A DNA stretch of 64,000 bases from Anaerolineaceae bacterium. GTDB lineage: Bacteria; Chloroflexota; Anaerolineae; Anaerolineales; Anaerolineaceae. Made by a program: the position numbers and the translations under genes. Position 1 is the stretch's first letter, and each line of letters opens with the position of its first letter. The notes under the pieces are model-generated. The model saw only the letters and a program-made list of their open reading frames with translations. It did not search any database and was not told the origin of the DNA. Of this stretch, positions 1 to 64,000 are shown in pieces. The stretch spans positions 1-64,000 of the forward strand of contig JAGPFF010000006.1 in assembly GCA_018056725.1 (NCBI GenBank), read 5' to 3'.

Positions 1-402
1 GGGCGGACGCAGCACTGTTGCCCAACTGCCGACCTCCGGAAAAATCGCCAGCACGCCGTTCTGTCGCAGGATGGATTCGGCGCCGTAAGGAGTATCGCGC
101 GAGACCGTGCCGCGCGCCGTGGGAATCACTCCGAACATGCGCTCTAAAAAATGAACGGAAGTAGGCGCGTTGGGCATTTTCGCGCCACCAACGAATTCAG
201 CCGGGTAGGGCAGAAGGTGAATGAACATCAGCGGATCGAGAAAGTGAAAATGATTTCCCACCACAATCAACGGTCCACCGGCGGGAAGGTTTTCCCGACC
301 ATTTACTTTGATATCCGCCAGTAACCCAAACGCCAGCGCGATACCCGATTTGAGAATACCGCGAATAAACTGACGCCGGGGATAAGGAATTGTTTTTGTC
401 AT
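1..402 (-). CDS. plsC: 1-acyl-sn-glycerol-3-phosphate acyltransferase (PlsC-like), partial
   Basis: Lysophospholipid acyltransferase domain, expected to add the second acyl chain to lysophosphatidic acid at the inner membrane. Only the first 134 residues are inside the window; the C-terminus lies beyond position 1. The N-terminus has a hydrophobic stretch (about 15-30), then the catalytic HX4D box as NHFHFLD (His51, Asp56), and at 121-127 FPEVGSW in place of the usual FPEGTR substrate-binding motif, so this is a variant member. The ATG at 402-400 lies 9 bp after the stop of the upstream MFS gene, and an AAGGGA ribosome-binding site sits inside that gene's end, so the two are probably one transcript. 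Too short for the ORF threshold of some callers because it is cut. Substrate specificity cannot be judged. Confidence 0.85.
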   Translation of the reverse strand, partial: MTKTIPYPRRQFIRGILKSGIALAFGLLADIKVNGRENLPAGGPLIVVGNHFHFLDPLMFIHLLPYPAEFVGGAKMPNAPTSVHFLERMFGVIPTARGTVSRDTPYGAESILRQNGVLAIFPEVGSWATVLRPP

Positions 403-411
403 TCCCTTGAA

Positions 412-1758
412 CTATAGCCCTTTCTGAAGATTTTCGCCAGGGACTTCAAAAATAATGGGGTCCTGAAGGGTTACCTTGCGAACCGGCAGCAGGAAAACGA
501 GACCGACAATCAGAAAAACGACAATTGAGCCAATCGCCCACAGAATGCCGTTGCTCTTTGCCACCGCTTCGCTCAAGCCGCGATTGAGGTAGAGATTGGT
601 GAACCCGGCGTAGACCGAGCCAAACACCAGTGGACCGATGAAAGTGGAGGTACGTCCGGCAACCGAGAGGAAACCGTAAAACTCAGCGGTTTTGCTGGCA
701 GGAGAAAGCTGGCTGACCATGGTTCGGCTCACCGCCTGCACCCCGGAGAGGAAGAAACCAGCCAGGGCGGCGATAATGTAGAAGACCCCTTTGCTCTTGA
801 CGAAGAAGAGCAGCGCGATGACGAGCAAAAGGAGCGAAAAGGCATAAAGAATGGCTTGTTTGCTGCTGCGCTTGTTGGAAACGCGCCCGAAGAGATAGGC
901 ACCCGCGGCGCCCGAAACCTGCAGGATGATGATGAGGATGATCAATTCAGAAGTCTTAAACCCGTAGAGGATACCGGCAATGATGGCGGCATTGTCCAGC
1001 AGCATCATGATGCCATCATTGTAAATAAGGAAGCTGATGGTGTATTTAACGAATTCCCTGTAGCGCTTGATATCGCGGAAAGTGCCGCCCAGCTTCTTGA
1101 AAGCGTGGGAGAAGGTGGACTCGCCGGCAGGGAGGGTTTCGGGTTCATTAATCTGCCGGACATGGAGCAGGAGGGGGATGGAGGACAGCGCGTAAAACAG
1201 GGCGGTGATGACGAAGGCGATGCGCACCATCAGGTTGCCGCCAATGAGCTGAATGGGGATCAAGACCAGGATCAGACAAACAATGCCTCCCAGCATGCCC
1301 AGCGCCCACCCCTTGCCCGATACGTTGCCGATCGTCTCCGGCGTAGAAACATCCACCAACAGGGCATCATAAAAGACCTGCGCCGCCCGGTAGCCGATTT
1401 CCGCCAGGACGAAGAAGAGAATGCCGGTAAAGACATCACCTTCCTGCACAAAGAAGAGCAGGGCGGTAAATACCACCGATATGGCGGTAAAAATGACCAG
1501 CAGCTTTTTCTTCGAGCGGGAAAAATCAGCAATTGTGCCCAGCACAGGGGAGATGACTGCCACAACGATCGCCGCAATCCCCACCGCAAGGTTCCACAGC
1601 GAGGGACCTTTCACGTGGTCGGCGACGACACTGGAAAAATAGACGGAATAGATGGCAAGAAGAACCACTGCGGCATAAGCAGAGTTTCCAAAATCATAAA
1701 GATACCAGGACCGGCGGGCACTTTTACTTGTTCTTTGATCCAGGGATGCGGCTGTCAT
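412..1758 (-). CDS. MFS transporter, UMF1/Atg22-like family
   Basis: A 448-residue membrane protein with about twelve hydrophobic segments. The N-terminus (RSWYLYDFGNSAYA, about residues 16-29) is the typical start of the UMF1 family, which includes yeast vacuolar effluxer Atg22 and many bacterial major-facilitator proteins of unknown substrate. A charged loop after the second segment (DFSRSKKKLL) matches the MFS A-loop region. The start is supported by AGGAGC about 8 nt upstream of the ATG. It probably heads a two-gene unit with the downstream plsC-like gene and is divergent from the acyltransferase at 1915. The substrate is not known; the neighbouring lipid genes are only a weak hint of an envelope role. 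Confidence 0.85.
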   Translation of the reverse strand: MTAASLDQRTSKSARRSWYLYDFGNSAYAAVVLLAIYSVYFSSVVADHVKGPSLWNLAVGIAAIVVAVISPVLGTIADFSRSKKKLLVIFTAISVVFTALLFFVQEGDVFTGILFFVLAEIGYRAAQVFYDALLVDVSTPETIGNVSGKGWALGMLGGIVCLILVLIPIQLIGGNLMVRIAFVITALFYALSSIPLLLHVRQINEPETLPAGESTFSHAFKKLGGTFRDIKRYREFVKYTISFLIYNDGIMMLLDNAAIIAGILYGFKTSELIILIIILQVSGAAGAYLFGRVSNKRSSKQAILYAFSLLLLVIALLFFVKSKGVFYIIAALAGFFLSGVQAVSRTMVSQLSPASKTAEFYGFLSVAGRTSTFIGPLVFGSVYAGFTNLYLNRGLSEAVAKSNGILWAIGSIVVFLIVGLVFLLPVRKVTLQDPIIFEVPGENLQKGL

Positions 1759-1863
1759 TTTATTGCTCCTGCAAGGGGATGGACGGAAGGAATTCCGTCA
1801 GGGTGAAAAAAACACTGTTAATAAAACACTGATGCATCTTTTTGGATGCACATGCAAGAAATT

Positions 1864-1905
1864 ATACCCCAGGGTATTCCAAAGCGGACGAGCCTTCGGT
1901 ACAAT
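1864..1905 (+). promoter_or_regulatory. Dyad and -10 box upstream of the acyltransferase
   Basis: A 6-2-6 inverted repeat (ATACCC CA GGGTAT, 1864-1877) lies just upstream of a -10-like TACAAT (1900-1905). The ATG at 1915 is only 9 nt downstream and has no ribosome-binding site, so the transcript would be nearly leaderless. No good -35 box is visible. The dyad may be an operator shared with the divergent MFS gene; this is inference. Confidence 0.4.
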
Positions 1906-1914
1906 AGATGCTGC

Positions 1915-2859
1915 ATGGAAAATCTTGACTCCTCCAACAAACAGGAATCTGTCCGCTCTACGATCTCAGGTCAGGGTTGGGGTGTAGGGCTGGCACTTTT
2001 TATCGCCCAAAAACTGCCTCACTGGCTGGGTTACCCGCTGGCACGGGCAATGGGCTTTCTGATGGGAGCCTTCCGCAGCAGTGGAACTTACCGCTCCGTC
2101 CGACTCAACCAGTGGATGATCCACGGCAAACGCCTGCAGGGGCGCGACCTGGAGCGAACGGTGCGCCGGGTTTTTGCCAATCAGAGCATCGCCCTGTACG
2201 ATTACTACCGTGCGCTTGCCCATCCCGAAATTGCCCGTGAAAAGGTGCAGTTCAGCCCTGCCTTCAGCCGCCTGGTGGAGGAATGCAGGCAAGAGCAGCG
2301 AGGGACGCTTTTGCTCATCGCCCACCTTGCCGGGTTTAACCTGGGAGGATTGCGGCTGGTGCAGGAAGGAATGCGCTATCTGACTCTGGCGAATACCGAT
2401 ACCTCACCGGCTTACCAGTGGCAAAATGAACTGCGCAGCCGCTTTGGCATGGAAGTCATGCCCTTTACCTTCCAGGCACTCTCCAAGGCGCGCGCCCGGC
2501 TGCAGGCAGGCGGCACGGTGCTTACCGGGGTGGATCGCCCGATGGAGAACGCACCGCTTGGTCCGCGATTCTTCAATTATCCTTCCGCGTTGCCAGTGGC
2601 TTACATCCGGCTGGCGCTCAAAACCAATGCCCGCGTGTTCGTGGTGGGCTTTATCTCCCTTTCCGATCATTCGCACTGGATTGATGTCTCCGAGGAAATC
2701 CACCTGGAAAAGGATGACTCGCCGCAGGGGCTGGTACGCAATGCCGAGAGAGTGCTTGCCGAGGTGGAAGCGTTCATTCGCCGCGACCCGTTCAACTGGA
2801 TGATGTTCTTTCCGGTGTGGCCGCAGGAAATCGCCGAACTGGAGGGAAAAACCAAGTGA
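1915..2859 (+). CDS. LpxL/PatA-like lysophospholipid acyltransferase
   Basis: A 314-residue protein of the bacterial lipid A acyltransferase family, which in Gram-positive-type bacteria includes the mannoside acyltransferase PatA. An N-terminal membrane-associated segment (about 20-55) is followed by the catalytic region LLIAHLAGFNLGG: His137 is present, but the acidic residue of HX4D/E is Asn142, an unusual substitution. A GVDRPM segment near 205 corresponds to the second conserved block. The start at 1915 fits the family better than upstream in-frame ATGs at 1846 and 1852, which have no ribosome-binding site. The stop overlaps the GTG start of the esterase gene, so the pair is co-transcribed and probably translationally coupled. 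Acceptor lipid unknown; no LPS genes are in the window, so a glycolipid acceptor is more likely than lipid A. Confidence 0.75.
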   Translation: MENLDSSNKQESVRSTISGQGWGVGLALFIAQKLPHWLGYPLARAMGFLMGAFRSSGTYRSVRLNQWMIHGKRLQGRDLERTVRRVFANQSIALYDYYRALAHPEIAREKVQFSPAFSRLVEECRQEQRGTLLLIAHLAGFNLGGLRLVQEGMRYLTLANTDTSPAYQWQNELRSRFGMEVMPFTFQALSKARARLQAGGTVLTGVDRPMENAPLGPRFFNYPSALPVAYIRLALKTNARVFVVGFISLSDHSHWIDVSEEIHLEKDDSPQGLVRNAERVLAEVEAFIRRDPFNWMMFFPVWPQEIAELEGKTK

Positions 2860-3737
2860 GGCGCTGGTTTTTCCATCTGGCAAAAAGGGGCTCTCTATGG
2901 CTTCTTGCCCTGCTGCTGACGGGCTGTGGGATGCGCCCTGCGCCCCTCCCGGTTCTATCGCCCACCCCCACCCGCACGCCCACCCGCACACCTGTTCCCA
3001 CCTCCACCCCGCTCCCCACACCGCCCCCATGCGACCGTTCCAGCGGCGGGCAGGTGACCCGCTCCTCGCTTGACTCCGCCTTGCTGGGGCTGACCTATAC
3101 CGTGAGCATTTACACCCCGCCCTGTTATGGCAAGGAAGAGGGCAGGGAATACCCGGTGCTCTACCTGCTGCACGGGCAAGGCATGGATGACACCTACTGG
3201 CTGAGCCTGGGGGCTGCCGAGATTGCGGATGAACTGATTGCCAATGGAGCGGAGCCTTTTTTGATGGTGCTGCCGCGGGAAGTGAACGATTATGACCCGG
3301 TGACCGATGATGGCTTCGGCGCCTCGGTGTTGAATGAATTGATCCCCTGGGTGGAAGCCAACTATACTGTCTGCACGCAGCGGGCTTGCCGCGCCATTGG
3401 TGGAATTTCACGCGGAGGGGGCTGGGCGGTGCGCCTGGCAGCGCGCAACTTCGATGTCTTTGGTGCTGTTGGTGCCCATTCGATGGGCTTGATGGCGGGC
3501 GACTGGTGGCAGATTCAGAAGCATCTTGAGACGCATACCGTGGACGAGTATCCGCGCATCTGGGTGGACCGCGGCGAGGACGACTATCTGTATGCGGATA
3601 TTGATTTCTTCGTCAGTGTGCTGGTGGATAACGGCATTCCGCACGAGTTTCACATCTGGTCTGGCGCGCACAATGGCGACTACTGGCAGGCGCATGTGCG
3701 AGATTATCTCACGTGGTACGCCCAGGGGTGGAAATAA
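2856..3737 (+). CDS. Secreted lipoprotein esterase (esterase D/FrmB-type alpha/beta hydrolase)
   Basis: A 293-residue lipoprotein. The GTG at 2856 overlaps the previous stop (GTGA) and has GGAGGG 9 nt upstream, which decides the start. A signal peptide ends in lipobox LLTGC (Cys24), followed by a Pro/Thr-rich linker (to about 60) typical of anchored surface proteins. The rest is a putative-esterase fold: nucleophile elbow GISRGG with Ser185, an acidic residue in the GEDD region (about 237-240) and His272 in the SGAHNG segment form the likely catalytic triad. It presumably hydrolyses acyl or aryl esters outside the cell. Coupling to an acyltransferase hints at envelope-lipid or glycolipid work, but the substrate is not known. 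Confidence 0.8.
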   Translation: MRRWFFHLAKRGSLWLLALLLTGCGMRPAPLPVLSPTPTRTPTRTPVPTSTPLPTPPPCDRSSGGQVTRSSLDSALLGLTYTVSIYTPPCYGKEEGREYPVLYLLHGQGMDDTYWLSLGAAEIADELIANGAEPFLMVLPREVNDYDPVTDDGFGASVLNELIPWVEANYTVCTQRACRAIGGISRGGGWAVRLAARNFDVFGAVGAHSMGLMAGDWWQIQKHLETHTVDEYPRIWVDRGEDDYLYADIDFFVSVLVDNGIPHEFHIWSGAHNGDYWQAHVRDYLTWYAQGWK

Positions 3738-3740
3738 GGG

Positions 3741-4421
3741 CTATTCCTGCTCGCATTCTGAGTGGTAATCCACCAGACCTTCACCCACGGCGTAGACTGC
3801 GGCTTCAATACGATTTTTCAGGTGCAATTTTTCCATAATGTTTTGCAAATGAGTTTTTACTGTGCTCGGCGAAATGGACAAGGACTGGGCAATTTTTTTA
3901 TTATCTTCACCCCGAACCAGATGTTGGAGCACTTCGATCTCCCTCTCCGTCAGGGGTTCAATTTCTCTGGATTTTTCGTGTGATTCCGAGAGACGGCTGA
4001 ATTCCCGTAAAATTTTTGTTGCCAGTACACCGTTGATGACAGCCTCACCCTGCTGAATTTTCTCAAGAGTGGAAAAAAGATCCGCGGGCTCGAGATTTTT
4101 TAAGAGGTAACCCGATGCGCCAGATTTTATCGCCTCAAAGAGCGCACTGTCATAGTCAGAGACAGTCAACATGATAATACTTGTTTGCGGGAATTCCTTT
4201 TTGATCAACCGCGTGGCTTCAAGCCCGTTTACTTTGGGCATATCAATATCCATAAATATCACATCCGGTCTGGTAAGTTTTGTCATTTCAATGGCATCAC
4301 AACCATTACCAGCTTCACCAATCACCTGAAACTCCGCATGGGTTTCGATTAATGACCGCACACCTTTACGGAAGAGTGGATGATCGTCCACCAGCAAAAT
4401 CCGAAGAGTTTGAGTTTTCAT
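3741..4421 (-). CDS. NarL/LuxR-family response regulator
   Basis: A 226-residue two-component regulator. The receiver domain (1-125) has the acidic pair Asp12-Asp13, phospho-acceptor Asp58 in the FMDIDMP segment, a Thr in IIMLTVSD (about 86) and Lys in GYLLKN (about 108). The C-terminal LuxR-type helix-turn-helix (about 155-215) contains LTEREIEVLQ and the recognition helix SPSTVKTHL. It sits 4 bp after the histidine kinase gene and is clearly its partner. The kinase/regulator pair is divergent from the flavoprotein genes at 6237, and a perfect 20-bp palindrome lies in between (6050-6069), so it may control its own operon, the flavoprotein operon, or both. Confidence 0.93.
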   Translation of the reverse strand: MKTQTLRILLVDDHPLFRKGVRSLIETHAEFQVIGEAGNGCDAIEMTKLTRPDVIFMDIDMPKVNGLEATRLIKKEFPQTSIIMLTVSDYDSALFEAIKSGASGYLLKNLEPADLFSTLEKIQQGEAVINGVLATKILREFSRLSESHEKSREIEPLTEREIEVLQHLVRGEDNKKIAQSLSISPSTVKTHLQNIMEKLHLKNRIEAAVYAVGEGLVDYHSECEQE

Positions 4422-4425
4422 TTTT

Positions 4426-5994
4426 TTATCTCTTTATTGGTATTTCAAAGATCACGCGCGTGCCACCAGCCTCCCGATCCTCGATGGTAAGGTGCCCCCC
4501 CGCGGATTCCGCCCTTTCTTTCATGATTTTGATTCCAAAGTGGTCTTCTTGCAGATGATTTACTCTATCCCAATCGATCCCAACCCCGTCGTCTTCAACG
4601 CTTACCCAGAACCGCTCTTTGTCTACACCACTCGAAATCCATACATGATCAGCAGAAGCGTGTTTGCAGGTGTTGACAACCGCTTCGTCGATAATACGTC
4701 CGATTTGCAGCACCGCTTCGGCATTGATTTCTCTAAAATCACGATCGTTCACCAGAAATTGAATATCCAGATCATGGTGGGCACCATAGGTGGTCAAGTA
4801 CTCCCGGACATCTTCGAGCGAGTTGACTGTCGACGAAGGCAAACAGCGCAAACCCAATATGGCATCCCGGAGTTCCTGGTAAGTTTCGTCCACAAGGATT
4901 TTGCTTTCTTCGACGATTTCCTTAACAGATTGCTCGGGTTTGTGTTGCAAAATGGCATTGAGATTCAGTTTCACAATTGCCAGGTTCTGGGCGATGCGGT
5001 CGTGCAGCTCCTGGGCGAGCATGTTTCGTTCCTGGGCGATGGTCAGCTGGATTTGTGAATCATACAGGCGGGCATTTTCCACCGCCATGGCGGCAGAGTT
5101 TGCGATTGCCATCACCAGATCAACCTCATCCTGGGTGAACTGATGATAATCTTTCATGACGATCAGACCGGCAGCGATAGTCTTGCCGTTAGAAATGAGC
5201 GGGAAAGCCATCAGGGATTTAAGATTGAAAAACGCCACCGTCTTTTTATCCGTCCGAGGATCCATTGCGGCATCGTAACAAAAAACGGGTTCGCCGCGCT
5301 GGAGGGCATCCAGGCCAAATAGTTCCGGTGGGTCGGGCACATCATAACCTTCTGGTACTCCCCCAAGGAGATAATATTGACCGTATTTTAATTTATCCGG
5401 AAAGAGATAGCTGTTACAGGCTAGAGCATCAAGGGCAAGGATGATTTCGTCAGAAATCGCCTGTAATACCTTATCCAGTTCGAGGGAGCTGTTAGCAGCT
5501 TTGGTCACCCGCAGCAAGGTGGCTGACCGGCTGCTTTCTTTATTACTATTGATTACCGCCTGGCGGTAAAAACTGCTCATGTGAGATGAGAAATCTTTTT
5601 GAACGATTGAAAGCCAGGCGTGCAAGGGATCGAAGTTCGATTTCTCCGCGCAAACTTTAGAGAGAACATTTGATAGACCGAAAAAAAGCAAAAAAAAGTC
5701 ATCCGGTGGTGGATTATTTTCCTGGAATATCCCCAACAGACGGCTCATCTGAAATTGAGAATCCATTGGTTTCGTTCTATGCCAGAGTGCGGAAAAATAA
5801 TCTTCAAGCCATTTTTCAAGAGCAATAGATTCGAATTGCAGGTCGGTGGATTCGCGGATCCACTGCTGCCAGGATTGGCTGACGCGGGTAAGTATGCCCG
5901 GATCCAGTGGAGAAATCTCTTCCTCTCCTACCGGTGAGGGTGGCATTAGTTGTTCCTCAGTAGTTGTAGCTGGAAAATTCTTGCTGTTTTTCAT
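4426..5994 (-). CDS. Soluble GAF-domain sensor histidine kinase (HisKA_3, NarX/DegS type)
   Basis: A 522-residue kinase without transmembrane segments, so a cytoplasmic sensor. Residues 1-170 form an uncharacterised helical region; a GAF domain (about 175-310) probably binds a small ligand or redox cofactor; the HisKA_3 dimerisation domain contains the phospho-acceptor His331 in LAQELHDRIAQN; the ATPase domain (about 420-520) has an N-box with DEAVVNTCKHA, the G1 box DDGVGID and a G2 box with FGIKIMKERA. These are the family hallmarks. Start: the ATG is preceded by no strong ribosome-binding site. A TATAAT-like -10 (6034-6039, minus strand) lies upstream and the palindrome at 6050-6069 overlaps its -35 region, suggesting autoregulation. 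Confidence 0.92.
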   Translation of the reverse strand: MKNSKNFPATTTEEQLMPPSPVGEEEISPLDPGILTRVSQSWQQWIRESTDLQFESIALEKWLEDYFSALWHRTKPMDSQFQMSRLLGIFQENNPPPDDFFLLFFGLSNVLSKVCAEKSNFDPLHAWLSIVQKDFSSHMSSFYRQAVINSNKESSRSATLLRVTKAANSSLELDKVLQAISDEIILALDALACNSYLFPDKLKYGQYYLLGGVPEGYDVPDPPELFGLDALQRGEPVFCYDAAMDPRTDKKTVAFFNLKSLMAFPLISNGKTIAAGLIVMKDYHQFTQDEVDLVMAIANSAAMAVENARLYDSQIQLTIAQERNMLAQELHDRIAQNLAIVKLNLNAILQHKPEQSVKEIVEESKILVDETYQELRDAILGLRCLPSSTVNSLEDVREYLTTYGAHHDLDIQFLVNDRDFREINAEAVLQIGRIIDEAVVNTCKHASADHVWISSGVDKERFWVSVEDDGVGIDWDRVNHLQEDHFGIKIMKERAESAGGHLTIEDREAGGTRVIFEIPIKR

Positions 5995-6033
5995 AAAGAA
6001 TCCAAAATTACCTGACTGTACTCATTTTACGAA

Positions 6034-6069
6034 ATTATACCCTTTCAGGCATCCCCCAAATGGGGGATG
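6034..6069 (-). promoter_or_regulatory. Kinase promoter with perfect 9-2-9 operator palindrome
   Basis: Minus-strand -10 TATAAT at 6039-6034 and, overlapping the -35 position, a perfect inverted repeat CATCCCCCA-AA-TGGGGGATG at 6050-6069. It lies between the divergent kinase gene and flavoprotein gene. Twenty-base perfect dyads of this kind are typical sites for dimeric LuxR/NarL-type regulators, so it is the best candidate binding site for the regulator at 3741. Binding is inferred, not shown. Confidence 0.55.
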
Positions 6070-6236
6070 GTACGCTCCCCCTTAATGCCAGATTTTTTCC
6101 TAATTTCGGTTGATGTAAAAAGCGCGTGGAATGACTAGACTAAAAGAAACCAAAAGAACCCTGGAGGTTTCGTTTTGTCATCCGTGTTAGCGATGCATCA
6201 AAAAAGATCGACAAATTGATTTAAGGAGGCAGGAGT

Positions 6237-8162
6237 ATGAGCAAGAAACGAGGAATTGAACAGCCCAGTAATCCTCCCGAGATAAGTGCCACGAAGATTT
6301 CGAGGAGAAAATTTTTGGGGACGGTTGCCGGTACCAGAGCGGCTTTGACGGTAACCGGTCTGCTCTCTGGTTGCAAGTCTGAAACCGGGCAGCAGGCGAA
6401 TGTGACCCCGGATGTACAGGTTGGCATCACTGCCACCGGAGTTGAAAGACCTTACGCAGTTTACGAATCGGATGTACTGATCATCGGTGGAGGAATTGCG
6501 GGTCTCTTTGCGGCAAAAGAAGCCCTGAAAGGTGGGGCGAGTGTAATTATTGTAGACAAAGGACCCTTTGGACATAGCGGCACCTCGGGCATTAACTGGG
6601 GGCATGATATGGAGTCCAACGAATTTTCTTCAGATGATGGTTCTGGAACTTTGAGTTCCAGTATTTGGTTAAATGATGGCATGGTTGACCAGGATTATGA
6701 TGTTGCTCTTGCCCAGGCTGTGCATGAAGCGAGACCGATTGCCACAAATGAACAAATGGGAAACATTGCTGAACGAGATCAAGAAGGAGAGCCGATTTCA
6801 AAAAATACAGACGCTCCGCTTGTTGTGGACCATGGGTGTTTCCCAAGAGCCTTCAGCCAGTTTGCCCGACGGCAAGGCGCAAGAATCTTTGATCGGACAA
6901 TGGTAAATGGCGTGTTGATTTCTGATAAAGGGGAAGCTGCAGGCGCTGTGGCAATCAACCTGGTTACCGGAGATGCAATTGTCTTCCGCGCGAAGTCAGT
7001 AGTAATGGCTACCGGTTCATACGCCTGGTGTTATGGGTGGACGGGTAATACAGCCTGCACTATTGCAGGACCTGAAAATACCGGAGACGGTCACTCGATG
7101 TTTCTTAACCTGGGTCTTGAGATGCGGGATATGGAACAATTACCGTTCGACTGCGTCCAGATTTACCCCACCTCAACGGCTTACGGCATGGGCACGCTCG
7201 GTCTTTCTGTTGTAAACCATCAGTACGCTCTTAATAAGAACAAGGAACGTTATACCCAAATCATGGACGAAAAATACCCGGGGCACAATGCGATCTTCAT
7301 GCGCCTCACGATGCGGGAAATCTTTAACGGCAGAGGACTTGATAATGGCTGCGTTTTGTTCGATACCTCGGATCTGGATAAGCTGAACCGGTATTATCGC
7401 CGTGCCCGGACACGAAACCGCATGATTGGTTATGAACTCCCCGATTTAGCAGAATTGCATTGGGAATTCTGGGAGAATGCCTCCCGTCCGGCTGCGGTTA
7501 GTACCACAGGCGAAACGCAAATTCCCGGTCTTTTCTATGCGGCTTCCAATACCCAAGCGTATTCTGGCTGTGCATTTTTTGGCGCTACCGGTTCGGGTTA
7601 CATGGCTGGAAAGAATGCGGCAATAAGGGCGAAGGAAGTGGAGCGTCCGACGATTGTTTGGAGCCAGGTGCAGGAAGCGCTAAACGATGCTTATGGCAAA
7701 TTGGAAAGTACACCCGAGAAAGGCGTCCGGGCGTTGTCAATCTACCACAAGATTCAGCAAACAATGTGGAATGGGCTTTCTCCTCTACGGGATGAAAAAG
7801 GCATTCAGGGAGTAATCGATGCCCTTACTGAAATTAAAGAAAAAGATTTCCCGACGATCTCGGTTCCGGTCAAGAGCAGACGGTTTAACTCAGACTGGCG
7901 CTATGCGATGGAAATTCCATATATGTGGGATTGTGTCATGGGAACCGCCCAGGCTGCCATCATCCGCAAGGAAACCCGCGGAACACATTGCCGCACGGAT
8001 TATCCAAATATGGATAATGCCAACTAGCTGGTGAACACAATTGTTCAGAAGAAAGATGGACAGTGGACGGCAGTTACCCGACCAATTGTCGATACTTTTG
8101 TCCCGGCTGATCAGGTTGCCCAAATCGTAGCCGAAATTGGTATTGCAGACCAGGCAAATTAG
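6237..8162 (+). CDS. Tat-exported FAD-dependent oxidoreductase (fumarate reductase flavoprotein-like), frame interrupted by an amber codon
   Basis: Flavoprotein subunit of the succinate dehydrogenase/fumarate reductase superfamily. An AAGGAGG site precedes the ATG. A twin-arginine signal (SRRKFLG, Arg23-Arg24) ends in LLSGC (Cys46), suggesting a Tat-exported lipoprotein. The FAD-binding GGGIAG lies at 84-89 and a GHSGTSG segment follows. The classic HPT catalytic motif is replaced by QIYPTS, so the substrate is probably not fumarate. Conventional calling ends at the TAG at 8025-8027 (596 aa), but the frame continues 44 codons to a second TAG at 8160-8162. The amber falls where the family has Trp in a conserved NWL segment, and the continuation is protein-like. 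It may be a nonsense mutation, a sequencing error or readthrough. The Fe-S subunit follows after 20 bp. Confidence 0.85.
8025..8027 (+). other. In-frame amber codon at a conserved Trp position
   Basis: TAG between NMDNAN and LVNTIVQKKDGQW. A single G-to-A change from TGG would explain it. The remaining 44 codons stay open and resemble the conserved tail of the family. Confidence 0.8.
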
Positions 8163-8182
8163 GCAAAAACTAGGAGAACACA

Positions 8183-8893
8183 ATGGCTGACCAAATTGTA
8201 ACTATAAAAATGTTCCGGTACGACCCAAGTGTGGATACGGAGCCGTACTTTAAAACTTATGAAGTCCCGTGGAAGGAATACACCACCGCCCTGGAGTGTC
8301 TGCATTACATCAATGAGAATATTGAACCAATCGGGTTTGATTATTGCTGCCGCAGCAGCCTGTGCGGGCGTTGCTCAATTATGGTAGACGGGCGACCCTT
8401 CCTGGCGTGTGTAAAGCCGTTGGATCCGGGAGAATATACCTTTGAACCACTAAAAGGCTTCCCTGTGATTCGAGATCTTGTCGTGGATCATAGCCAAATT
8501 ATGGAGAAAATTGTAGCCACCGGTCTTGCTGTGCAATCTGTGGAACCAATTGTAAAGTTACAAAACATCCCGTATGATCTTTATTGGAATACGCTTGAGC
8601 CTTTGAACATGTGCCGGGATTGCTTATGTTGTTATACTGTCTGCCCACCGTTACAGGAAGAAAACAAGTGGGAATCCTTTATTGGACCCTCCGCCATGGC
8701 ACAGGTTGCGAAGCGTTTCGTGGATCCGGAAGATCAGGCAGACCGAGTCACGCAGGCAGCCTTTTCGGGCATTTTTGACTGTACCCTGTGCGGGAAATGC
8801 TCCGCTGTTTGCCCGGCGGAAATTCCACACGTACAGCTCTTCACATTGCTGCAACAGGAGGCTGAGAAGGCGGGTCTTAAACCCAGTGCTTGA
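8183..8893 (+). CDS. Iron-sulfur subunit of the flavoprotein oxidoreductase (FrdB/SdhB-like)
   Basis: A 236-residue electron-transfer subunit. The N-terminal plant-type ferredoxin domain binds [2Fe-2S] with Cys56, Cys61, Cys64 and Cys76. The C-terminal part has two CxxCxxCxxxCP motifs (Cys144/147/150/154 and Cys200/203/206/210), each with four cysteines. SdhB/FrdB usually has one such [4Fe-4S] motif and one [3Fe-4S] motif lacking a ligand, so the cluster content may differ. AGGAGA precedes the ATG. There is no signal peptide, so it would be exported folded together with the Tat flavoprotein or act inside the cell. No membrane-anchor subunit follows; electrons must come from another quinol or ferredoxin partner, which is not seen. 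Confidence 0.88.
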   Translation: MADQIVTIKMFRYDPSVDTEPYFKTYEVPWKEYTTALECLHYINENIEPIGFDYCCRSSLCGRCSIMVDGRPFLACVKPLDPGEYTFEPLKGFPVIRDLVVDHSQIMEKIVATGLAVQSVEPIVKLQNIPYDLYWNTLEPLNMCRDCLCCYTVCPPLQEENKWESFIGPSAMAQVAKRFVDPEDQADRVTQAAFSGIFDCTLCGKCSAVCPAEIPHVQLFTLLQQEAEKAGLKPSA

Positions 8894-8948
8894 GGTAAAA
8901 CGATGGATTGCGGATTTATTTCTCCTCAACCCCGCTATCCATTGGAAT

Positions 8949-8994
8949 CTCTTCCAGAGGTGACTTCATAGGTAGAAGTTTGCCTCTGGAAGAG
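8949..8994 (+). terminator. Hairpin downstream of the Fe-S subunit gene
   Basis: Perfect 12-bp inverted repeat (8949-8960 with 8983-8994) around a 22-nt loop, without a T-tract. It is the first of two stem-loops between convergent genes. Confidence 0.4.
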
Positions 8995-9018
8995 GAAGAA
9001 TCCTGTCTATAGAAATCA

Positions 9019-9045
9019 AGCGGAGCCTGGCTGCCAGGCTCCGCT
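9019..9045. terminator. Bidirectional terminator between convergent genes
   Basis: Perfect 12-bp G+C-rich stem (AGCGGAGCCTGG, 3-nt loop, then its complement) followed by GCTTTAAAT. It separates the Fe-S subunit gene from the convergent peptidase gene. Confidence 0.65.
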
Positions 9046-9064
9046 GCTTTAAATCTCTCAGTAT

Positions 9065-11524
9065 TTACGGTATGGCATCCACTCTAAAAATACCCACTTC
9101 AGACCAGGGTCCTTTATAGCCTGAAGCGTCGATTGCCCGCACGCGCCAGAAGTACTTTCCATCCGGCAGCTTGAGTGACCAGGAGGTCTCAGGGATGATC
9201 GTGCGATGGAGCACCAGCAGGAAGGTCTTGTCCTTTGCTACCTGCACTTTGTAGGTTACGCCGTTCACCACGGACTGCCAGGCAAGGGTGGGGGTATCCA
9301 GGTTCAGCGTCACCCGGTAGCCTGGAATGGTTAACGCCGGCGGGGTAAGGGCATCCATCGAATTAAACTTCCACACCGGCGACCAGTCGCGCCAGGAGCC
9401 TGACACTTTTGCCCGCATGCGCCAGTAATAGACGTTTGGCGTGGTCAGTGGCACATCATAGACATAACTGGAATCGGTTACTCTGACGTCTTTCAAGAGA
9501 GAGGTGAAGGTACTGGTCGTTGAGAGTTGCAGTTGGTAACGCCCAGCGTTGGGGATGTCACTCCAGTCAAAGGTCACCGTGCTGGTGGTCATCTTCTCAT
9601 TCTTCAGCGGCGAGATCGCCAGTATGGAAAAATTGCTGGCAGTCGATTCACCACCGCCGGGTTCGGGATTGAACACGGTCACCTGGGCATTCCCCGCAGT
9701 GGCAAGATCTGCCGCGCTGATGCTGGCGCTAAGCGTGGTTGGGTTGACGTAGGTTGTCGGTCGGTCGCTGCCATTCCACCGCACCACCGATTCGGGGAAG
9801 AATCCGCTCCCGTTGAGGGTTAGTGAGAAATCAACCGCGCCGGCGTGCTTCAGGGAGGGTGTGAGCAGGCTGATGGTGGGCAGCGGATACTCCGCCGGAC
9901 CAATGAGGGTGAAGCGCATGGCTCCGAAGGAGAGATTGCGCGCGGCTTTGGTTTCTCCGGTAACATCACTCAAAGTAACGAAGCCGGTTTTTCCAGCGTC
10001 AAAAGAATATTCGCCCAGGTTGAGCCATTCATCGTTTAGCGGGAGCTGGTCGCGCACCACTTCCGTCACAGTATCCTTGGCGGAGTGCACCACATAGTTT
10101 GCCTGGGAACTGTCAGCTCCGAAGGTCAGGGTACTTGCTGAACAGGCTTTGCTGAAAGTGCCGTGCGCGGCAATGTAGGCTTCCACTTTGTAGCGCCCGG
10201 CGGCGGGCAGTTCGGGCGTCCAGTCGCCCTGGTTGGCGGAGTCAGCAGCGATTTCCACATTTTCCACCAGATAATTGGGGAAACCGCTGAAGCCACGGAT
10301 GGGGTACCAGCGAGTCTTACAGGGGTTATTGTTGTACTCCGGGGTGAGCGTGGGCTGGCAGACGTAGGTTTGGGTGGAGGTGGAAGCCGGGCAGGAGGGG
10401 GGCTCCTTCGTTGGTCCGTGATAAATGCGCATCCCTTTGAAAGTGTTGCCGTAGGAAGCCAGGGTGGTGCGCGAAGAATAATAGGGATCATTAATGTAAT
10501 AGGTATCTCCGTAATAGCCGGTGGCAACGACAAAATGCTGCCCGTTGCTGAAGGGCACTTCCAGGATGACTGGATAACCACTATCCAGTTCGTAACGCAG
10601 CCGCGCCCAGTCAGCCCCATTTACCCAGGCTACCCAGGTCAATTTATCCGGTGCCATGTTGGCAGCGGTCGACCAGTTGATCAGACAGCCGGCAGCGTAG
10701 CCATTATTTGACTTGAGCCAGTTGTTCATCCCCAGCGGGTCGGTATCAATGCCAAAGTATTTGAACACCATGGCCGTGGATGAAATCGCGCAGCCCTGTT
10801 GGCAAATGGTATATTGCGAGCAGGTGCCCAGAACTTTACTTCCCCAGCGGCTGTCACATTGCGAGTAATACGGCACTTCTGCCGGTAGGGCAGCGGCATC
10901 CGCGGTTTTGGGCACCCCTTTGCTGATTTCGGCAGTGGTTTCCAGGGATTGGATGTCCACCGTGTAGTACACAATGGGGAAGGCTTCGTTATTGGGGTAT
11001 TGGATGCGGGTGTCGGATACCCACTTGATGTCGGCGGTGCCGTCAAAACGGATGGAGGGGTTAAAGGCAGCCGAATCGGTGATCAGGCGGTTTTGAGCGG
11101 TCTTCAAGTCATAAACCCACAATTCGTAGCTTGAGGCGATTTCGTAATCGCTCACCTTTCCATTGACCACGCGCACGTATGCCAGAGTCTTGCCATCCGG
11201 AGACCAGATGGGATTGGTGACCCAGGAGGTATCATCCCCTTCCGCCAGCACCTTAACATCCTTGGAGTCAGCGCGGGTGAGGGTAATGGCAGAGCCGTGC
11301 ATCCCGGGGTCGGCAGCACTGAGGGCGGCAGTATATTTGCCATCGGGTGAGGGCTGCTCAAAACCGGCGATGCTTTCGCCGGGGGTAAAAGGCGCAGGGG
11401 TGGGAGTGGTTTCGCTCCAGTGGGGCAGGGCATTCTGCTGCAGCAGCAACCCGCCGCCTACCAGCAGCACCATCAGCGTCAACAGTAAAAAAGGCAGAAA
11501 TCTTTGCAAAGGAGAAGTTCCCAT
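9065..11524 (-). CDS. Membrane-anchored secreted C39-like peptidase with beta-propeller and carbohydrate-binding-type modules
   Basis: An 819-residue extracellular protein. One N-terminal membrane segment (about 10-30) is followed by a TolB-like propeller part (about 50-200, with WSPDGKTLAYVR-type repeats), a peptidase C39-like domain (about 215-375: Cys in GCAISSTAMVF, His in GQHFVVATGYY, then NDPYY), a golvesin/Xly-like beta domain (about 400-530), an IPT/TIG-like domain (about 545-640) and fibronectin-III-like modules to the end. The cysteine-protease residues look intact, so it may process or bind peptides at the surface. The C-terminal modules closely resemble those of the next gene (shared FWRVRAIDASG). 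The ribosome-binding site is weak. Exact substrates are unknown. Confidence 0.75.
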   Translation of the reverse strand: MGTSPLQRFLPFLLLTLMVLLVGGGLLLQQNALPHWSETTPTPAPFTPGESIAGFEQPSPDGKYTAALSAADPGMHGSAITLTRADSKDVKVLAEGDDTSWVTNPIWSPDGKTLAYVRVVNGKVSDYEIASSYELWVYDLKTAQNRLITDSAAFNPSIRFDGTADIKWVSDTRIQYPNNEAFPIVYYTVDIQSLETTAEISKGVPKTADAAALPAEVPYYSQCDSRWGSKVLGTCSQYTICQQGCAISSTAMVFKYFGIDTDPLGMNNWLKSNNGYAAGCLINWSTAANMAPDKLTWVAWVNGADWARLRYELDSGYPVILEVPFSNGQHFVVATGYYGDTYYINDPYYSSRTTLASYGNTFKGMRIYHGPTKEPPSCPASTSTQTYVCQPTLTPEYNNNPCKTRWYPIRGFSGFPNYLVENVEIAADSANQGDWTPELPAAGRYKVEAYIAAHGTFSKACSASTLTFGADSSQANYVVHSAKDTVTEVVRDQLPLNDEWLNLGEYSFDAGKTGFVTLSDVTGETKAARNLSFGAMRFTLIGPAEYPLPTISLLTPSLKHAGAVDFSLTLNGSGFFPESVVRWNGSDRPTTYVNPTTLSASISAADLATAGNAQVTVFNPEPGGGESTASNFSILAISPLKNEKMTTSTVTFDWSDIPNAGRYQLQLSTTSTFTSLLKDVRVTDSSYVYDVPLTTPNVYYWRMRAKVSGSWRDWSPVWKFNSMDALTPPALTIPGYRVTLNLDTPTLAWQSVVNGVTYKVQVAKDKTFLLVLHRTIIPETSWSLKLPDGKYFWRVRAIDASGYKGPWSEVGIFRVDAIP

Positions 11525-11637
11525 AAGGCATCACCATAAGGATCCCCTGGAAAAAGGGGATTGTCAATAGAAACAGGTGCAAGTTATATGCCATGCATTT
11601 GGGGATCGGTTTGACCTCACCGGCGAGCCTCCGGAAA

Positions 11638-11668
11638 CAAAAAGCCCGGGAGGGTCATCCTCCCGGGC
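11638..11668 (-). terminator. Rho-independent terminator of the second peptidase gene
   Basis: Ten-bp stem GCCCGGGAGG (11644-11653), 5-nt loop and complement (11659-11668). Read on the minus strand it is followed by a T-run, directly after the stop at 11690. Confidence 0.8.
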
Positions 11669-11689
11669 AGGTGAACTTTTGATCAGAGC

Positions 11690-13936
11690 TTACCTTGGCA
11701 GGGCGCTCACTTTTACAATTCTCACTCCAGACCACGGACCTTTGCCGCCGGAAGCATCGATGGCACGCACGCGCCAGAAATACTTGCCATTGGGCAGGGT
11801 TATTATTTGGGTAGATTGATCGGTTTTGAGCTTGGTGACCACGCTGGTGAACGCCAGATCGCGCGCCACCTGAATCTGATACTTCGCGGCGTTGGTCACG
11901 GGTAACCAGGTGAAGGTCACGTCATTGCTGGTCATCACCTCTTTGTGCCCAGGGGTGTCGAGGGCGGGAGCAGTGAGGGGATCCATGGAGGTAAAGCGGT
12001 AAGTCTCAGACCACGAGCCTTTGAGCGTACCAAAGACCGGGCGCACGCGCCAGTAGTAGGTGGTGGCGGGGGTAAGCGGAGTAAGATAGGCGTAATCAGA
12101 GGAGGGAGTGGACACATACAGCAACTGGGTGCTGAAATCGGCTTTGGTGGACAGTTGAATCTTATATTTGGTGGCACCGGGGATATTGCTCCAGTTGAAG
12201 GTCACCAGGCTGGTGGTCAATTCATCATCCATCCGCGGGGTGATGCCATTAATCACGAAGCTCCACGACTGCCCGTCATTCGCATAGGTGACGCCATTCG
12301 GGTTAACCGCACGCACCTGCCAGTAATAGGAGGTGTCGGTGGTCAGATCGATCTGGTCAACACTGGTGGCGGCGCCATTGTCTACCCACGAGCTGCAATC
12401 TTCCTCACTGGTGGTGTCCAAACAATATTCATACGTCACTGCACCGTCGGAGCTATCCCAGCTGAGTGTAACGGTGTCGGTGAGCTGCACATTTTTGTCA
12501 GCGGGGCGGATCTTGCTGAAGTTACCCGGAGCGGCAGGTTGTGTGGAGAAGGACCAGGACGCGCTCTCGCTGCCATTGGCATAGGTGGTGCCTCCCCAAC
12601 CATTCGCCCTCACCTGCCAGTAATAGGTGGTGACGGGCAGCAGATCGGCAAGGTCGACGCTGGTGGAGCCTTCAATGGTGAGCCAGTTGGAGCAGACGCC
12701 GTCATCAGTGGTGTCATAGCAATATTCATACGCGTAGGCGTTGCTGGAAGCCTCCCAGGAAAGAGTGGCGGAGGTGCCGATCCCGCTGGCGCCATCTGCA
12801 GGGCTGATTTTGGCAAAGGCAGTTGGAGCTGGCGGCGGTGCCAGATGAACAATGCTGACGGAAAGCATTTTCATCCCATCATAACTGCCGCCCCAGGGCA
12901 TGGTATAGGTATGACCGGGGTTGTTATCCCAGGTGTCGCGGATGTAGATGGTGGAGCCGTCGTAACCGTAGCCAACGATGGAATGACCGGCAAGGTTGAT
13001 CAGCACCGGGTTTCCACTATCCACTTCAGCCTTGAAGTTTGCCAGAGAAAACCCGCCGCCGATTTTGTTATCCGTGGGCTGATTGAAACAATCCGTAACA
13101 GCATATCCCCTTGCCTGGTAAAACAGTTTTCTGCCGTAGGTTCCATCCAGGTCAGAGATTTCATAGTCGACCATATCTGAACAGGTTAGTTTTGCATTGG
13201 AATTAGTATAGTTATAAAAAGAGGTTGCGCCATCCGTGTTGTCATAAGCGGATTGGCTGGTCTTCATGTAATCGCCAATGGAAGTCCCCCAGGCATGCTG
13301 ACTCCAGCCGTTGGTGATATACGGGTCAATGGCAGTGCTGCCGTATTTCACCCAGTAATCGTTGATCGAGCCACGCGCGGTGAGACCGTCCACGCCTTTT
13401 CTTGAAGCAATCAACGGATTGCTCGGATAGGTGGCGGAACCGTCGTTCCAGGTTGACCAGGAGGTATCGGTAAGCGGCATTACCCCGTTATTGGTGGGAC
13501 CGGTGTAGATATTATCATAGCCGTGCCGGTCGTAATAGGCGGCAATCATCGCCCCGGATACTGCCGAACAGCCGTAAACCCAGCTAAAGGAGGGGAATTT
13601 GGCGAGTACGCCGGAACTGGGCAGGGGTTCGATGGCATCCACCCATGCCGCGTCATGCCCCGCCGGAGGGGTGGGGGAGCCATTGATAATCAATGCGGAA
13701 AGCGCTGTACCGTTCGAAAGTTGCAAATGATTGATAGAAAGATAAGGGCTGACCACCTCAAGATCGGAGGACTCGATGGTGACCGTTCCCCCGGAGGATG
13801 TCTCCACGGGGTCATCCGGCGTCTGATCGCTGGCATACGCGCTGCCACTGAGGTTCAGGGCAAGCGCAGGCAGCATCAGGGCTGCCAGAAGACACGAAAA
13901 AACCTTGCGCAATTTTTCTTCAGTTGAGTAACTCAT
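11690..13936 (-). CDS. Secreted C39-like cysteine peptidase with fibronectin-III-like repeats
   Basis: A 748-residue secreted protein. The signal peptide (about 1-35, ending near AYA) is followed by a papain-like C39 domain: catalytic Cys in VYGCSAVSGAMIAAYYD (about 120-140), His in GHSIVGYGYD and an acidic residue in IRDTWDNNPGHTY. Residues about 375-748 are four tandem fibronectin-III/Ig-like modules with repeated phrases such as YYWQVRA and YYWRVR. The C-terminal pair of modules matches that of the neighbouring 819-residue protein, so the two probably arose by duplication or module exchange. It has its own terminator, so the two genes are separate transcripts. Extracellular peptide processing or adhesion is likely; the substrate is unknown. 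Confidence 0.75.
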   Translation of the reverse strand: MSYSTEEKLRKVFSCLLAALMLPALALNLSGSAYASDQTPDDPVETSSGGTVTIESSDLEVVSPYLSINHLQLSNGTALSALIINGSPTPPAGHDAAWVDAIEPLPSSGVLAKFPSFSWVYGCSAVSGAMIAAYYDRHGYDNIYTGPTNNGVMPLTDTSWSTWNDGSATYPSNPLIASRKGVDGLTARGSINDYWVKYGSTAIDPYITNGWSQHAWGTSIGDYMKTSQSAYDNTDGATSFYNYTNSNAKLTCSDMVDYEISDLDGTYGRKLFYQARGYAVTDCFNQPTDNKIGGGFSLANFKAEVDSGNPVLINLAGHSIVGYGYDGSTIYIRDTWDNNPGHTYTMPWGGSYDGMKMLSVSIVHLAPPPAPTAFAKISPADGASGIGTSATLSWEASSNAYAYEYCYDTTDDGVCSNWLTIEGSTSVDLADLLPVTTYYWQVRANGWGGTTYANGSESASWSFSTQPAAPGNFSKIRPADKNVQLTDTVTLSWDSSDGAVTYEYCLDTTSEEDCSSWVDNGAATSVDQIDLTTDTSYYWQVRAVNPNGVTYANDGQSWSFVINGITPRMDDELTTSLVTFNWSNIPGATKYKIQLSTKADFSTQLLYVSTPSSDYAYLTPLTPATTYYWRVRPVFGTLKGSWSETYRFTSMDPLTAPALDTPGHKEVMTSNDVTFTWLPVTNAAKYQIQVARDLAFTSVVTKLKTDQSTQIITLPNGKYFWRVRAIDASGGKGPWSGVRIVKVSALPR

Positions 13937-14329
13937 TAGGTATCCTCGATGAACAGTGATTTAAGCACGAAGGATTGGGACTTTATCCTTTTCGTGGTGA
14001 ACACGCAGCTGAAACAATCTGAAGGTGAAGATGAGTTTTGGAATTGGAACCTGCCACGGTTTATACACCCCATCTTGATCAATGATCATTCCTGCATCAT
14101 TATCCATTAGAAATCGAAAATGCAACGGATTTTTCTGCTATCCTACAAATTTGTAAGGCGATTTTCACCTGCCAGAATTTTGGCTGTCGTCACCATGAGG
14201 CTGCCTGAATTTGAAGCGCATTGTCTTGATATAATCAAGGCATGAACTCTGACCGGTTATGCCTGAATCTTTCTCTTTTCCAGGCTGACAGGCAGTTCTG
14301 ATCCTCCCATCTTCCTTCAAGGACCTCCA
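13937..14329. other. Intergenic region between divergent genes, no gene seen
   Basis: Divergent spacer with A+T-rich patches. Visible elements are two adjacent TGATCA palindromes (14076-14081 and 14083-14088) and a dyad CTTGAT-ATA-ATCAAG (about 14225-14239) that contains a TATAAT -10 (14230-14235) about 95 nt before the acyl-CoA synthetase start. No RNA gene recognised. Confidence 0.4.
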
Positions 14330-16435
14330 ATGACTTCTTCCCTCACTCCGTTCTTTCATCCTTCCGGCGTGGCGGTAATCGGTGCCTCCGCCAACCCCCG
14401 CAAGTTGAGTTACGGTATCCTACGCAATCTCGTCCAATGCGGATACAAAGGCGGGATTTATCCGGTTAACCCCGCTGCCGCGGAGATCCTGGGCAAGCCT
14501 GTCTGGGCGGATATTTCCGGGGTGCCGGATCCGGTGGAGCTGGCTGAAATTGTGCTGCCGGTGCCAGCCATTCCGGCTGCGTTGGAAGCCTGCGGCAAGC
14601 GTGGCGTGAAGGCGGTGGTTGTCATCTCGGGCGGGTTCAAAGAAGTCGGCGCGGATGGCGAACAGATGGAGCAGCGCTGCCTTGAAATCATCCGCCATTA
14701 CGGCATGCGCATGATCGGACCGAACTGCGTGGGGCTGATGAACCTGCATGCGGGTCTCAACACCACCTTCATCTATGGTCAGCCGGATATTGGCGGGATC
14801 AGTTTTCTGGCACAATCCGGCGCCGCGATGGGTGGGGTGGTGGACACCATGCTGGGGAAAAAGATCGGCTTTTCTCACCTGGTCAGCATGGGCAATGAAG
14901 CCGACGTGACCGAGACTGACCTGATGGAATACCTGGCAGAGGACGACACCACGCGCGTCATCGCTGCCTATGTGGAGCAGATTAAAGACGGGCGCCGTTT
15001 CCTCGAGGTAGCCCGCCGCGTCTCACGCCTCAAGCCCATCGTGCTTCTCAAAGGTGGGCGCACCACTGCCGGCGCGCGCGCCGTTTCTTCCCATACCGGC
15101 TCCCTCGCCGGTTCTTATTCCGCTTATCAGGCTGCCTTCAAACAGGCTGGGGTGATCGAGGCAAAAAGCCTCACCGAACTGTTTGAGGTGGCGATGGCGT
15201 TTGATTTTCAACCCCTGCCGCGCGGAAGGCGCGCGGTGATCATCACCAATGCCGGAGGTCCGGCGGCGCTGGCTTCAGACGCGCTCGCTGCCAACGGTCT
15301 CACGCTTGAAGACCTTGAAGCCCAAACCCGGGCAACCTTGCGCGCCAGGCTAAACCCCAGCGCTCAGGTGGAGAACCCTGTCGACATCCTGGGGGGCGCT
15401 GAACCCCCTGATTATGCCTTGTGTGTGAAAACCTTAATGGGCGACGTTCACGTGGACGCGGTGTTGCCGCTGCTGGTACCCCAGGCGCTGGTCGATACCG
15501 TGGGCGTGGCACGCGCCATTGTGGAGGAAAGCCGCGCTGGCGAGAAAACCGTGCTGGCATGCATCCAGGGGGATGTTTCGGTGAAGGAGGCGCGCCTTGT
15601 GCTGCATGAAAATCGCATCCCCATGTACACCCAGCCGGAATCCTTCGGTGCGGTGCTCAAAGCCATGCTGGATTACCGCGAATGGACGGAACGCCCGCTG
15701 CCGGTGACGACAGTTCCTGCGGGTATCGATCGCCTGGCGGTCGAGAACCGTCTGTGCTCGTCCGGCGGGCGGGAGAGCCTCGGTGAAGTTGACACCCGTC
15801 CGATCCTTGAGGCGTATGGCATCCCTCTGGTGAAGGGGGGATTCGCCGCCAACGCGGAAGAAGCCGCGGCGCTGGCAGAAGAAATCGGCAGCCCGGTGGT
15901 GATGAAAATTGTCTCGCCTGAACTGCTGCATAAATCGGATGTGGGCGGGATCCGCCTCAATTTGAGCGGTCGAGACGCCGTCGCGGGTGCATTCACAGAA
16001 ATGGTGCATGCCATCCATACTGCACGCCCCGATGCCCGCCTGGAAGGGGTAATGGTCGAGAAGATGGCGCCGCGCGGTCAGGAAGTGATCGTTGGCATGC
16101 GCCGCGATCCGGGCTTTGGTCCGCTGATTCTGTTCGGGCTGGGCGGCATTTACGTGGAATTGTTCAAGGATGTTTCCTTCCGGGTTGCCCCGGTCAGTGC
16201 TGCCGAGGCGCGCGCCATGATTCTGGAGACACATGCCGGCAAACTGCTCACCGGGTTCCGCGGGCAACCTGCCGCGGATATTGAAGCCATCGTGGAGGTT
16301 ATCCTGCGGCTCAGCCAGCTTGCCCTCGACTTCCCCCAAATTGAAGAAGCGGAAGTCAACCCGCTGCTCGTTTTCGAAACCGGGCAGGGCGCACTGGCAT
16401 TGGATGGGCGGGTGATTCTGGCACAGAAGAATTAA
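14330..16435 (+). CDS. Acetate/acyl-CoA ligase (ADP-forming), fused alpha-beta subunits
   Basis: A 701-residue ADP-forming acyl-CoA synthetase, which converts acyl-CoA, ADP and phosphate to the acid, CoA and ATP, a substrate-level energy-conserving step in anaerobic fermenters. Domains in order: CoA-binding Rossmann (1-130, GVAVIGASANPRK), succinyl-CoA-ligase-like flavodoxin domains (150-450) and a C-terminal ATP-grasp beta domain (about 485-700). The phosphorylated active-site His255 lies in SSHTGSLAG, matching the His of the archaeal enzyme, and a GFAANAEEA linker starts the beta part. Length fits the fused form. No partner gene is adjacent. Substrate range (acetate, propionate or aryl acids) cannot be set from sequence. 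Confidence 0.92.
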   Translation: MTSSLTPFFHPSGVAVIGASANPRKLSYGILRNLVQCGYKGGIYPVNPAAAEILGKPVWADISGVPDPVELAEIVLPVPAIPAALEACGKRGVKAVVVISGGFKEVGADGEQMEQRCLEIIRHYGMRMIGPNCVGLMNLHAGLNTTFIYGQPDIGGISFLAQSGAAMGGVVDTMLGKKIGFSHLVSMGNEADVTETDLMEYLAEDDTTRVIAAYVEQIKDGRRFLEVARRVSRLKPIVLLKGGRTTAGARAVSSHTGSLAGSYSAYQAAFKQAGVIEAKSLTELFEVAMAFDFQPLPRGRRAVIITNAGGPAALASDALAANGLTLEDLEAQTRATLRARLNPSAQVENPVDILGGAEPPDYALCVKTLMGDVHVDAVLPLLVPQALVDTVGVARAIVEESRAGEKTVLACIQGDVSVKEARLVLHENRIPMYTQPESFGAVLKAMLDYREWTERPLPVTTVPAGIDRLAVENRLCSSGGRESLGEVDTRPILEAYGIPLVKGGFAANAEEAAALAEEIGSPVVMKIVSPELLHKSDVGGIRLNLSGRDAVAGAFTEMVHAIHTARPDARLEGVMVEKMAPRGQEVIVGMRRDPGFGPLILFGLGGIYVELFKDVSFRVAPVSAAEARAMILETHAGKLLTGFRGQPAADIEAIVEVILRLSQLALDFPQIEEAEVNPLLVFETGQGALALDGRVILAQKN

Positions 16436-16524
16436 GAAATTTGTAAGTTATATTCAGGTATTAACAGAGAAAAAAGAAGGGATCTCATATAAAAATCCCC
16501 CCAAGCGTGCTATACTAATTACGA

Positions 16525-16559
16525 CCTTCTGCTGGTTGCCCCCCTCAACCAGTAGAAGG
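16525..16559 (+). promoter_or_regulatory. Long hairpin between acyl-CoA synthetase gene and hsp20
   Basis: Fourteen-bp stem with one G-T pair (16525-16538 with 16546-16559) and a C-rich loop. A -10-like TATACT (about 16511-16516) is just upstream, so an hsp20 transcript could begin with this hairpin and have a 5' leader of about 160 nt. Only TTATT follows, so a terminator role for the upstream gene is possible but weak. Confidence 0.4.
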
Positions 16560-16682
16560 TTATTCAATAACGGGGAAAATTAATCTATTTCTAATACTCC
16601 TCATAGTTTTTTTTAATAATTTCTGCCTATTAATAGGGTTGTAAGATTCAAATCATAAATCTCAACCTTAAAGGAGGTAAAT

Positions 16683-17192
16683 ATGAGCGCTGCAAATTCG
16701 ATTACTCGCCGCCCCAACCGGGCAAACCGGCTTGCCCTCCGACGTGAGGAGGAGAGCCCCATTCTGGCAATCCAGAATGAAATGAACCGCATGTTTGACT
16801 CTTTCTTCGCCGATGATTTTCCGTTCTCGGCAAGCCTGATCACGCGTCCGGCAATGGAATTCTTACCCAAGCTGGATATCAGTGAAACAGAAACGGAATA
16901 CAAAGTTACCGCTGAGCTGCCTGGAATGGATGAAAAGGATATTCAGATCCGTCTGGAAAAGGATACCCTTGTGTTGAGCGGTGAAAAGAAAGCCGAGACC
17001 GAAGAAAAAGAGAAAACCTATCATCGCATCGAACGAAGCTATGGCAGCTTTGAACGGGTCATTCCTTTTGATACGCCGCTGGACGAAGAAAAAGTTAGCG
17101 CGGTATTCAAGAATGGTGTGTTGACGGTGACCTTGCCGAAATCCACCGAGGCAATCCGCAAGACCCGCCAGATTGAGATCAAGAAAGCCTAA
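16683..17192 (+). CDS. Hsp20/alpha-crystallin small heat-shock protein
   Basis: A 169-residue small heat-shock chaperone of the IbpA/Hsp20 family, binding unfolding proteins in the cytoplasm without ATP. The N-terminal arm contains NRMFDSFFADDF, and the alpha-crystallin domain (about 58-160) has the usual PKLDISETETEYKV start, a PGMDEKDIQI segment and NGVLTVTLPK near the end. A strong AAAGGAGGT lies 7 nt before the ATG. It is monocistronic or reads weakly into the methyltransferase gene, whose leader hairpin (17241-17269) would block translation of read-through RNA. No CIRCE element was seen; a long leader with a hairpin leaves room for temperature control of translation, which is speculation. 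Confidence 0.95.
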   Translation: MSAANSITRRPNRANRLALRREEESPILAIQNEMNRMFDSFFADDFPFSASLITRPAMEFLPKLDISETETEYKVTAELPGMDEKDIQIRLEKDTLVLSGEKKAETEEKEKTYHRIERSYGSFERVIPFDTPLDEEKVSAVFKNGVLTVTLPKSTEAIRKTRQIEIKKA

Positions 17193-17237
17193 ACCGATGC
17201 TACGGGTCATCCCCCTGTGTCGGCTCTTCATTGATGA

Positions 17238-17269
17238 TACAATCCTCCCGGAATCCCTCCGGGAGGATT
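17238..17269 (+). promoter_or_regulatory. Extended -10 promoter and RBS-sequestering hairpin
   Basis: TGA-TACAAT extended -10 (17235-17243) precedes a perfect 12-bp hairpin, 17241-17252 with 17258-17269, whose right arm contains the GGGAGG ribosome-binding site of the methyltransferase. RNA started from this promoter (about 17250) would lack most of the left arm and leave the site open; RNA reading through from hsp20 would hide it. Confidence 0.5.
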
Positions 17270-17274
17270 AATGT

Positions 17275-18096
17275 ATGGATCAGGAAAACGATCGTCAAAG
17301 AATGGAAGTTAACCGCCAGTACTGGGAGGAGGCGGTGGCGATTCATGCCCGCTCCGCCTTCTACAACCTGCCGGCGTTTCTGGCGGGCGGGCTCAGTCTG
17401 GATGAGCTGGAACGCGGCGAGGTGGGGGAGGTGGCTGGCAAATCCCTGCTCCACCTGCAATGCCACTTCGGGCTGGATACGCTCTCGTGGGCGCGGCTGG
17501 GGGCAACAGTTACCGGCGTGGATTATGCCGGGCAAGCCATTGCCATGGCGGAGAGCATCGCGGCACAGTGCGGGTTGAATGGGCGCTTCCTTCGCTCCAA
17601 CCTCTATGACCTCCCCGGCGTGCTTTCAGAGACGTTTGATATCGTTTTCACTTCTTACGGCGTGTTGTGCTGGCTGCCCGACCTGACAGAGTGGGCTCGC
17701 ATCGCCGCCTCTTACGTTAAACCTGGCGGCTTTTTCTACCTGGCTGAATTTCATCCCTTCGCCTATGTCTTCGATGATGAAGCCGATCATCTGGTGTATC
17801 GTTACCCCTATTTTGCCCGCGGCGCCCAGCACTGGGATTTTGAGACTACTTACGCGGATAAAGAAACGCCGCTACAAAACCGGGAAGATTTTGAGTGGAC
17901 GTACCGTACAGGCGAGGTGGTTACAGCGCTCATCTCTGCCGGTCTGCGCCTGGAATTTCTCCATGAACACCCGTTCACGGTGTACGATCAGCTGCCCTTC
18001 CTGGAAAAGCAGCCCGGCAACCGGTGGGTTTTCCCGGGCGGAGTGGAGCCCATCCCGTTAATGTTCTCACTCAAAGCCTCAAAACCTGTGGCATGA
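17275..18096 (+). CDS. Class I SAM-dependent methyltransferase
   Basis: A 273-residue soluble methyltransferase of the UbiE/Methyltransf_11 type. Motif I is LHLQCHFGLDTLSWARLGA (about 60-78), motif II/post-I is VTGVDYAGQAI (about 80-90), and the FDIVFTSYGVLCWLPDL segment (about 120-136) holds motif IV. The second half is aromatic-rich and probably forms the substrate pocket. The start at 17275 is fixed by GGGAGG 8 nt upstream; a nearby ATG at 17271 is out of frame. Close relatives are annotated only as class I SAM methyltransferases. The substrate (small molecule or other) is unknown, and the neighbours give no pathway hint. Confidence 0.85.
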   Translation: MDQENDRQRMEVNRQYWEEAVAIHARSAFYNLPAFLAGGLSLDELERGEVGEVAGKSLLHLQCHFGLDTLSWARLGATVTGVDYAGQAIAMAESIAAQCGLNGRFLRSNLYDLPGVLSETFDIVFTSYGVLCWLPDLTEWARIAASYVKPGGFFYLAEFHPFAYVFDDEADHLVYRYPYFARGAQHWDFETTYADKETPLQNREDFEWTYRTGEVVTALISAGLRLEFLHEHPFTVYDQLPFLEKQPGNRWVFPGGVEPIPLMFSLKASKPVA

Positions 18097-18177
18097 GGAC
18101 GGGTTGGGTCAAAAGCGGCACCGGAGGGTTCCTCCGGCGCGGTGTGGCTTGGATTTTAGACGGGGTAGAAACCGGGG

Positions 18178-18918
18178 TCAGATGGAGATTTTGTTGAGTT
18201 CTTCCCGGCTGAGCACCCGCCACTGACAGGCGGATCCGCGCCCGGTGGCATCCACCAGCAGGACGGGGTGCCCATCCCGCAGCACCGGCACCGGTGACTC
18301 TCCCAGATCAATCAGATCATTTGCCATTGGCTGGCGACCGCGGAAGTTTTCCACCCGGTCGATGGGGCAAATCCCCAGCAAAACTGGCAGCGTGACTGTA
18401 CCTTTGAGCCGTGTCAACCCCGGCAGCCAGTAAAATTGACCGTCATTCCCTGAAAAATACAACCCGACTGCTGCCAGAGCTCCGATGACCCCGCTTCCGC
18501 TGCCATGAAAACCGGCAATCGAGATCCCGGCAAGACGCGCCAGTTCGATGGCGGCACTGCGGAACAACTGAACATGCTTGGCTTGCTGCCCCCATGAGAC
18601 CACTTCGGGCAAAATATTCGTCCAGGCAGCCAGGGCAAAGCCGGGGTCGGAAGCAGGTGCGCTGAAGCGGCGCAGGAATTCACGGCAGGTGAGTTCAAGA
18701 TCACGCCGGGATTCTTTGTTGGCATCGATCAGCAGGCAGGAAGCAAGATTCTGGTGGGTGTAATACAGTTCGGGGTGGCGCAGCAGTTGGTGGGTGGTGA
18801 TGGACACGAGCCGTCCGTAGCGGCGCTGTTCGATCAGTTCTCCCAGCCGCAGGGCATGGCGGGAGGTGGGTTCGCTTTCCGGCGCATCCGTATCGTCAAT
18901 GCCAATCAAAAAGAGCAT
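18178..18918 (-). CDS. TiaS-like protein (tRNA(Ile2) agmatinylcytidine synthetase-related)
   Basis: A 246-residue protein that resembles the N-terminal half of archaeal TiaS, which modifies the wobble C of tRNA-Ile2 with agmatine. It begins with the nucleotide-binding signature GIDDTD (about 6-11) and has the later GFHGSGSGVIGALAAVGLY segment (about 137-155), both found in TiaS. It lacks the OB-fold and zinc-ribbon that bind tRNA in archaeal TiaS, and bacteria use TilS/lysidine instead, so its role is probably different (a phosphotransferase on another substrate is possible). No SD is obvious before the ATG. It is convergent with the methyltransferase gene. The family link is moderately sure; function is unknown. 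Confidence 0.55.
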   Translation of the reverse strand: MLFLIGIDDTDAPESEPTSRHALRLGELIEQRRYGRLVSITTHQLLRHPELYYTHQNLASCLLIDANKESRRDLELTCREFLRRFSAPASDPGFALAAWTNILPEVVSWGQQAKHVQLFRSAAIELARLAGISIAGFHGSGSGVIGALAAVGLYFSGNDGQFYWLPGLTRLKGTVTLPVLLGICPIDRVENFRGRQPMANDLIDLGESPVPVLRDGHPVLLVDATGRGSACQWRVLSREELNKISI

Positions 18919-19397
18919 GTGCCCTCCGGCAAAAGGCGCGCACCGGCGAACCCCAGTGAGAAATTCCCCTTGGCTTGATCAACCTGTCGCTGCATTCTGA
19001 ACCTTCCAGCAAGGATTTCCCTTTATGATAGTAGAATGCGGGCAGATTGTCAAACAATGAAGATGCGGGGGTGTGGAGAAAGAGGAGTCAACTGAGTGCG
19101 ATGCACCTGCATGTTGCGTTGCCAATGAACCATTCGTCATACCGCCACCCAACCTCTACCGCCGGCTCGTAGCAGTGACAGGTGGGCAGGGAGGTATAAA
19201 ACTCCCCCCAAAAATCTTAAGTTAATTTTTGGGGAGATTAAAACTGCTTTAAGTAACGACTCAGCATGGGGTGGATTGACGTCATAGCTCCTACTGGCTG
19301 AGCAGTTACCTGTTTTTTCTAAAATAGAAGCAGAATTTGCTCCCTGCTTGTAGAAAATTAATTGACGCCAGCGCTGATTCCTGCCATAATCCGATTA
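18919..19397. other. Intergenic region with IS-end-like repeats and a hairpin
   Basis: No gene seen. A 10-bp stem (CCCCAAAAAT at 19206-19215 with ATTTTTGGGG at 19225-19234) is terminator-like. GTAACGACTCA (19253-19263) and TGAGCAGTTAC (19299-19309) form an imperfect inverted repeat; the second recurs exactly at 20642-20652 after the IS66 remnant, so these look like insertion-sequence ends. The promoter of the CPBP gene is at 19362-19390. Confidence 0.5.
19362..19390 (+). promoter_or_regulatory. Promoter of the CPBP protease gene (leaderless)
   Basis: TTGACG (19362-19367), 17-bp spacer, CATAAT (19385-19390). The ATG at 19398 is 7 nt after the -10 box, so transcription would start at or next to the start codon and no ribosome-binding site is present. 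Confidence 0.65.
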
Positions 19398-20282
19398 ATG
19401 GACAGCACAGCACTTACTCAGAAACATAATAAATTGCAAATCCATTCCGAGCCAAACGCTAAAGCACACAACGTCATTTTCTGGCTCTTCATTGTGGGAC
19501 TGCTTGTCCTCCGTTTGCCCATTCTATCCTGGCTGGAATATGTCATCCCGACAAGCGCAGCGTGGGTAAATCCGGTATATGAGATTGGGACCTATCTGTT
19601 GATCGCCGCGCTTATCTGGTGGGAACGGGAACGACTAGCGGACTTTCATATCGACACCCTCGCGGTCTGGATGATCCTTCTGCTCCGACCTCTTTCTACT
19701 GTGATCATGAATGCCTTTGGTGCGTCAAATCCTTTTGCCTTTCCACGACCACTCAGTCTCCCCTTTTTCATCATCGCAATCATTCTAGTGGTACTGCTGT
19801 CTCGAAAAATTATCCGCCCGGTGAGGACAACGAAGAACGGACTGATCTGGGTGGCTGCCGGCTGCGGGCTTGGCATTTTGTTTGCTAGTGGATTATCGAT
19901 CCTGATGGTTGGCATGATGCACTATCCGGTTCCACCTTTCCCGGGCTATATCGCACTAATATCACCGTTTTATCAGCTAGGATACGCGGCCGTATCGGAG
20001 GAGCCACTGTTCCGTGGGTTCTTGTGGGGTGGGCTTAAAAAGGCAGGAGTGAAAGATTTGTGGATTCTCCTCATCCAAGCGGTCCTCTTCGTGGTTGGGC
20101 ATACCCATTTATTGAACACAAAGCAGGCTGTATTTAATCTGTCGATTGTTTTCTTGTTCGCACTTGCCGCTGGAATCATCGCATGGCGTTCGCGCTCAAT
20201 TGCTCCCAGTATGGCATTTCATGGCTTCTATAACGGGTCTGCCATATTTCTATACTGGCTCGAAACTGCCCTTTTTGCTTAA
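19398..20282 (+). CDS. CPBP family intramembrane glutamic endopeptidase
   Basis: A 294-residue polytopic membrane protein (about seven hydrophobic segments) of the CPBP/ABI (CAAX-protease and bacteriocin-processing) family. The three active-site motifs are present: SEEPLFRGFLWG (EExxxR), FVVGHTHLL and AFHGFYN near the C-terminus. Such proteases cleave within or near the membrane, often in bacteriocin self-immunity or peptide maturation; the target here is unknown. The start at 19398 is chosen because a good promoter lies exactly one leaderless distance upstream; a TTG at 19362 is part of that promoter's -35 box. It is flanked by sequences resembling IS ends and followed by an IS66 remnant, so it may have been moved by a transposon. 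Confidence 0.85.
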   Translation: MDSTALTQKHNKLQIHSEPNAKAHNVIFWLFIVGLLVLRLPILSWLEYVIPTSAAWVNPVYEIGTYLLIAALIWWERERLADFHIDTLAVWMILLLRPLSTVIMNAFGASNPFAFPRPLSLPFFIIAIILVVLLSRKIIRPVRTTKNGLIWVAAGCGLGILFASGLSILMVGMMHYPVPPFPGYIALISPFYQLGYAAVSEEPLFRGFLWGGLKKAGVKDLWILLIQAVLFVVGHTHLLNTKQAVFNLSIVFLFALAAGIIAWRSRSIAPSMAFHGFYNGSAIFLYWLETALFA

Positions 20283-20329
20283 GGAATCTCCCCGATAGGC
20301 AATTGTTCAGGCATCAGGTACACCGCTGC

Positions 20330-20644
20330 CGCCATTCTCAGGTATCGTTAGAGACCGTGACAGTCCAGGACTACGAGAAGCGGTAGGTGTTTGATCTGCC
20401 ACTGGTACAGGTGGAAGAGGCCAAACATCAAGCCGGATGCGACTTGCACATGGTTAAACTCAAGCAAAAAGTGTCGGGCTGTTTTCGCGCTCAAGATGGT
20501 GCGAAAACCTTTTGCCAGATTCGCAGTTACCTCTCAACCGTTCGGGAGAACGATCAACGTGTTTTGGATGTGCTGCAACTAGCTTTGTCCGGTTCGCCTT
20601 ATGAGCCTCTTTTTCTTCAGTCTCGGCTCTCACCGAATGCCTGA
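20330..20644 (+). pseudogene. Degenerate IS66-family transposase remnant
   Basis: The reading frame joins two separated parts of an IS66 transposase. FDLPLVQVEEAKHQA matches the start of the N-terminal zinc-finger region, and MVKLKQKVSGCFR...FCQIRSYLSTVRENDQRVLDVLQLAL matches the C-terminal end, so the catalytic middle has been deleted. Upstream in the same frame, VQDYEKR is followed by a TAG and then VFDLP, where an intact element would read on. No start codon or ribosome-binding site is convincing and the product cannot be active. The copy of TGAGCAGTTAC at 20642-20652 is probably the right end of the element. Confidence 0.75.
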
Positions 20645-20652
20645 GCAGTTAC
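20642..20652 (+). repeat. Putative IS66-type terminal repeat, right end
   Basis: TGAGCAGTTAC, identical to 19299-19309 and the near inverted complement of GTAACGACTCA at 19253-19263. It lies directly after the transposase remnant. Confidence 0.45.
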
Positions 20653-20684
20653 TGCTTTTATTACGATGTTAAGATCACAACCGA

Positions 20685-22334
20685 TTACTTGCCTAATTTT
20701 CGATCAATCTTATTAATTTCTCGGTTGAGGTAATATACTTCATTGACCATTTGTTTCATCTCTGCCTGAAGTTTTTCAATGCGAGTGTTGATTGCCACAA
20801 TAATGCTGCCATCCTGTGATGAATCAGGTTTTTGCATGAGGCTCTCTACGGCAGGATCAATGACGACTTTACTGAGCACATCCACAGGAGTGGTCATTAT
20901 CCAGTCCTGAGTTTCAATGCCCTGTTTCACAATGAACTTAATCAAATTCTTCTTTTTTATCGACTTTAGTTTATTTACCGCGTCTCTTGTTGCGTGCCAT
21001 TGACTTTTATATCGCTCCATCTCATTGACCATCTCATTGCGTAAACCAATTAATTTGGCACGTTCTGCCGGACTAAGTTTTTCTTTTCCTCCCTCCCTTT
21101 CCGACTTTGTATCTCTGGTCCTTGGGGGTTCTTCTTGAATTTCTTGGGGGTTAACGGAGGATTTGGGGCTCACAGCTGCCGTGCTATCAGGAGCTTTCTG
21201 AACTGGCGGTACTGTGTCAGGAATGCTATTTGGAGATGTTTCTGTTGGCACTAATGCTTTTGGTGCAGCTTCCATGATTGCAGATGTCTTAATCGCTCCA
21301 CTCAAATAGGCTGCAGCCAACCCGATAAGACCAGTTACGCCCACTGCAATCCCTATAATGCCCGGGGAAGAAAGCCCTCCTTGAGAATTTTGTTCTCCAT
21401 CCGAACCTGCCGGCACTTCAAGCGTTTCATTTTTCGTTGGTTGAGGCAGAGCTGTAGCCGTGGGTTCCGGGGTTTCAGTGGGGAACACTGGACCTGCATA
21501 AGCGGGTATGACAAAGGAGGTTGAATATTCTTCGTCATCTGGGCAAGTCCATTCCAAAAGGATGGTTGTCTCCTCCCCATTCCATACGAGAGCATCCGTT
21601 TCCTGGTCATTGATTGTCCAGCGTTCATTGAGCACTTCTGTTTCAGTGCCATCAGCCAGGTAGTAAGTGGCGCTCGGAGCAATGGTATCCCCGGGCTGTA
21701 AACCTTCGATCCCTAAGACAAGCGGCGAACAACTCCATCCAGGCAGCGCGCCCTCAACGTTAAAAGCAACAGTCATCAGGTATTGCTCAATTTGCACACC
21801 AGGCGAAATGGTGGATTGTGGCTCGTATCCTCTACTTACCCAATCTTGTTCAAGCGGTCCTCTTAAATATAATGTGACCTGGGAAGACGTTGGGTCAACT
21901 TCTGCCTTCACGACACTTCCGCTAAATGTTAGGATGACATCATATCCTTTGCCATCCTTAAGGGTATACGAGTCGGTATGTACAACTTCAAATGTGCCCT
22001 CCATATTCCCAGTTTGGGCATCATATTCAACTTGAATGTAGCCATCGATTAACCTTAAAAACCCTTCATTAACTTTGTCTTCAGTACTGGCTTCTCCATA
22101 TCCAGAGTAGATGTTTTTTTCTTGTTGGGTAAAATCAATACGCAAATTTTTCCAAAAATAATGCCACTCTTCCGATAAGGAATCATCCATATCAGCGCCA
22201 GTACATACTCCATTAACCAGTGAAAATCCTGATTGTGCCTGCCCGGTTATTGGAAAAGCAGTACAAATCACACAGGCTAAAAGGAATGAAACCATCAGTT
22301 TATTCTTCAGCATTTCTTTCTTTTTAGTTTTCAT
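20685..22334 (-). CDS. Secreted/membrane-anchored protein with coiled coil, function unknown
   Basis: A 549-residue protein not recognised as a named family. A signal peptide (about 1-33, ending GQAQS) is followed by an extracellular part (about 35-305) rich in beta-type sequence, with two segments of Trp- and Gly-containing repeats, then a Pro/Thr linker (TETPEPTATALPQPT), one transmembrane segment (about 324-345, GIIGIAVGVTGLIGLAAAYL), a Ser/Pro-rich charged linker and a C-terminal cytoplasmic helical part (about 420-549) with coiled-coil heptads (ERAKLIGLRNEMVNEMERYK; MKQMVNEVYYLNREINKI). The layout suggests an envelope sensor or anchoring protein. It is monocistronic, with no obvious partner. 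Confidence 0.6.
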   Translation of the reverse strand: MKTKKKEMLKNKLMVSFLLACVICTAFPITGQAQSGFSLVNGVCTGADMDDSLSEEWHYFWKNLRIDFTQQEKNIYSGYGEASTEDKVNEGFLRLIDGYIQVEYDAQTGNMEGTFEVVHTDSYTLKDGKGYDVILTFSGSVVKAEVDPTSSQVTLYLRGPLEQDWVSRGYEPQSTISPGVQIEQYLMTVAFNVEGALPGWSCSPLVLGIEGLQPGDTIAPSATYYLADGTETEVLNERWTINDQETDALVWNGEETTILLEWTCPDDEEYSTSFVIPAYAGPVFPTETPEPTATALPQPTKNETLEVPAGSDGEQNSQGGLSSPGIIGIAVGVTGLIGLAAAYLSGAIKTSAIMEAAPKALVPTETSPNSIPDTVPPVQKAPDSTAAVSPKSSVNPQEIQEEPPRTRDTKSEREGGKEKLSPAERAKLIGLRNEMVNEMERYKSQWHATRDAVNKLKSIKKKNLIKFIVKQGIETQDWIMTTPVDVLSKVVIDPAVESLMQKPDSSQDGSIIVAINTRIEKLQAEMKQMVNEVYYLNREINKIDRKLGK

Positions 22335-23053
22335 GATAGAGCAACCCCTTTTTTGTTAATTTGAGTCAGAAATATCCAAAGAACTTTTATTATTCAATGA
22401 TTTTTCAGCAAAATACAGCTTGCCAATCTGCCACCTCTCGATGATCTCGTTAGGATAACCGAGATTAATCTTAAACCAGATGCCTCGTGTGGAATTTCAC
22501 CAACCCATTTGTTCTTTGTCGGGTTTCTACGTGGATGCGCTCCAGTCAGCCTGCATTGCTGTATTGGTCAGAATACGCAGTAATTATGATAGTGACTCAA
22601 GTTTTTTTGCCAATTCATTTGCACCAAAATTATTTTCTTGGTGAGTCATTTTGTTCTTCCTCCTTATCTATCCAACTTGAAGGAGAATGCTGACACGGGT
22701 CTTTTGTTAAGGTTCATTTTTTTATAGGAGATATATTACACCTACAAAAATTTAAATTCAATACGTACAAAATCTAAGTTAGTGTAGACGTGATACTTGA
22801 GGATAAACGTCACCCGCTGGTAACTGGTAACAGGTTTTCCAACCCCTTTTTGTCCGGGTTTCTGGCACAGACTCCAGTAACAGAGGACTGCGAAGTTCCT
22901 GTGCCGTTAAGAAGAGAGTTTGGCTCGCCCGGCGGGTTCATTCACCGGGTTGTCCTGCCGGCAAAGAGCGGAGGACAAGATTGCCAGTAAGCTGGTAAAA
23001 TTAAGGCTCATCCTGCTACAGCAACTTTCACCATATTCTTTCGTATATACGTT
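22335..23053. other. Long intergenic region, no credible gene
   Basis: Roughly 700 bp without a supported gene; the small frames have no ribosome-binding sites. Two imperfectly similar stretches (about 22500-22555 and 22835-22890, sharing CCAACCC, GGGTTTCT and CTCCAGT) suggest a degraded repeat. A palindrome CGTATATACG (about 23042-23051) sits immediately before the MFS start codon. Confidence 0.4.
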
Positions 23054-24322
23054 ATGACCGCCGCTCCCATCCCGGAAGACCAAAAAAACCCGCTGCTTTC
23101 ACCTGTGCTGATCGTCTTCATGCTGGCGATGATCCTGGCGAACCTTGGCGGTAATATGTACGGTCCGCTCCAATCCCTCTACCTGGAAAGTCTTGGCGCC
23201 ACGGTAACCCAGATCGGGCTCTTCTACACGCTCTCACAAATCGTACCCTTGATTCTGCAGATTCTGGGCGGCTGGGTCTCAGACTCCCTCGGCAGGTTGC
23301 GCGCCATTGCCATTGGCAGTGTTTTTGGCACCATCGGGCAGCTTATCCTGGTTGGTTCCACCACCTGGGGGTGGGTATTGCTCGCCAGCGCCGTCAGTGC
23401 CGGCGCCAGCGCTCTGGTTGGACCCAGTTTTGATGCCTTCATCGCTGAACGATCCTCAGAGCACAACCGCGCCCGTGTGTTTGGCATCTCCCAAATGCTT
23501 TACGGAGTGGTTGGCGTCATCGGTCCGCCGATGGGCGGCTGGATTGTGGAGCGCTGGGGGTTCAAAATGATGCTGATCGTTGCAGCAGGGCTCTATATTG
23601 CTGCCACCATCATCCGCATTGCCATGGCACGGGGCGGCAAGCATGATGTGGTGAACTATGAGCGCACCGCCTTCACCCTTGCCGGGCTCAAACATAACCT
23701 TGGCACGATGTTCGGTTTGCTTTTCGCCGGCGGAGTCATCACCTGGATCCTGATCACCGATGGGGTGCGTGATATTTCTTATGCCATGTCGCTTAACTTT
23801 CTTAGCCTGTACATGGAGCAGGTTGCCCAGTTGAATATTTCCACCATCGGCATCCTCAGTGGCGTCTTCGGTCTGTTTACCATGGCTTTTATGATTCCCG
23901 GAGGCTGGCTGGCGGATAAGAAAGGGGAACGCTTCGGCATCTCCCTCGGTTTTCTGCTTCATTCCCTGGCGATTGGAGGGATCGCCCTGGTCTCCCCCTC
24001 CAGCCCAGCCTGGGTCTTCTATGCTGGTTTTGCAGTCGCGGGCACCGGAGTTGGGCTCCTCGTCCCGGGCTACCAGTCGCTGATCAGCAAAGTGGTGCCA
24101 CCGCACCTGCGCGGCACAGCTTTTGGTCTTTTCTCCACCAGCCTCGGTCTGATCTCCCTCCCTGCGCCTTATTTGGGCAGCCTGCTGTGGAAGAACATCT
24201 CACCTCAATTTCCCTTCGCGGTAACTGCGGTGGTCTCGCTTTTGTCCATCATTCCGGTCTGGCTGAAGTTTAAATTGCCGGAGAAACCCGCTGAATCCAT
24301 GGATCAGAAACCTGAATGCTAA
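23054..24322 (+). CDS. Major facilitator superfamily transporter
   Basis: A 422-residue protein with about twelve transmembrane segments in two six-helix halves. The loop after helix 2 carries the MFS signature GGWVSDSLGRLRAI (about 75-88), repeated in weaker form in the second half as GGWLADKKGERFG (about 283-295). It resembles drug:H+ antiporter-type efflux permeases (MFS_1), but the substrate is not predictable. The start codon follows the palindrome CGTATATACG by two bases and no ribosome-binding site is visible, so it may be leaderless. It stands alone; a short stem-loop with T-run (24332-24351) ends it. Confidence 0.85.
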   Translation: MTAAPIPEDQKNPLLSPVLIVFMLAMILANLGGNMYGPLQSLYLESLGATVTQIGLFYTLSQIVPLILQILGGWVSDSLGRLRAIAIGSVFGTIGQLILVGSTTWGWVLLASAVSAGASALVGPSFDAFIAERSSEHNRARVFGISQMLYGVVGVIGPPMGGWIVERWGFKMMLIVAAGLYIAATIIRIAMARGGKHDVVNYERTAFTLAGLKHNLGTMFGLLFAGGVITWILITDGVRDISYAMSLNFLSLYMEQVAQLNISTIGILSGVFGLFTMAFMIPGGWLADKKGERFGISLGFLLHSLAIGGIALVSPSSPAWVFYAGFAVAGTGVGLLVPGYQSLISKVVPPHLRGTAFGLFSTSLGLISLPAPYLGSLLWKNISPQFPFAVTAVVSLLSIIPVWLKFKLPEKPAESMDQKPEC

Positions 24323-24331
24323 GTTTAATTT

Positions 24332-24351
24332 AGCCGGGGATTCCCGGCTTT
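24332..24351 (+). terminator. Terminator of the MFS gene
   Basis: Seven-bp stem AGCCGGG/CCCGGCT with a 4-nt loop followed by TTT, 10 bp after the stop codon. Confidence 0.6.
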
Positions 24352-24484
24352 GGACTTCAGCCGGGTTTTCACAATCCACCGACTGGAACCGGTAAATGTA
24401 ACAGTAAGGAGTTTCCAACAGTTTGATGCTGGAGGATTCACTGTATAATGCTCATAATAATTGACTCTAGGAGGGAATAAGCAT

Positions 24485-25423
24485 ATGTTGAAAATTAATG
24501 TCCATTTATTAATTGTTCAGATTATGCTCGGTATTCTACTTTCTGGATGTGACGTGGTTAATTCCTTCCTTACTGAATATATCTTTACGCCAATTCCAAC
24601 ATCAACAATAACACCTAGACCCACAATAACAATAATGCCAACCATAACACCGACCCCATTACCGCGACAAATGGAGATTTCAAGTGTTCTGGAAAACTGT
24701 GAAGAACTGGATAAATCTGGAAATTTGATCAATATTGAAGCAAACGTCTATTTACCCGAATTTATCATTTATGGATATGAAGGAGAAAAGGGCATGAATT
24801 TGACCAATTATCTTCCTTCTGATCCCACAAAAATAGTTGCTCTAATTAAGATCGGTGAAGGACCAAATACGATGGATGCTTTACCTGATTTTTTCTCCGA
24901 AAGAGATCTATTAATTAGGGCTGATGATGGGCAGGTAATTCGAAATGGACACAAAGTTAAAATAACTGGACGTGTAATTTATCGTGAAGATGACTTTTCC
25001 CGAAGATGTGAAGTTAGGGTCGAGCGAATTGAATCTAAGTCACCAAAGGAAATCCAAACCCCATTAGAAGTTACCACATCTGAGCTAAATGCAAAGGGTT
25101 GCCTAAAGAGTTGTTCAAATCTTGCCTTTAATAAGCAAATGGTAAAGATTAGTGGGAATCTGGTTTATTATGATAACACTGCAATCTGCCAAATGGGTTA
25201 TTGTCAAATCAATTTTGAGGATTCAACTGGATCTATTAAAGTTACCATTGTTAATGGAACAAATGCTAATTCAATCAGCATCGATCCAAAAGTTTCAATT
25301 TCTTTGGGATGGAAAGTATATAACAGAGAGGGTCGTGAAGCAGATAAAAAGAATCTGACTCTGACAGGGATTGTATATTCCGAAATAGATGGCTGTCGAT
25401 TAATGGTATATACTATCGATTAA
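24485..25423 (+). CDS. AT-rich lipoprotein, possible OB-fold-like domains, function unknown
   Basis: A 312-residue lipoprotein. AGGAGGG (24470-24476) decides the start at 24485 rather than the in-frame upstream codon. The signal peptide ends in LLSGC (about Cys20), then a Thr/Pro linker (TPIPTSTITPRPTITIMPTITPTPLP). The mature part seems to hold two small beta-rich domains (about 65-190 and 200-312) with phrases such as KVKITGRVIY and VKISGNLVYY, typical of OB-fold-like nucleic-acid or ligand-binding modules, but the match is only by eye. Cysteine pairs in the second domain may form disulfides. Its G+C content (about 37%) is far below that of its neighbours, which suggests horizontal acquisition or weak codon selection. 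Confidence 0.5.
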   Translation: MLKINVHLLIVQIMLGILLSGCDVVNSFLTEYIFTPIPTSTITPRPTITIMPTITPTPLPRQMEISSVLENCEELDKSGNLINIEANVYLPEFIIYGYEGEKGMNLTNYLPSDPTKIVALIKIGEGPNTMDALPDFFSERDLLIRADDGQVIRNGHKVKITGRVIYREDDFSRRCEVRVERIESKSPKEIQTPLEVTTSELNAKGCLKSCSNLAFNKQMVKISGNLVYYDNTAICQMGYCQINFEDSTGSIKVTIVNGTNANSISIDPKVSISLGWKVYNREGREADKKNLTLTGIVYSEIDGCRLMVYTID

Positions 25424-25545
25424 TAATAAAAAGACTTTGATAAAAATATATATAGTTTCTCACCTAAATGAAAGAATCAATTAAATATTGAATTAAGATT
25501 TGTATTTGGTCGATGGTCATACCATTTTGAAGTTAATCTAGAATT

Positions 25546-26037
25546 ATGCCAATGTATTATGCTCGACCGAAAACATATAAATACCTATCCCTTGTGACCG
25601 TGCCCCTGCCTTTTTGGAAGACCAAATCCCTGCAAGAAATGACCCCGGAAGAGTGGGAGTCGTTGTGCGATGGCTGCGCCCGCTGCTGCCTGATCAAATT
25701 TCAGGATGAAGAAACGGGCAGGATTTATCATACCAATGTGGTGTGTGAATATCTGGATATTTACCGCTGCCGCTGCACGCATTATGCGGAGCGCTCGCTG
25801 CTGATGCCCACCTGCGTGACGCTGACGCCATCGCTGGCGGGGCAGTTGACCTGGATGCCGGAGACTTGCGCCTACCGGCTGCTGGCAGAGGGGAAAGACC
25901 TGCCATTGTGGCACCCGCTGGTCAGCGGCAACCCCAGAACGGTGCATCAGGCGGGGGTATCCGTGCGCGGCAAGGTGGTCTCGGGACGTGACGTGGAGGA
26001 GGACGACCTGCCGAATTATGTGGTTGACGGGGATTGA
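25546..26037 (+). CDS. YcgN/UPF0260 family cysteine-cluster protein
   Basis: A 163-residue protein of the YkgJ/YcgN family (UPF0260), conserved but of unknown function and likely to bind an iron-sulfur cluster or zinc. Signature segments are FWKTKSLQEMTPEEWESLCDGCARCC (about 22-48, with CDGCARCC), NVVCEYLDIYRCRCTHY (about 66-82) and the family tail TCAYRLLAEGKDLPLWHPL (about 106-124). Length fits. The N-terminal 20 residues are not part of the family core, so the true start may be a GTG near 25594. No strong ribosome-binding site is visible before 25546. It stands alone between an AT-rich lipoprotein gene and the HxlR gene. Confidence 0.88.
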   Translation: MPMYYARPKTYKYLSLVTVPLPFWKTKSLQEMTPEEWESLCDGCARCCLIKFQDEETGRIYHTNVVCEYLDIYRCRCTHYAERSLLMPTCVTLTPSLAGQLTWMPETCAYRLLAEGKDLPLWHPLVSGNPRTVHQAGVSVRGKVVSGRDVEEDDLPNYVVDGD

Positions 26038-26100
26038 ACGTTGGGATAGGGGAGTGAGCCGCTGAGTAGCTCAACCCGGGCAGCAGGTGTGCCGGCGCTT

Positions 26101-26433
26101 TTAGCCGGGGCTCAGAAACAATTTACCCACGCGGCGCATTTCATCAATCAGCGGGACGAGGAGCTGACCTTTTTCGGTCAGTGAGTATTCGGTGCGGGGC
26201 GGGACCTCGGCATAAACTTCACGATGCACCAGTCCACCCGATTCAAGCTCCTGCAGGCGCGCTGAAAGCATGCGCGGGCTGATGCCAAGCGAATGCTGCA
26301 GCTCCCCAAAACGCCTGGCGCCCCCCTCCAGATCGCGTAATATGAGCGGCACCCATTTTTGCCCGATGATCTCCGCCACCGCTTCCACCGGACAGCGTTC
26401 GCTGCTTTGTTTGAGGATGGGAGTCTCTTCCAT
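26101..26433 (-). CDS. HxlR-family winged-helix transcriptional regulator
   Basis: A 110-residue DNA-binding protein of the HxlR/MarR-like family, typically a redox- or aldehyde-responsive regulator of an adjacent oxidoreductase gene. The core spans CPVEAVAEIIGQKWVPLILRDL and FGELQHSLGISPRMLSARLQELE (recognition helix), then the wing TEYSLTEKGQLL. The start at 26433 is chosen because a consensus promoter (-35 TTGTCA, 17-bp spacer, TATAAT) places transcription at this ATG, giving a leaderless mRNA; an upstream in-frame ATG at 26499 would need translation through the promoter. Cys residue 12 or so lies in ERCPVE, where many HxlR proteins carry their sensory cysteine. It is divergent from the NAD(P)-binding oxidoreductase gene it probably controls. 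Confidence 0.9.
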   Translation of the reverse strand: MEETPILKQSSERCPVEAVAEIIGQKWVPLILRDLEGGARRFGELQHSLGISPRMLSARLQELESGGLVHREVYAEVPPRTEYSLTEKGQLLVPLIDEMRRVGKLFLSPG

Positions 26434-26440
26434 GTGCTTG

Positions 26441-26498
26441 ATTATAACTTCTCCATAGTTGCTTGACAATTGTATAGTGTCGATTATAATACTATACA
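26441..26498. promoter_or_regulatory. Face-to-face divergent promoters with HxlR-type operator
   Basis: Plus strand: TTGACA (26463-26468), 16-bp spacer, TATAAT (26485-26490). Minus strand: -35 TTGTCA (26469-26464), 17-bp spacer, TATAAT (26446-26441). The two -35 boxes overlap on TGACAA. A perfect 8-12-8 inverted repeat TGTATAGT...ACTATACA (26471-26498) covers the plus-strand -10 and is the likely operator for the divergent HxlR protein. Confidence 0.8.
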
Positions 26499-26541
26499 TA
26501 AGTTAGTAACTAAATATATTATAACAAGGAGAGACTCTCTG

Positions 26542-27189
26542 ATGAACGTAACAATTATAGGTGCAGGAAACATGGGAAAGGGAATCGGTTACCGCATTGC
26601 GGCGGGCGGGCATTCCATCACGCTGGTGGATTCCAACCCCGAAGCGGCGGAAAATCTGAGGGAAGAACTGCACTCGGTGATGCGCAAAGGTGCTTCCGTC
26701 ACCACCGCCAGCCTCGAAGAGGTTAACCCCGGCGAGGTGGTGATTCTGGCGCTGTGGTACGGGGTCAACCTTGAGGTGGCAAAACTCCTCGCTGACCGGC
26801 TGGAAAACCGGGTCGTGGTGGATGTAGCCAATCCGGTCAATGCCACCTGGGACGGGCTGACCACTCCGCCTGAATCTTCTTCTGCCGAGGAACTGGCAAA
26901 GGTATTGCCTGCCAGTGCAAAAGTGGTCAAGGCATTCAATACCACTTTTGCCGGCACGCTGGTCAATGGAAATGTGGGCGGCATTCCGCTGGATGTGTTT
27001 ATTGCCGGGGATGATGAAGCTGCCCGGCAGACGGTGGCGGGGCTGGTGAGTGACGGCGGGCTGGTGCCCGTGGAGACCGGTCCACTGCAGCGGGCAAGGA
27101 TTCTGGAAGGGTTGGGCTTTCTGGGCATCAGCCTGCAGGGGATGCACCACCTCAACTTTTCCACCGGCTGGAAACTGATCCGTCCCTGA
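26542..27189 (+). CDS. NAD(P)-binding oxidoreductase, F420-dependent NADP reductase-like
   Basis: A 215-residue Rossmann-fold protein of the NADP oxidoreductase coenzyme-F420-dependent family. The dinucleotide site MNVTIIGAGNMGKGIGYRIAAGG is at the N-terminus, and conserved ALWYGVNLEVAKLL (about 72-85) and VVDVANPVNATWDGL (about 94-108) follow, with AFNTTFAGTL further on. F420 binding itself cannot be inferred; many bacterial members use other flavins. AAGGAG precedes the ATG at 26542, and an upstream in-frame ATG (26470) lies inside the promoter. The gene has a consensus promoter and an inverted repeat bound probably by the divergent HxlR regulator, so it is likely induced by a redox or aldehyde signal. 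A terminator follows. Confidence 0.85.
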   Translation: MNVTIIGAGNMGKGIGYRIAAGGHSITLVDSNPEAAENLREELHSVMRKGASVTTASLEEVNPGEVVILALWYGVNLEVAKLLADRLENRVVVDVANPVNATWDGLTTPPESSSAEELAKVLPASAKVVKAFNTTFAGTLVNGNVGGIPLDVFIAGDDEAARQTVAGLVSDGGLVPVETGPLQRARILEGLGFLGISLQGMHHLNFSTGWKLIRP

Positions 27190-27220
27190 TCCTTTCCCGC
27201 ACCGCAAAACAGCAGGTTTC

Positions 27221-27255
27221 AGGCGCCTTTGCCCACTCAGAGGCGCCTTTTGTTT
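27221..27255 (+). terminator. Terminator of the NADP oxidoreductase gene
   Basis: Eight-bp self-complementary arms AGGCGCCT (27221-27228 and 27241-27248) with a 12-nt loop, then a T-rich run. Confidence 0.75.
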
Positions 27256-27363
27256 TATCAGGGATGGGGAAGCGGAAAGCTGAACCTTCCAGCACTGGGG
27301 TGCGCAGTGCTATAATTGCGAGAGGAGATTTCTCCCTGCGGGGAGGTTGAGAAGGAGAGTAAA

Positions 27364-28314
27364 ATGATTGTCACCACCAGAGAATTGTTCAAAGCGGCGT
27401 ACGGCAAGTACGCTATCGGTGCCTACAATATCAACAACCTGGAACAGATCATGGGTCTGTTCCGCGGCAATATGGACAGCCAGGCGCCTTTCATTATTCA
27501 GATCAGCAAAGGGGCGCGCTCCTATACCGACAAACGGATGCTGGAAGGACTGATCCGCTCCGCCGACCAGGTCTTCCCGGACGCAATCTTCGCCGTGCAT
27601 CTGGATCACGGGGACGAAGAAACCTGCTACGATTGTATTGAAAGCGGGTTTTATTCTTCCGTGATGATTGACGCCTCCGCTGAACCGTTCGAAAAAAACA
27701 TTGAGATCACCCGCCGTGTGGTGAATGCCGCCCACGCCAAAGGAATTGTGGTGGAAGCCGAGCTGGGCAAACTGGGCGGTGTGGAAGAGCATGTGCAGGT
27801 GGATGAAGCCAACGCCATGCTGACGGATCCTGAACAGGCGCGTGAATTTGTAGAACGCTCCGGCTGCGATTCGCTGGCGGTGGCAATCGGCACCAGCCAT
27901 GGGGCATTCAAGTTTAGCGGCACCCAGTCACTTCATTTTGAGGTGCTGGAGGAAATTCAGAAGCGCCTGCCGGGATTCCCCCTGGTGATGCACGGTTCCA
28001 GCTCTGTCCCTCAGGAAGAAGTGGAGCGCATCAATAAGGCAGGTGGAAACCTCAAAGGTGCCAAAGGGGTGGATGCCGACCAGTTCAAACGCGCGGCGCA
28101 ACTGGGGGTAACTAAAATCAACATCGATACCGATGGTCGCCTGGTTTGGACGCGCGTTCACCGCGAGTACTTCCTCGAGCACCCTGAAAACTTCGATCTT
28201 CGTCCGGTAGGCAAAGTATTTATGAGCGAGTATGCCAAATTTATTGCCCACAAAAACGAAAAACTGGGCAGCGCCGGGCAGCTAGAAACCGTGCGCAGAC
28301 TGCTGCAAAAATAG
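27364..28314 (+). CDS. fba: Class II fructose-bisphosphate aldolase
   Basis: A 316-residue zinc-dependent aldolase, which cleaves fructose-1,6-bisphosphate to dihydroxyacetone phosphate and glyceraldehyde-3-phosphate in glycolysis, or runs in reverse. Zinc and substrate motifs are visible: FAVHLDHGD (about 78-86), VEAELGKLGG (about 130-139), VAIGTSHGAFKF (about 174-185), LVMHGSSSVPQE (about 206-217) and KINIDTDGRL (about 250-259). Length fits the ketose-bisphosphate aldolase family, which also includes tagatose-bisphosphate aldolases. GAAGGAGAG precedes the ATG at 27364, so this start is preferred over 27316. A TATAAT (27311-27316) lies about 48 nt upstream. Standalone gene. Confidence 0.93.
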   Translation: MIVTTRELFKAAYGKYAIGAYNINNLEQIMGLFRGNMDSQAPFIIQISKGARSYTDKRMLEGLIRSADQVFPDAIFAVHLDHGDEETCYDCIESGFYSSVMIDASAEPFEKNIEITRRVVNAAHAKGIVVEAELGKLGGVEEHVQVDEANAMLTDPEQAREFVERSGCDSLAVAIGTSHGAFKFSGTQSLHFEVLEEIQKRLPGFPLVMHGSSSVPQEEVERINKAGGNLKGAKGVDADQFKRAAQLGVTKINIDTDGRLVWTRVHREYFLEHPENFDLRPVGKVFMSEYAKFIAHKNEKLGSAGQLETVRRLLQK

Positions 28315-28358
28315 TTCTTTGAAAAAGGATTCCGTCGAATCCTCACAGGGAAGTTAAA

Positions 28359-28391
28359 GGCGTGTTGGAGCGCAAAAAACTCCAGCACGCC
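28359..28391 (+). terminator. Stem-loop after the aldolase gene
   Basis: Twelve-bp stem with one G-T pair (28359-28370 with 28380-28391), loop CGCAAAAAA; no T-tract. A smaller hairpin GGATTC/GAATCC precedes it (28327-28342). Confidence 0.5.
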
Positions 28392-28551
28392 ACAAAATTA
28401 GAATTACCGGGGGATTACAACTACCTATCAATTATTAAATCACCCCCCTGTTTTTCTGATGACAAATTATAATAAGCACAAGTGAAGAAATGCACCTTCT
28501 TTTGATGAGTTGAATAGTGATGCGTTAAGTTGCTCGAAAGGGTGTTAAGCG

Positions 28552-31500
28552 ATGATGCCTGGTGTGTACGGCTACGCTTATACAAATTTCATCCTTACAG
28601 CAGCAGCGATTCTCCTGTCGCTGGTGGTGGCTGGCGTCGCCTGGAATCAGCGGCGTATCGCCGGGGCGATGCAACTGATCTGGCTGACCTTGATTGGCGT
28701 GGTCTGGGGGATCATTTATATGACCGAGCTGCTGGTCAAATCCACGCCGATTATCGTATTACTGGACGATCTGCAATTCATCCCCGCCAGTTTTAGCGCG
28801 CCATTATTCCTGCAGTTAACCATGAATCTTACCGGCAAACTCACTTCGCTTCGGAAAAGAATCTGGGTGTTGTACGTCTTTCCGGTAGTTTCGGTGGTGA
28901 TGATTGCCACCAATAACTGGCATTTTCTATTTCGCACTCATGTTCCGCAGATTAACACCACTGGAGGTCCGCTCTTTCAGATCCATGTGATCCAGGGTCC
29001 GTTGTTCTGGGCTATCATCGGATACTCCGGTTTGCTGCTGCTCGCCTCCCTGCTCTTGCTGATCTTCAGCTATGTCCGGGCGCCGCGATGGACGCGCGGT
29101 CGCATCGGCGGCTTGATCATTGCCGCTTTTACGATCTTCCTGGCGGCGGTATTTTCAGTACCTGCCTGGATTAATAATGTTCAACTCAATCTGACCCTGG
29201 TGGCTCTGCTGATGGCGGTGATGTTCATGGCGTACAGTCTGCTGAGCAACCGCATGTTCGATGTCATCCCGCTGGCAGGCAGCACCCTGCTCAGCCAGAT
29301 CAACGATGCCGTGATCACGCTTAACGCCCACGGAGAAATCATCGACTATAACAAAAGTGCTGCCAGCCTGCCGGTCCTGGCTGTTTTGGATCATGTTGGT
29401 GAATCCTTCCCGGTGCTGTTGAAGGAGAAGCTCAACTATGACCTCGCACCAGGCTGGGCGATTGACCATTCTGAAGAAATCGTCATTCGAGAAAAAGGTC
29501 AATCTTTTACCTATGATATGCGCCTTTCTCCGTTGAATGGTGAAGATCATAAAAATGTGGGGATGCTGGTGGTGATGCGCGATATTACCCACCGCAGAGT
29601 GGAAGAACTGGAGAGAGTGAGGATTCAGGAACGTTATCACACCATCCTGGAGAACGCCAGTTATGGCATTCTGCTGCTCGACGGTGAAGGTCGCATCCGG
29701 GAATGGAATGATCAGTTTGCCCTTCTGAGCGGCTTTGCGGCTGAAAGCCTGCCTGGGCGGCTGGCGCAGGAACTGGTGCCTGAGCTCTCTCCATGCACAC
29801 CGGCGGAAGGTGACTCCCCCCAACCCACGCAGGAAATGACGCTGCGTCATGCCAGCGGCGAATTGATCCCGGTGGATACCAACATCATACCCTTGAGCAG
29901 CGGGGAAGAAATTTCCTATTTTGTCACCCTGCAGGATATTCGCGAACGGAAGAAATCCGAGAACATCACTCAGGAAGCTCTTGCCAATGTGCAGCTACGG
30001 GTCAATGACCTGGCGGTGATGCGCAATGTCACCGAGTCCCTTAATCAGGCAACATCGCTGCGCGGCGCAGTGCTGCCCGTGCTGGAGACAATTAAGACGA
30101 TCACTGAAAGCAATAGTGTGTGGATCTTCCTGCTTGGTAAGACTGCGGATAGTTACCAGCGCATCGAGTATCATCCGTTGAGTGAGAACAACCTGCTGGT
30201 CATTGACAATCAGACAGGCAAAATTCCACACTGCCTGATGGAATTAACCGAAGGCAGCCTGGAAAATGGTGAACTGGTAAGGAATTGCCCCTGCAGTACC
30301 CTCACCGGTGAACGTCAGCACCGCGCTTTTCCGCTCTACCTTGGCAAACAACCCCTCGGCGTGGTGAATTTCATCGAGGAGAGCGCGGCACCACTCAATG
30401 AAAACAAGATGCGCTTATTGCAGACCGTTTGTGGTTCGCTCTCGGTGGCAATCGAACGGGTGCGCCTCTTCAAAAGCGAATATGACCAGCGTAAACTTGC
30501 CGAAACCTTCCGCGATATCAGCACGGCACTGACCACTTCGCTGGATTTGAATGAGGTGTTGGACCTTCTCCTCGACCAGCTTTCGCGTATTGTGCCTTAT
30601 GACGGCGCCAGCGTGCTGCTGGTGGAGGAAAATGTGGCGCGCATCGCCCGCATGCGCGGGTTTGAGCTTTCGAATAAAAAGAATGTAAGCCAAATGCAGG
30701 ACAAGGTTTTCTCGCTTGAATCCACCGCCAATATTCGCACCATGCTCACTTCGCGCACTCCAGTCATCATTGAGGATACCCATCAGGATAAACAGTTTAT
30801 TCAAACCCCCATTTCAAAGGATTACCACAGTTACCTGGGAGTACCGGTGATCAATGAGGGCAAAGTGGAGGCGATTTTCAGCCTGGATAAAGTGGAAGCG
30901 GGATTTTATACCGAGGAACACGCGCGGCTGATTTCCAGCTTTGCGCTGCAGGCTTCACTTGCCATTCGCAACGCCCGGCTTTTCCAGGCAGAACAGATTC
31001 GCATTCGCCAGTTGGATGGTTTGCGCGAGACCTTGACTGCCATCAGTGCGCAGCTTGAAGTGAAAGTGCTGCTGCGCGAAATACTACGGCGCGCGGTCAG
31101 CCTGATTAATGCTGAAATTGGCGAGATTGCCCTCTATCATGCCGAAAATGAGGAACTGGAAATCGTTGCCAGCGAAAACCTCGACCCCGAGACGGTGGGG
31201 AACAGGATTCAACGCGGGCAGGGATTGTTTGGAAGGGTGGTCGAAACCTTGCAGGCTCAGGGCGTCTCCAATTACAGCGAATGGGAAAAGAAAATTCCCG
31301 GGTATGAATCCTATGGCATTGAGACCATGCTGGGCGTTCCCATGCTGGGGGCGAACCAGGAACTGCTGGGAGTGATCGGGGTTGGCTATATCCACAAGAA
31401 AGTCAAGAATAGTAATGAAGATATCCAGCTCTTAAACCTGTTCGCACAACAGGCAACGGTGGCACTGCGCAATGCGCGTCTGTATGAAGATGCCCGCAAG

Positions 31501-33060
31501 GCTGCGGAAGAGGCGGAAACGATCCGCAAAGCTGGCGCGGTGGTTGTTTCCACCCTCAACCAGGAAAAAGCGACCAGCCTGATTTTGGAGCAGCTCGCCC
31601 AGGTGGTGCCGTATGACAGCGCTTCGGTATTGCTTTATGCCAAAAACGCATTAAGGATCGTTGGCGGTCACGGCTTTAACGATATTTCCCCCATCCTGGG
31701 GGTTGAAATTTCCCTCGACCGCTCCAATCCGGGTGCCAGGGTTTTCCTGGATAATACGCCGCTCAAGATCTCCAATATACCTGAGATTGCCCCCGAATTT
31801 AACCAGATTTCGAAAAATAACCACCCCATCCGATCCTGGCTGGGTGTGCCGCTGCGAATTCAAAACCAACCGATTGGCATCCTCTCTCTGGATGGGCATC
31901 ATGAAGACCAGTTCACCGCAGAGCATGAACGCCTCGTTTCTGCTTTTGCCGACCAGGTTGCCATAGCCCTGGAAAATGCGCGCCTGTATGAAAGCGCTCT
32001 GCAATCCGCCAGCCGATTCGAAACGCTCTACAAATTAAGCCAGGTGATCAGCTCCAATATTCGTTCGGAGGAAATGTACCCGGCGATTCATGAGGCAACT
32101 TCGGAATTGATGGAGACAGAATTCTTCAGCATCTCCATCGTTAACGACAAAGCCGGCTTGATTGAGGACGTCTACATGATGGATCGCGGAGAGCCGGTGC
32201 CACTTTCCAGCCGACCGCTTGGGCAGGGCTTGTTCGGGAAGGTGTTGGAAAATGGAAAATCCATTCTCTTCAATACCTTCTCAGATGATATGATCGCGGA
32301 GACAGGCGCCGTGGTCATTGGCGATTCACCGGATGAGGAGGTTTCTCAATCGGTGCTGGTGGTGCCTTTGAAAATCGGAGTGCGGCTGGTGGGGGTGCTT
32401 TCAGCCCAGTCTTATCAGCCTTACGCGTACACCGACACGGATGTGGAATTGCTTGAATTACTGGGCGCCAATGTAGCCATCGCCATCGAAAACTCGCGCC
32501 TGTTTAGTGAAGTGCAGGAACTGGCAGTAACCGATCCGCTCACCGGGTTGTATAACCGGCGCAAGCTGATTGATCTTGGGGAATCGGAATTCCACCGCTC
32601 CACCCGCTACGAGCGCCAGCTCTCCGCCATTATGCTGGACTGTGATCATTTCAAACACATCAACGATACCTACGGGCATACCGTTGGCGATCAGGTGCTG
32701 CGAAAACTTTCGGAGATTGCGTTGAATACCATCCGCAAAGCGGATATCCTTGGGCGTTACGGTGGGGATGAATTTATGGTCCTGCTGCCCGAAACCGGAC
32801 CGGAAGCAGCGTTGAAAGCCGCGGAACGGCTGCGGTTTGACGTCAACAGCACACTCTTCACGACCAATGCCGGCAATCTGCATTTCTCCATCAGTGTGGG
32901 GGTCGCCAGCCTGGATCAGGATGTGCACAATCTGGGTGAACTGCTGGATCGTGCGGATTATGCCAGTTATGTTTCAAAAGATAGCGGCGGCAATCGCGTG
33001 ACCAGATGGTCACCGCATCTGGCGCGGCGGGGGTGGAAACCCAATCAGGACCGGCGTTAA
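28552..33060 (+). CDS. Multi-domain sensor diguanylate cyclase (7TM-PAS2-GAF5-GGDEF)
   Basis: A 1502-residue membrane-bound cyclic di-GMP synthase. Order: about seven transmembrane segments (1-225, resembling the 7TM histidine-kinase input domain), two PAS domains (about 235-350, 365-475), five GAF domains (about 490-640, 655-810, 825-980, 995-1150, 1165-1325) and one GGDEF domain (about 1330-1495). The active-site GGDEF is intact at 1404-1408, and an allosteric I-site RKAD (1395-1398) lies five residues upstream, so the enzyme should be active and feedback-inhibited. There is no EAL domain. Five GAFs suggest integration of several ligand or redox inputs. The ATG has no strong ribosome-binding site. 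No operon partner; the 360-bp downstream gap separates it from livK. Confidence 0.93.
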   Translation: MMPGVYGYAYTNFILTAAAILLSLVVAGVAWNQRRIAGAMQLIWLTLIGVVWGIIYMTELLVKSTPIIVLLDDLQFIPASFSAPLFLQLTMNLTGKLTSLRKRIWVLYVFPVVSVVMIATNNWHFLFRTHVPQINTTGGPLFQIHVIQGPLFWAIIGYSGLLLLASLLLLIFSYVRAPRWTRGRIGGLIIAAFTIFLAAVFSVPAWINNVQLNLTLVALLMAVMFMAYSLLSNRMFDVIPLAGSTLLSQINDAVITLNAHGEIIDYNKSAASLPVLAVLDHVGESFPVLLKEKLNYDLAPGWAIDHSEEIVIREKGQSFTYDMRLSPLNGEDHKNVGMLVVMRDITHRRVEELERVRIQERYHTILENASYGILLLDGEGRIREWNDQFALLSGFAAESLPGRLAQELVPELSPCTPAEGDSPQPTQEMTLRHASGELIPVDTNIIPLSSGEEISYFVTLQDIRERKKSENITQEALANVQLRVNDLAVMRNVTESLNQATSLRGAVLPVLETIKTITESNSVWIFLLGKTADSYQRIEYHPLSENNLLVIDNQTGKIPHCLMELTEGSLENGELVRNCPCSTLTGERQHRAFPLYLGKQPLGVVNFIEESAAPLNENKMRLLQTVCGSLSVAIERVRLFKSEYDQRKLAETFRDISTALTTSLDLNEVLDLLLDQLSRIVPYDGASVLLVEENVARIARMRGFELSNKKNVSQMQDKVFSLESTANIRTMLTSRTPVIIEDTHQDKQFIQTPISKDYHSYLGVPVINEGKVEAIFSLDKVEAGFYTEEHARLISSFALQASLAIRNARLFQAEQIRIRQLDGLRETLTAISAQLEVKVLLREILRRAVSLINAEIGEIALYHAENEELEIVASENLDPETVGNRIQRGQGLFGRVVETLQAQGVSNYSEWEKKIPGYESYGIETMLGVPMLGANQELLGVIGVGYIHKKVKNSNEDIQLLNLFAQQATVALRNARLYEDARKAAEEAETIRKAGAVVVSTLNQEKATSLILEQLAQVVPYDSASVLLYAKNALRIVGGHGFNDISPILGVEISLDRSNPGARVFLDNTPLKISNIPEIAPEFNQISKNNHPIRSWLGVPLRIQNQPIGILSLDGHHEDQFTAEHERLVSAFADQVAIALENARLYESALQSASRFETLYKLSQVISSNIRSEEMYPAIHEATSELMETEFFSISIVNDKAGLIEDVYMMDRGEPVPLSSRPLGQGLFGKVLENGKSILFNTFSDDMIAETGAVVIGDSPDEEVSQSVLVVPLKIGVRLVGVLSAQSYQPYAYTDTDVELLELLGANVAIAIENSRLFSEVQELAVTDPLTGLYNRRKLIDLGESEFHRSTRYERQLSAIMLDCDHFKHINDTYGHTVGDQVLRKLSEIALNTIRKADILGRYGGDEFMVLLPETGPEAALKAAERLRFDVNSTLFTTNAGNLHFSISVGVASLDQDVHNLGELLDRADYASYVSKDSGGNRVTRWSPHLARRGWKPNQDRR

Positions 33061-33428
33061 AACCCGGCGCAGGGATGAAAATGAGAGAGAAAACTTCCTC
33101 TTTGCATTTTTGTTAGGATTGTTGTATTCCAATAAATAAAGTTGTAATATGTTCACTTAATACGGTTTATTCGATGATTCCATTGTCCAGTCTCCTTATT
33201 TACGCCTATTTTATGATTATGGTCATGTTCCTTTACCATAGTCTTTTTCGGGTTAGGCAGACTGAAGTGAATCCAAAATAGAGTTAAAAGAATTTCCCAA
33301 AGCCGCCTGACCACAAGCAGGCGGTTTTTTTTATTCAAAACCGTAGCAGGAGGTGACCGAACGAGCAAAAAAACACTTTTGAACCAATCCTATTGGAAAA
33401 TCGCAACTCACACTAAGGAGAAGAAATT
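33061..33428. other. Intergenic leader of the liv operon
   Basis: A+T-rich spacer without a gene. It holds a strong terminator-like hairpin with eight T's (33303-33332) about 95 nt before livK, which may be the end of the cyclase transcript or an attenuator in the liv leader. Confidence 0.5.
33303..33332 (+). terminator. Rho-independent terminator upstream of livK
   Basis: Seven-bp stem CCGCCTG/CAGGCGG with an 8-nt loop and a run of eight T's (33325-33332). Confidence 0.8.
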
Positions 33429-34664
33429 ATGAAAAAAATTCAATTGTTTGCCCTGCTCTCTGTTGCCACTTTCTTGATCACTGCCTGCCAATCCGCTGCC
33501 ACGCCCGCCAGCGGCTCTGCCAACGCTGCCACAGGAGATGCACCTGAAGTTTGCGCAACCGACTCGTTTGGTTGCGCTGTTTTTAAACCCGGAGAGGTCA
33601 TCAAAATTGGCATGGGGGCGCCAATGACCGGAGGAGACGCCTCCTATGGGATTGATATCTCACAGGGCGGTTTTATTGCCGTGGAAAATTTTGGCGAATT
33701 AAATGGTTTCAAGTTTGAACTGATCGCCGAGGATGACCAGGGAACGGCGGAAGGTGGCGCAGCGGTTGCCAACAAATTTGCCTCCGACCCTGCCGTGGTT
33801 GCCGTCGCCGGGCACATCTATTCCGGGGCTACCTCGGCGGCGATGCCAGTATACGAAAAAGTTGGCATTCCCATGCTTTCGCCCTCCGCCAGCCTGCCAG
33901 CCCTGACCACGATGGGCAGCGCGGTATTCAACCGCATTGTATTTACCGATTCCCGCCAGGGTCCACCGGCTGCCGAATACCTCTTCAACACGATCGGCGC
34001 GCGCAAACTGGCGGTGCTGCATGATGGCAGTGATTATGGCAAGGGTCTGGCGGAAGCCGTGGCGGCGCACTTTACCGAACTTGGGGGTGAGGTGGTGATC
34101 ACTGAAGCCATTACCAAAGGCGAAACCGATTACACCCCGGTGTTGAGCGCCGTTGCTGCCAAAAATCCGGACGCGCTCTACTTTGGCGGTTATACCGCGG
34201 AAGGCGCCGTGATCGTCAATCAGATGAAACAGACTGGATTGGAGAATGCAGCCTTCTTCGGGGACGATGGTACCTACGGAGAGGACTTCCTGGCGCGAAC
34301 GGGTGCCAATGGAGAAGGCGCTTTTGCCACCATTGCCCCAATCCCCGCGGAATCGCCGGAAAAAGCGGCTTTTGATGCACGATATCTTGAGAAATATGGC
34401 AAGAAAGCCGGCACCCTTTCACCTTATACCTGGAACGGCTATGACTCCACCGCGGCTTTGATTAGCGCGGTGAAATCCGTGGCAGTGTTGGGTGATAACG
34501 GGAATCTCTATGTGCCACGGGGTGCTCTGGTGGCGGCGGTGCGCAATTTGAAGGATTACAAGGGGATCGGTGGAACATACACCTGTGATTCCACGGGTGA
34601 ATGCAACACGCTCCCGCCAATGTTTGTGGTTGTCAAGGATGGTGCCTGGGTTCCGGCTCCTTGA
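33429..34664 (+). CDS. livK: Branched-chain amino-acid ABC transporter substrate-binding lipoprotein
   Basis: A 411-residue periplasmic-type binding protein (Peripla_BP_6, LivJ/LivK type) anchored by a lipobox LITAC (Cys20). The mature part starts with a short Ala/Ser linker, then two alternating alpha/beta lobes: IKIGMGAPMTGGDASYG near the start of lobe 1, AVAGHIYSGATSAAMPVYE around 115-135 and DGSDYGKGLAEAVAAHF around 200. AAGGAG lies 8 nt before the ATG. It is the first gene of livKHMGF and should deliver leucine, isoleucine, valine or another amide/amino acid; specificity is not predictable. A strong hairpin directly after the stop may limit read-through into the permease genes and stabilise the abundant binding-protein message. 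Confidence 0.93.
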   Translation: MKKIQLFALLSVATFLITACQSAATPASGSANAATGDAPEVCATDSFGCAVFKPGEVIKIGMGAPMTGGDASYGIDISQGGFIAVENFGELNGFKFELIAEDDQGTAEGGAAVANKFASDPAVVAVAGHIYSGATSAAMPVYEKVGIPMLSPSASLPALTTMGSAVFNRIVFTDSRQGPPAAEYLFNTIGARKLAVLHDGSDYGKGLAEAVAAHFTELGGEVVITEAITKGETDYTPVLSAVAAKNPDALYFGGYTAEGAVIVNQMKQTGLENAAFFGDDGTYGEDFLARTGANGEGAFATIAPIPAESPEKAAFDARYLEKYGKKAGTLSPYTWNGYDSTAALISAVKSVAVLGDNGNLYVPRGALVAAVRNLKDYKGIGGTYTCDSTGECNTLPPMFVVVKDGAWVPAP

Positions 34665-34680
34665 TCATTTTTTTCTCCCT

Positions 34681-34707
34681 GGTCGGGGAGGGTCTCCCTC
34701 CCCGACC
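34681..34707 (+). terminator. Intra-operon hairpin between livK and livH
   Basis: Perfect 12-bp G+C-rich stem (34681-34692 with 34696-34707), 3-nt loop and no T-tract, so a partial terminator or mRNA-stabilising structure. Confidence 0.65.
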
Positions 34708-34739
34708 CATCCCATCCTTCCGGAAGGTACCCTCCAACC

Positions 34740-35843
34740 ATGAAAATTACCTCCATTCAAAATGCCATCCATAAGAATGGCAAGGTTCACGAAGTCTTAA
34801 GACCGCTGCTTGGTGCAGCCCTGGCGGTCTTTTTGATTTACCGTCTGTATATCGTGCTTGTTTTGCAGCACGAATACGGTCCTGAAACCTGGACCCGGCT
34901 GCTCATTGCCGGTCTGATCATTGGCAGTGTCTATGCCCTTATTGCAATTGGTTATACCCTGGTTTATGGCATCCTCTTCATGATCAACTTCGCCCATGGC
35001 GAAGTAATGATGATGGGTGCCTTCAGCTGTTTTTTCGTTTTCGAAGCGTTTAAAGCAATCCAAGTCTCCACGGATCCGCCACAGAGTTTTTCCAATGCCT
35101 ACCCGGTGCTGGCGGTGCTGATCGCCTTTGTAATTGGCATGACCGTTTCAGCGCTCATGGGCTACCTGTTGGAACGGATTGCCTACCGCCCGCTGCGCAA
35201 AGCTCCGCGCCTGGTTCCGTTGATCAGTGCCATTGGTGCCTCGATCTTTTTACAGAACGCTGCCCAACTCCTCTTCAGCCCGCAGCTGCGTGATGTGCCC
35301 AATCCTGAAGTTCTCACCCGCGGCAGTGGCTGGGCGTTGATGATCAATGGCAGCAAAGTCATCATTCCATATACCGGGGTGTTCACGTTTGTGCTTTCGT
35401 TGACCCTTCTCGCCACCCTGTATCTGGTGGTGCAAAAAACAAAGCTTGGCAGGGCGATGCGCGCTGTGGCATTGGATAAGACAACCGCCGCATTGATGGG
35501 CATTGACGTGGACAAAACGATCAGTTTGACCTTCATCATCAGTGGCGCTCTGGCAGGCGCCGCTGGTGTGATGTGGGGGATCCACAACGGGCTGGTGTAT
35601 TACTATGTGGGCTTTATCCCGGGCATCAAAGCTTTCACCGCCGCCGTGCTCGGAGGCATCGGTAACCTGCCCGGAGCCATGCTGGGCGGTCTGTTCATGG
35701 GGGTGATCGAATCGGTGGGACCCGCAGCGCTGGGGCTTGACTTTCAGCTCAAGGATGTGATTGCCTTTGCCTTGCTGATCATTGTGCTTATTTTCCGCCC
35801 TTCCGGACTGCTGGGTGAAAAACTTGCCGAGGAGAAGCTATGA
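34740..35843 (+). CDS. livH: Branched-chain amino-acid ABC transporter permease LivH
   Basis: A 367-residue inner-membrane permease with about eight to nine transmembrane segments, one of the two channel subunits of the Liv transporter. Typical LivH segments are GLIIGSVYALIAIGYTLVYGILFMINFAHGEV (about 59-90), an EAA-like MGIDVDKTISLTFIISGALAGAAGVMWG (about 252-280) that contacts the ATPases, and a C-terminal IVLIFRPSGLLG. The N-terminus is about 50 residues longer than usual and contributes a further hydrophobic segment. It overlaps livM by an ATGA, so both are translationally coupled. Confidence in family is high; the added N-terminal segment is only a variation. Confidence 0.93.
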   Translation: MKITSIQNAIHKNGKVHEVLRPLLGAALAVFLIYRLYIVLVLQHEYGPETWTRLLIAGLIIGSVYALIAIGYTLVYGILFMINFAHGEVMMMGAFSCFFVFEAFKAIQVSTDPPQSFSNAYPVLAVLIAFVIGMTVSALMGYLLERIAYRPLRKAPRLVPLISAIGASIFLQNAAQLLFSPQLRDVPNPEVLTRGSGWALMINGSKVIIPYTGVFTFVLSLTLLATLYLVVQKTKLGRAMRAVALDKTTAALMGIDVDKTISLTFIISGALAGAAGVMWGIHNGLVYYYVGFIPGIKAFTAAVLGGIGNLPGAMLGGLFMGVIESVGPAALGLDFQLKDVIAFALLIIVLIFRPSGLLGEKLAEEKL

Positions 35844-37405
35844 AAACAACGATCAAGCAATGTCTTTCCGGTGGGCTCACTTTTGGTCTGGTGCACCTTT
35901 TTCTGGTGCTGATCGGGTTTAATACTTTGATTGGCACCCTGCTTGCCCGCCTGGGTGGTGATTTACTGCCCGGCAGCCTACCCCCCGTGTGGACGCTGGT
36001 GGTCTATACCACCCTGCTGGGCACCGGCGCGGGTTGGTCAGCGGTGCGCAAGAGGGACGACGGATTGGGAAGCAAGGTTCTCGCCGGCGGATTGACCGGT
36101 CTGGTGACAGGGCTTATCGCCTTCCTTCTCAGCCTGCTGCTGGGCGCTTTGCTGGTGAACAAGATTGATCTGCGTCCATATCTGGCTTATCTCTCCTTTG
36201 ATTTCATTCGCGCCACTTTGTTTAACCTGCCGCCGCTGACGGGTGCGCTGGCGACGGGCGGGCTCTTCCTTGCGAGTGCTGCTCTGGGCAGCCTGCTGAA
36301 CGCACTGCGCGAGGTGAAAGCCGTGCAGGCTTGCCGCGCCGGGCTGCGCCGCGGTGGCGAGGCGATTGCCCGTCAGTGGCATTCCCTCAGCCACAGCCGC
36401 TATCACCTGCCGGTTCAGATCGCTGCGGTGGCGCTTCTGGCGGCGGCGGTGATCTTCCTGCCGCTTCGCTGGGGCTCTTACTGGAATTATGTCGCCGGCA
36501 CGGTAGGTCTTTACGTCATTCTCGGTCTGGGGCTGAATATCATCGTCGGGCTTTCCGGTCAACTGGTGTTGGGCTACATTGCCTTCTTTGCCATTGGCGC
36601 TTATACCATGGCGCTGCTCAACGCCCCGGTGCCGCATAATCTGATGGTGGGCTTCTGGCCGGCGGTGCTGCTGGGGATCCTCCTCGCGGCGCTGGCTGGG
36701 CTGCTGCTGGGGCTGCCGCTGATGCGCCTGAGGGGTGACTATCTGGCGATCGTTACCCTTGGTTTTGGCGAGATCATCCGCATCCTGCTCAAGAGTGATG
36801 TGCTGACGGATTTCACCGGCGGACCGCGTGGCATTCAGAACATCGCCGGTCCAACTTTGTTGGGCAAACCTTTCAACTCCGATATTCAGTTTACTTACCT
36901 GATTCTGGCAGCGGTGCTGCTGTCAGCTTTCGTCTACCACCGCCTGGAGCGCTCGCGCACCGGGCGGGCGTGGCTGGCGATCCGCGAGGATGAGACCGTT
37001 GCCCGGGCAACGGGAGTGAACACCACCCGCTACAAACTGCTGGCTCTGGCACTGGGTGCCGCCTTCGCCGGGCTTGCGGGGGCGATCTACGCCAGCCGTA
37101 ACCAGTTCACCGGACCTGAGGAACACTCCCTGATGGCTTCGATCAACACGCTCAGCCTGATTATTGTCGGCGGAATGGGCAACATTCCCGGAACCATTCT
37201 GGGGGCGTTTGCTCTCAAAGGGCTGCCCGAAATCCTGCGTGAATTTTCCAACTACCGCTTGCTGACGTTTGGCGCGCTGCTGGTGGTGATGATGTTGTGG
37301 CGTCCGGATGGGTTGATCCCCACGCGCCGCCCGAAGATCCCTTTGCCGGGGGAGAAGAAAACTGACGAGGAGAATGTGGAGGCGGGCGATGAACACCAAC
37401 GCTGA
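35840..37405 (+). CDS. livM: Branched-chain amino-acid ABC transporter permease LivM, N-terminally extended
   Basis: A 521-residue permease, longer than the usual 300-420 residues. The conserved LivM part begins near residue 185 and contains ILGLGLNIIVGLSGQLVLGYIAFFAIGAYTMALL (about 220-255), LPLMRLRGDYLAIVTLGFGEI (about 290-312), AWLAIREDETVARATGVNTTRYKLLALALGAAFAGLAGAIYA (about 370-412, the EAA-like coupling loop) and MMLWRPDGLIP at the end. The extra 180 residues hold three or four more hydrophobic segments of unknown role. The start overlaps livH (ATGA), and the end overlaps livG by 17 bp. It forms the channel with LivH. Confidence 0.92.
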   Translation: MKTTIKQCLSGGLTFGLVHLFLVLIGFNTLIGTLLARLGGDLLPGSLPPVWTLVVYTTLLGTGAGWSAVRKRDDGLGSKVLAGGLTGLVTGLIAFLLSLLLGALLVNKIDLRPYLAYLSFDFIRATLFNLPPLTGALATGGLFLASAALGSLLNALREVKAVQACRAGLRRGGEAIARQWHSLSHSRYHLPVQIAAVALLAAAVIFLPLRWGSYWNYVAGTVGLYVILGLGLNIIVGLSGQLVLGYIAFFAIGAYTMALLNAPVPHNLMVGFWPAVLLGILLAALAGLLLGLPLMRLRGDYLAIVTLGFGEIIRILLKSDVLTDFTGGPRGIQNIAGPTLLGKPFNSDIQFTYLILAAVLLSAFVYHRLERSRTGRAWLAIREDETVARATGVNTTRYKLLALALGAAFAGLAGAIYASRNQFTGPEEHSLMASINTLSLIIVGGMGNIPGTILGAFALKGLPEILREFSNYRLLTFGALLVVMMLWRPDGLIPTRRPKIPLPGEKKTDEENVEAGDEHQR

Positions 37406-38204
37406 GATCATCTCGGTGCGGGAGGTGAGCAAAACCTTTGGCGGGCTCACCGCGGTCAACAGGGTCAGTCTGGGGGTTCGGGAGGGACAGATCTTTTCAA
37501 TCATCGGACCGAATGGCGCCGGGAAGACTACCCTCTTCAACTGCATCTCCGGCTTCTACACCCCGGAGCAGGGGGAAGTGCTCTTCGGTGGCGTGCCACT
37601 ACGCGGGAAAGGGACGGACATCATTGCCGCGGCAGGAATCGCGCGCACCTACCAGAACATCCGGCTCTTTAAGAACCTTACCGCACTGGAGAATGTGATG
37701 GTGGGTTACCATCACCGCTCGCGCGAGGGCTGGGCGGATGCGGTGCTGCGCACCCGCCGTTTCAAACGGGAAGAAGCGGCAGCTTTGGCGGAGAGTCTGA
37801 ACTGGCTGGAGTTTGTGGGGTTGCTTGCGCTGGCAAACGCCGCCGCGGGCAGCCTGCCTTACGGCGCCCAGCGCAGGCTGGAGATCGCCCGTGCTCTGGC
37901 GAGCCAGCCGCGGGTGCTGCTGTTGGATGAGCCCACAGCGGGGATGAACCCGCAGGAAACGCAGGAGATGATCGCCCTGATCCGGCGCCTGCGTGCGGAT
38001 TACCAGATCACCGTGATTCTAATCGAACACGACATGCATGTAGTGATGGGCATCTCCGATCAGATCGCGGTGCTTGATTTTGGCGAAAAGATCGCCGAAG
38101 GCAAGCCGGCGGAAATTCAGGCGAATGAACGGGTGATCGAGGCGTATCTGGGGAGTGGCGGAGCCGCCATGGCGAAAAAATACCGCGGGAGGAAAAGGGC
38201 ATGA
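37389..38204 (+). CDS. livG: Branched-chain amino-acid ABC transporter ATPase LivG
   Basis: A 271-residue cytoplasmic ATPase subunit. Walker A is IGPNGAGKTTL (about 40-50), the signature loop reads LPYGAQRRLEIARAL (about 155-169) where LivG usually has LSYGQQRRLEIARAL, and Walker B with the catalytic Glu is VLLLDEPTAGMNP (about 175-188). The His switch lies in LIEHDMHVVMG. GGAGG 6 nt upstream supports the ATG at 37389 rather than 37374. The start overlaps the end of livM by 17 bp and the stop overlaps livF by an ATGA, so translation is coupled through the operon. It pairs with LivF to power amino-acid import. Confidence 0.93.
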   Translation: MNTNAEIISVREVSKTFGGLTAVNRVSLGVREGQIFSIIGPNGAGKTTLFNCISGFYTPEQGEVLFGGVPLRGKGTDIIAAAGIARTYQNIRLFKNLTALENVMVGYHHRSREGWADAVLRTRRFKREEAAALAESLNWLEFVGLLALANAAAGSLPYGAQRRLEIARALASQPRVLLLDEPTAGMNPQETQEMIALIRRLRADYQITVILIEHDMHVVMGISDQIAVLDFGEKIAEGKPAEIQANERVIEAYLGSGGAAMAKKYRGRKRA

Positions 38205-38920
38205 TGCTCGACGTGGCAACCATCAATGTGCATTACGGGGCGATCCAGGCGCTGAAGGAAGTGAGTTTTCACCTGGAGAAGAATGAAATCGTCGCGCTGA
38301 TCGGTGCCAACGGGGCAGGTAAGTCCACCAGCCTCAACACCATCTCAGGGATTCTGCATCCCACCAGCGGACGGATCACCTTTGAAGGCGAAGAAATTTC
38401 AGCCATCACCCCTCAGGAAATTGTTCGCAAAGGAATTGTGCAGGTTCCGGAGGGGCGGCATATCTTTTCCTCGATGAGCGTTTGGGAGAATTTGGAAATG
38501 GGGGCTTACACCCGGGGCAACCGCGCGGAGGTCAAAGCGCGCATGGAGTCGGTTTTTGAGCGTTTTCCGCGCTTGCAGGAACGGCGCAATCAGGCTGGGG
38601 GAACGCTTTCAGGCGGGGAGCAGCAGATGCTGGCAATCGCGCGCGCGCTGATGGCGGAACCGCGCGTGCTGCTGCTGGATGAACCTTCCATGGGGCTGGC
38701 TCCAATCCTGGTGGAGCAGATTTTCGATATCATCCGCGAAATCAATGACAACGGCACCAGCATCGTCCTCGTAGAGCAGAACGCACTGATGGCGCTCTCG
38801 ATTGCTGACCGCGGCTATGTGCTCGATACCGGGCGGGTGGTGCTGGAGGGGAGTTCGAGCGAGCTGCTGCATGACCCGCTGGTGATCCAGGCTTACCTTG
38901 GCGGAGAGACGGCAGGCTAG
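38201..38920 (+). CDS. livF: Branched-chain amino-acid ABC transporter ATPase LivF
   Basis: A 239-residue ATPase, the last gene of the liv operon. Walker A is IGANGAGKSTSLNTISG (about 35-51), signature LSGGEQQMLAIARAL (about 136-150) and Walker B RVLLLDEPSMGLAP (about 155-168). VPEGRHIFSSMSVWENL (about 84-100) is typical of LivF. Length fits exactly. It overlaps livG by four bases. It ends with a TAG stop and a bidirectional terminator follows about 100 bp later. Confidence 0.94.
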   Translation: MMLDVATINVHYGAIQALKEVSFHLEKNEIVALIGANGAGKSTSLNTISGILHPTSGRITFEGEEISAITPQEIVRKGIVQVPEGRHIFSSMSVWENLEMGAYTRGNRAEVKARMESVFERFPRLQERRNQAGGTLSGGEQQMLAIARALMAEPRVLLLDEPSMGLAPILVEQIFDIIREINDNGTSIVLVEQNALMALSIADRGYVLDTGRVVLEGSSSELLHDPLVIQAYLGGETAG

Positions 38921-39016
38921 TGTGGTGGTGGAAGGTGAGCGGATCGCGCCTGAACCCTTCGGGAACAAGGCGCATCGTGGCACCTTTTCCTCAGGACGCG
39001 TGAGCATGGAGATCGA

Positions 39017-39048
39017 AAAACCGGGTTTCTGCAATGAAACCCGGTTTT
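39017..39048. terminator. Bidirectional terminator between liv operon and peroxiredoxin gene
   Basis: Perfect 12-bp stem AAAACCGGGTTT (39017-39028) with its complement (39037-39048) and an 8-nt loop, flanked by A- and T-rich ends so it works for both convergent units. Confidence 0.85.
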
Positions 39049-39078
39049 GAAGCATTCGAGAGTTGCTTTTAGGGCAGG

Positions 39079-39831
39079 TTAATCCTGCACATGCAGGATT
39101 TCGCGCAGGCGCGGCAGGTCAAAATCCACTACGATGGTGCCATCAATGTCGAAGGTTGGGGTGGTGCGGCTGCCGTTTGCCCAGGCTTCCACCTGCTTTG
39201 CCGCACCCGGGGTGGTGGTAATGTCCACCTCGGTATAAGGCAGCCTGTGCTTCGCCAGCCAGGCGCGCGCCTCCTTGCAATCGGGGCACCACTTCGTGCA
39301 ATACATCACGATACCGCCGTGAGGCAACGCCACCGGGGCGGGTTCCGCCGGTTCAGGCACGCCGCGCACCGCCGGGTCAATCTCGCGGATTGCCCGCCGC
39401 AGTTCCACGTTGGAGGGCTGCTTGTCAATATCATGCACATCCACATAGCGGATAATGCCCTGCTTATCGATGATGAAAAGGGCACGCTCGCTATGACCTT
39501 CTGCGCGCAGCACGCCATATTGTTGTGCCACCGCGCCATGCGGCCAGAAGTCACTCAACAGCGGGTAAGTAATCCCGCCAAGATCTTTCGCCCATGCCTG
39601 CAGGCAGGGCACACTGTCAACGCTGATTCCCAGTACCTGGGTGTCTAATCCCGCGAACACGGTCTTTTCGACCTCGTAGAGCGGGATCTGCTCCGTTCAT
39701 ATTGGCGTCCAGGCGAGAGGGAAGAACGCCAGCACCACGTTTTTACCGCGCAGTGAACTGAGCGTAACCGGGGTGCCAAGTTGTGAATTGAGCGTGAAAT
39801 CAGGAGCCGGGGTTCCGGGTAAAAGTGCCAT
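39079..39831 (-). CDS. Candidate selenocysteine-containing peroxiredoxin-glutaredoxin fusion
   Basis: A 250-residue frame containing one in-frame TGA (codon 45, 39699-39697). Start at 39831: AAGGAGGTGG precedes the ATG. Residues 1-155 form an AhpC/TSA-type peroxiredoxin. The peroxidatic motif P-x3-T-x2-C reads FPLAWTPI followed by TGA, so the TGA is precisely the catalytic Cys position (residue 45). GISVDSVPC (Cys76, possible resolving residue) and [19 protein letters not shown] follow. After a Pro-rich linker, residues 172-250 are a glutaredoxin domain with CPDC (Cys182, Cys185) and TTPTFDIDG, which may reduce the peroxidase. If the TGA is read as selenocysteine this is a peroxide-reducing selenoprotein; otherwise a 44-residue truncation. 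No sel genes are in the window. Confidence 0.8.
39652..39680 (-). promoter_or_regulatory. Candidate bacterial SECIS element
   Basis: Minus-strand hairpin starting after the TGA at 39699-39697: core stem GGTC/GACC (39673-39670 with 39664-39661), loop GAAAA, continued after one mismatch by about three more pairs. The loop starts 27 nt after the TGA and its first base is G, both within the published range for bacterial SECIS elements (loop 16-37 nt from UGA, G in the first two positions). Assigned by eye; stability not computed. Confidence 0.45.
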
Positions 39832-39930
39832 AAACCACCTCCTTGTATAAAAAAATTTTACCATAATTGGATAATAATTGTGGGAATTATTCAATCCCCT
39901 GACGGATTTCCCCCCTGGCTGAGATCGTGG

Positions 39931-42903
39931 CTACGGTGCGCCTGGCGAGAACACGTTGAGTGTGCCCTCGCCGCCAATGTAGAGATTACCACCATGAAAG
40001 AGTACGCGCCGGGCAGGGATTTGAAGCGGACACGAGAGGGTCAAGCGATCCAGGGCGGAGGTATCCACCCGGTAGAGCAGGGAGCCGGTGGTAAAGTAGG
40101 CAGTGGTGGCATCCCTGACCGCCACATCCGTGACCATCCCCTGCGCAGCCACTCCCCCCAGCCGGCGCATGCCCACGCCTGTGCGCACCTGCGCCAGGTC
40201 GTAAATTTCCAGACCACCCCGACCATCTGCCACATAAGCCCGTTGGTCAAAAAGCGTGGTGCGGTAAGCGGTCGCCGGTAGTTCACTGTAAGCGAGCAGG
40301 ATGGGTGAAAATGCTGCCGGGTCAATGTCAAAAGCCATCAAGTAGCGGCTGGTGGTGGCGATGAGCGTGTTCGCGTCCAGCAGGTCCACATCCAGCAGGT
40401 TAAAATCTTCCTCCACCAGGTTTTGGATCAATCTGCCGGGCGGGTAGAGAGTGTCGATCTCCTCAATCTCTTCGGGGTTGGAGATGTCATAAATGATGAT
40501 GCCGTTATAACCGGCGCTGACGTAAAGCCGGCTGCCACTTTTGACCATGCCGTAAGTATCGGTCATGGAGGAGTTGAAAACCCCTTCGGTCGAGCGCTCG
40601 TAATCGAGCAGCACTTGCGGGCTGGCGGGATTGGTCACATCCACAGCGATCAAACCCTGCTGACCATCACTGAGGTAGACCACATCCATGCCTTCATGGG
40701 CATTCTCGACGACCAGCAGGTTCTGCCCGTAAAAGCTCTCCCGCAGCGGCTGCCTGCCAATAAGCGGATTACCGCCGCCAGGCAGGAGGGAGGGATTGAG
40801 CAGGTGCAGCCCGGCGTTGCTGCTGGCAAGGTAGAGCGTGCCCCCTTTGAACTGCAAATCGTTCACCTGGGCATTGCTGCCGGGCGAATAGCTGGCAATG
40901 GCAGTGAGCGTTGGGGCGTTGCATGCCTGGTACTGGGGATCCGCGCTGCATTGGGTGGCGTTTTGAGTGAGGTAACCCAGCACAGTCGGCGAGTGACCTT
41001 CCTGAAGTTGCAACACCGTGCGGTAGGCTACCGGGTCTCGCGCCAGCCCCATCAACAGGCGTGCATCCCCGCTGCTGCTTCTGACCGGCGCACCGGCAGG
41101 GATCCGGACGGTTGGGTCGAGCCCCTGATCACTTTCATCCAGCGAGCCCATAAAGTTGCCCAGCATGATCGGCACCGGCACACTGGTGGTGGAGCAGCGG
41201 TAGCCGATATCCTGGAGAAGTTGATTCATTCCGGCGCGGCTGATCATGATGAGCTTGTTCATAGCGATTGTATTGCGCATAGCCGGTATTTGCGTATCAT
41301 CGAGTTCTTCGAGAGAGAGGCGCTCTTTGACACTGGCGGGGAGGGCGTTTTCAAGCGTGGAAGCACGGTCAAGCGCGGCAAGCAGGTAGATGATTTGCTC
41401 CTCGCCGCTGGTCTGGTTGGCTTGTGTCAGGTAAGCCTGCACCAGCGGGTCCTGAGCGATCGCGTTGATCGCGAGTGTGTCACTTTCCACGGGCATGTGG
41501 AGGGTGTTGGTGCGGAACTGCTGGCGGTAGATACGCGGACCTTTCCCCATATCCACCACGATATTGAAGAGGGAAGTTGAGTTGAGCGGAAGCAGGGTTA
41601 ATTTCCGCAGGGTGATCCCGCCATATAAGTCATAATCCATAACATAATCAACCACGTTATCCTTCCACATCAGCATCTGATTCATGAAATCAGGGTAGCC
41701 GATGGAGAAGAGAATCCGCATGATCGGACCACCAAAATCTGGAATGGGGGTCATTGGTACCAGCTCAAGGACGAGGTAATCTCTGATTTTGGATGTCAAA
41801 TCCTTGTCTTCAGGGCGACCCTCTTCCGGACCGAAGAGCATGGATTTGGCGATTTCGTGATTGAGGATCGACCATTTGTACAACCCGTCATCAATATCCT
41901 CGCGCCAGGATTGCATATAAGCTTTGGGGAGGGCGGAATTTGTTTCGAAGGTGGTTTTCATTGCCCGTAAGGTAGCTGCCTGTGCCAGTAATGCGGAGCG
42001 CGAGCAACGAAGATCGGTGAGCGAACAATTCTCAGCTTTTTGCAGGGTGTCATCGATCAATTCCTGGTAACGAGCCACAATATTCTGGTAGTTCGTAAGC
42101 CAGCCATCGGGCAGGAGGCGCACGCCGTTGAAAAATCTTGGCACAGAAATCCAATTTACCATGTTATCTGTCACGTGAAAGGGCAGGGTCATGCCGGGCA
42201 TCTGTCTGACCAGCACCTCATTGATGAGATCCGTCGCGCCGTCAATGCTGACGTTGTAGAAGTCCGGGGCTTCGTCCACCGGGATCAGATTGTCCACGTA
42301 TCCCTCGATGATCACGTGCTGCAGGGCATTATCCGGGATCTTGAAAGCACCTCCGGCGAAATAGTTAATGAAGGTATGCCCGTACATATCTCCGGCAGCA
42401 TGGGTGAGGTAGCCGGTAGCGAAAGCCGTTTCCGCCAGCTCGGATGTGCAGGTGCTGCTGGCAGTGGGAATGGACGCGAGGGGAACGGCATTCCACAGGG
42501 CATTGATCCAGTCGCTGGAGGCGGTGGCTCCGAGGATGGCCTGCCACTGACGCAGATTGTTGGGATGGGTGATCATTTGCCCGGTGGCGATATCCGGATA
42601 GGCGTCGGGACCGAGGGCGCCAGCGCGGAACTGGGCAGGGCATTGTTGCAGCGCCAGGAGGATACGGGGATCAACGGGGTAGGGTCCCAGCTCTTCGCCG
42701 GTAGGCTGACCGGTGGCGGGGTCATACCGTGGCAGGGTGATGGTGCCATCGAGGGCATCCAGGCGGGCGATTTCCGCAAGATAGACATGAGCATTGGATT
42801 TCCAACCCTGCGCGGGTGCGGGAGGGACGATCCATGCCAGGATCATAATCAAAACAAGCGCCCTGCGGGCAGCTCGAGTCAGGCTTGCGCGCGAAATTTT
42901 CAT
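39931..42903 (-). CDS. Secreted zinc-dependent phospholipase C-like protein with C-terminal beta-propeller
   Basis: A 990-residue extracellular protein. A signal peptide (1-31, ending PAPAQG) is followed by a helical domain (about 32-380) resembling zinc-dependent phospholipase C: the mature protein begins with WKSNAHVYLAEIARLDALDG, and HAAGDMYGHTFINYF (about 172-185) has the His/Asp pattern typical of these enzymes. The C-terminal part (about 640-990) is a six- or seven-bladed propeller with repeats like VVYLSDGQQGLIAVDVTNPASPQVLL (LVIVD-type). It might bind or cleave membrane lipids outside the cell. A 180-bp remnant at 44345-44530 repeats both ends of this gene, so a second copy once existed. 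Function is inferred from the domain. Confidence 0.65.
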   Translation of the reverse strand: MKISRASLTRAARRALVLIMILAWIVPPAPAQGWKSNAHVYLAEIARLDALDGTITLPRYDPATGQPTGEELGPYPVDPRILLALQQCPAQFRAGALGPDAYPDIATGQMITHPNNLRQWQAILGATASSDWINALWNAVPLASIPTASSTCTSELAETAFATGYLTHAAGDMYGHTFINYFAGGAFKIPDNALQHVIIEGYVDNLIPVDEAPDFYNVSIDGATDLINEVLVRQMPGMTLPFHVTDNMVNWISVPRFFNGVRLLPDGWLTNYQNIVARYQELIDDTLQKAENCSLTDLRCSRSALLAQAATLRAMKTTFETNSALPKAYMQSWREDIDDGLYKWSILNHEIAKSMLFGPEEGRPEDKDLTSKIRDYLVLELVPMTPIPDFGGPIMRILFSIGYPDFMNQMLMWKDNVVDYVMDYDLYGGITLRKLTLLPLNSTSLFNIVVDMGKGPRIYRQQFRTNTLHMPVESDTLAINAIAQDPLVQAYLTQANQTSGEEQIIYLLAALDRASTLENALPASVKERLSLEELDDTQIPAMRNTIAMNKLIMISRAGMNQLLQDIGYRCSTTSVPVPIMLGNFMGSLDESDQGLDPTVRIPAGAPVRSSSGDARLLMGLARDPVAYRTVLQLQEGHSPTVLGYLTQNATQCSADPQYQACNAPTLTAIASYSPGSNAQVNDLQFKGGTLYLASSNAGLHLLNPSLLPGGGNPLIGRQPLRESFYGQNLLVVENAHEGMDVVYLSDGQQGLIAVDVTNPASPQVLLDYERSTEGVFNSSMTDTYGMVKSGSRLYVSAGYNGIIIYDISNPEEIEEIDTLYPPGRLIQNLVEEDFNLLDVDLLDANTLIATTSRYLMAFDIDPAAFSPILLAYSELPATAYRTTLFDQRAYVADGRGGLEIYDLAQVRTGVGMRRLGGVAAQGMVTDVAVRDATTAYFTTGSLLYRVDTSALDRLTLSCPLQIPARRVLFHGGNLYIGGEGTLNVFSPGAP

Positions 42904-43055
42904 TTACGCCTCCCCATTCGAAACGGTGTCCCACCCTGGGGCGCTGTTGGAATTTAAAAGAAGGATAGCAAAAAGTCGTGCTTCTTACAAGAGGGCAGGG
43001 GGAAAGAGTACAAAATTAAACGAAGTGAGTTGTGCTTATTGTTACTATACTGGGT

Positions 43056-44021
43056 TTAAGGAAGGATTTTTGGTTGTTGATTATTTTTCATGCGAAATTT
43101 TTCGAGTTGATTTGTAATAAATTGGGATATTAGCAAAAATACGATTAATTCAAAAGGCCATGCATATCTTTCAGGGAAAAAAATAAAATTATTTGTTGGA
43201 ATAGATTTGGATTGTGAATACCAGGTATGAATTCTTTGGAATATCATAAACATGATATAAACAGGTCCACCATTAAACCAGGCGGTTGGTGTCAAAAATA
43301 TAACAGTTATCATTGCAACTGAAATCGAAAGAAGTCTGCGCCACCTAAATTCTTTGCCACACGAATTATTAATAAACATCAATGGCCATAATCCAAAAGC
43401 CGTGAATTTGAATGCACTTGCGATTCCCAAGGTTACCGGGAACCACTTGCTTCTGTAAGCAATTGCACAAAGACCAAATCCTAGCATTAAAGGTCCCTCT
43501 GCCCACGCTCTTGAAAAACTATCTCTTGTGGAAGGAAATGCGAGCAACAAGATTATTGGTATAAATGACTTCCAACCAAATTGGAGTGAGATCAGTGCCA
43601 ACCCAAAAGCTGCGCATAAAACAGCGGCAAACCTGGTCACGTAAAGTGTTCCGACTGGGATTTCTGTTTCTGGTCCTTGTAAAGTGACATCATCATATGA
43701 GTATGGTAGAGATGGGGGCGGTGAAGAAGTTACTGCCATAGCTAATGCGTAAACGATGTTACATCCAAAAGGTTGATCCCAAGACCAAAAAGAAAAAGGA
43801 GAAAATCCAGGATCTAAATAACTGTCTGTTCCGCCAGAGAAATCCAAGTTTGCAATTCTTTGCCCATAATAATAGGCTCTCCACACATACATCTTTTCAT
43901 CCCCATGCTGTTCAAGTCTGCTTATATTGGGGACAAGGGCAATAAGCGAAAAAATAAAAATAAAGATTGCCAAAATATTTTTGGATACTTTAATGGAAAA
44001 AAATTTCTGAATTGTTTTCAT
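43056..44021 (-). CDS. Polytopic membrane protein, probable GT39/PMT-like glycosyltransferase
   Basis: A 321-residue protein with about eight hydrophobic segments. An acidic loop after the first segment (RLEQHGDEKMYVWRAYYYGQ, with an E/D-containing motif) is typical of the first extracytoplasmic loop of membrane GT-C glycosyltransferases such as protein mannosyltransferases, which use a lipid-phosphate sugar. The product is shorter than most of these (450-700 residues), so it may be a divergent or truncated member. The gene is AT-rich compared with the flanks. Immediately upstream (19 bp) lies a fragment of the neighbouring GT39 gene. Sugar and acceptor are unknown. Confidence 0.55.
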   Translation of the reverse strand: MKTIQKFFSIKVSKNILAIFIFIFSLIALVPNISRLEQHGDEKMYVWRAYYYGQRIANLDFSGGTDSYLDPGFSPFSFWSWDQPFGCNIVYALAMAVTSSPPPSLPYSYDDVTLQGPETEIPVGTLYVTRFAAVLCAAFGLALISLQFGWKSFIPIILLLAFPSTRDSFSRAWAEGPLMLGFGLCAIAYRSKWFPVTLGIASAFKFTAFGLWPLMFINNSCGKEFRWRRLLSISVAMITVIFLTPTAWFNGGPVYIMFMIFQRIHTWYSQSKSIPTNNFIFFPERYAWPFELIVFLLISQFITNQLEKFRMKNNQQPKILP

Positions 44022-44040
44022 TTAAACATTCTCTAGAAAC

Positions 44041-44355
44041 TCAGCAAGGAATATCGATGAAGAAAATATTAAAATATTTATTGTGAAAGATTTGATGAGA
44101 ATGATGAGAAGTTATTTCTCCTAAAACATTATATGCTTTCTTATAGTATCCCTGAAAGTCGTAACCTTGAACAAAACATAGGCTATCTTTAAAGCTTATC
44201 ATAATGTAAGTGAAACCATTTTCCTCTAGAAACGCAAGCAATTTATCCGGATTCCCGTATCGGGTTACCTGAGTTGTCCAATAATGCTGATCCATTTCAG
44301 CAAAGCATTGCTTTAAAAAAACAATATTAGGATAAGAATTGTGAAGACTATTCAA
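44041..44355 (-). pseudogene. C-terminal fragment of a GT39-like glycosyltransferase gene
   Basis: The reading frame encodes CFAEMDQHYWTTQVTRYGNP and DFQGYYKKAY segments nearly identical to the C-terminus of the 682-residue protein at 45919-47967; at the DNA level the two copies share long identical runs. The part upstream of about residue 15 has no match and no membrane segments remain, so this is a duplicated remnant. Many of its differences from the intact copy replace G or C by A or T, consistent with mutational decay without selection. Confidence 0.8.
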
Positions 44356-44530
44356 TCCAGCGGTGGGTTCTACTCTTTGCCAAGATCGTGGCTAAGGCGC
44401 GCCTTGCGAGAATATGTTGAGTGTGCCCTCGCCAGCGATGTCCCACCCTGGGGCGCTGTCGGAATTTAAGAGAAGGATAGCAAAAAGTCGTGCATCTTAC
44501 AAGAGAGCAGGGGGAAAGAGGATGAATTTT
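44345..44530 (-). repeat. Deletion scar of a second phospholipase-like gene copy
   Basis: Two non-adjacent pieces are joined. About 44345-44435 matches the 3' end of the phospholipase gene and its flank (39890-39975, including the ATTCAATCC flank and the final codons), and about 44435-44525 matches its 5' upstream region (42929-43015). All of the roughly 2.9 kb in between is missing. This shows that a duplicate of the gene existed and was removed by an internal deletion. Confidence 0.8.
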
Positions 44531-44615
44531 AAAACAAAGAATATATATATACTATATGAATATTAATTAGTAATAGGACCCTTTCATGGATTTCTAGAAT
44601 CAAAGGATAATCAAA

Positions 44616-45839
44616 ATGAAAGTTTTTCTAAAAAAATGGGCAGTACATATCTTTTTTGTATTAATTCTAGTAGATATTATTTTTTTTCTTAATCAAACTA
44701 TAAAAGATAGAGGAATATTCGAATATTTTGGTGTTGATTATCGATTGTGGTATTCAACGGGAAATATCATACGGTACAAAGGCATAGGATCAATATATAA
44801 TTTCGACCTCCAGGGTTTTTTTCAAAAACAGGTTTTTGATACATATTCAATTAGAAGCAATCAAAGTATGGAATTTTGGCCATTGCCACTTCCATATTTA
44901 TCCATTTTTGCATTGCCAATGATTGTTCTTTCATATGTAAAACCACTAGACGGATTTTTAATCTGGACAATTCTTCATATTCTGATTAGTGTTTTGTATT
45001 TATTGTTATTTATTAGGCGTTTACATTTAAATATTCGGATGTACTATTTAGTGATAATTTTTATTTCATTACCCTTTTTTCTCAACTTTCTTTTTGCGCA
45101 GGTAAATTTATTGTTACTCATCGCAACAGGTGAATTTATTGTCAATTATAAAAAGGGAAAAGAAGAGATAGCCGGCATTTGCCTTGCAGGGTTGTTATTA
45201 AAACCTCAAAACCTTTTGTTAGTCATTCCCGGTTTAATCTATCTGAGGAAATGGAAAATACTAAAAGGATTAACTCTTGCTGGTTTATTAATTCTGCTTG
45301 TTTCCTTATTGCTTGTTGGTCACGATGGAATTCTTGGTTTAATAAATACAATCCTAAATTGGCCTAGTCAACTTGGGGATTCTGGGATGAACCTGCTCGC
45401 ATTTTCTACGAATCTCGATAAGGTAGTCCCTCAATTCATTTCAAAAATCATTATTATTTGTTTTTATATCTTATTATTGTTCAATATTGGAAAAAATTGG
45501 GTTGATTACAAGAATGGAAAAAACCCATTTGATTTTATCGCTTTATTATTTTGTACATTTCTTATAACTTTTGCAATTTCACCCCACGCCAATATATACA
45601 TGGCAATGTTAATTATTCCGTTTGGTTTGGTTTTGTTTTCTAATCAATGGCTTTCCAGTAAGTTAAGCTTTTATTGGCTTTTCGTACCTATCACGTTATT
45701 CTTAATTACGAGTTGGATTTCTCCGGGCTTAGCCCATGCTGTAGCTGGCATGGCTATGTTATTTGTAAATATTTTATTAGCCTCTCAAATGATTAACACC
45801 AAGCAAGGTGCTTCATTAATTAATGATAATTATCGATGA
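44616..45839 (+). CDS. Membrane glycosyltransferase, GT87/DUF2029-like
   Basis: A 407-residue integral membrane protein with ten or more hydrophobic segments. The first loop holds YFGVDYRLWYSTGNIIRYKGIGSIYN (about 38-63), with an Asp/Tyr-Arg pattern typical of GT87 mannosyltransferases (PimE-type, GT-C fold) that use a polyprenyl-phosphate sugar. LKPQNLLLVIPGLIYLRKWK (about 196-215) matches the family's conserved KPQ. The gene is strongly A+T-rich (about 32% G+C) and of opposite direction to its neighbours, so it may have been acquired. AAAGGA upstream of the ATG is a weak ribosome-binding site. The acceptor is unknown. Confidence 0.7.
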   Translation: MKVFLKKWAVHIFFVLILVDIIFFLNQTIKDRGIFEYFGVDYRLWYSTGNIIRYKGIGSIYNFDLQGFFQKQVFDTYSIRSNQSMEFWPLPLPYLSIFALPMIVLSYVKPLDGFLIWTILHILISVLYLLLFIRRLHLNIRMYYLVIIFISLPFFLNFLFAQVNLLLLIATGEFIVNYKKGKEEIAGICLAGLLLKPQNLLLVIPGLIYLRKWKILKGLTLAGLLILLVSLLLVGHDGILGLINTILNWPSQLGDSGMNLLAFSTNLDKVVPQFISKIIIICFYILLLFNIGKNWVDYKNGKNPFDFIALLFCTFLITFAISPHANIYMAMLIIPFGLVLFSNQWLSSKLSFYWLFVPITLFLITSWISPGLAHAVAGMAMLFVNILLASQMINTKQGASLINDNYR

Positions 45840-45918
45840 AAGAAGACTAACTTTTAAAAAGTTAAAGGAGAAATCAATATTTATAGTTCAAAGGAAATCA
45901 AGGACAATGCTAAATGGT

Positions 45919-47967
45919 CTAATCATAATTAATTGAGTAAATTTCAATCCATTTGTTACTGAAAACTGTTATGGAGTTCATTTGCGCAATTTCATTTAAA
46001 GCATCATATGCTTTCTTATAGTATCCCTGAAAGTCGTGACCTTGAACAAAATAAGCGGAGTCTTCCAGGCTGACCATGATGTGAGTGAAGCCATTTTCCT
46101 TTAGGAAGGCGAGCAATTCATCCGGGTTCCCGTATCGGGTTACCTGAGTCGTCCAATAATGCTGATCCATTTCGGCAAAGCATTTTCCGCTCTCACAATA
46201 ATACCCTTTGCCATTCCAGGGCATCAATACTTTCGAGCCATCGGGCAGGTGCTGATTGATAAATTGGATCCCATCAAAGTCAAACAAAATTGATGACAAG
46301 AAAGCATTTTTTGAGATTGTTCCTGTGGTTACCATATATGGCTGAACCAGAAAGAATATTTTTCCAATCACCACGGTGGTTGCGATCACCAACCCGCCGA
46401 CCAAGCCGGTCACGAGGAACTTTCTTATTCTTGTCCCTGATCCCTCCGTTGTGATCTGCAGCAGGATTGCACTGGAGAGGATGCTTGCAGCGGGAAGGAG
46501 AGGCATTAAGAAGCGAGTCTGCTGCGAGCCGGTTGCCCAGGCGGCAAAAAAAGCCAGGGTGATGATTGCCAGAAGATCCAGAACTTTACGACCGGATTTG
46601 AAATTCCTGCGCATAAAGGGGTAAGCGAACATCACCAGATAAAGAGGATTTGGCATATCCGTGCTAGCCATGAAAGTGCCAAAATTGATGAATTTCAGGT
46701 AAATGTTGATTGGCAGGAGCAGGTAGTTGTACCATTGCCTGCCGACGCCAAAATTGTCCAGGTACCCCATAAATAGTTCAAACTGCAGCGGATCTGCCAC
46801 GTTTTGAGGCAGGTAGTACGGAAAAACCGGGTTTCCCGTCCAAAGGTAGTTCTTCAAATACCAGGGAAGGGCAATGAAAAAGGCTGCCAGTCCAAAAGAA
46901 CCCACATTAAGCGCTAATTGCCGGAATTTCCCTTCCTTTGGCTGGTGATGGAGACTGAGACCGAGCACAACCACCGCGAGGATGCCAGCATTGGCAAGCG
47001 AGGGGTACTTGCAACCGAGAGCCAATCCCTGCATCACTCCTGCCAGCAGGAGGAGGGTAACCTTTCTTTCCTGCATCCATTGGAGGGTGAGGGCAGCTGC
47101 GAGGAACTGGAACAAAGACCACGCCACATCTGAATAAGCGAATGAGCCCCACATCAATACCATCGGGTTGGCGATTAAAAGGGCTGCAGCCAGCCATCCG
47201 CCTTTTCCGGGCAGCCATTTTCTCCCGAAAAGAAATGTGGAAGCGAGCAGCATGATCAGTGTGGTAAAGTGAATCAGCCGGGCAAAAATATCACTTCCCA
47301 GCCCCATCCCCAGCATGTAAACCATCTCCCAGGTGGAGGGGTAGTAAGTAAACCAGTTTTCTGGCAGCGGAAGAATGCGACCGGCTTCAAGAAACAGACG
47401 CGGTCCCTGCAGATGATACATCAGTCCGTCATAATCCCAGGGCGGGGTCAGTGTCTGCAAAAAGGTGAAGAGCAGCGCCAGCGCTCCTGCTGCTGCAAAG
47501 ACCTTTTGCAACAGGGTGAACTCAAGCCAGCTCTGGCGGATCATTTTCACGCTGGCGCAGGCTTCACGGGCAAACCTGGTGCTTTCGCCGAGCGCAATGC
47601 AGGCGATCACGATCAGGTAGAGTACCTGATGGAGGGGTTTCAATCCTCCGAGCAGACCGAGGAGGAATTCTCCATACCCGATCGCCGCCAGCCCGAGGGG
47701 CAGGCTGATTACGGTTCGTTCAAGGAAGCTCCACTCCGTTAACTTGAAGGGTTTGAGCAGCAACCGTCCCAAGCCTGCTGCCAAAAAGAGCACCAGCGCA
47801 GCAAGCGCCAGGGCGTAGAGCGCGTCGAGTGTGCCCCCTGAATCGAGGTCCTCGAGGTGTGGGGCAGGCGTGATCCTGCCATGAAAGACCAGCAATCCCA
47901 TCAGGAAGAGAAAGGCTACCCATCCGCTGACTGGAATCGACCGCTTTTTGAATGAAAAATGTTCCAT
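45919..47967 (-). CDS. GT39-family-like membrane glycosyltransferase (dolichyl-phosphate-mannose-protein mannosyltransferase type)
   Basis: A 682-residue protein with about twelve hydrophobic segments and a soluble C-terminal tail. The conserved loop with PPWDYDGLMYHLQGPRLFLEAG (about 172-193) carries the Asp pair expected to bind metal or lipid-phosphate in GT39/PMT-type GT-C enzymes. The C-terminal 110 residues (about 570-682) contain LPDGSKVLMPWNGKGYY and DFQGYYKKAYDAL. Part of this tail is duplicated as a fragment at 44041-44355. It has AAGGA before the ATG. Probably glycosylates surface proteins or lipids from a polyprenyl-phosphate donor. It and the GT87-like gene are the only intact long glycosyltransferase genes of this cluster. 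Confidence 0.75.
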   Translation of the reverse strand: MEHFSFKKRSIPVSGWVAFLFLMGLLVFHGRITPAPHLEDLDSGGTLDALYALALAALVLFLAAGLGRLLLKPFKLTEWSFLERTVISLPLGLAAIGYGEFLLGLLGGLKPLHQVLYLIVIACIALGESTRFAREACASVKMIRQSWLEFTLLQKVFAAAGALALLFTFLQTLTPPWDYDGLMYHLQGPRLFLEAGRILPLPENWFTYYPSTWEMVYMLGMGLGSDIFARLIHFTTLIMLLASTFLFGRKWLPGKGGWLAAALLIANPMVLMWGSFAYSDVAWSLFQFLAAALTLQWMQERKVTLLLLAGVMQGLALGCKYPSLANAGILAVVVLGLSLHHQPKEGKFRQLALNVGSFGLAAFFIALPWYLKNYLWTGNPVFPYYLPQNVADPLQFELFMGYLDNFGVGRQWYNYLLLPINIYLKFINFGTFMASTDMPNPLYLVMFAYPFMRRNFKSGRKVLDLLAIITLAFFAAWATGSQQTRFLMPLLPAASILSSAILLQITTEGSGTRIRKFLVTGLVGGLVIATTVVIGKIFFLVQPYMVTTGTISKNAFLSSILFDFDGIQFINQHLPDGSKVLMPWNGKGYYCESGKCFAEMDQHYWTTQVTRYGNPDELLAFLKENGFTHIMVSLEDSAYFVQGHDFQGYYKKAYDALNEIAQMNSITVFSNKWIEIYSINYD

Positions 47968-48062
47968 GAATCCTTAATCAGTTCCCTTTAAAGTTAGGAT
48001 GAAGGGTTTTTTCTCCCCCCTATAGTGTGAAGGGCAATTCGCAAAAAGGTAAGGCTCTGAAC

Positions 48063-48287
48063 CTACCCCTGAACGCTCTTCTCCACAGCCTTGAGCAGCG
48101 CCGCCGCCAGAGCCTGCGCCTGTTCGGGCGTGACATAAAGGTGGCTTTCATCGTGCACAAAAATCTTCTCCTCTTCCGGGCAGGATTCGCTGATCTTGAT
48201 GCAGATGTTATCCTCCAGGTCGGCATCTTCGCAGGCATAGCGCACGTCTATCTGCAGCGTGTTATCCAGCAGCACGATCGTTTTCAT
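48063..48287 (-). CDS. Small acidic protein, function unknown
   Basis: A 74-residue protein not recognised. A good GGGAGG lies 9 nt upstream of the ATG, so it is probably a real gene. The N-terminal half is strand-like (KTIVLLDNTLQIDVRYACEDADLEDNICIKI), and the C-terminal half is a helix (TPEQAQALAAALLKAVEKSV). Two cysteines (about 19 and 29) are present, with a further one at 35. It stands alone between a glycosyltransferase gene and the divergent small membrane protein gene. Confidence 0.65.
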   Translation of the reverse strand: MKTIVLLDNTLQIDVRYACEDADLEDNICIKISESCPEEEKIFVHDESHLYVTPEQAQALAAALLKAVEKSVQG

Positions 48288-48513
48288 GATGAGCCTCCCA
48301 TTCCTCTCATACCGTATAGTATATGCAAAAACTACCGGGCTTTCAACCTTTCAGAGGCGCTTTCACCCTCCTCCGGGGTTGCTGGGGGGCATCTCCCGGG
48401 GGCAAGGAGACTCTCTCCCAAAAAGAGTGAAAAGTGGTATATTCATTTTCTCAATCGCATTCGTCCGCGCCGGTTCAGCCGGCGGTTCAATCAACCCATC
48501 ACCTGGAGGGAAT

Positions 48514-48711
48514 ATGCCGATTATTTTGCTCAAAGTGAATTATCTCGATCCCGGTTCGGGCAGCCTGCTGGTGCAGCTGCTTGCCGCCGGTTTGCTCGGA
48601 GGCATCGGGATTGTGTTAAAGATGTTCTGGGGGCGCATCAAAGCCTTCTTCAAGGGCGAGAAATACGTGCCGCCCCAGCCGCCGGCGGAAGAGGAAGACC
48701 CTCAGGAATGA
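48514..48711 (+). CDS. Small membrane protein, coupled to methyltransferase gene
   Basis: A 65-residue protein with one hydrophobic segment (about 15-38, GSLLVQLLAAGLLGGIGIVLKMFW) and a charged Pro/Glu-rich tail. GGAGGG at 7 nt before the ATG at 48514 sets the start; the longer upstream frame has no such site. The stop overlaps the start of the methyltransferase gene (ATGA), so both are co-translated and the small protein may anchor or accompany the enzyme. No family recognised. Confidence 0.7.
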   Translation: MPIILLKVNYLDPGSGSLLVQLLAAGLLGGIGIVLKMFWGRIKAFFKGEKYVPPQPPAEEEDPQE

Positions 48712-50093
48712 GCGGGGATACCGGACGAAGCGGGGCATCCTTCCGGGACCCCAGTGGGTTCATTTTCACCCGTGGCGGCGTGCTGTATCGCCAGGTAAAC
48801 CTTCCCTATCAAAAAGCCTATGAAAAACTGATGACGAGCGGGCTGTATGAGCAACTCACCCGTGACGGTCTGCTCATCCCCCATGACGAGGTGAATGAAC
48901 CGCCTGCGGACGAGGCACTTGCCTGGAAGGTCATCCGCCCGCAGCGGGTGCCTTTCATCTCCTACCCGTATGAGTGGAGCTTTTCGCAGCTCAAGGATGC
49001 TGCCCTGCTCACGCTGACCGCCGCGCGCGCTGCCCTGGAGCATGGCATGGTTCTCAAGGATGCCAGCGCCTACAATATTCAATTCGTGAACGGTCGCCCG
49101 CTGCTGATTGATACCCTCTCCTTTGACCTTTATAAAGAAGGCGCTCCGTGGGAGGCTTACCGCCAGTTTTGCCAGCATTTTCTTGCGCCGTTGGCGCTGG
49201 CAGCGCTGGTGGATATTCGCTTTACGCAGCTGCTGCGAGTTCATATTGACGGCATTCCGCTGGATCTGGCAAGCGGGCTGCTCCCCGCGCGCACCAAAAT
49301 CGGTCTGACAGGGCTGGCGGTGCACCTGCACATGCACGCCAGAGCCCAGCAGCAGTACAGTGACCGTCAGGCGTCTCAGGCGCAGGCGGTTACCCTCAGC
49401 AGGGGAGCGTTCCTGAACCTGCTCGAGGCGTTGGAAAAAACGATTCTGCCCCTCAAATGGGAGCCGCAAGGCACCGAGTGGGGCAATTATTATCAGCTTA
49501 CCAATTACAGTGATGACGCACTTAAGACCAAAGGCGAAATCGTGGCGCGGTTCATCGAAAGAGCCTCCCCCCGCACCGCCTGGGACCTGGGGGCGAACAA
49601 TGGCTTGTTCAGCCGTGAGCTGGCGCGCCGCGACGTGGAGACGGTTGCCGCGGATATTGACCCGGCTGCCGTGGAGCAGGATTATCTGGCGTTGAAAGCG
49701 AACGGCGAGCAGCACCTGCTGCCCCTGGTGCTTGATCTCACCAACCCCAGCCCGGCACTGGGCTGGGCGCATCATGAGCGCGATTCCTGGCTGGAGCGCG
49801 GTCCGGTGGATCTGGTGATGGCGCTGGCGCTCCTTCATCACCTGGCGATCTCGAACAACGTCCCGCTGGCGGAGGTTGCCCGCTTCCTGGCTGCCTGCGG
49901 GCGCTGGGCAATTGTGGAGTTCGTGCCCAAAAGTGATTCTCAGGTCCGGCGGCTGCTAGCCACCCGCAAAGATATCTTTTCCACCTACACCGTGGAGGGG
50001 TTCGAGCAAGCCTTCGCCTTGTATTTCTCCCTGGTGGAAAAATCACCAATCCCGGGCAGCGACCGGGTAATGTATTTGTTTAAACGCTTGTAA
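48708..50093 (+). CDS. NoeA-like class I SAM-dependent methyltransferase
   Basis: A 461-residue protein. The N-terminal region (about 1-290) includes HGMVLKDASAYNIQFVNGRPLLIDTLSF, which resembles a kinase-like catalytic loop and metal-binding segment, as seen in nodulation-protein NoeA-type proteins. The C-terminal methyltransferase domain (about 285-461) has motif I TAWDLGANNGLFSRELARR, post-I VAADIDPAAVEQ and motif IV VDLVMALALLHHLAIS. It likely methylates a sugar or phospholipid-like envelope substrate, which is inference. It overlaps the small membrane protein gene (ATGA) and is ended by a strong terminator. The longer frame from 48027 has no support for an earlier start. Confidence 0.75.
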   Translation: MSGDTGRSGASFRDPSGFIFTRGGVLYRQVNLPYQKAYEKLMTSGLYEQLTRDGLLIPHDEVNEPPADEALAWKVIRPQRVPFISYPYEWSFSQLKDAALLTLTAARAALEHGMVLKDASAYNIQFVNGRPLLIDTLSFDLYKEGAPWEAYRQFCQHFLAPLALAALVDIRFTQLLRVHIDGIPLDLASGLLPARTKIGLTGLAVHLHMHARAQQQYSDRQASQAQAVTLSRGAFLNLLEALEKTILPLKWEPQGTEWGNYYQLTNYSDDALKTKGEIVARFIERASPRTAWDLGANNGLFSRELARRDVETVAADIDPAAVEQDYLALKANGEQHLLPLVLDLTNPSPALGWAHHERDSWLERGPVDLVMALALLHHLAISNNVPLAEVARFLAACGRWAIVEFVPKSDSQVRRLLATRKDIFSTYTVEGFEQAFALYFSLVEKSPIPGSDRVMYLFKRL

Positions 50094-50115
50094 AAGGATG
50101 GTCTGGAAAAAATAG

Positions 50116-50146
50116 ACCGGGTTCCTGCGACAGGAACCCGGTTTTT
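50116..50146 (+). terminator. Terminator of the methyltransferase gene
   Basis: Perfect 12-bp stem (ACCGGGTTCCTG with its complement), 3-nt loop, then TTTTT. The asparaginase gene ends convergent nearby, so it may serve both. Confidence 0.9.
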
Positions 50147-50189
50147 GTTATGAAATAAGAGAGGTGAGCGTCTGTTCAGGGACCCTCCC

Positions 50190-51278
50190 TTAACCCAGGT
50201 GCAAGTCAAAACAGGGACGGATCTCGCCCACAGGAATGCCCCGCCAGTTGCGCTGCAGGCGCGGCAGGTAGTCCGCCAGCTCACGCTGTTGGGCTTCGTC
50301 CAGCGCCGCAAGCTGGCGCAGTGCCTCCACCGCCGCGGTGGAACGCGCCCGTCCACCACCTTCATGGACGATGGCGGAATCGCCCCGTTGAGGGTCGCGG
50401 GGAGCCAGATCCCCATCGCTGATCTTGATGACGATTCCCAGCGCGCCGGTCACCCTGCGACTGACACCCGGAAGCAGCGCCAGCGCCTGGTAGCCTTCCG
50501 CGCCTCCTTTGGTGAGGATGTTTCCACGACTGGCACTCATTAATTCGGTATCGAAGGTATGCGGTCCGGCGACCATATCGGGGTGGGTGGTCATGGCGCA
50601 GAAGATACGCTTCAGGGCGGAGCGGCGCGGTTCGGGCAGCGCGGAGGGGTCGGCGAGGCGGGCAAACGCCAGCGCGGCAGCGCGCAGCGGCACGGCAAAA
50701 ACCGGCGCGGAACAGCCGTCGGTGCCCAGCGCGATTTCTTCCACTGGCACGCCGGTCATCTCGCTGAACACCTGCAGAATGCGGCGCTGCACCGGATGAT
50801 CGGGACGGATGTAATCGGCAGTGGGGTCTCCATATAAAATTGCCTGCGCCAGCATGCCGGTATGTTTGCCGGAGCAGTTGTGCCGCAGCGGGCTGTTTTC
50901 TTCCCGTTGGGTGAACATGCGTTCCGCCGTGACCGGGTCGGAAGGGGGTTGGATACCGCAAAGCAGGTCGGCTGCGCTAACGCCCAATTTGCGCTGAATG
51001 CCGCTGATTACCCGTACATGCTCATCGGTGCCGGTATGCGAAGCGCACATCACCGCCAGTTCCTGCTCACTCAGCCCAAATCGCTCCATCCCACCGCCTT
51101 CCACCAGCGGCAATATCTGGAACGGTTTGGAAGAGGAGCGCAGGTATACCTGCCGGTCGGGGTCGCCGGCTGAAGCCACCAGCCGCCCGGAAGGGTCACT
51201 GATGGCGATGGCGCCAAAATGAATAGATTCGACAATCGCGCCGCGCGTCGTTTCAACAAGAGGAACGTAACCGCTCAT
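50190..51278 (-). CDS. Asparaginase II family protein
   Basis: A 362-residue protein of the bacterial asparaginase II family (the Rhizobium etli AnsA type, unrelated to the E. coli enzymes), which hydrolyses L-asparagine to aspartate and ammonia. Conserved segments are VETTRGAIVESIHFGAIA near the start, RSSSKPFQILPLVEGG (about 44-59), ASHTGTDEHVRVI (about 78-90), PLRHNCSGKHTGMLA (about 135-150; Ser-Gly-Lys-His) and LGTDGCSAPVFAVPL (about 185-200). AAGGAG before the ATG at 51278 decides the start. It is probably cytoplasmic. Monocistronic. Confidence 0.88.
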   Translation of the reverse strand: MSGYVPLVETTRGAIVESIHFGAIAISDPSGRLVASAGDPDRQVYLRSSSKPFQILPLVEGGGMERFGLSEQELAVMCASHTGTDEHVRVISGIQRKLGVSAADLLCGIQPPSDPVTAERMFTQREENSPLRHNCSGKHTGMLAQAILYGDPTADYIRPDHPVQRRILQVFSEMTGVPVEEIALGTDGCSAPVFAVPLRAAALAFARLADPSALPEPRRSALKRIFCAMTTHPDMVAGPHTFDTELMSASRGNILTKGGAEGYQALALLPGVSRRVTGALGIVIKISDGDLAPRDPQRGDSAIVHEGGGRARSTAAVEALRQLAALDEAQQRELADYLPRLQRNWRGIPVGEIRPCFDLHLG

Positions 51279-51378
51279 GCAAACTCCTTGGTTTGAATTC
51301 ACCGCAGCTTGATTTTACACCCGGTGGCGGGCGGGACATTCCGATTTTTCCTTGATCAGGCTGTAAAACCATGCGGGA

Positions 51379-51406
51379 TTGAATATCCGGCGGGAATCCT
51401 TATAAT
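51379..51406 (+). promoter_or_regulatory. Promoter of the metalloprotease-like gene
   Basis: TTGAAT (51379-51384), 16-bp spacer, TATAAT (51401-51406), about 85 nt before the ATG at 51490. Confidence 0.6.
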
Positions 51407-51489
51407 AGAAGTATCTCAGAAGATTTACACGCTGTCTGGCGAAGGCGCATTCGATTTTCTTAATTGCCAGATCCCCTGAAGAGGTAAAC

Positions 51490-54400
51490 ATGAAAACCAA
51501 GCTGCAATTCTTGCCAGCCCTGCTCGGCTGTGTGCTCATTTTTTGTCTGCTTTGCCCCCAACCCGGGCAGGGGGCTCAAATCCCCACCACCATCACGCTT
51601 TCTCCCTCTTCGGATGTTCCAGGCACGGAAGTAGTGGTGACCGGAAAAGGTTGGTGGTCAAATATTGCTCCACCGCCATTTGAAATTCACTGGAATAAAC
51701 CGGACGGAAAAATTTTGGGCACGTTTAAACCCGACGCAAGCGGCAACTGGAGCACCAGAATCATCATTCCTGAAACAGCCCAGACCGGCGACCATGAGAT
51801 TTGGGCTTGTGCGGGCTGTAATTCGAAACCTCTTTGGGCAGCCGCCATCTTTAAAGTCATTCTCCTGCCCACTCCCACACTTACTCGAACCCCGCCCAGC
51901 ACCCCAACCCCCACCTTAACCCCTCTGCCTCCAACCGATTGTGACGCCACTGGAATGGAAGGGGAACTGGTGATTGATTTTGAACGCTTCGAGTTGGGGT
52001 TGAACCTGAAAGACCTGATGATCCCGGAGGGAATCCTCTTCTCTTCAGATCAAAGCCTCATCGTCGTGGAACCTGTAGTGGAAACTCACTCGGGTGAGAA
52101 GGCGCTTAGAGCCGCCGGAGCAATGGAGTTCGGCAGCCAGGGGCTGCCGGTTCATCTGGAGTTCACCCGGCTGCCGGATTTCGTGGGCGTTTATGTGGGG
52201 CTGGACGAGGCGGCAAATTTTAACCAACCCTTTACCGCGAGCATGAAAGCCTACGGGATGACTGAAACCGGAGAGCGCTACTTTATCGGCGAGGATTCAG
52301 TCACTTTGGGCACGGACCCTGAAGCGGTGAAAAAATGCCTCAGCGTCAGTGGTTCACGTATTTATGAGGTGTTTATTGATTATGAACGGGTAGGTAACCT
52401 TGAGTTGATGGATGACTTCATCTTGCGCGGTCCGCTGGACCGCCCCACGATACCGGTGGACGATCTGCCCCCCCGGGTTTTCATTGAGACACCTGAGAAC
52501 AACAGTAAAGTTGCACCTCCCGCGGTGAAGGTGCAGGGTGAGATCTATGAAGAACGCGAGATTGTCAAAGTGGAATTCATCGTCAATGATGAGCTCTTTA
52601 TTACCAGCGGCGCTTTCAGCCTCGGCGAAGGACCGGAGGGGTGGAAAAAGTTTGGTTTTTTGCTGAATGGCATTCCTCCTGCTCAATTTAAGGAATGTAT
52701 CAACGTGATTGAAGTGCGCGCCTACGATAAAGCGAATAACATGGGTCGGGATTACGTTAACGTTCGGAATGAGATGGGTACACTTTCGATAGAAAACGTG
52801 GAACCGGTGCAGGTGCTTTACAATGCGCCACTGGTAAAAGGGAAGGGGACAGCCTTCCGCACCACCTTTACTTCTGAAGTATTCTGCGAGACGGAAGTGT
52901 CCTTTAAGTTAAACCTGCCGGAAAATATGTGGAGCCGTGAACCGCTCTCCGGACAGAGAATTGGCATCGTGTATTCAGTGCCATTCGGCTGGCAAATCCC
53001 TGAAATCACCCTTCCGCTTTCTTTACCCATCGGCTACCAACACCTTGAAGTGATGCTTCCCATCGTGCCGGATGGAATGGAAAACTCAGATTGGATGGCG
53101 AGCACCAATCCGGCGGGGCTGCTGGGTACAGTGCGGCAGGTTCCGCGACCCATTGCCGATCAGGTGCATTTCAGCGTGGAAATTGACCCGGAAAATAAGA
53201 TCCTGGAAATGAATGAAGGGGATAACACCTTCACTTCGCCCATGTATGATGTCGTTACCACTCGTCCGTTCAAAGTGGTTTATGTTCCCTGGTTTTTTAA
53301 CTTTGAGCCGCCGGCGTGGGAAACCCTTTCCTATTATGAGTATTACCTCACTTACGCCGGGTACCCCGATGTGGACGCTAAGATGAAAGATGTGCACAAC
53401 TCACTGTATGAAGGAAAAGTGCCATTGCGGTTAGCGCTCAAAGCGGAAGAAATCCAACGGATGAAGAATACCACTGATCAGTTTGGCGAGCTCTTCCTGG
53501 GAAGCTTCCCGATTGCGGACGGGAAGTACAGCTACAGTTTCGAAAGTTCCTATCTTTACTTCAGGGAAGATTATTATGAAGCCATCGGAGTGACTGATTT
53601 ATGCGACTCACGCACTTTCATCCTCGATGTGCGTGAAGACATTCTTGAAGCGGACCCCAGTGTGGATTATGTCATTCTCGAATTGCCGACAGGCTGCTGC
53701 GGACAGTCGCATCCTGAAACCGCTTATGTGGATGGTGGCATTGGTCTCGATAATGGAGGAATCGATTGGCTTCATTATTGTGTCTATCCTCCGCCCGATC
53801 CAGAAAATACCTCCACACCGACCCCCGGTCCGGATAAATTCCCATTTGGTGGTGCCGGAGTGGACTCGGTCATTCACGAATCCGCCCATGTATGGAATGA
53901 CGCCACAGACTGTTATGGTTGCGAAAGAGGCAACCCGCCGGATACAACGCTCGATTGCTCCACCTGTTCAACCGATGAGGATGGATTTTGGGTAAACGGT
54001 TGGCGACCTTTTTATAGCAGCACGCAATCTTTTATGTGGTACGTCAAACCTGTAGTGATCCGCTGGTGGCGGATGGAGCCTATGGCGCATACGTCCGGCA
54101 GTCTTTACGGCGATGGGTACTTGAATATGGTGGAGGCTTTTGAAGACGTGGATGACCCGCAGGTGCTGCTGGTCAAAGGATCGGTAACCCGTTCCGGTCA
54201 GGCATCCTTGGGTTCCTTCAAAATCCTTGAAAACGGGCGCCCGGATAACCCCCCGGGAGCGGAAGGGGACTATGCCTTTGTCTTGAAAGATGCTGCCGGG
54301 AAGGAACTCTCCCGTACCGGCTTTTACCCGATGTTTGAGATCAGTGACTCGCTTACCAATTCCATCATTCAGCTGGAAGAAGCTGGTTTTCTCCTGCGCC

Positions 54401-54906
54401 TGCCGTGGGATCCGGCAACGCGGAAAATTGAACTGCAGGACAGGGAAGGCAAAGTGCTTGCGGAACGATCCGTTTCCGTCCATCCCCCGCAGGTGACGAT
54501 TCTGCAACCGGCTGCCGGGGTGACCCTGCCGCAGAATGGGAAGTTATCCGTGGAATGGACGACCAGCGACGCGGATGGCGATGCGGTGCTTTCCTCCGTC
54601 CATTTCAGCCAGGATAATGGTGAGAGCTGGGATGCCGCAGGGACCAACCTGACCGAAACCCGCTTCTCCCTGCCGCTGGCACTCTTCCAGCCTGGAGATC
54701 AGGTACTGATCCGGGTGATGGTGACGGATGGGGTGAACACCAGCATGACCGTGGCGGCGAACCCCGTGCTGATTGCCGCCCCGCAGGAAGAGGTTCCCTC
54801 CATCAAGCAGGGTCTGATCCTTTACTACGCCGCTGCCGCCGTGCTGGTGCTGGTCATTCTGATTGCATTGCTGCTACTGCGCCGCCGGAAGAAGGGGCAG
54901 AAGTAG
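51490..54906 (+). CDS. Large secreted cell-surface protein with zinc-metalloprotease motif
   Basis: An 1138-residue surface protein. A signal peptide (about 1-30) is followed by an IPT/TIG- or Ig-like domain (about 32-125), a Pro/Thr linker (about 128-150, LPTPTLTRTPPSTPTPTLTP), further beta domains (about 155-430), CARDB-like segments (about 430-590), a part with HESAH at 796-800 (the HExxH zinc motif, in SVIHESAHVWND), a Cys-rich patch just after it (CYGCERG...CSTCST) and a C-terminal Ig-like module, transmembrane segment (about 1108-1130) and RRRKK stop-transfer. The catalytic domain resembles M64/M6-like metalloproteases only in the motif, and no third ligand was identified by eye. Likely a cell-wall-anchored protease or adhesin. 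Confidence 0.6.
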   Translation: MKTKLQFLPALLGCVLIFCLLCPQPGQGAQIPTTITLSPSSDVPGTEVVVTGKGWWSNIAPPPFEIHWNKPDGKILGTFKPDASGNWSTRIIIPETAQTGDHEIWACAGCNSKPLWAAAIFKVILLPTPTLTRTPPSTPTPTLTPLPPTDCDATGMEGELVIDFERFELGLNLKDLMIPEGILFSSDQSLIVVEPVVETHSGEKALRAAGAMEFGSQGLPVHLEFTRLPDFVGVYVGLDEAANFNQPFTASMKAYGMTETGERYFIGEDSVTLGTDPEAVKKCLSVSGSRIYEVFIDYERVGNLELMDDFILRGPLDRPTIPVDDLPPRVFIETPENNSKVAPPAVKVQGEIYEEREIVKVEFIVNDELFITSGAFSLGEGPEGWKKFGFLLNGIPPAQFKECINVIEVRAYDKANNMGRDYVNVRNEMGTLSIENVEPVQVLYNAPLVKGKGTAFRTTFTSEVFCETEVSFKLNLPENMWSREPLSGQRIGIVYSVPFGWQIPEITLPLSLPIGYQHLEVMLPIVPDGMENSDWMASTNPAGLLGTVRQVPRPIADQVHFSVEIDPENKILEMNEGDNTFTSPMYDVVTTRPFKVVYVPWFFNFEPPAWETLSYYEYYLTYAGYPDVDAKMKDVHNSLYEGKVPLRLALKAEEIQRMKNTTDQFGELFLGSFPIADGKYSYSFESSYLYFREDYYEAIGVTDLCDSRTFILDVREDILEADPSVDYVILELPTGCCGQSHPETAYVDGGIGLDNGGIDWLHYCVYPPPDPENTSTPTPGPDKFPFGGAGVDSVIHESAHVWNDATDCYGCERGNPPDTTLDCSTCSTDEDGFWVNGWRPFYSSTQSFMWYVKPVVIRWWRMEPMAHTSGSLYGDGYLNMVEAFEDVDDPQVLLVKGSVTRSGQASLGSFKILENGRPDNPPGAEGDYAFVLKDAAGKELSRTGFYPMFEISDSLTNSIIQLEEAGFLLRLPWDPATRKIELQDREGKVLAERSVSVHPPQVTILQPAAGVTLPQNGKLSVEWTTSDADGDAVLSSVHFSQDNGESWDAAGTNLTETRFSLPLALFQPGDQVLIRVMVTDGVNTSMTVAANPVLIAAPQEEVPSIKQGLILYYAAAAVLVLVILIALLLLRRRKKGQK

Positions 54907-55023
54907 CCCTGTCGCTGTCACAAGCCTTGAGAGTTAGCCACAAGGAGGGGTAAAAAAGTCCCTCCCTGGTGAAATAATTTCGTATAGTAGAAGTGAATTG
55001 TTGGCGCCAGCAGGTGAGGGAGG

Positions 55024-55227
55024 TTATTCCTCGTCGGGTGTCTGCTGTATTCGGTCACGGCGGCGTTTCGCCAGATAGAGCAGCCCCAGCGCCACCACCA
55101 GACCGATCAGCCAGCCCCAGGGCGGGAAGAAGGATTGTGCCAGGAAAACGACGATAGCGGTAAAAAACGCTGCCAAAAGCCAGTCGAGCGCGGTCAGGTT
55201 GGAGAAGAGGGAAGGGGGTTTCTTCAT
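55024..55227 (-). CDS. Small two-TM membrane protein, function unknown
   Basis: A 67-residue protein with two hydrophobic segments (about 14-30 and 33-50) separated by a FFPPWG turn, and a charged C-terminus (KRRRDRIQQTPDEE). AAAGGA before the ATG supports it as real. No family recognised; convergent with the metalloprotease-like gene and divergent from the trxA side. Confidence 0.65.
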   Translation of the reverse strand: MKKPPSLFSNLTALDWLLAAFFTAIVVFLAQSFFPPWGWLIGLVVALGLLYLAKRRRDRIQQTPDEE

Positions 55228-55554
55228 GGTGTCCTTTTATTTCATTATACCTGCTCCACAGAACTGTTTTAACTGGCGCGGGATGTCACCTTTTCACGCT
55301 TTTGGCATCTAAAAAACTTGAAGTGAACTTACAGTTCGCCTTCTGGCGGAGTGAAGCAACGCGGGAGCCGGCAGGCAGGCGGACTTTGACAAGAGGGCTG
55401 TTCCGCCAGGTGTGTGAGCGAATGGGAAGACCGGTTCGGCTCCGCATGAGGTGCGCGGTGAAAAGAAATGAGCGAAATTGAGCCCCGTTGGCTGCCGGAA
55501 GTGGGCAAAACTGGATTAAAATAAAAATATTAATGAAAGATTGGAGTAAATGAC
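55228..55554. other. Intergenic region before trxA, structured and G+C-rich, no gene seen
   Basis: No convincing gene; the open frames lack ribosome-binding sites. CTGGCGGA (55343-55350) can pair with TCCGCCAG (55402-55409), enclosing GGCAGGC/GCC repeats, so a structured RNA is possible but not recognised. The trxA promoter probably lies in the A+T-rich last 60 bases. Confidence 0.35.
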
Positions 55555-55902
55555 ATGAGTAAACCTGTACATGTAACAGATGCCGAATTTGAGAAGACGG
55601 TCCTGCAGTCAAAACTGCCTGTGATCGTGGATTTTTGGGCGCCCTGGTGCGGTCCCTGCCGTATGGTCGCCCCCATCCTGGATAAAATTGCCCAGGAATA
55701 TGAGAACAAGGTGGTGGTCGCCAAGGTCAACACCGATGAGAACAGTGAATGGGCGATGAAATATGGCGTGCAGGGTATTCCAACCATGCTGTTCGTCTCA
55801 AACGGCAAGGTGCTGCACAAGCAGGTTGGTGCGCTGCCCGAACCCGTGCTGCGGGACGTTCTGAAGCAATTTCTGGAAGTCGCCGCCACGCCGGCAAATT
55901 AG
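55555..55902 (+). CDS. trxA: Thioredoxin
   Basis: A 115-residue thioredoxin, a small cytoplasmic disulfide reductant. The active site WAPWCGPCRMVAPIL (about 28-42) has the classic CGPC; YGVQGIPTMLFVSNGK (about 69-84) contains the cis-Pro. The fold is complete and the length normal. TTGGAG lies 9 nt before the ATG. It stands alone and ends with TAG, followed by a stem-loop terminator, which shows that TAG is a working stop in this genome. Confidence 0.97.
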   Translation: MSKPVHVTDAEFEKTVLQSKLPVIVDFWAPWCGPCRMVAPILDKIAQEYENKVVVAKVNTDENSEWAMKYGVQGIPTMLFVSNGKVLHKQVGALPEPVLRDVLKQFLEVAATPAN

Positions 55903-55964
55903 GCAGCCTGTTAGAAGACCCTCCGCGTTCGCCCGGGCGATGCGGGGATGAACTGATCGAAATG

Positions 55965-56001
55965 AGCCCCTTTCCTCCATTATGGTGGGGAAGGGGCTTT
56001 T
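55965..56001 (+). terminator. Terminator of trxA
   Basis: Eleven-bp stem with one G-T pair (55965-55975 with 55988-55998), 12-nt loop, then TTTT. Confidence 0.7.
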
Positions 56002-56021
56002 GCTTGGGTTACCGCAAGCGA

Positions 56022-57083
56022 TTATTTTTCTCCATTTTGCCGCTCTTTTCCCCGTTTTTCCCCCTGACCCAGCCGTACCCCCTCATTGGCAATATTGTTT
56101 TCTTCCACGTAGCGCCGCGGCATCGCCAGCGAGGACCATCCGCCAGCTTCCTGCAGCACAAAAGGATCGGTTCCGTGTCGTGCCGCTGAGGTTGCCCAGT
56201 AGTGGCGGCAGTCATGGGCGGAAAGACCGGCGATGCCCAGGCGCTCGCCCAGCAGGCGCACCCGTGCCGTTACCGCGCGGGCGGTCATGCCCGCAGTGCC
56301 GAGTTCCTCATTCTTCATGCTGCGCCGCAGCAGCAAGCCCGCGGTCACAAATTCGCCATGGGTTTGGCAGGCGGTTGCCGCGGCAAGCGTGTCGTCCGTC
56401 AGGCGGTGAACCTGCTCTTTGTTCACCTTGGGGCGGTAAAAGCGCAGCACCCCTTCTTCCAGGTTTAGATCACCCACCGCCAGACCGGTCACCTCGCCCA
56501 CGCGCAGCCCGTGATCCAGCAGCAGACACATCAACAGACGGTCGCGCCGCCCCTGCGGGGTGGCTGGCTGATTCTTCAACCCGCGGGCATCCGCCGGGGT
56601 CAGTTTGACCGGCTCCTGCTTTTTGAAGCCGATGCGCCTGACAGAGCGCTTCTGGTCAATACGCACCTGCTCGCGGTAAGAATAGCCCTGCACCGCCCGG
56701 ATGAGCGCGTACTCCTGCGGGGTAAGGGCGCCGGATTGCATCGCCATGCGGGCGTACGTTTTTACCGTGGAGAGGCGCACGTTGATGCTCTTGATCGCGT
56801 AGCCCTCATTGAGCTGCCACTTGACGAAGGCTTCCACCAGCCCCCAGGTCACCGGGCGCCAGGCTTGCGCCTCCAAAGAAAGATTGCCGGTGCGCAGGTT
56901 GACGAACTCAAGAAACTCGTGGAAGAGCGCCAGATCGGCGTCCTGCCGGCGCAGCGTTTCCGGGGCGCGGCGGGATCGGTAGTCGTTGAAGCGGGTCTGC
57001 GCCGCGGCGCGATTCGCCTGATCACCGATTTGCTGGGCGAGCTCTCCGGGCAGCAGGGGCTGGATCTCTTTTGGGGATGCCAT
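56022..57083 (-). CDS. Tyrosine recombinase/integrase family protein
   Basis: A 353-residue tyrosine recombinase with an N-terminal SAM-like/core-binding part (about 40-140) and a C-terminal catalytic domain. Catalytic residues are visible: Arg in HGLRVGEVTGL, Lys in RPKVNKEQVHRL, the HxxR box in AHDCRHYWAT, the His/Trp position in GGWSS and the nucleophile Tyr in RRYVEENN. It should cut and rejoin DNA at specific sites. No prophage, integron attI or tRNA attachment site was found nearby, so it is an isolated integrase, possibly a XerC/D-like or mobile-element relic. The start at 57083 is chosen because a -10-like TACAAT lies 7 nt upstream (leaderless). Confidence 0.85.
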   Translation of the reverse strand: MASPKEIQPLLPGELAQQIGDQANRAAAQTRFNDYRSRRAPETLRRQDADLALFHEFLEFVNLRTGNLSLEAQAWRPVTWGLVEAFVKWQLNEGYAIKSINVRLSTVKTYARMAMQSGALTPQEYALIRAVQGYSYREQVRIDQKRSVRRIGFKKQEPVKLTPADARGLKNQPATPQGRRDRLLMCLLLDHGLRVGEVTGLAVGDLNLEEGVLRFYRPKVNKEQVHRLTDDTLAAATACQTHGEFVTAGLLLRRSMKNEELGTAGMTARAVTARVRLLGERLGIAGLSAHDCRHYWATSAARHGTDPFVLQEAGGWSSLAMPRRYVEENNIANEGVRLGQGEKRGKERQNGEK

Positions 57084-57529
57084 AAAAATCATTGTACACG
57101 AAATCACTTTCCATAAAACGTGGAATCCCATGCCGGAATGCGAAACCGTGGAAAGAGAAAATTCCTTACAGAATTGTTAGGGAAATCAAAAATTTGCCAG
57201 TTGTATTTCAAAAAAAGCAATTGTATACTCTTTAAATTATACGGTTTTTCAAAAGTGATTCTGCAACTGACACGGTCGGAACTGATCTCCTGCCGTTTTC
57301 ACTGAAAATCCGGGATGTAAAACAGGCATCGGTTTTTTTCTGGCATTGAACCCGTTAAAACCAGAGCGGAGCAGGATGAAAACCTCTCCATATTGCAGAA
57401 ACAGGGATGAAAATTTTGATTTGATCTCTGTATAATGAAAGAACATCTTCATTCCAACTTTCTGCCAGATCTTTATTCGTAACGATTTTGAGTTTTAGAG
57501 TTCAGAGTTAGCATTCAATGGAGCCATTC
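57084..57529. other. Intergenic region between integrase and peptide ABC operon
   Basis: A+T-rich spacer without a gene. A TATAAT (57431-57436) is the likely -10 of the dpp operon, giving a leader of roughly 90 nt; no clear -35. No attachment site was recognised next to the integrase. Confidence 0.4.
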
Positions 57530-58564
57530 ATGAATGATCGGTTAGACGTACAAACAGGTGCAAACATTCTTGAAGTCCGCGATCTGAAGACTTATTTTTT
57601 TACTGAAGACGGCGTGGTGAAGGCTGTGGATGGAGTAGATTTCTCCGTCCGCGCCGGTGAAGTGCTGGGTCTGGTTGGCGAATCGGGCTGCGGCAAGAGC
57701 GTCAGTTCGTTTTCAATTCTCAGGCTGGTTGGAGAGCCGGGCAAAATTGTCAACGGTGAGATTTATTTTGAAGGCAAAGACATCCTCAAACTTTCCAAAG
57801 ATGAGATGGTGAAAATGCGCGGCGACCGCATTTCCATGATCTTCCAGCAGCCACAATCCAGCCTTAACCCGGTCTTCAAGGTTGGGGAGCAGGTGGCAGA
57901 AGTTTTGGAACTGCATAAAGGGATCCATAAAAAGGAATCCTGGGCAAAAGCCGTGGAGCTGCTCACTCAGGTTGGCATTCCAGATCCTGAAAAGAAAGCC
58001 CACGCTTACCCGCATGAACTTTCGGGTGGGCAGGCGCAGCGGGTGATGATTGCCATGGCGCTCGCGCTTTCACCGCGCCTGTTGATTGCTGATGAGCCCA
58101 CCACCGCCCTGGATGTTACCATTCAGGCGCAGATTCTTGATCTGATCCGCGAGTTGAGCGAAAGGACCAATACCGCGGTCATTCTGATCACTCATGACCT
58201 CGGTATTATTGCTGAGATGGCGAACCGCGTGGCGGTGATGTATGCTGGCGAGATCGTGGAGTTTGCCGATGTGGATCCCATCTTTGAGCGCCCGCTGCAT
58301 CCTTACACCCAGGGGCTGCTCGGTTCGATCCCGGTATTGGGCAGCGTGGTTGACCGCCTGGAAGTGATCCCTGGACTGGTGCCCAACCTGATTGATCTGC
58401 CCCCTGGCTGCCGGTTTGAGCCGCGCTGCCAGCTGCGCCAGCAGTTCGGGCTGGAGGTTTGCAAACGCAAGGAACCACAACTTGTGGAAGTGGCACCCAA
58501 TCACACCGTGCGCTGCTGGTTGTACAACGATTCTGACGAGCACAGCGCGCCATTAAAGGTATGA
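57530..58564 (+). CDS. dppD: Dipeptide/oligopeptide ABC transporter ATPase DppD/OppD
   Basis: A 344-residue ATPase. Walker A is [23 protein letters not shown] (about 48-70), the signature [18 protein letters not shown] (about 163-180) and Walker [20 protein letters not shown] (about 184-202). The C-terminal oligopeptide-transporter domain contains the family's Cys pattern ([22 protein letters not shown]). GGAG 6 nt upstream favours the ATG at 57530 over 57518. It is the first gene of dppD-dppF-dppA-dppB-dppC and energises peptide import with DppF. Confidence 0.92.
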
Positions 58565-58573
58565 CGAGGCGAT

Positions 58574-59572
58574 ATGAGCGAGACATTACTCACCAATCCA
58601 GCTAAAGAGGCGGAAGACCTGCTTGTCGTCCGCAACCTTAAGAAATATTACCCGGTCAAATCCGGTGTACTGCAGCGCGTCACCGACCACGTGCTGGCGG
58701 TTGACGATGTGAGCTTTACCGTAAAACAAGGGGAGACGCTCGGTCTGGTAGGGGAGAGCGGCTGCGGAAAAACCACCATCGGTCGCGCCATCCTGCGGCT
58801 TACCGAGCCTACCGCCGGTTCGGTGGAATTTGATCATCAGGATCTGTTGAAACTGCGTGGTAATGACCTCAAAGCCGTCCGCCGTGACATGCAGATCATC
58901 TTCCAGGATCCCTATGGTTCGCTCGACCCGCGCGTGCGCATTGGGGATTCCGTGATGGAAGGTCTCGAAATTCACAAAATTGGCAATAAGAAGGATCGTT
59001 ATCAGATGGCGGTGGAGACGCTCAAGAAAGTGGGTCTGGAGGAATATCACAGCCGCCGTTACCCGCATGAATTCTCCGGCGGGCAGCGCCAGCGCATTGG
59101 CATTGCCCGGGCTATTGCCCTCCGTCCGCGCTTTATCGTTTGCGATGAGCCCGTTTCAGCCCTGGATGTGTCCATCCAGTCGCAGGTGTTGAATATCCTC
59201 AAAGATTTGCAGGAGGAGTTTGGGCTGACCTATCTCTTCATCGCGCATAACCTTGGCGTGGTGGAACATATTTCCAACCGGGTGGCGGTGATGTACCTGG
59301 GCAAAATGGTGGAAATGGCGGGGCGGGAGGAACTTTTTGCTCACCCGTTGCACCCTTATACCAAAGCGCTCATGTCCGCCATCCCCATCCCCAACCCACG
59401 GCTGCGGCGGGAGCGGATCATTCTCAAGGGTGATGTGCCCAGCCCGCTGCACCCGCCAACCGGCTGCCGCTTTCACCCCCGCTGCCCGGTGGCAGTGGCG
59501 CAATGCGCGCAGAGCGAGCCGCCCTTCGTAGAGAAATCCCCCGGACATTCCGTGGCGTGCTGGCTAGCCTGA
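58574..59572 (+). CDS. dppF: Dipeptide/oligopeptide ABC transporter ATPase DppF/OppF
   Basis: A 332-residue partner ATPase of DppD. Walker A is [15 protein letters not shown] (about 59-73), the [15 protein letters not shown]-loop (about 102-115), signature [18 protein letters not shown] (about 161-178) and Walker [20 protein letters not shown] (about 183-201). The C-terminal oligopeptide domain has [15 protein letters not shown]. The ATG follows nine bases after the dppD stop. The next gene begins after 138 bp, leaving room for a separate promoter for the abundant binding protein. Confidence 0.93.
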
Positions 59573-59710
59573 TCAGCCGCTGCTGTTCCAGAAAGAAACG
59601 CCCCAGAGGCAAAAGGAGGTGGTCTTATCAAACAAATTACGCACATCCGTCCACAGGGTTGGAATCCAATCCACCCGAAAACCGTTCAACCATTCATAAG
59701 GAGAAGAAAG

Positions 59711-61441
59711 ATGAAACGTCGTTCACTTGTATTGTTCAGTATTTTGTTAGTTGCCAGCCTAGTTCTGGCAGCCTGCGCCAAACCCGCGCCCACGCAAGCC
59801 CCGGCAACGGAAGCCCCCGCCGCGACCGAAGCCCCTGCGGCTACGGAAGCCCCGGCAAAGAATCCGTTGAAAATCACCCTCAGCTACCGTGTCGTTGACC
59901 GTGCCTACCTTCCTTCACCTGACAAGGTGGCGTAGGAGATTCAGGCACAGCTGGCTGAAGTGGGCATTGAGGTAACGCTGGAAGAGATGGAATCCGCCGC
60001 GTTCATTGATGCCACCGCCGCCGGTCAACGCGGGTTCTACCTGCTTGGTTGGAACGCAGACTATCCTGATGCCACCAACTTTTATGATTATCACTTTGCC
60101 AACAGCAATAACCTTCAGTTTGGCAACCTCTACCCGGATATGGTCGCCGAGATTCAGGCAGCCGCAAAACTGGCTGATCCTGATGAGCGCCAGGCGCACT
60201 ATGACAACGTCAATCAGATGTTAAAAGATTACCTGATGATGATCCCGGTTGCCAACGGTGGTTCTGCAACCGTTTTTGGGGCGAACGTGGAAGGTGCCCA
60301 TTCCAGCCCGCTCGGCAATGAAATCTTCAGTGTCATGTCCAATGGCAAAGATTCCTTCGTCTGGATGCAGAATGGCGAGCCCGCTGCTTTGTGGTGCTCA
60401 GATGAGACAGATGGCGAGACGCTGCGTGCTTGTGAGCAAATGTATGAAGCTCTCCTCGGCTTCAGTGTTGGTGGAACGGATGTAGTTCCCTCACTGGCAG
60501 AAAGCTACGCGCCGAATGCCGATCTCACGGAATACACCTTCACCCTCCGCCAGGGCGTCAAGTTCCACAATGGTGCCACGCTCGACGCGAATGACGTGGT
60601 TGCCACCTATGCCTCCTACTGGGATGCTGCCAGCCCCAACCATAAGGGACGCACCGGCACCTTTGAGTACTTCGGTGCCTTCTTTGGTTCCTTCCTCAAC
60701 GCCGAGTCGGTGGTTTCTGAACTGGTGGATACCAACGGTCTGCTCTCCCTGTCAGCGCCGGATTGTGAGTATGGTGGTGAGTTCAAGTCCATTGAGGCAG
60801 TCGATACCAGTACAGTCAAGTTCACCCTCTGCTACCCCGATCCCGCATTCCCCTCCAAGGTTGCCTTCTCCGTGTTCAGCATTTTGGATAAGGATCACCT
60901 CGATCTGACCCAGGGCGATTCGGTTGCCATTAGCGACAATCCCAATGGCACCGGTCCCTACAAGCTGGTGAAGTGGAACCGCGGCGACAGCGTGGTCTTT
61001 GAAGCCAACCCCGATTACTGGGGTGAGAAAGCCAAGACCCAGCAACTGATCTTCCGCTGGTCTGAGCAATCCGCCCAGCGCCTGCTTGAGCTTCAGTCTG
61101 CCAACGTCGACGGTATTGACAACCCCGGTCCGGATGATATTGCCTCCATTGAAGCGGATCCCAATCTTAAACTGTATCCGCGCAATGGTTTCAACATCTT
61201 CTACATCGGGTTTACCAACACCGTCCCGCCCTTTGATAATCTGACGGTTCGCCAGGCGATCACCTACGCCATCGACCGGCAGCGCATTGTTGACCAGTAC
61301 TATCCGGTGGGTTCCAGTGTTTCCGATAGCTTTGTGCCCGCATTTGTACACCCAGGCGCCAGCCCCGATATCCCGTGGTGGCCATACGATCCTGAAAAAG
61401 CCAAGGAATTGTTGGTTGAAGCCGGCTACACGGTAGATTAG
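59711..61441 (+). CDS. Circularly permuted peptide ABC transporter substrate-binding lipoprotein, frame interrupted by an amber codon
   Basis: A 577-codon frame of the SBP_bac_5 (DppA/OppA) family. AAGGAG precedes the ATG. The signal peptide ends in a lipobox (AAC, about Cys21), then a T/A/P linker (about 25-55). The order is then reversed relative to the family: residues about 56-208 (ITLSYRVVDRAYLPSPDKVA through the LLGWNADYPDATN and FANSNNLQF segments) are the usual C-terminal third, whereas about 210-576 begin with the usual N-terminus (ALWCSDETDGETLRACEQMYEALLGF, TFTLRQGVKFHNGATLDANDVV) and end in DPEKAKELLVEAGYTVD, which normally precedes the first block. Thus a circular permutation. 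A TAG at 59933-59935 (codon 75) interrupts the frame at a likely Gln. Confidence 0.85.
59933..59935 (+). other. In-frame amber codon in the binding-protein gene
   Basis: TAG inside DKVA-EIQAQLAEVG, where a Gln (CAG) or Glu is expected. One C-to-T change would make it. The frame stays open for another 501 codons. Confidence 0.85.
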
Positions 61442-61454
61442 TTCCAAATCCTTA

Positions 61455-61488
61455 TCTGGATGGGGTGATTCCCATCGCCCCATCCAGA
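61455..61488 (+). terminator. Intra-operon hairpin after the binding-protein gene
   Basis: Perfect 11-bp stem (61455-61465 with 61478-61488), 12-nt loop, no T-tract; like that between livK and livH, it may cap or stabilise the binding-protein message. Confidence 0.6.
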
Positions 61489-61509
61489 ATCTGTCCTCAT
61501 TGCAGGTGC

Positions 61510-62589
61510 ATGATGCCTCAATTTATTGCACGCCGTTTATTTCTCTTAATCCCGGTCATGCTTGGAGTGGTGCTCGTCACCTTCCTCATTGTCCGCCTCA
61601 TTCCGGGTGACCCGTGCGTCACCATGCTGGGGGAGCGCGCCACACCAGCCAAGTGTGCCGTTTTCCTGGAACGCTATGGACTGAATGATGACATCTTCAC
61701 CCAGTTCTGGCGTTATTTGGGCAACCTGTTTACCGGTGACCTGGGCGATTCCATCCGCTTCACCCGCCCGGTTACCACCCTCATTGCTGAACGCCTGCCG
61801 CTGACCATGGAGCTGACCCTGCTGGCAATGTTTTTCTCCACCACGGTGGGGGTGCTGCTGGGAGTGGTTTCAGCGCTTAAACGCAATACCATCATTGACA
61901 CGATTACCATGATCATTGCCAATATCGGTGTATCGATGCCGGTTTTCTGGCTGGGGCTGCTGCTGGCTTATTTCTTTGCCCTCACCCTCAAAGGTACGCC
62001 GTTTGTCCTTCCTCCTTCAGGCAGATTTTCCGCCGGGCTTTCCCCGATTAATCTCGCCGAGTTCTGGGGGCTTGAAGCTCCCACCGGGCTCAAGGGATTC
62101 CTGGTGGAATTCATGTCGAACACTGTGTTTATTAATGTAATCATCACCGGAGACTGGAAACTCTTCTGGGATGCGCTGCGCCATCTCATCCTGCCGGCGG
62201 TGGCTGTGGGGACCATTCCGATGTCGATCATCGCCCGCATGACCCGCTCCAGCCTGCTAGAGGTGGTGGGTCTGGATTACATCCGCGCCGCCCGCGCCAA
62301 AGGGATGACCGAGCGCCGGGTGATCAGCAAACATGCCATGAGGAATGCCCTCATTCCCATCGTGACGATCATCGGCATTGAGACCGGCAGTTTGCTCTCA
62401 GGCGCGGTGCTGACGGAAACTGTGTTCAACCTGCCTGGTTTTGGTACCAGTCTTGTCTCTGCCATTCTGGCGCGCGATTACCCGGTGGTGCAGGGGTTCA
62501 CCCTCATCATTGCGATCATTTTTGTGCTCGTCAACCTGATTGTCGATATTTCATACGCCTACCTTGATCCACGCATCAGGTTGGAGTAG
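61510..62589 (+). CDS. dppB: Dipeptide/oligopeptide ABC transporter permease DppB
   Basis: A 359-residue inner-membrane permease with about six transmembrane segments. It has the usual N-terminal MPQFIARRLFLLIPVMLGVVLVTFLIVRLIPGDP, and the binding-protein-dependent transport signature with the EAA loop at VGLDYIRAARAKGMTERRVISKHAMRNALIPIV (about 255-287), plus TVFNLPGFGTSLVSAILARDYPVVQG. The start at 61510 is the preferred one; ATG 61513 is an alternative. Forms the channel with DppC, powered by DppD/DppF. Confidence 0.93.
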   Translation: MMPQFIARRLFLLIPVMLGVVLVTFLIVRLIPGDPCVTMLGERATPAKCAVFLERYGLNDDIFTQFWRYLGNLFTGDLGDSIRFTRPVTTLIAERLPLTMELTLLAMFFSTTVGVLLGVVSALKRNTIIDTITMIIANIGVSMPVFWLGLLLAYFFALTLKGTPFVLPPSGRFSAGLSPINLAEFWGLEAPTGLKGFLVEFMSNTVFINVIITGDWKLFWDALRHLILPAVAVGTIPMSIIARMTRSSLLEVVGLDYIRAARAKGMTERRVISKHAMRNALIPIVTIIGIETGSLLSGAVLTETVFNLPGFGTSLVSAILARDYPVVQGFTLIIAIIFVLVNLIVDISYAYLDPRIRLE

Positions 62590-62599
62590 GGGAGCCGCC

Positions 62600-63526
62600 A
62601 TGGAAACCACTAACGAACTACCTCAGGCTGCCAAAGCCCGGCGCCGCTCGCCCGCCGGGGAGGCGCTGCGCCACCTGCTCCGCCATAGTTCCGGCAGGGC
62701 AGGGATCATCATCCTCACTTTGCTGGTGCTGATTGCCATTTTCGCCCCGTTTATTGCCCCGTATAACCCCACGCAGATTCTCAAGGATCAGAAGCGCCGC
62801 GATCCACCCTGCGTGCATCTTCTTGGCTGCCCCAAAGAGGAGCAGCAGCATCTTTTTGGCATGGATAGCAACAGCCGCGATCTCTTTTCGCGGGTGATCT
62901 TTGGCTCCCGCCTCTCGCTGCAGGTGGGCGTTGCCACCATGGCGTTCGCCATTCTTATCGGCACGCTCATTGGCGCCATCTCGGCGTATGCCGGCGGCTG
63001 GTTGGATAACTTTCTGATGCGCACGATGGATGTGCTGATGGCTTTTCCGAGCCTGCTGCTGGCGATCGCCATTGTGTCCATTCTCGGCACCGGGCTGATC
63101 AATGCCCTGCTGGCAATCGGGATTGTCTCCATCCCCCGTTTTGCCCGTCTGGTGCGCTCCACCGTGCTCACCGTCAAGGACCTTGAGTTTGTGCAGGCGT
63201 CGCGTGCCATGGGGGCTTCAGGGATGCATATCCTCTTCAAGCGTATCCTGCCTAACGCCATAACCCCACTCATCGTTCAGGGCACACTGGGTATTGCCAC
63301 CGCCATTCTTGATGCCGCTGCGCTCTCCTTCCTTGGTCTGGGTGCTGAACCCCCGCGCCCCGAGTGGGGGTTGATGCTCGGCGAGGAAAAGAACAGTATT
63401 TTCAGCGCGCCGCACCTGGTGATCTTCCCTGGCATTGCCATTATGCTCACCGTTCTGGGCTTTAACCTGCTTGGCGATGGTCTGCGCGATACCCTTGATC
63501 CGCGCCTCACGCGGGCTGGGAAGTAA
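62600..63526 (+). CDS. dppC: Dipeptide/oligopeptide ABC transporter permease DppC
   Basis: A 308-residue permease with about six transmembrane segments. An OppC-type N-terminal region (FAPFIAPYNPTQI), the GMDSNSRDLFSRVIFGSRLSLQVGV segment (about 90-114) and the EAA loop EFVQASRAMGASGMHILFKRILPNAI (about 198-223) fit DppC. It ends with LNLLGDGLRDTLDPRL, the normal family tail. GGGGAG before the ATG at 62600 decides the start over 62540. Last gene of the operon; a terminator follows. Confidence 0.93.
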   Translation: METTNELPQAAKARRRSPAGEALRHLLRHSSGRAGIIILTLLVLIAIFAPFIAPYNPTQILKDQKRRDPPCVHLLGCPKEEQQHLFGMDSNSRDLFSRVIFGSRLSLQVGVATMAFAILIGTLIGAISAYAGGWLDNFLMRTMDVLMAFPSLLLAIAIVSILGTGLINALLAIGIVSIPRFARLVRSTVLTVKDLEFVQASRAMGASGMHILFKRILPNAITPLIVQGTLGIATAILDAAALSFLGLGAEPPRPEWGLMLGEEKNSIFSAPHLVIFPGIAIMLTVLGFNLLGDGLRDTLDPRLTRAGK

Positions 63527-63544
63527 CGCTGGCTTCCCCTCCTG

Positions 63545-63577
63545 AAGAGCCGGGACTTGCCGAAGCACCCGGCTCTT
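63545..63577 (+). terminator. Terminator of the peptide ABC operon
   Basis: Ten-bp stem AAGAGCCGGG/CCCGGCTCTT with a 13-nt loop, followed by a T/A-rich run. Confidence 0.8.
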
Positions 63578-63658
63578 ATTATTTAAGAACAGCAGGGCGG
63601 CGTGCACCGAAATTCATTTTGACCTTGTACTATAATAAGAAGAAAAGGAGGTAAATAT

Positions 63659-64000
63659 ATGAAAGGGAATGCAAAAGTAATCGACAAAATCAATTTCTTA
63701 TTGGCGGATGAGCTGACTGCGGTCAGCCAGTATATGGTGCACTCCGAAATGTGCGCCAACTGGGGGTATGACAAACTGGCGGAAGCCATCGAAAAGCGTG
63801 CCATTGATGAAATGAAGCACGCTGAAAAACACATTGCCCGCATCCTGTTCCTCGAAGGGCAGCCCATTGTGAGCAACCTCAACCCAATGCATATTGGTAC
63901 TGATGTGCTGACCATCCTCAAGAACGACCATGCCGCTGAAGAAGGCGCGATCCTGGAATATAACAAAGGGATCCAGCTTTGCACGCAGGAAGGGGATAAT
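63659..64000 (+). CDS. bfr: Bacterioferritin-like protein, partial
   Basis: The first 114 residues of a bacterioferritin/ferritin-like diiron four-helix bundle, cut by the window end. Helix 1 holds ELTAVSQYMVH with the first diiron Glu, and helix 2 EKRAIDEMKHAEKHIARILFLEG contains E-x2-H (DEMKHAE). AAAAGGAGGT 6 nt upstream of the ATG is a strong ribosome-binding site and TATAAT (about 63631-63636) a -10. Iron storage and detoxification is the expected role. The heme Met of Bfr is probably the Met in SNLNPMHIG, but this is uncertain from a partial sequence. Confidence 0.9.
   Translation, partial: MKGNAKVIDKINFLLADELTAVSQYMVHSEMCANWGYDKLAEAIEKRAIDEMKHAEKHIARILFLEGQPIVSNLNPMHIGTDVLTILKNDHAAEEGAILEYNKGIQLCTQEGDN

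Follow-up and report, generated by a model that had tools for sequence, protein, structure and literature searches.

In E. coli DppA (1DPP), a substrate-binding protein of SBP_bac_5 cluster C, R383 and D436 hold the ends of the dipeptide, and E41/R42 belong to the scoop loop of the permease DppB, a loop that contacts these residues (PMC12136057). Here a DppA/SBP_bac_5 protein is divided into a first (N), a middle (M) and a last part (C), which stand in the order N-M-C in canonical members. We analysed a window of 64,000 nucleotides from an Anaerolineaceae bacterium (assembly GCA_018056725.1, contig JAGPFF010000006.1, positions 1 to 64,000, forward strand), and one protein encoded in it shares with DppA the homology of all three blocks, the predicted fold, dppBCDF partners and the dipeptide-contact Arg and Asp. 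It differs from DppA in that its order is C-N-M rather than N-M-C, its termini lie in another loop, and it has an extra N|M junction; it also scores far under the cut-off of the NCBIfam DppA equivalog NF043070 (window protein 185 bits, its relative L038 204 bits, cut-off 1005 bits).

Natural circular permutants are numerous (PMC3320104). The permutations of saposin/swaposin and of DNA methyltransferases have been explained, as is proposed here, by duplication and trimming, in folds unrelated to that of the window protein; under this model tandem copies fuse and outer parts are lost, with fission-fusion and cut-and-paste as recognised alternatives (PMC3320104). Nearer in function is TpMglB-2 (Tp0684), which represents a circularly permuted glucose-binding protein family ('Cluster Bc') and, like the window protein, is an ABC substrate-binding lipoprotein whose permutation is natural and occurs in the native system; its authors suggested that the permutation was an adaptation to membrane anchoring (PMC4990184). 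TpMglB-2 has a cluster B sugar-binding fold and one permutation, and its permuted part is about 13% identical to its counterpart (PMC4990184), whereas the window family belongs to cluster C, was probably permuted twice in succession, shows high identity and has its orthologues at a single operon position. Among the open-access PMC papers searched, none was found to describe a permuted binding protein of cluster C, or one from Chloroflexota. What is new here is a cluster C binding protein that was most likely permuted in series and of which all three cyclic orders are extant.

The gene (59711-61441) reads signal-C-N-M with one in-frame TAG, as judged from the sequence, Pfam and relatives; it and the features of its operon given below lie on the plus strand. 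A ribosome-binding-like AAGGAG stands directly 5' of its lipoprotein signal peptide (59711-59776), which ends at the lipobox Cys22 (LAAC) and is followed by a low-complexity linker (APTQAPATEAPAATEAP...; 59777-59869) with low pLDDT where the mature chain begins. The C block, the canonical C-terminal third of DppA, comes next (59870-60349, residues 54-213; Pfam, phmmer and block alignment), and the N block, the canonical N-terminal part, is joined directly to it (60350-60703, residues 214-331; Pfam, phmmer and structure alignment). An N|M junction delimited by comparison with relatives (60704-60784) holds the scar-like segment LLSLSAPDCEYGGEF and, with the limits given here, extends into the beginning of the M block. 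The M block, the canonical middle of DppA, is here C-terminal (60743-61429, residues 345-573; Pfam, phmmer and structure alignment) and terminates in DPEKAKELLVEAGYTVD-stop.

The window protein matched the SBP_bac_5 profile (PF00496) at 8.5e-81 and 272 bits, against a Pfam cut-off of 32.4. The match fell in two rotated stretches, residues 175-491 of a 493-aa piece corresponding to profile positions 2-279, plus a second stretch; the single collinear N-M-C stretch seen in the canonical members L060 and L055 was absent. Similarly, phmmer aligned 164-498 with 34-347 of HbpA, and 2-131 with 375-507. The results showed that the rotated match is far above chance level, and that the gene has the marks of a circular permutant: blocks cyclically rotated, old termini joined and new ones opened. 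The earlier note, made from the letters of this DNA, had described a lipoprotein signal, the C-terminal third first, the N part from about residue 214 and the middle segment last, and the sequence, Pfam and phmmer agree with that description. It had also held that joining the end to the start restores the usual order without gap or overlap, which is true of the M-to-C join and not of the N-to-M join; the latter carries extra sequence and, measured from the DVV to the AVD motif, spans 67 residues in C-N-M proteins versus 25-42 in the canonical proteins compared.

AlphaFold, run on the window protein with the TAG read as Gln and a 63-row alignment, predicted a confident cluster C fold (pLDDT 89.8, pTM 0.87). 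The structural comparison with DppA proposed earlier gave, by sequential alignment, a match in rotated order over the N-M part only, residues 193-555 of the model corresponding to 1-343 of DppA (Z 28.8, 2.4 A, 332 residues). A model of an M-C-N relative, of moderate confidence (pLDDT 72.7, pTM 0.70), matched DppA 121-507 with its residues 34-415 (Z 28.2, 7.0 A, 378 residues), and the two models, aligned sequentially, complement each other in the parts of DppA that they match. The fold of the C block was assigned from sequence homology together with the M-C-N model. On these models, the window protein is predicted to adopt the two-lobe DppA fold. The 50 structural matches listed were of the cluster C type with no cluster B protein among them, the list being Foldseek's own matches, from which a family could be missed; the sequence of the window protein is SBP_bac_5, and the TpMglB-2-like Cluster Bc has a cluster B sugar-binding fold with a permuted N lobe.

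Alignment placed Arg64 (59900-59902) at E. coli DppA R383 (mature R355) and Asp117 (60059-60061) at D436 (mature D408), the residues with the dipeptide-end contact role (PMC12136057), indicating that both the Arg and the Asp of the dipeptide-type site are conserved. The scoop-loop residues E41/R42 are retained in the DppB encoded in the window. From the sequence and the models we infer an ordinary DppA-like mechanism, in which the lipid-anchored protein would fold into the usual two-lobe cluster C shape, close on a peptide, dock on DppBC and deliver its load to DppBCDF.

The gene has dppB, dppC, dppD and dppF as neighbours, as in a Dpp/Opp importer operon. It is preceded by dppD-like and dppF-like ATPase genes (57518-58564 and 58574-59572, each with ABC_tran and oligo_HPY; Pfam and synteny) and followed by genes for a dppB-like permease (61513-62589; Pfam), with E41/R42 positioned as in the DppB scoop loop (PMC12136057), and a dppC-like permease (62600-63526; Pfam and synteny). 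The arrangement dppD-dppF-[C-N-M]-dppB-dppC recurs in G008, G003, G009, L038 and L039, and dppD-dppF-[M-C-N]-dppB-dppC occurs in G014, from the window's genus, and G041, from its family. This common arrangement indicates that the C-N-M and M-C-N genes occupy corresponding genome positions. Directly upstream of the operon, the window encodes a tyrosine recombinase (56022-57131, minus strand; Phage_integrase 7.7e-24). Elsewhere in the window, 51490-54906 (plus strand) encodes a secreted-looking protein of 1138 aa with a Big_7 bacterial Ig domain towards the C-terminal end, where there is also a hydrophobic stretch.

The nearest relatives outside the window's genus are M-C-N proteins, in which a signal and linker are followed by M and then by C fused to N, with an end in ...FEYFGSFFGSFLNAPK-stop. 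Their carriers include the isolate Leptolinea tardivitalis (L040) and the one-contig genome G301, and in the nearer members the blocks are about 60-80% identical to those of the window protein. These Chloroflexota proteins share with the window gene the C-N fusion and, in some genomes, the operon position, but their chain opens between N and M, that of the window protein between M and C. The C-N fusion was found over its full span in about 37 of 301 Chloroflexota genomes from several classes, with a sharp gap in search scores from about 120 to 73 bits. Partial C-N matches in f70, G246 and G131, also Chloroflexota, were rejected, since wherever every block could be located the order was canonical N-M-C. 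The classified loci, some of them duplicates, comprise 78 M-C-N, 15 C-N-M (all in the window's genus) and 31 N-M-C, the last mostly from other phyla, with canonical N-M-C also present within Chloroflexota. The three cyclic orders N-M-C, M-C-N and C-N-M thus all exist today.

The product of the gene is very probably the lipid-anchored binding protein that serves a Dpp-type dipeptide/oligopeptide ABC importer, with a chain that has been circularly permuted twice. The view of the earlier note, a circularly permuted DppA-type binding protein within a dpp operon, is borne out by the order in relatives and the predicted structure. In the first rotation, from N-M-C to M-C-N, C would have been fused to N and new chain ends would have appeared between N and M, giving rise to the broad Chloroflexota family. 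The second, from M-C-N to C-N-M without a change of operon position, would have restored the link from N to M and placed the chain ends between M and C instead. The tethered end would have moved accordingly from the start of the N part in the canonical protein to the N/M loop in M-C-N and then to the start of the C-terminal third in C-N-M. A bolder reading, that the gene was rotated repeatedly in place with three orders all working in one phylum, and that the shifted lipid tether may alter the reach or docking of the protein on the permease, strikes us as rather improbable.

In each rotation the gene may have been duplicated in tandem, after which the copies fused and shed their outer parts; this is the favoured route, and tandem duplication with such losses was already proposed in the earlier note. 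Unfused tandem M-C-N pairs stand directly 5' of dppB in G021 (L212) and in L051, and such a pair already contains C1-N1-M2, which is the C-N-M order. A fused full duplicate, the expected intermediate, was not found among the genomes examined, which leaves some room for a second rotation through fission-fusion or through a cut-and-paste move of M: both are recognised alternatives, and an M segment moved together with its leader would give an identical junction. We consider this somewhat unlikely, given the tandem pairs adjoining dppB and the fact that separate M or C-N genes were not seen in the operons read.

The case for two rotations, by tandem duplication or otherwise, comes from phylogeny and from the junction. 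In a maximum-likelihood tree of the whole protein, for which all sequences were first rotated to N-M-C, the C-N-M proteins formed one clade (100/98) that was sister to the M-C-N protein of G014 (100/98) and lay deep inside M-C-N, with the permuted and canonical proteins split at 100/100. Separate trees agreed with it (M alone, 89/93; C+N alone, 99/97), and a chimera of two different paralogues is unsupported, M alone and C+N alone giving the same sister. At their N|M junction, C-N-M proteins carry a '(L)LSLxAPxCxYGGEF' segment, represented in the window protein by the segment named above, which resembles the mature N-terminus of M-C-N proteins; in M-C-N genes, '..APxCxYGGEF' comes after the leader. 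The nesting of C-N-M inside M-C-N and this leader-like segment together suggest that the window gene was permuted twice. The series N-M-C to M-C-N to C-N-M is the simplest and most likely reading of the sequences, the immediate ancestor of the window gene most likely being M-C-N already and C-N-M a second rotation in place; a comparison with DppA alone would thus conceal the true history.

A single rotation of canonical DppA would also yield C-N-M, and the deep root of the permuted family depends on distant outgroups. An origin straight from N-M-C, independent of M-C-N, is nevertheless very unlikely: C-N-M lies well inside M-C-N for the whole protein and for each part, it has the C-N fusion of M-C-N, its N|M junction is leader-like rather than a short canonical loop, and the operons of the two orders are alike. 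The permease tree (dppB+dppC) failed to reproduce the binding-protein tree cleanly at G014, which has the genus's sole M-C-N operon and fell within the C-N-M operons (95/85); an AU test did not reject a single C-N-M clade (p 0.12). This conflict may reflect recombination or weak signal. Also in G014, the gene in L178 (G014:C46) lacks about 26 codons at its M|C boundary and has a two-base N join (3808-3809) exactly there.

Natural circular permutations are in many cases known solely from distant protein pairs. The second rotation appears young, with the flanking operon, a sister gene of the older order, unfused tandem pairs and a leader-like junction remnant still readable, and these traces make it testable how permutations arise, by duplication or by fission. 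The three natural topologies of one fold could be used in experiments on folding, docking and membrane anchoring. Profile annotation labels the permuted proteins ordinary SBP_bac_5 and misses the rotation.

The frame 59711-61441 is interrupted at codon 75 by a TAG (59933-59935) that the earlier note had overlooked; in the seven C-N-M relatives compared, this codon is CAG or CAA, and 501 codons of the window gene are open from 59936 onward. Compared with C-N-M relatives, the window gene had a dN of 0.12-0.18, a dS of 1.3-2.5 and a dN/dS of about 0.07-0.1, and there was no excess of unique replacements (6 in the window row versus 6-12 in relatives). These values indicate purifying selection on the family, and a TAG that either arose recently and breaks the window copy or stems from an error in the consensus. 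Reassignment of the stop codon is unlikely given the CAG/CAA of the relatives and a second TAG that terminates the dppB frame of the window. The in-frame TAG might also mark the gene as a pseudogene with a block order that is merely a relic of decay, a notion made hardly credible by the long open frame, the low dN/dS, the ordinary number of replacements and the persistence of the C-N-M order, free of internal stops, in nine other genomes. Decay as the cause of the order itself is already excluded.

The earlier note had called for a search of related genomes and had allowed that homologues might reveal a misread two-protein arrangement. Using the 501-codon open part as query, we found the C-N-M order collinear, full-length or nearly so, in ten genomes of one genus, namely that of the window and nine others (76-83% identity, E 1e-248 to 1e-290, no stop within the match), the match in G006 being shorter (463 codons). 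Of 147 genomes from the family, a query spanning the N|M junction matched 10, every one in the window's genus, at 219-300 bits; the next row scored 133 bits, and such rows match M alone. The named metagenome assemblies L038 and L039 carry the same complete gene, with blocks identical to the genome loci L011 and L014, and are not additional witnesses. A two-gene arrangement is ruled out, as complete relatives carry one open frame of 584-613 aa. A Phyllobacterium plasmid match covering 98% of the query was rejected as C-N-M, as it spans a permease gene and a separate binding-protein gene.

That a misjoined or collapsed tandem repeat mimics the rotated order is practically untenable, even though the window and all named C-N-M loci come from draft metagenome assemblies, tandem binding-protein genes occur in the family and the C block of L054 passes into unrelated sequence, because the nine other genomes repeat the same order and the same junction in stop-free frames at 76-83% identity to the window, dppF and dppB flank the C-N-M gene wherever the context was read, and M-C-N is present in an isolate and in a one-contig genome. 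The block order is real. In L054 (3848-4294 onward), a C-N-M-like start follows dppF before the C block gives way to the unrelated sequence, and this gene may be a chimera of the assembly or may have been disrupted.

Three other observations concern M-C-N frames. The window's own genome holds a second, M-C-N paralogue (L179, G000:C7, about 7789-9333), about 28-47% identical by block and with dpp neighbours absent in the stretch read. In L051, from a Candidatus Aquidulcis MAG, a 942-codon frame (727-3552) combines a Ser/Thr protein kinase (39-247) with an M-C-N SBP_bac_5 part, possibly a kinase with a binding-protein sensor. In L133 (G185; 1489-3504, minus strand), the start of an M-C-N frame resembles, by eye, a binding protein of the branched-chain amino-acid type, as if two binding proteins had been fused.
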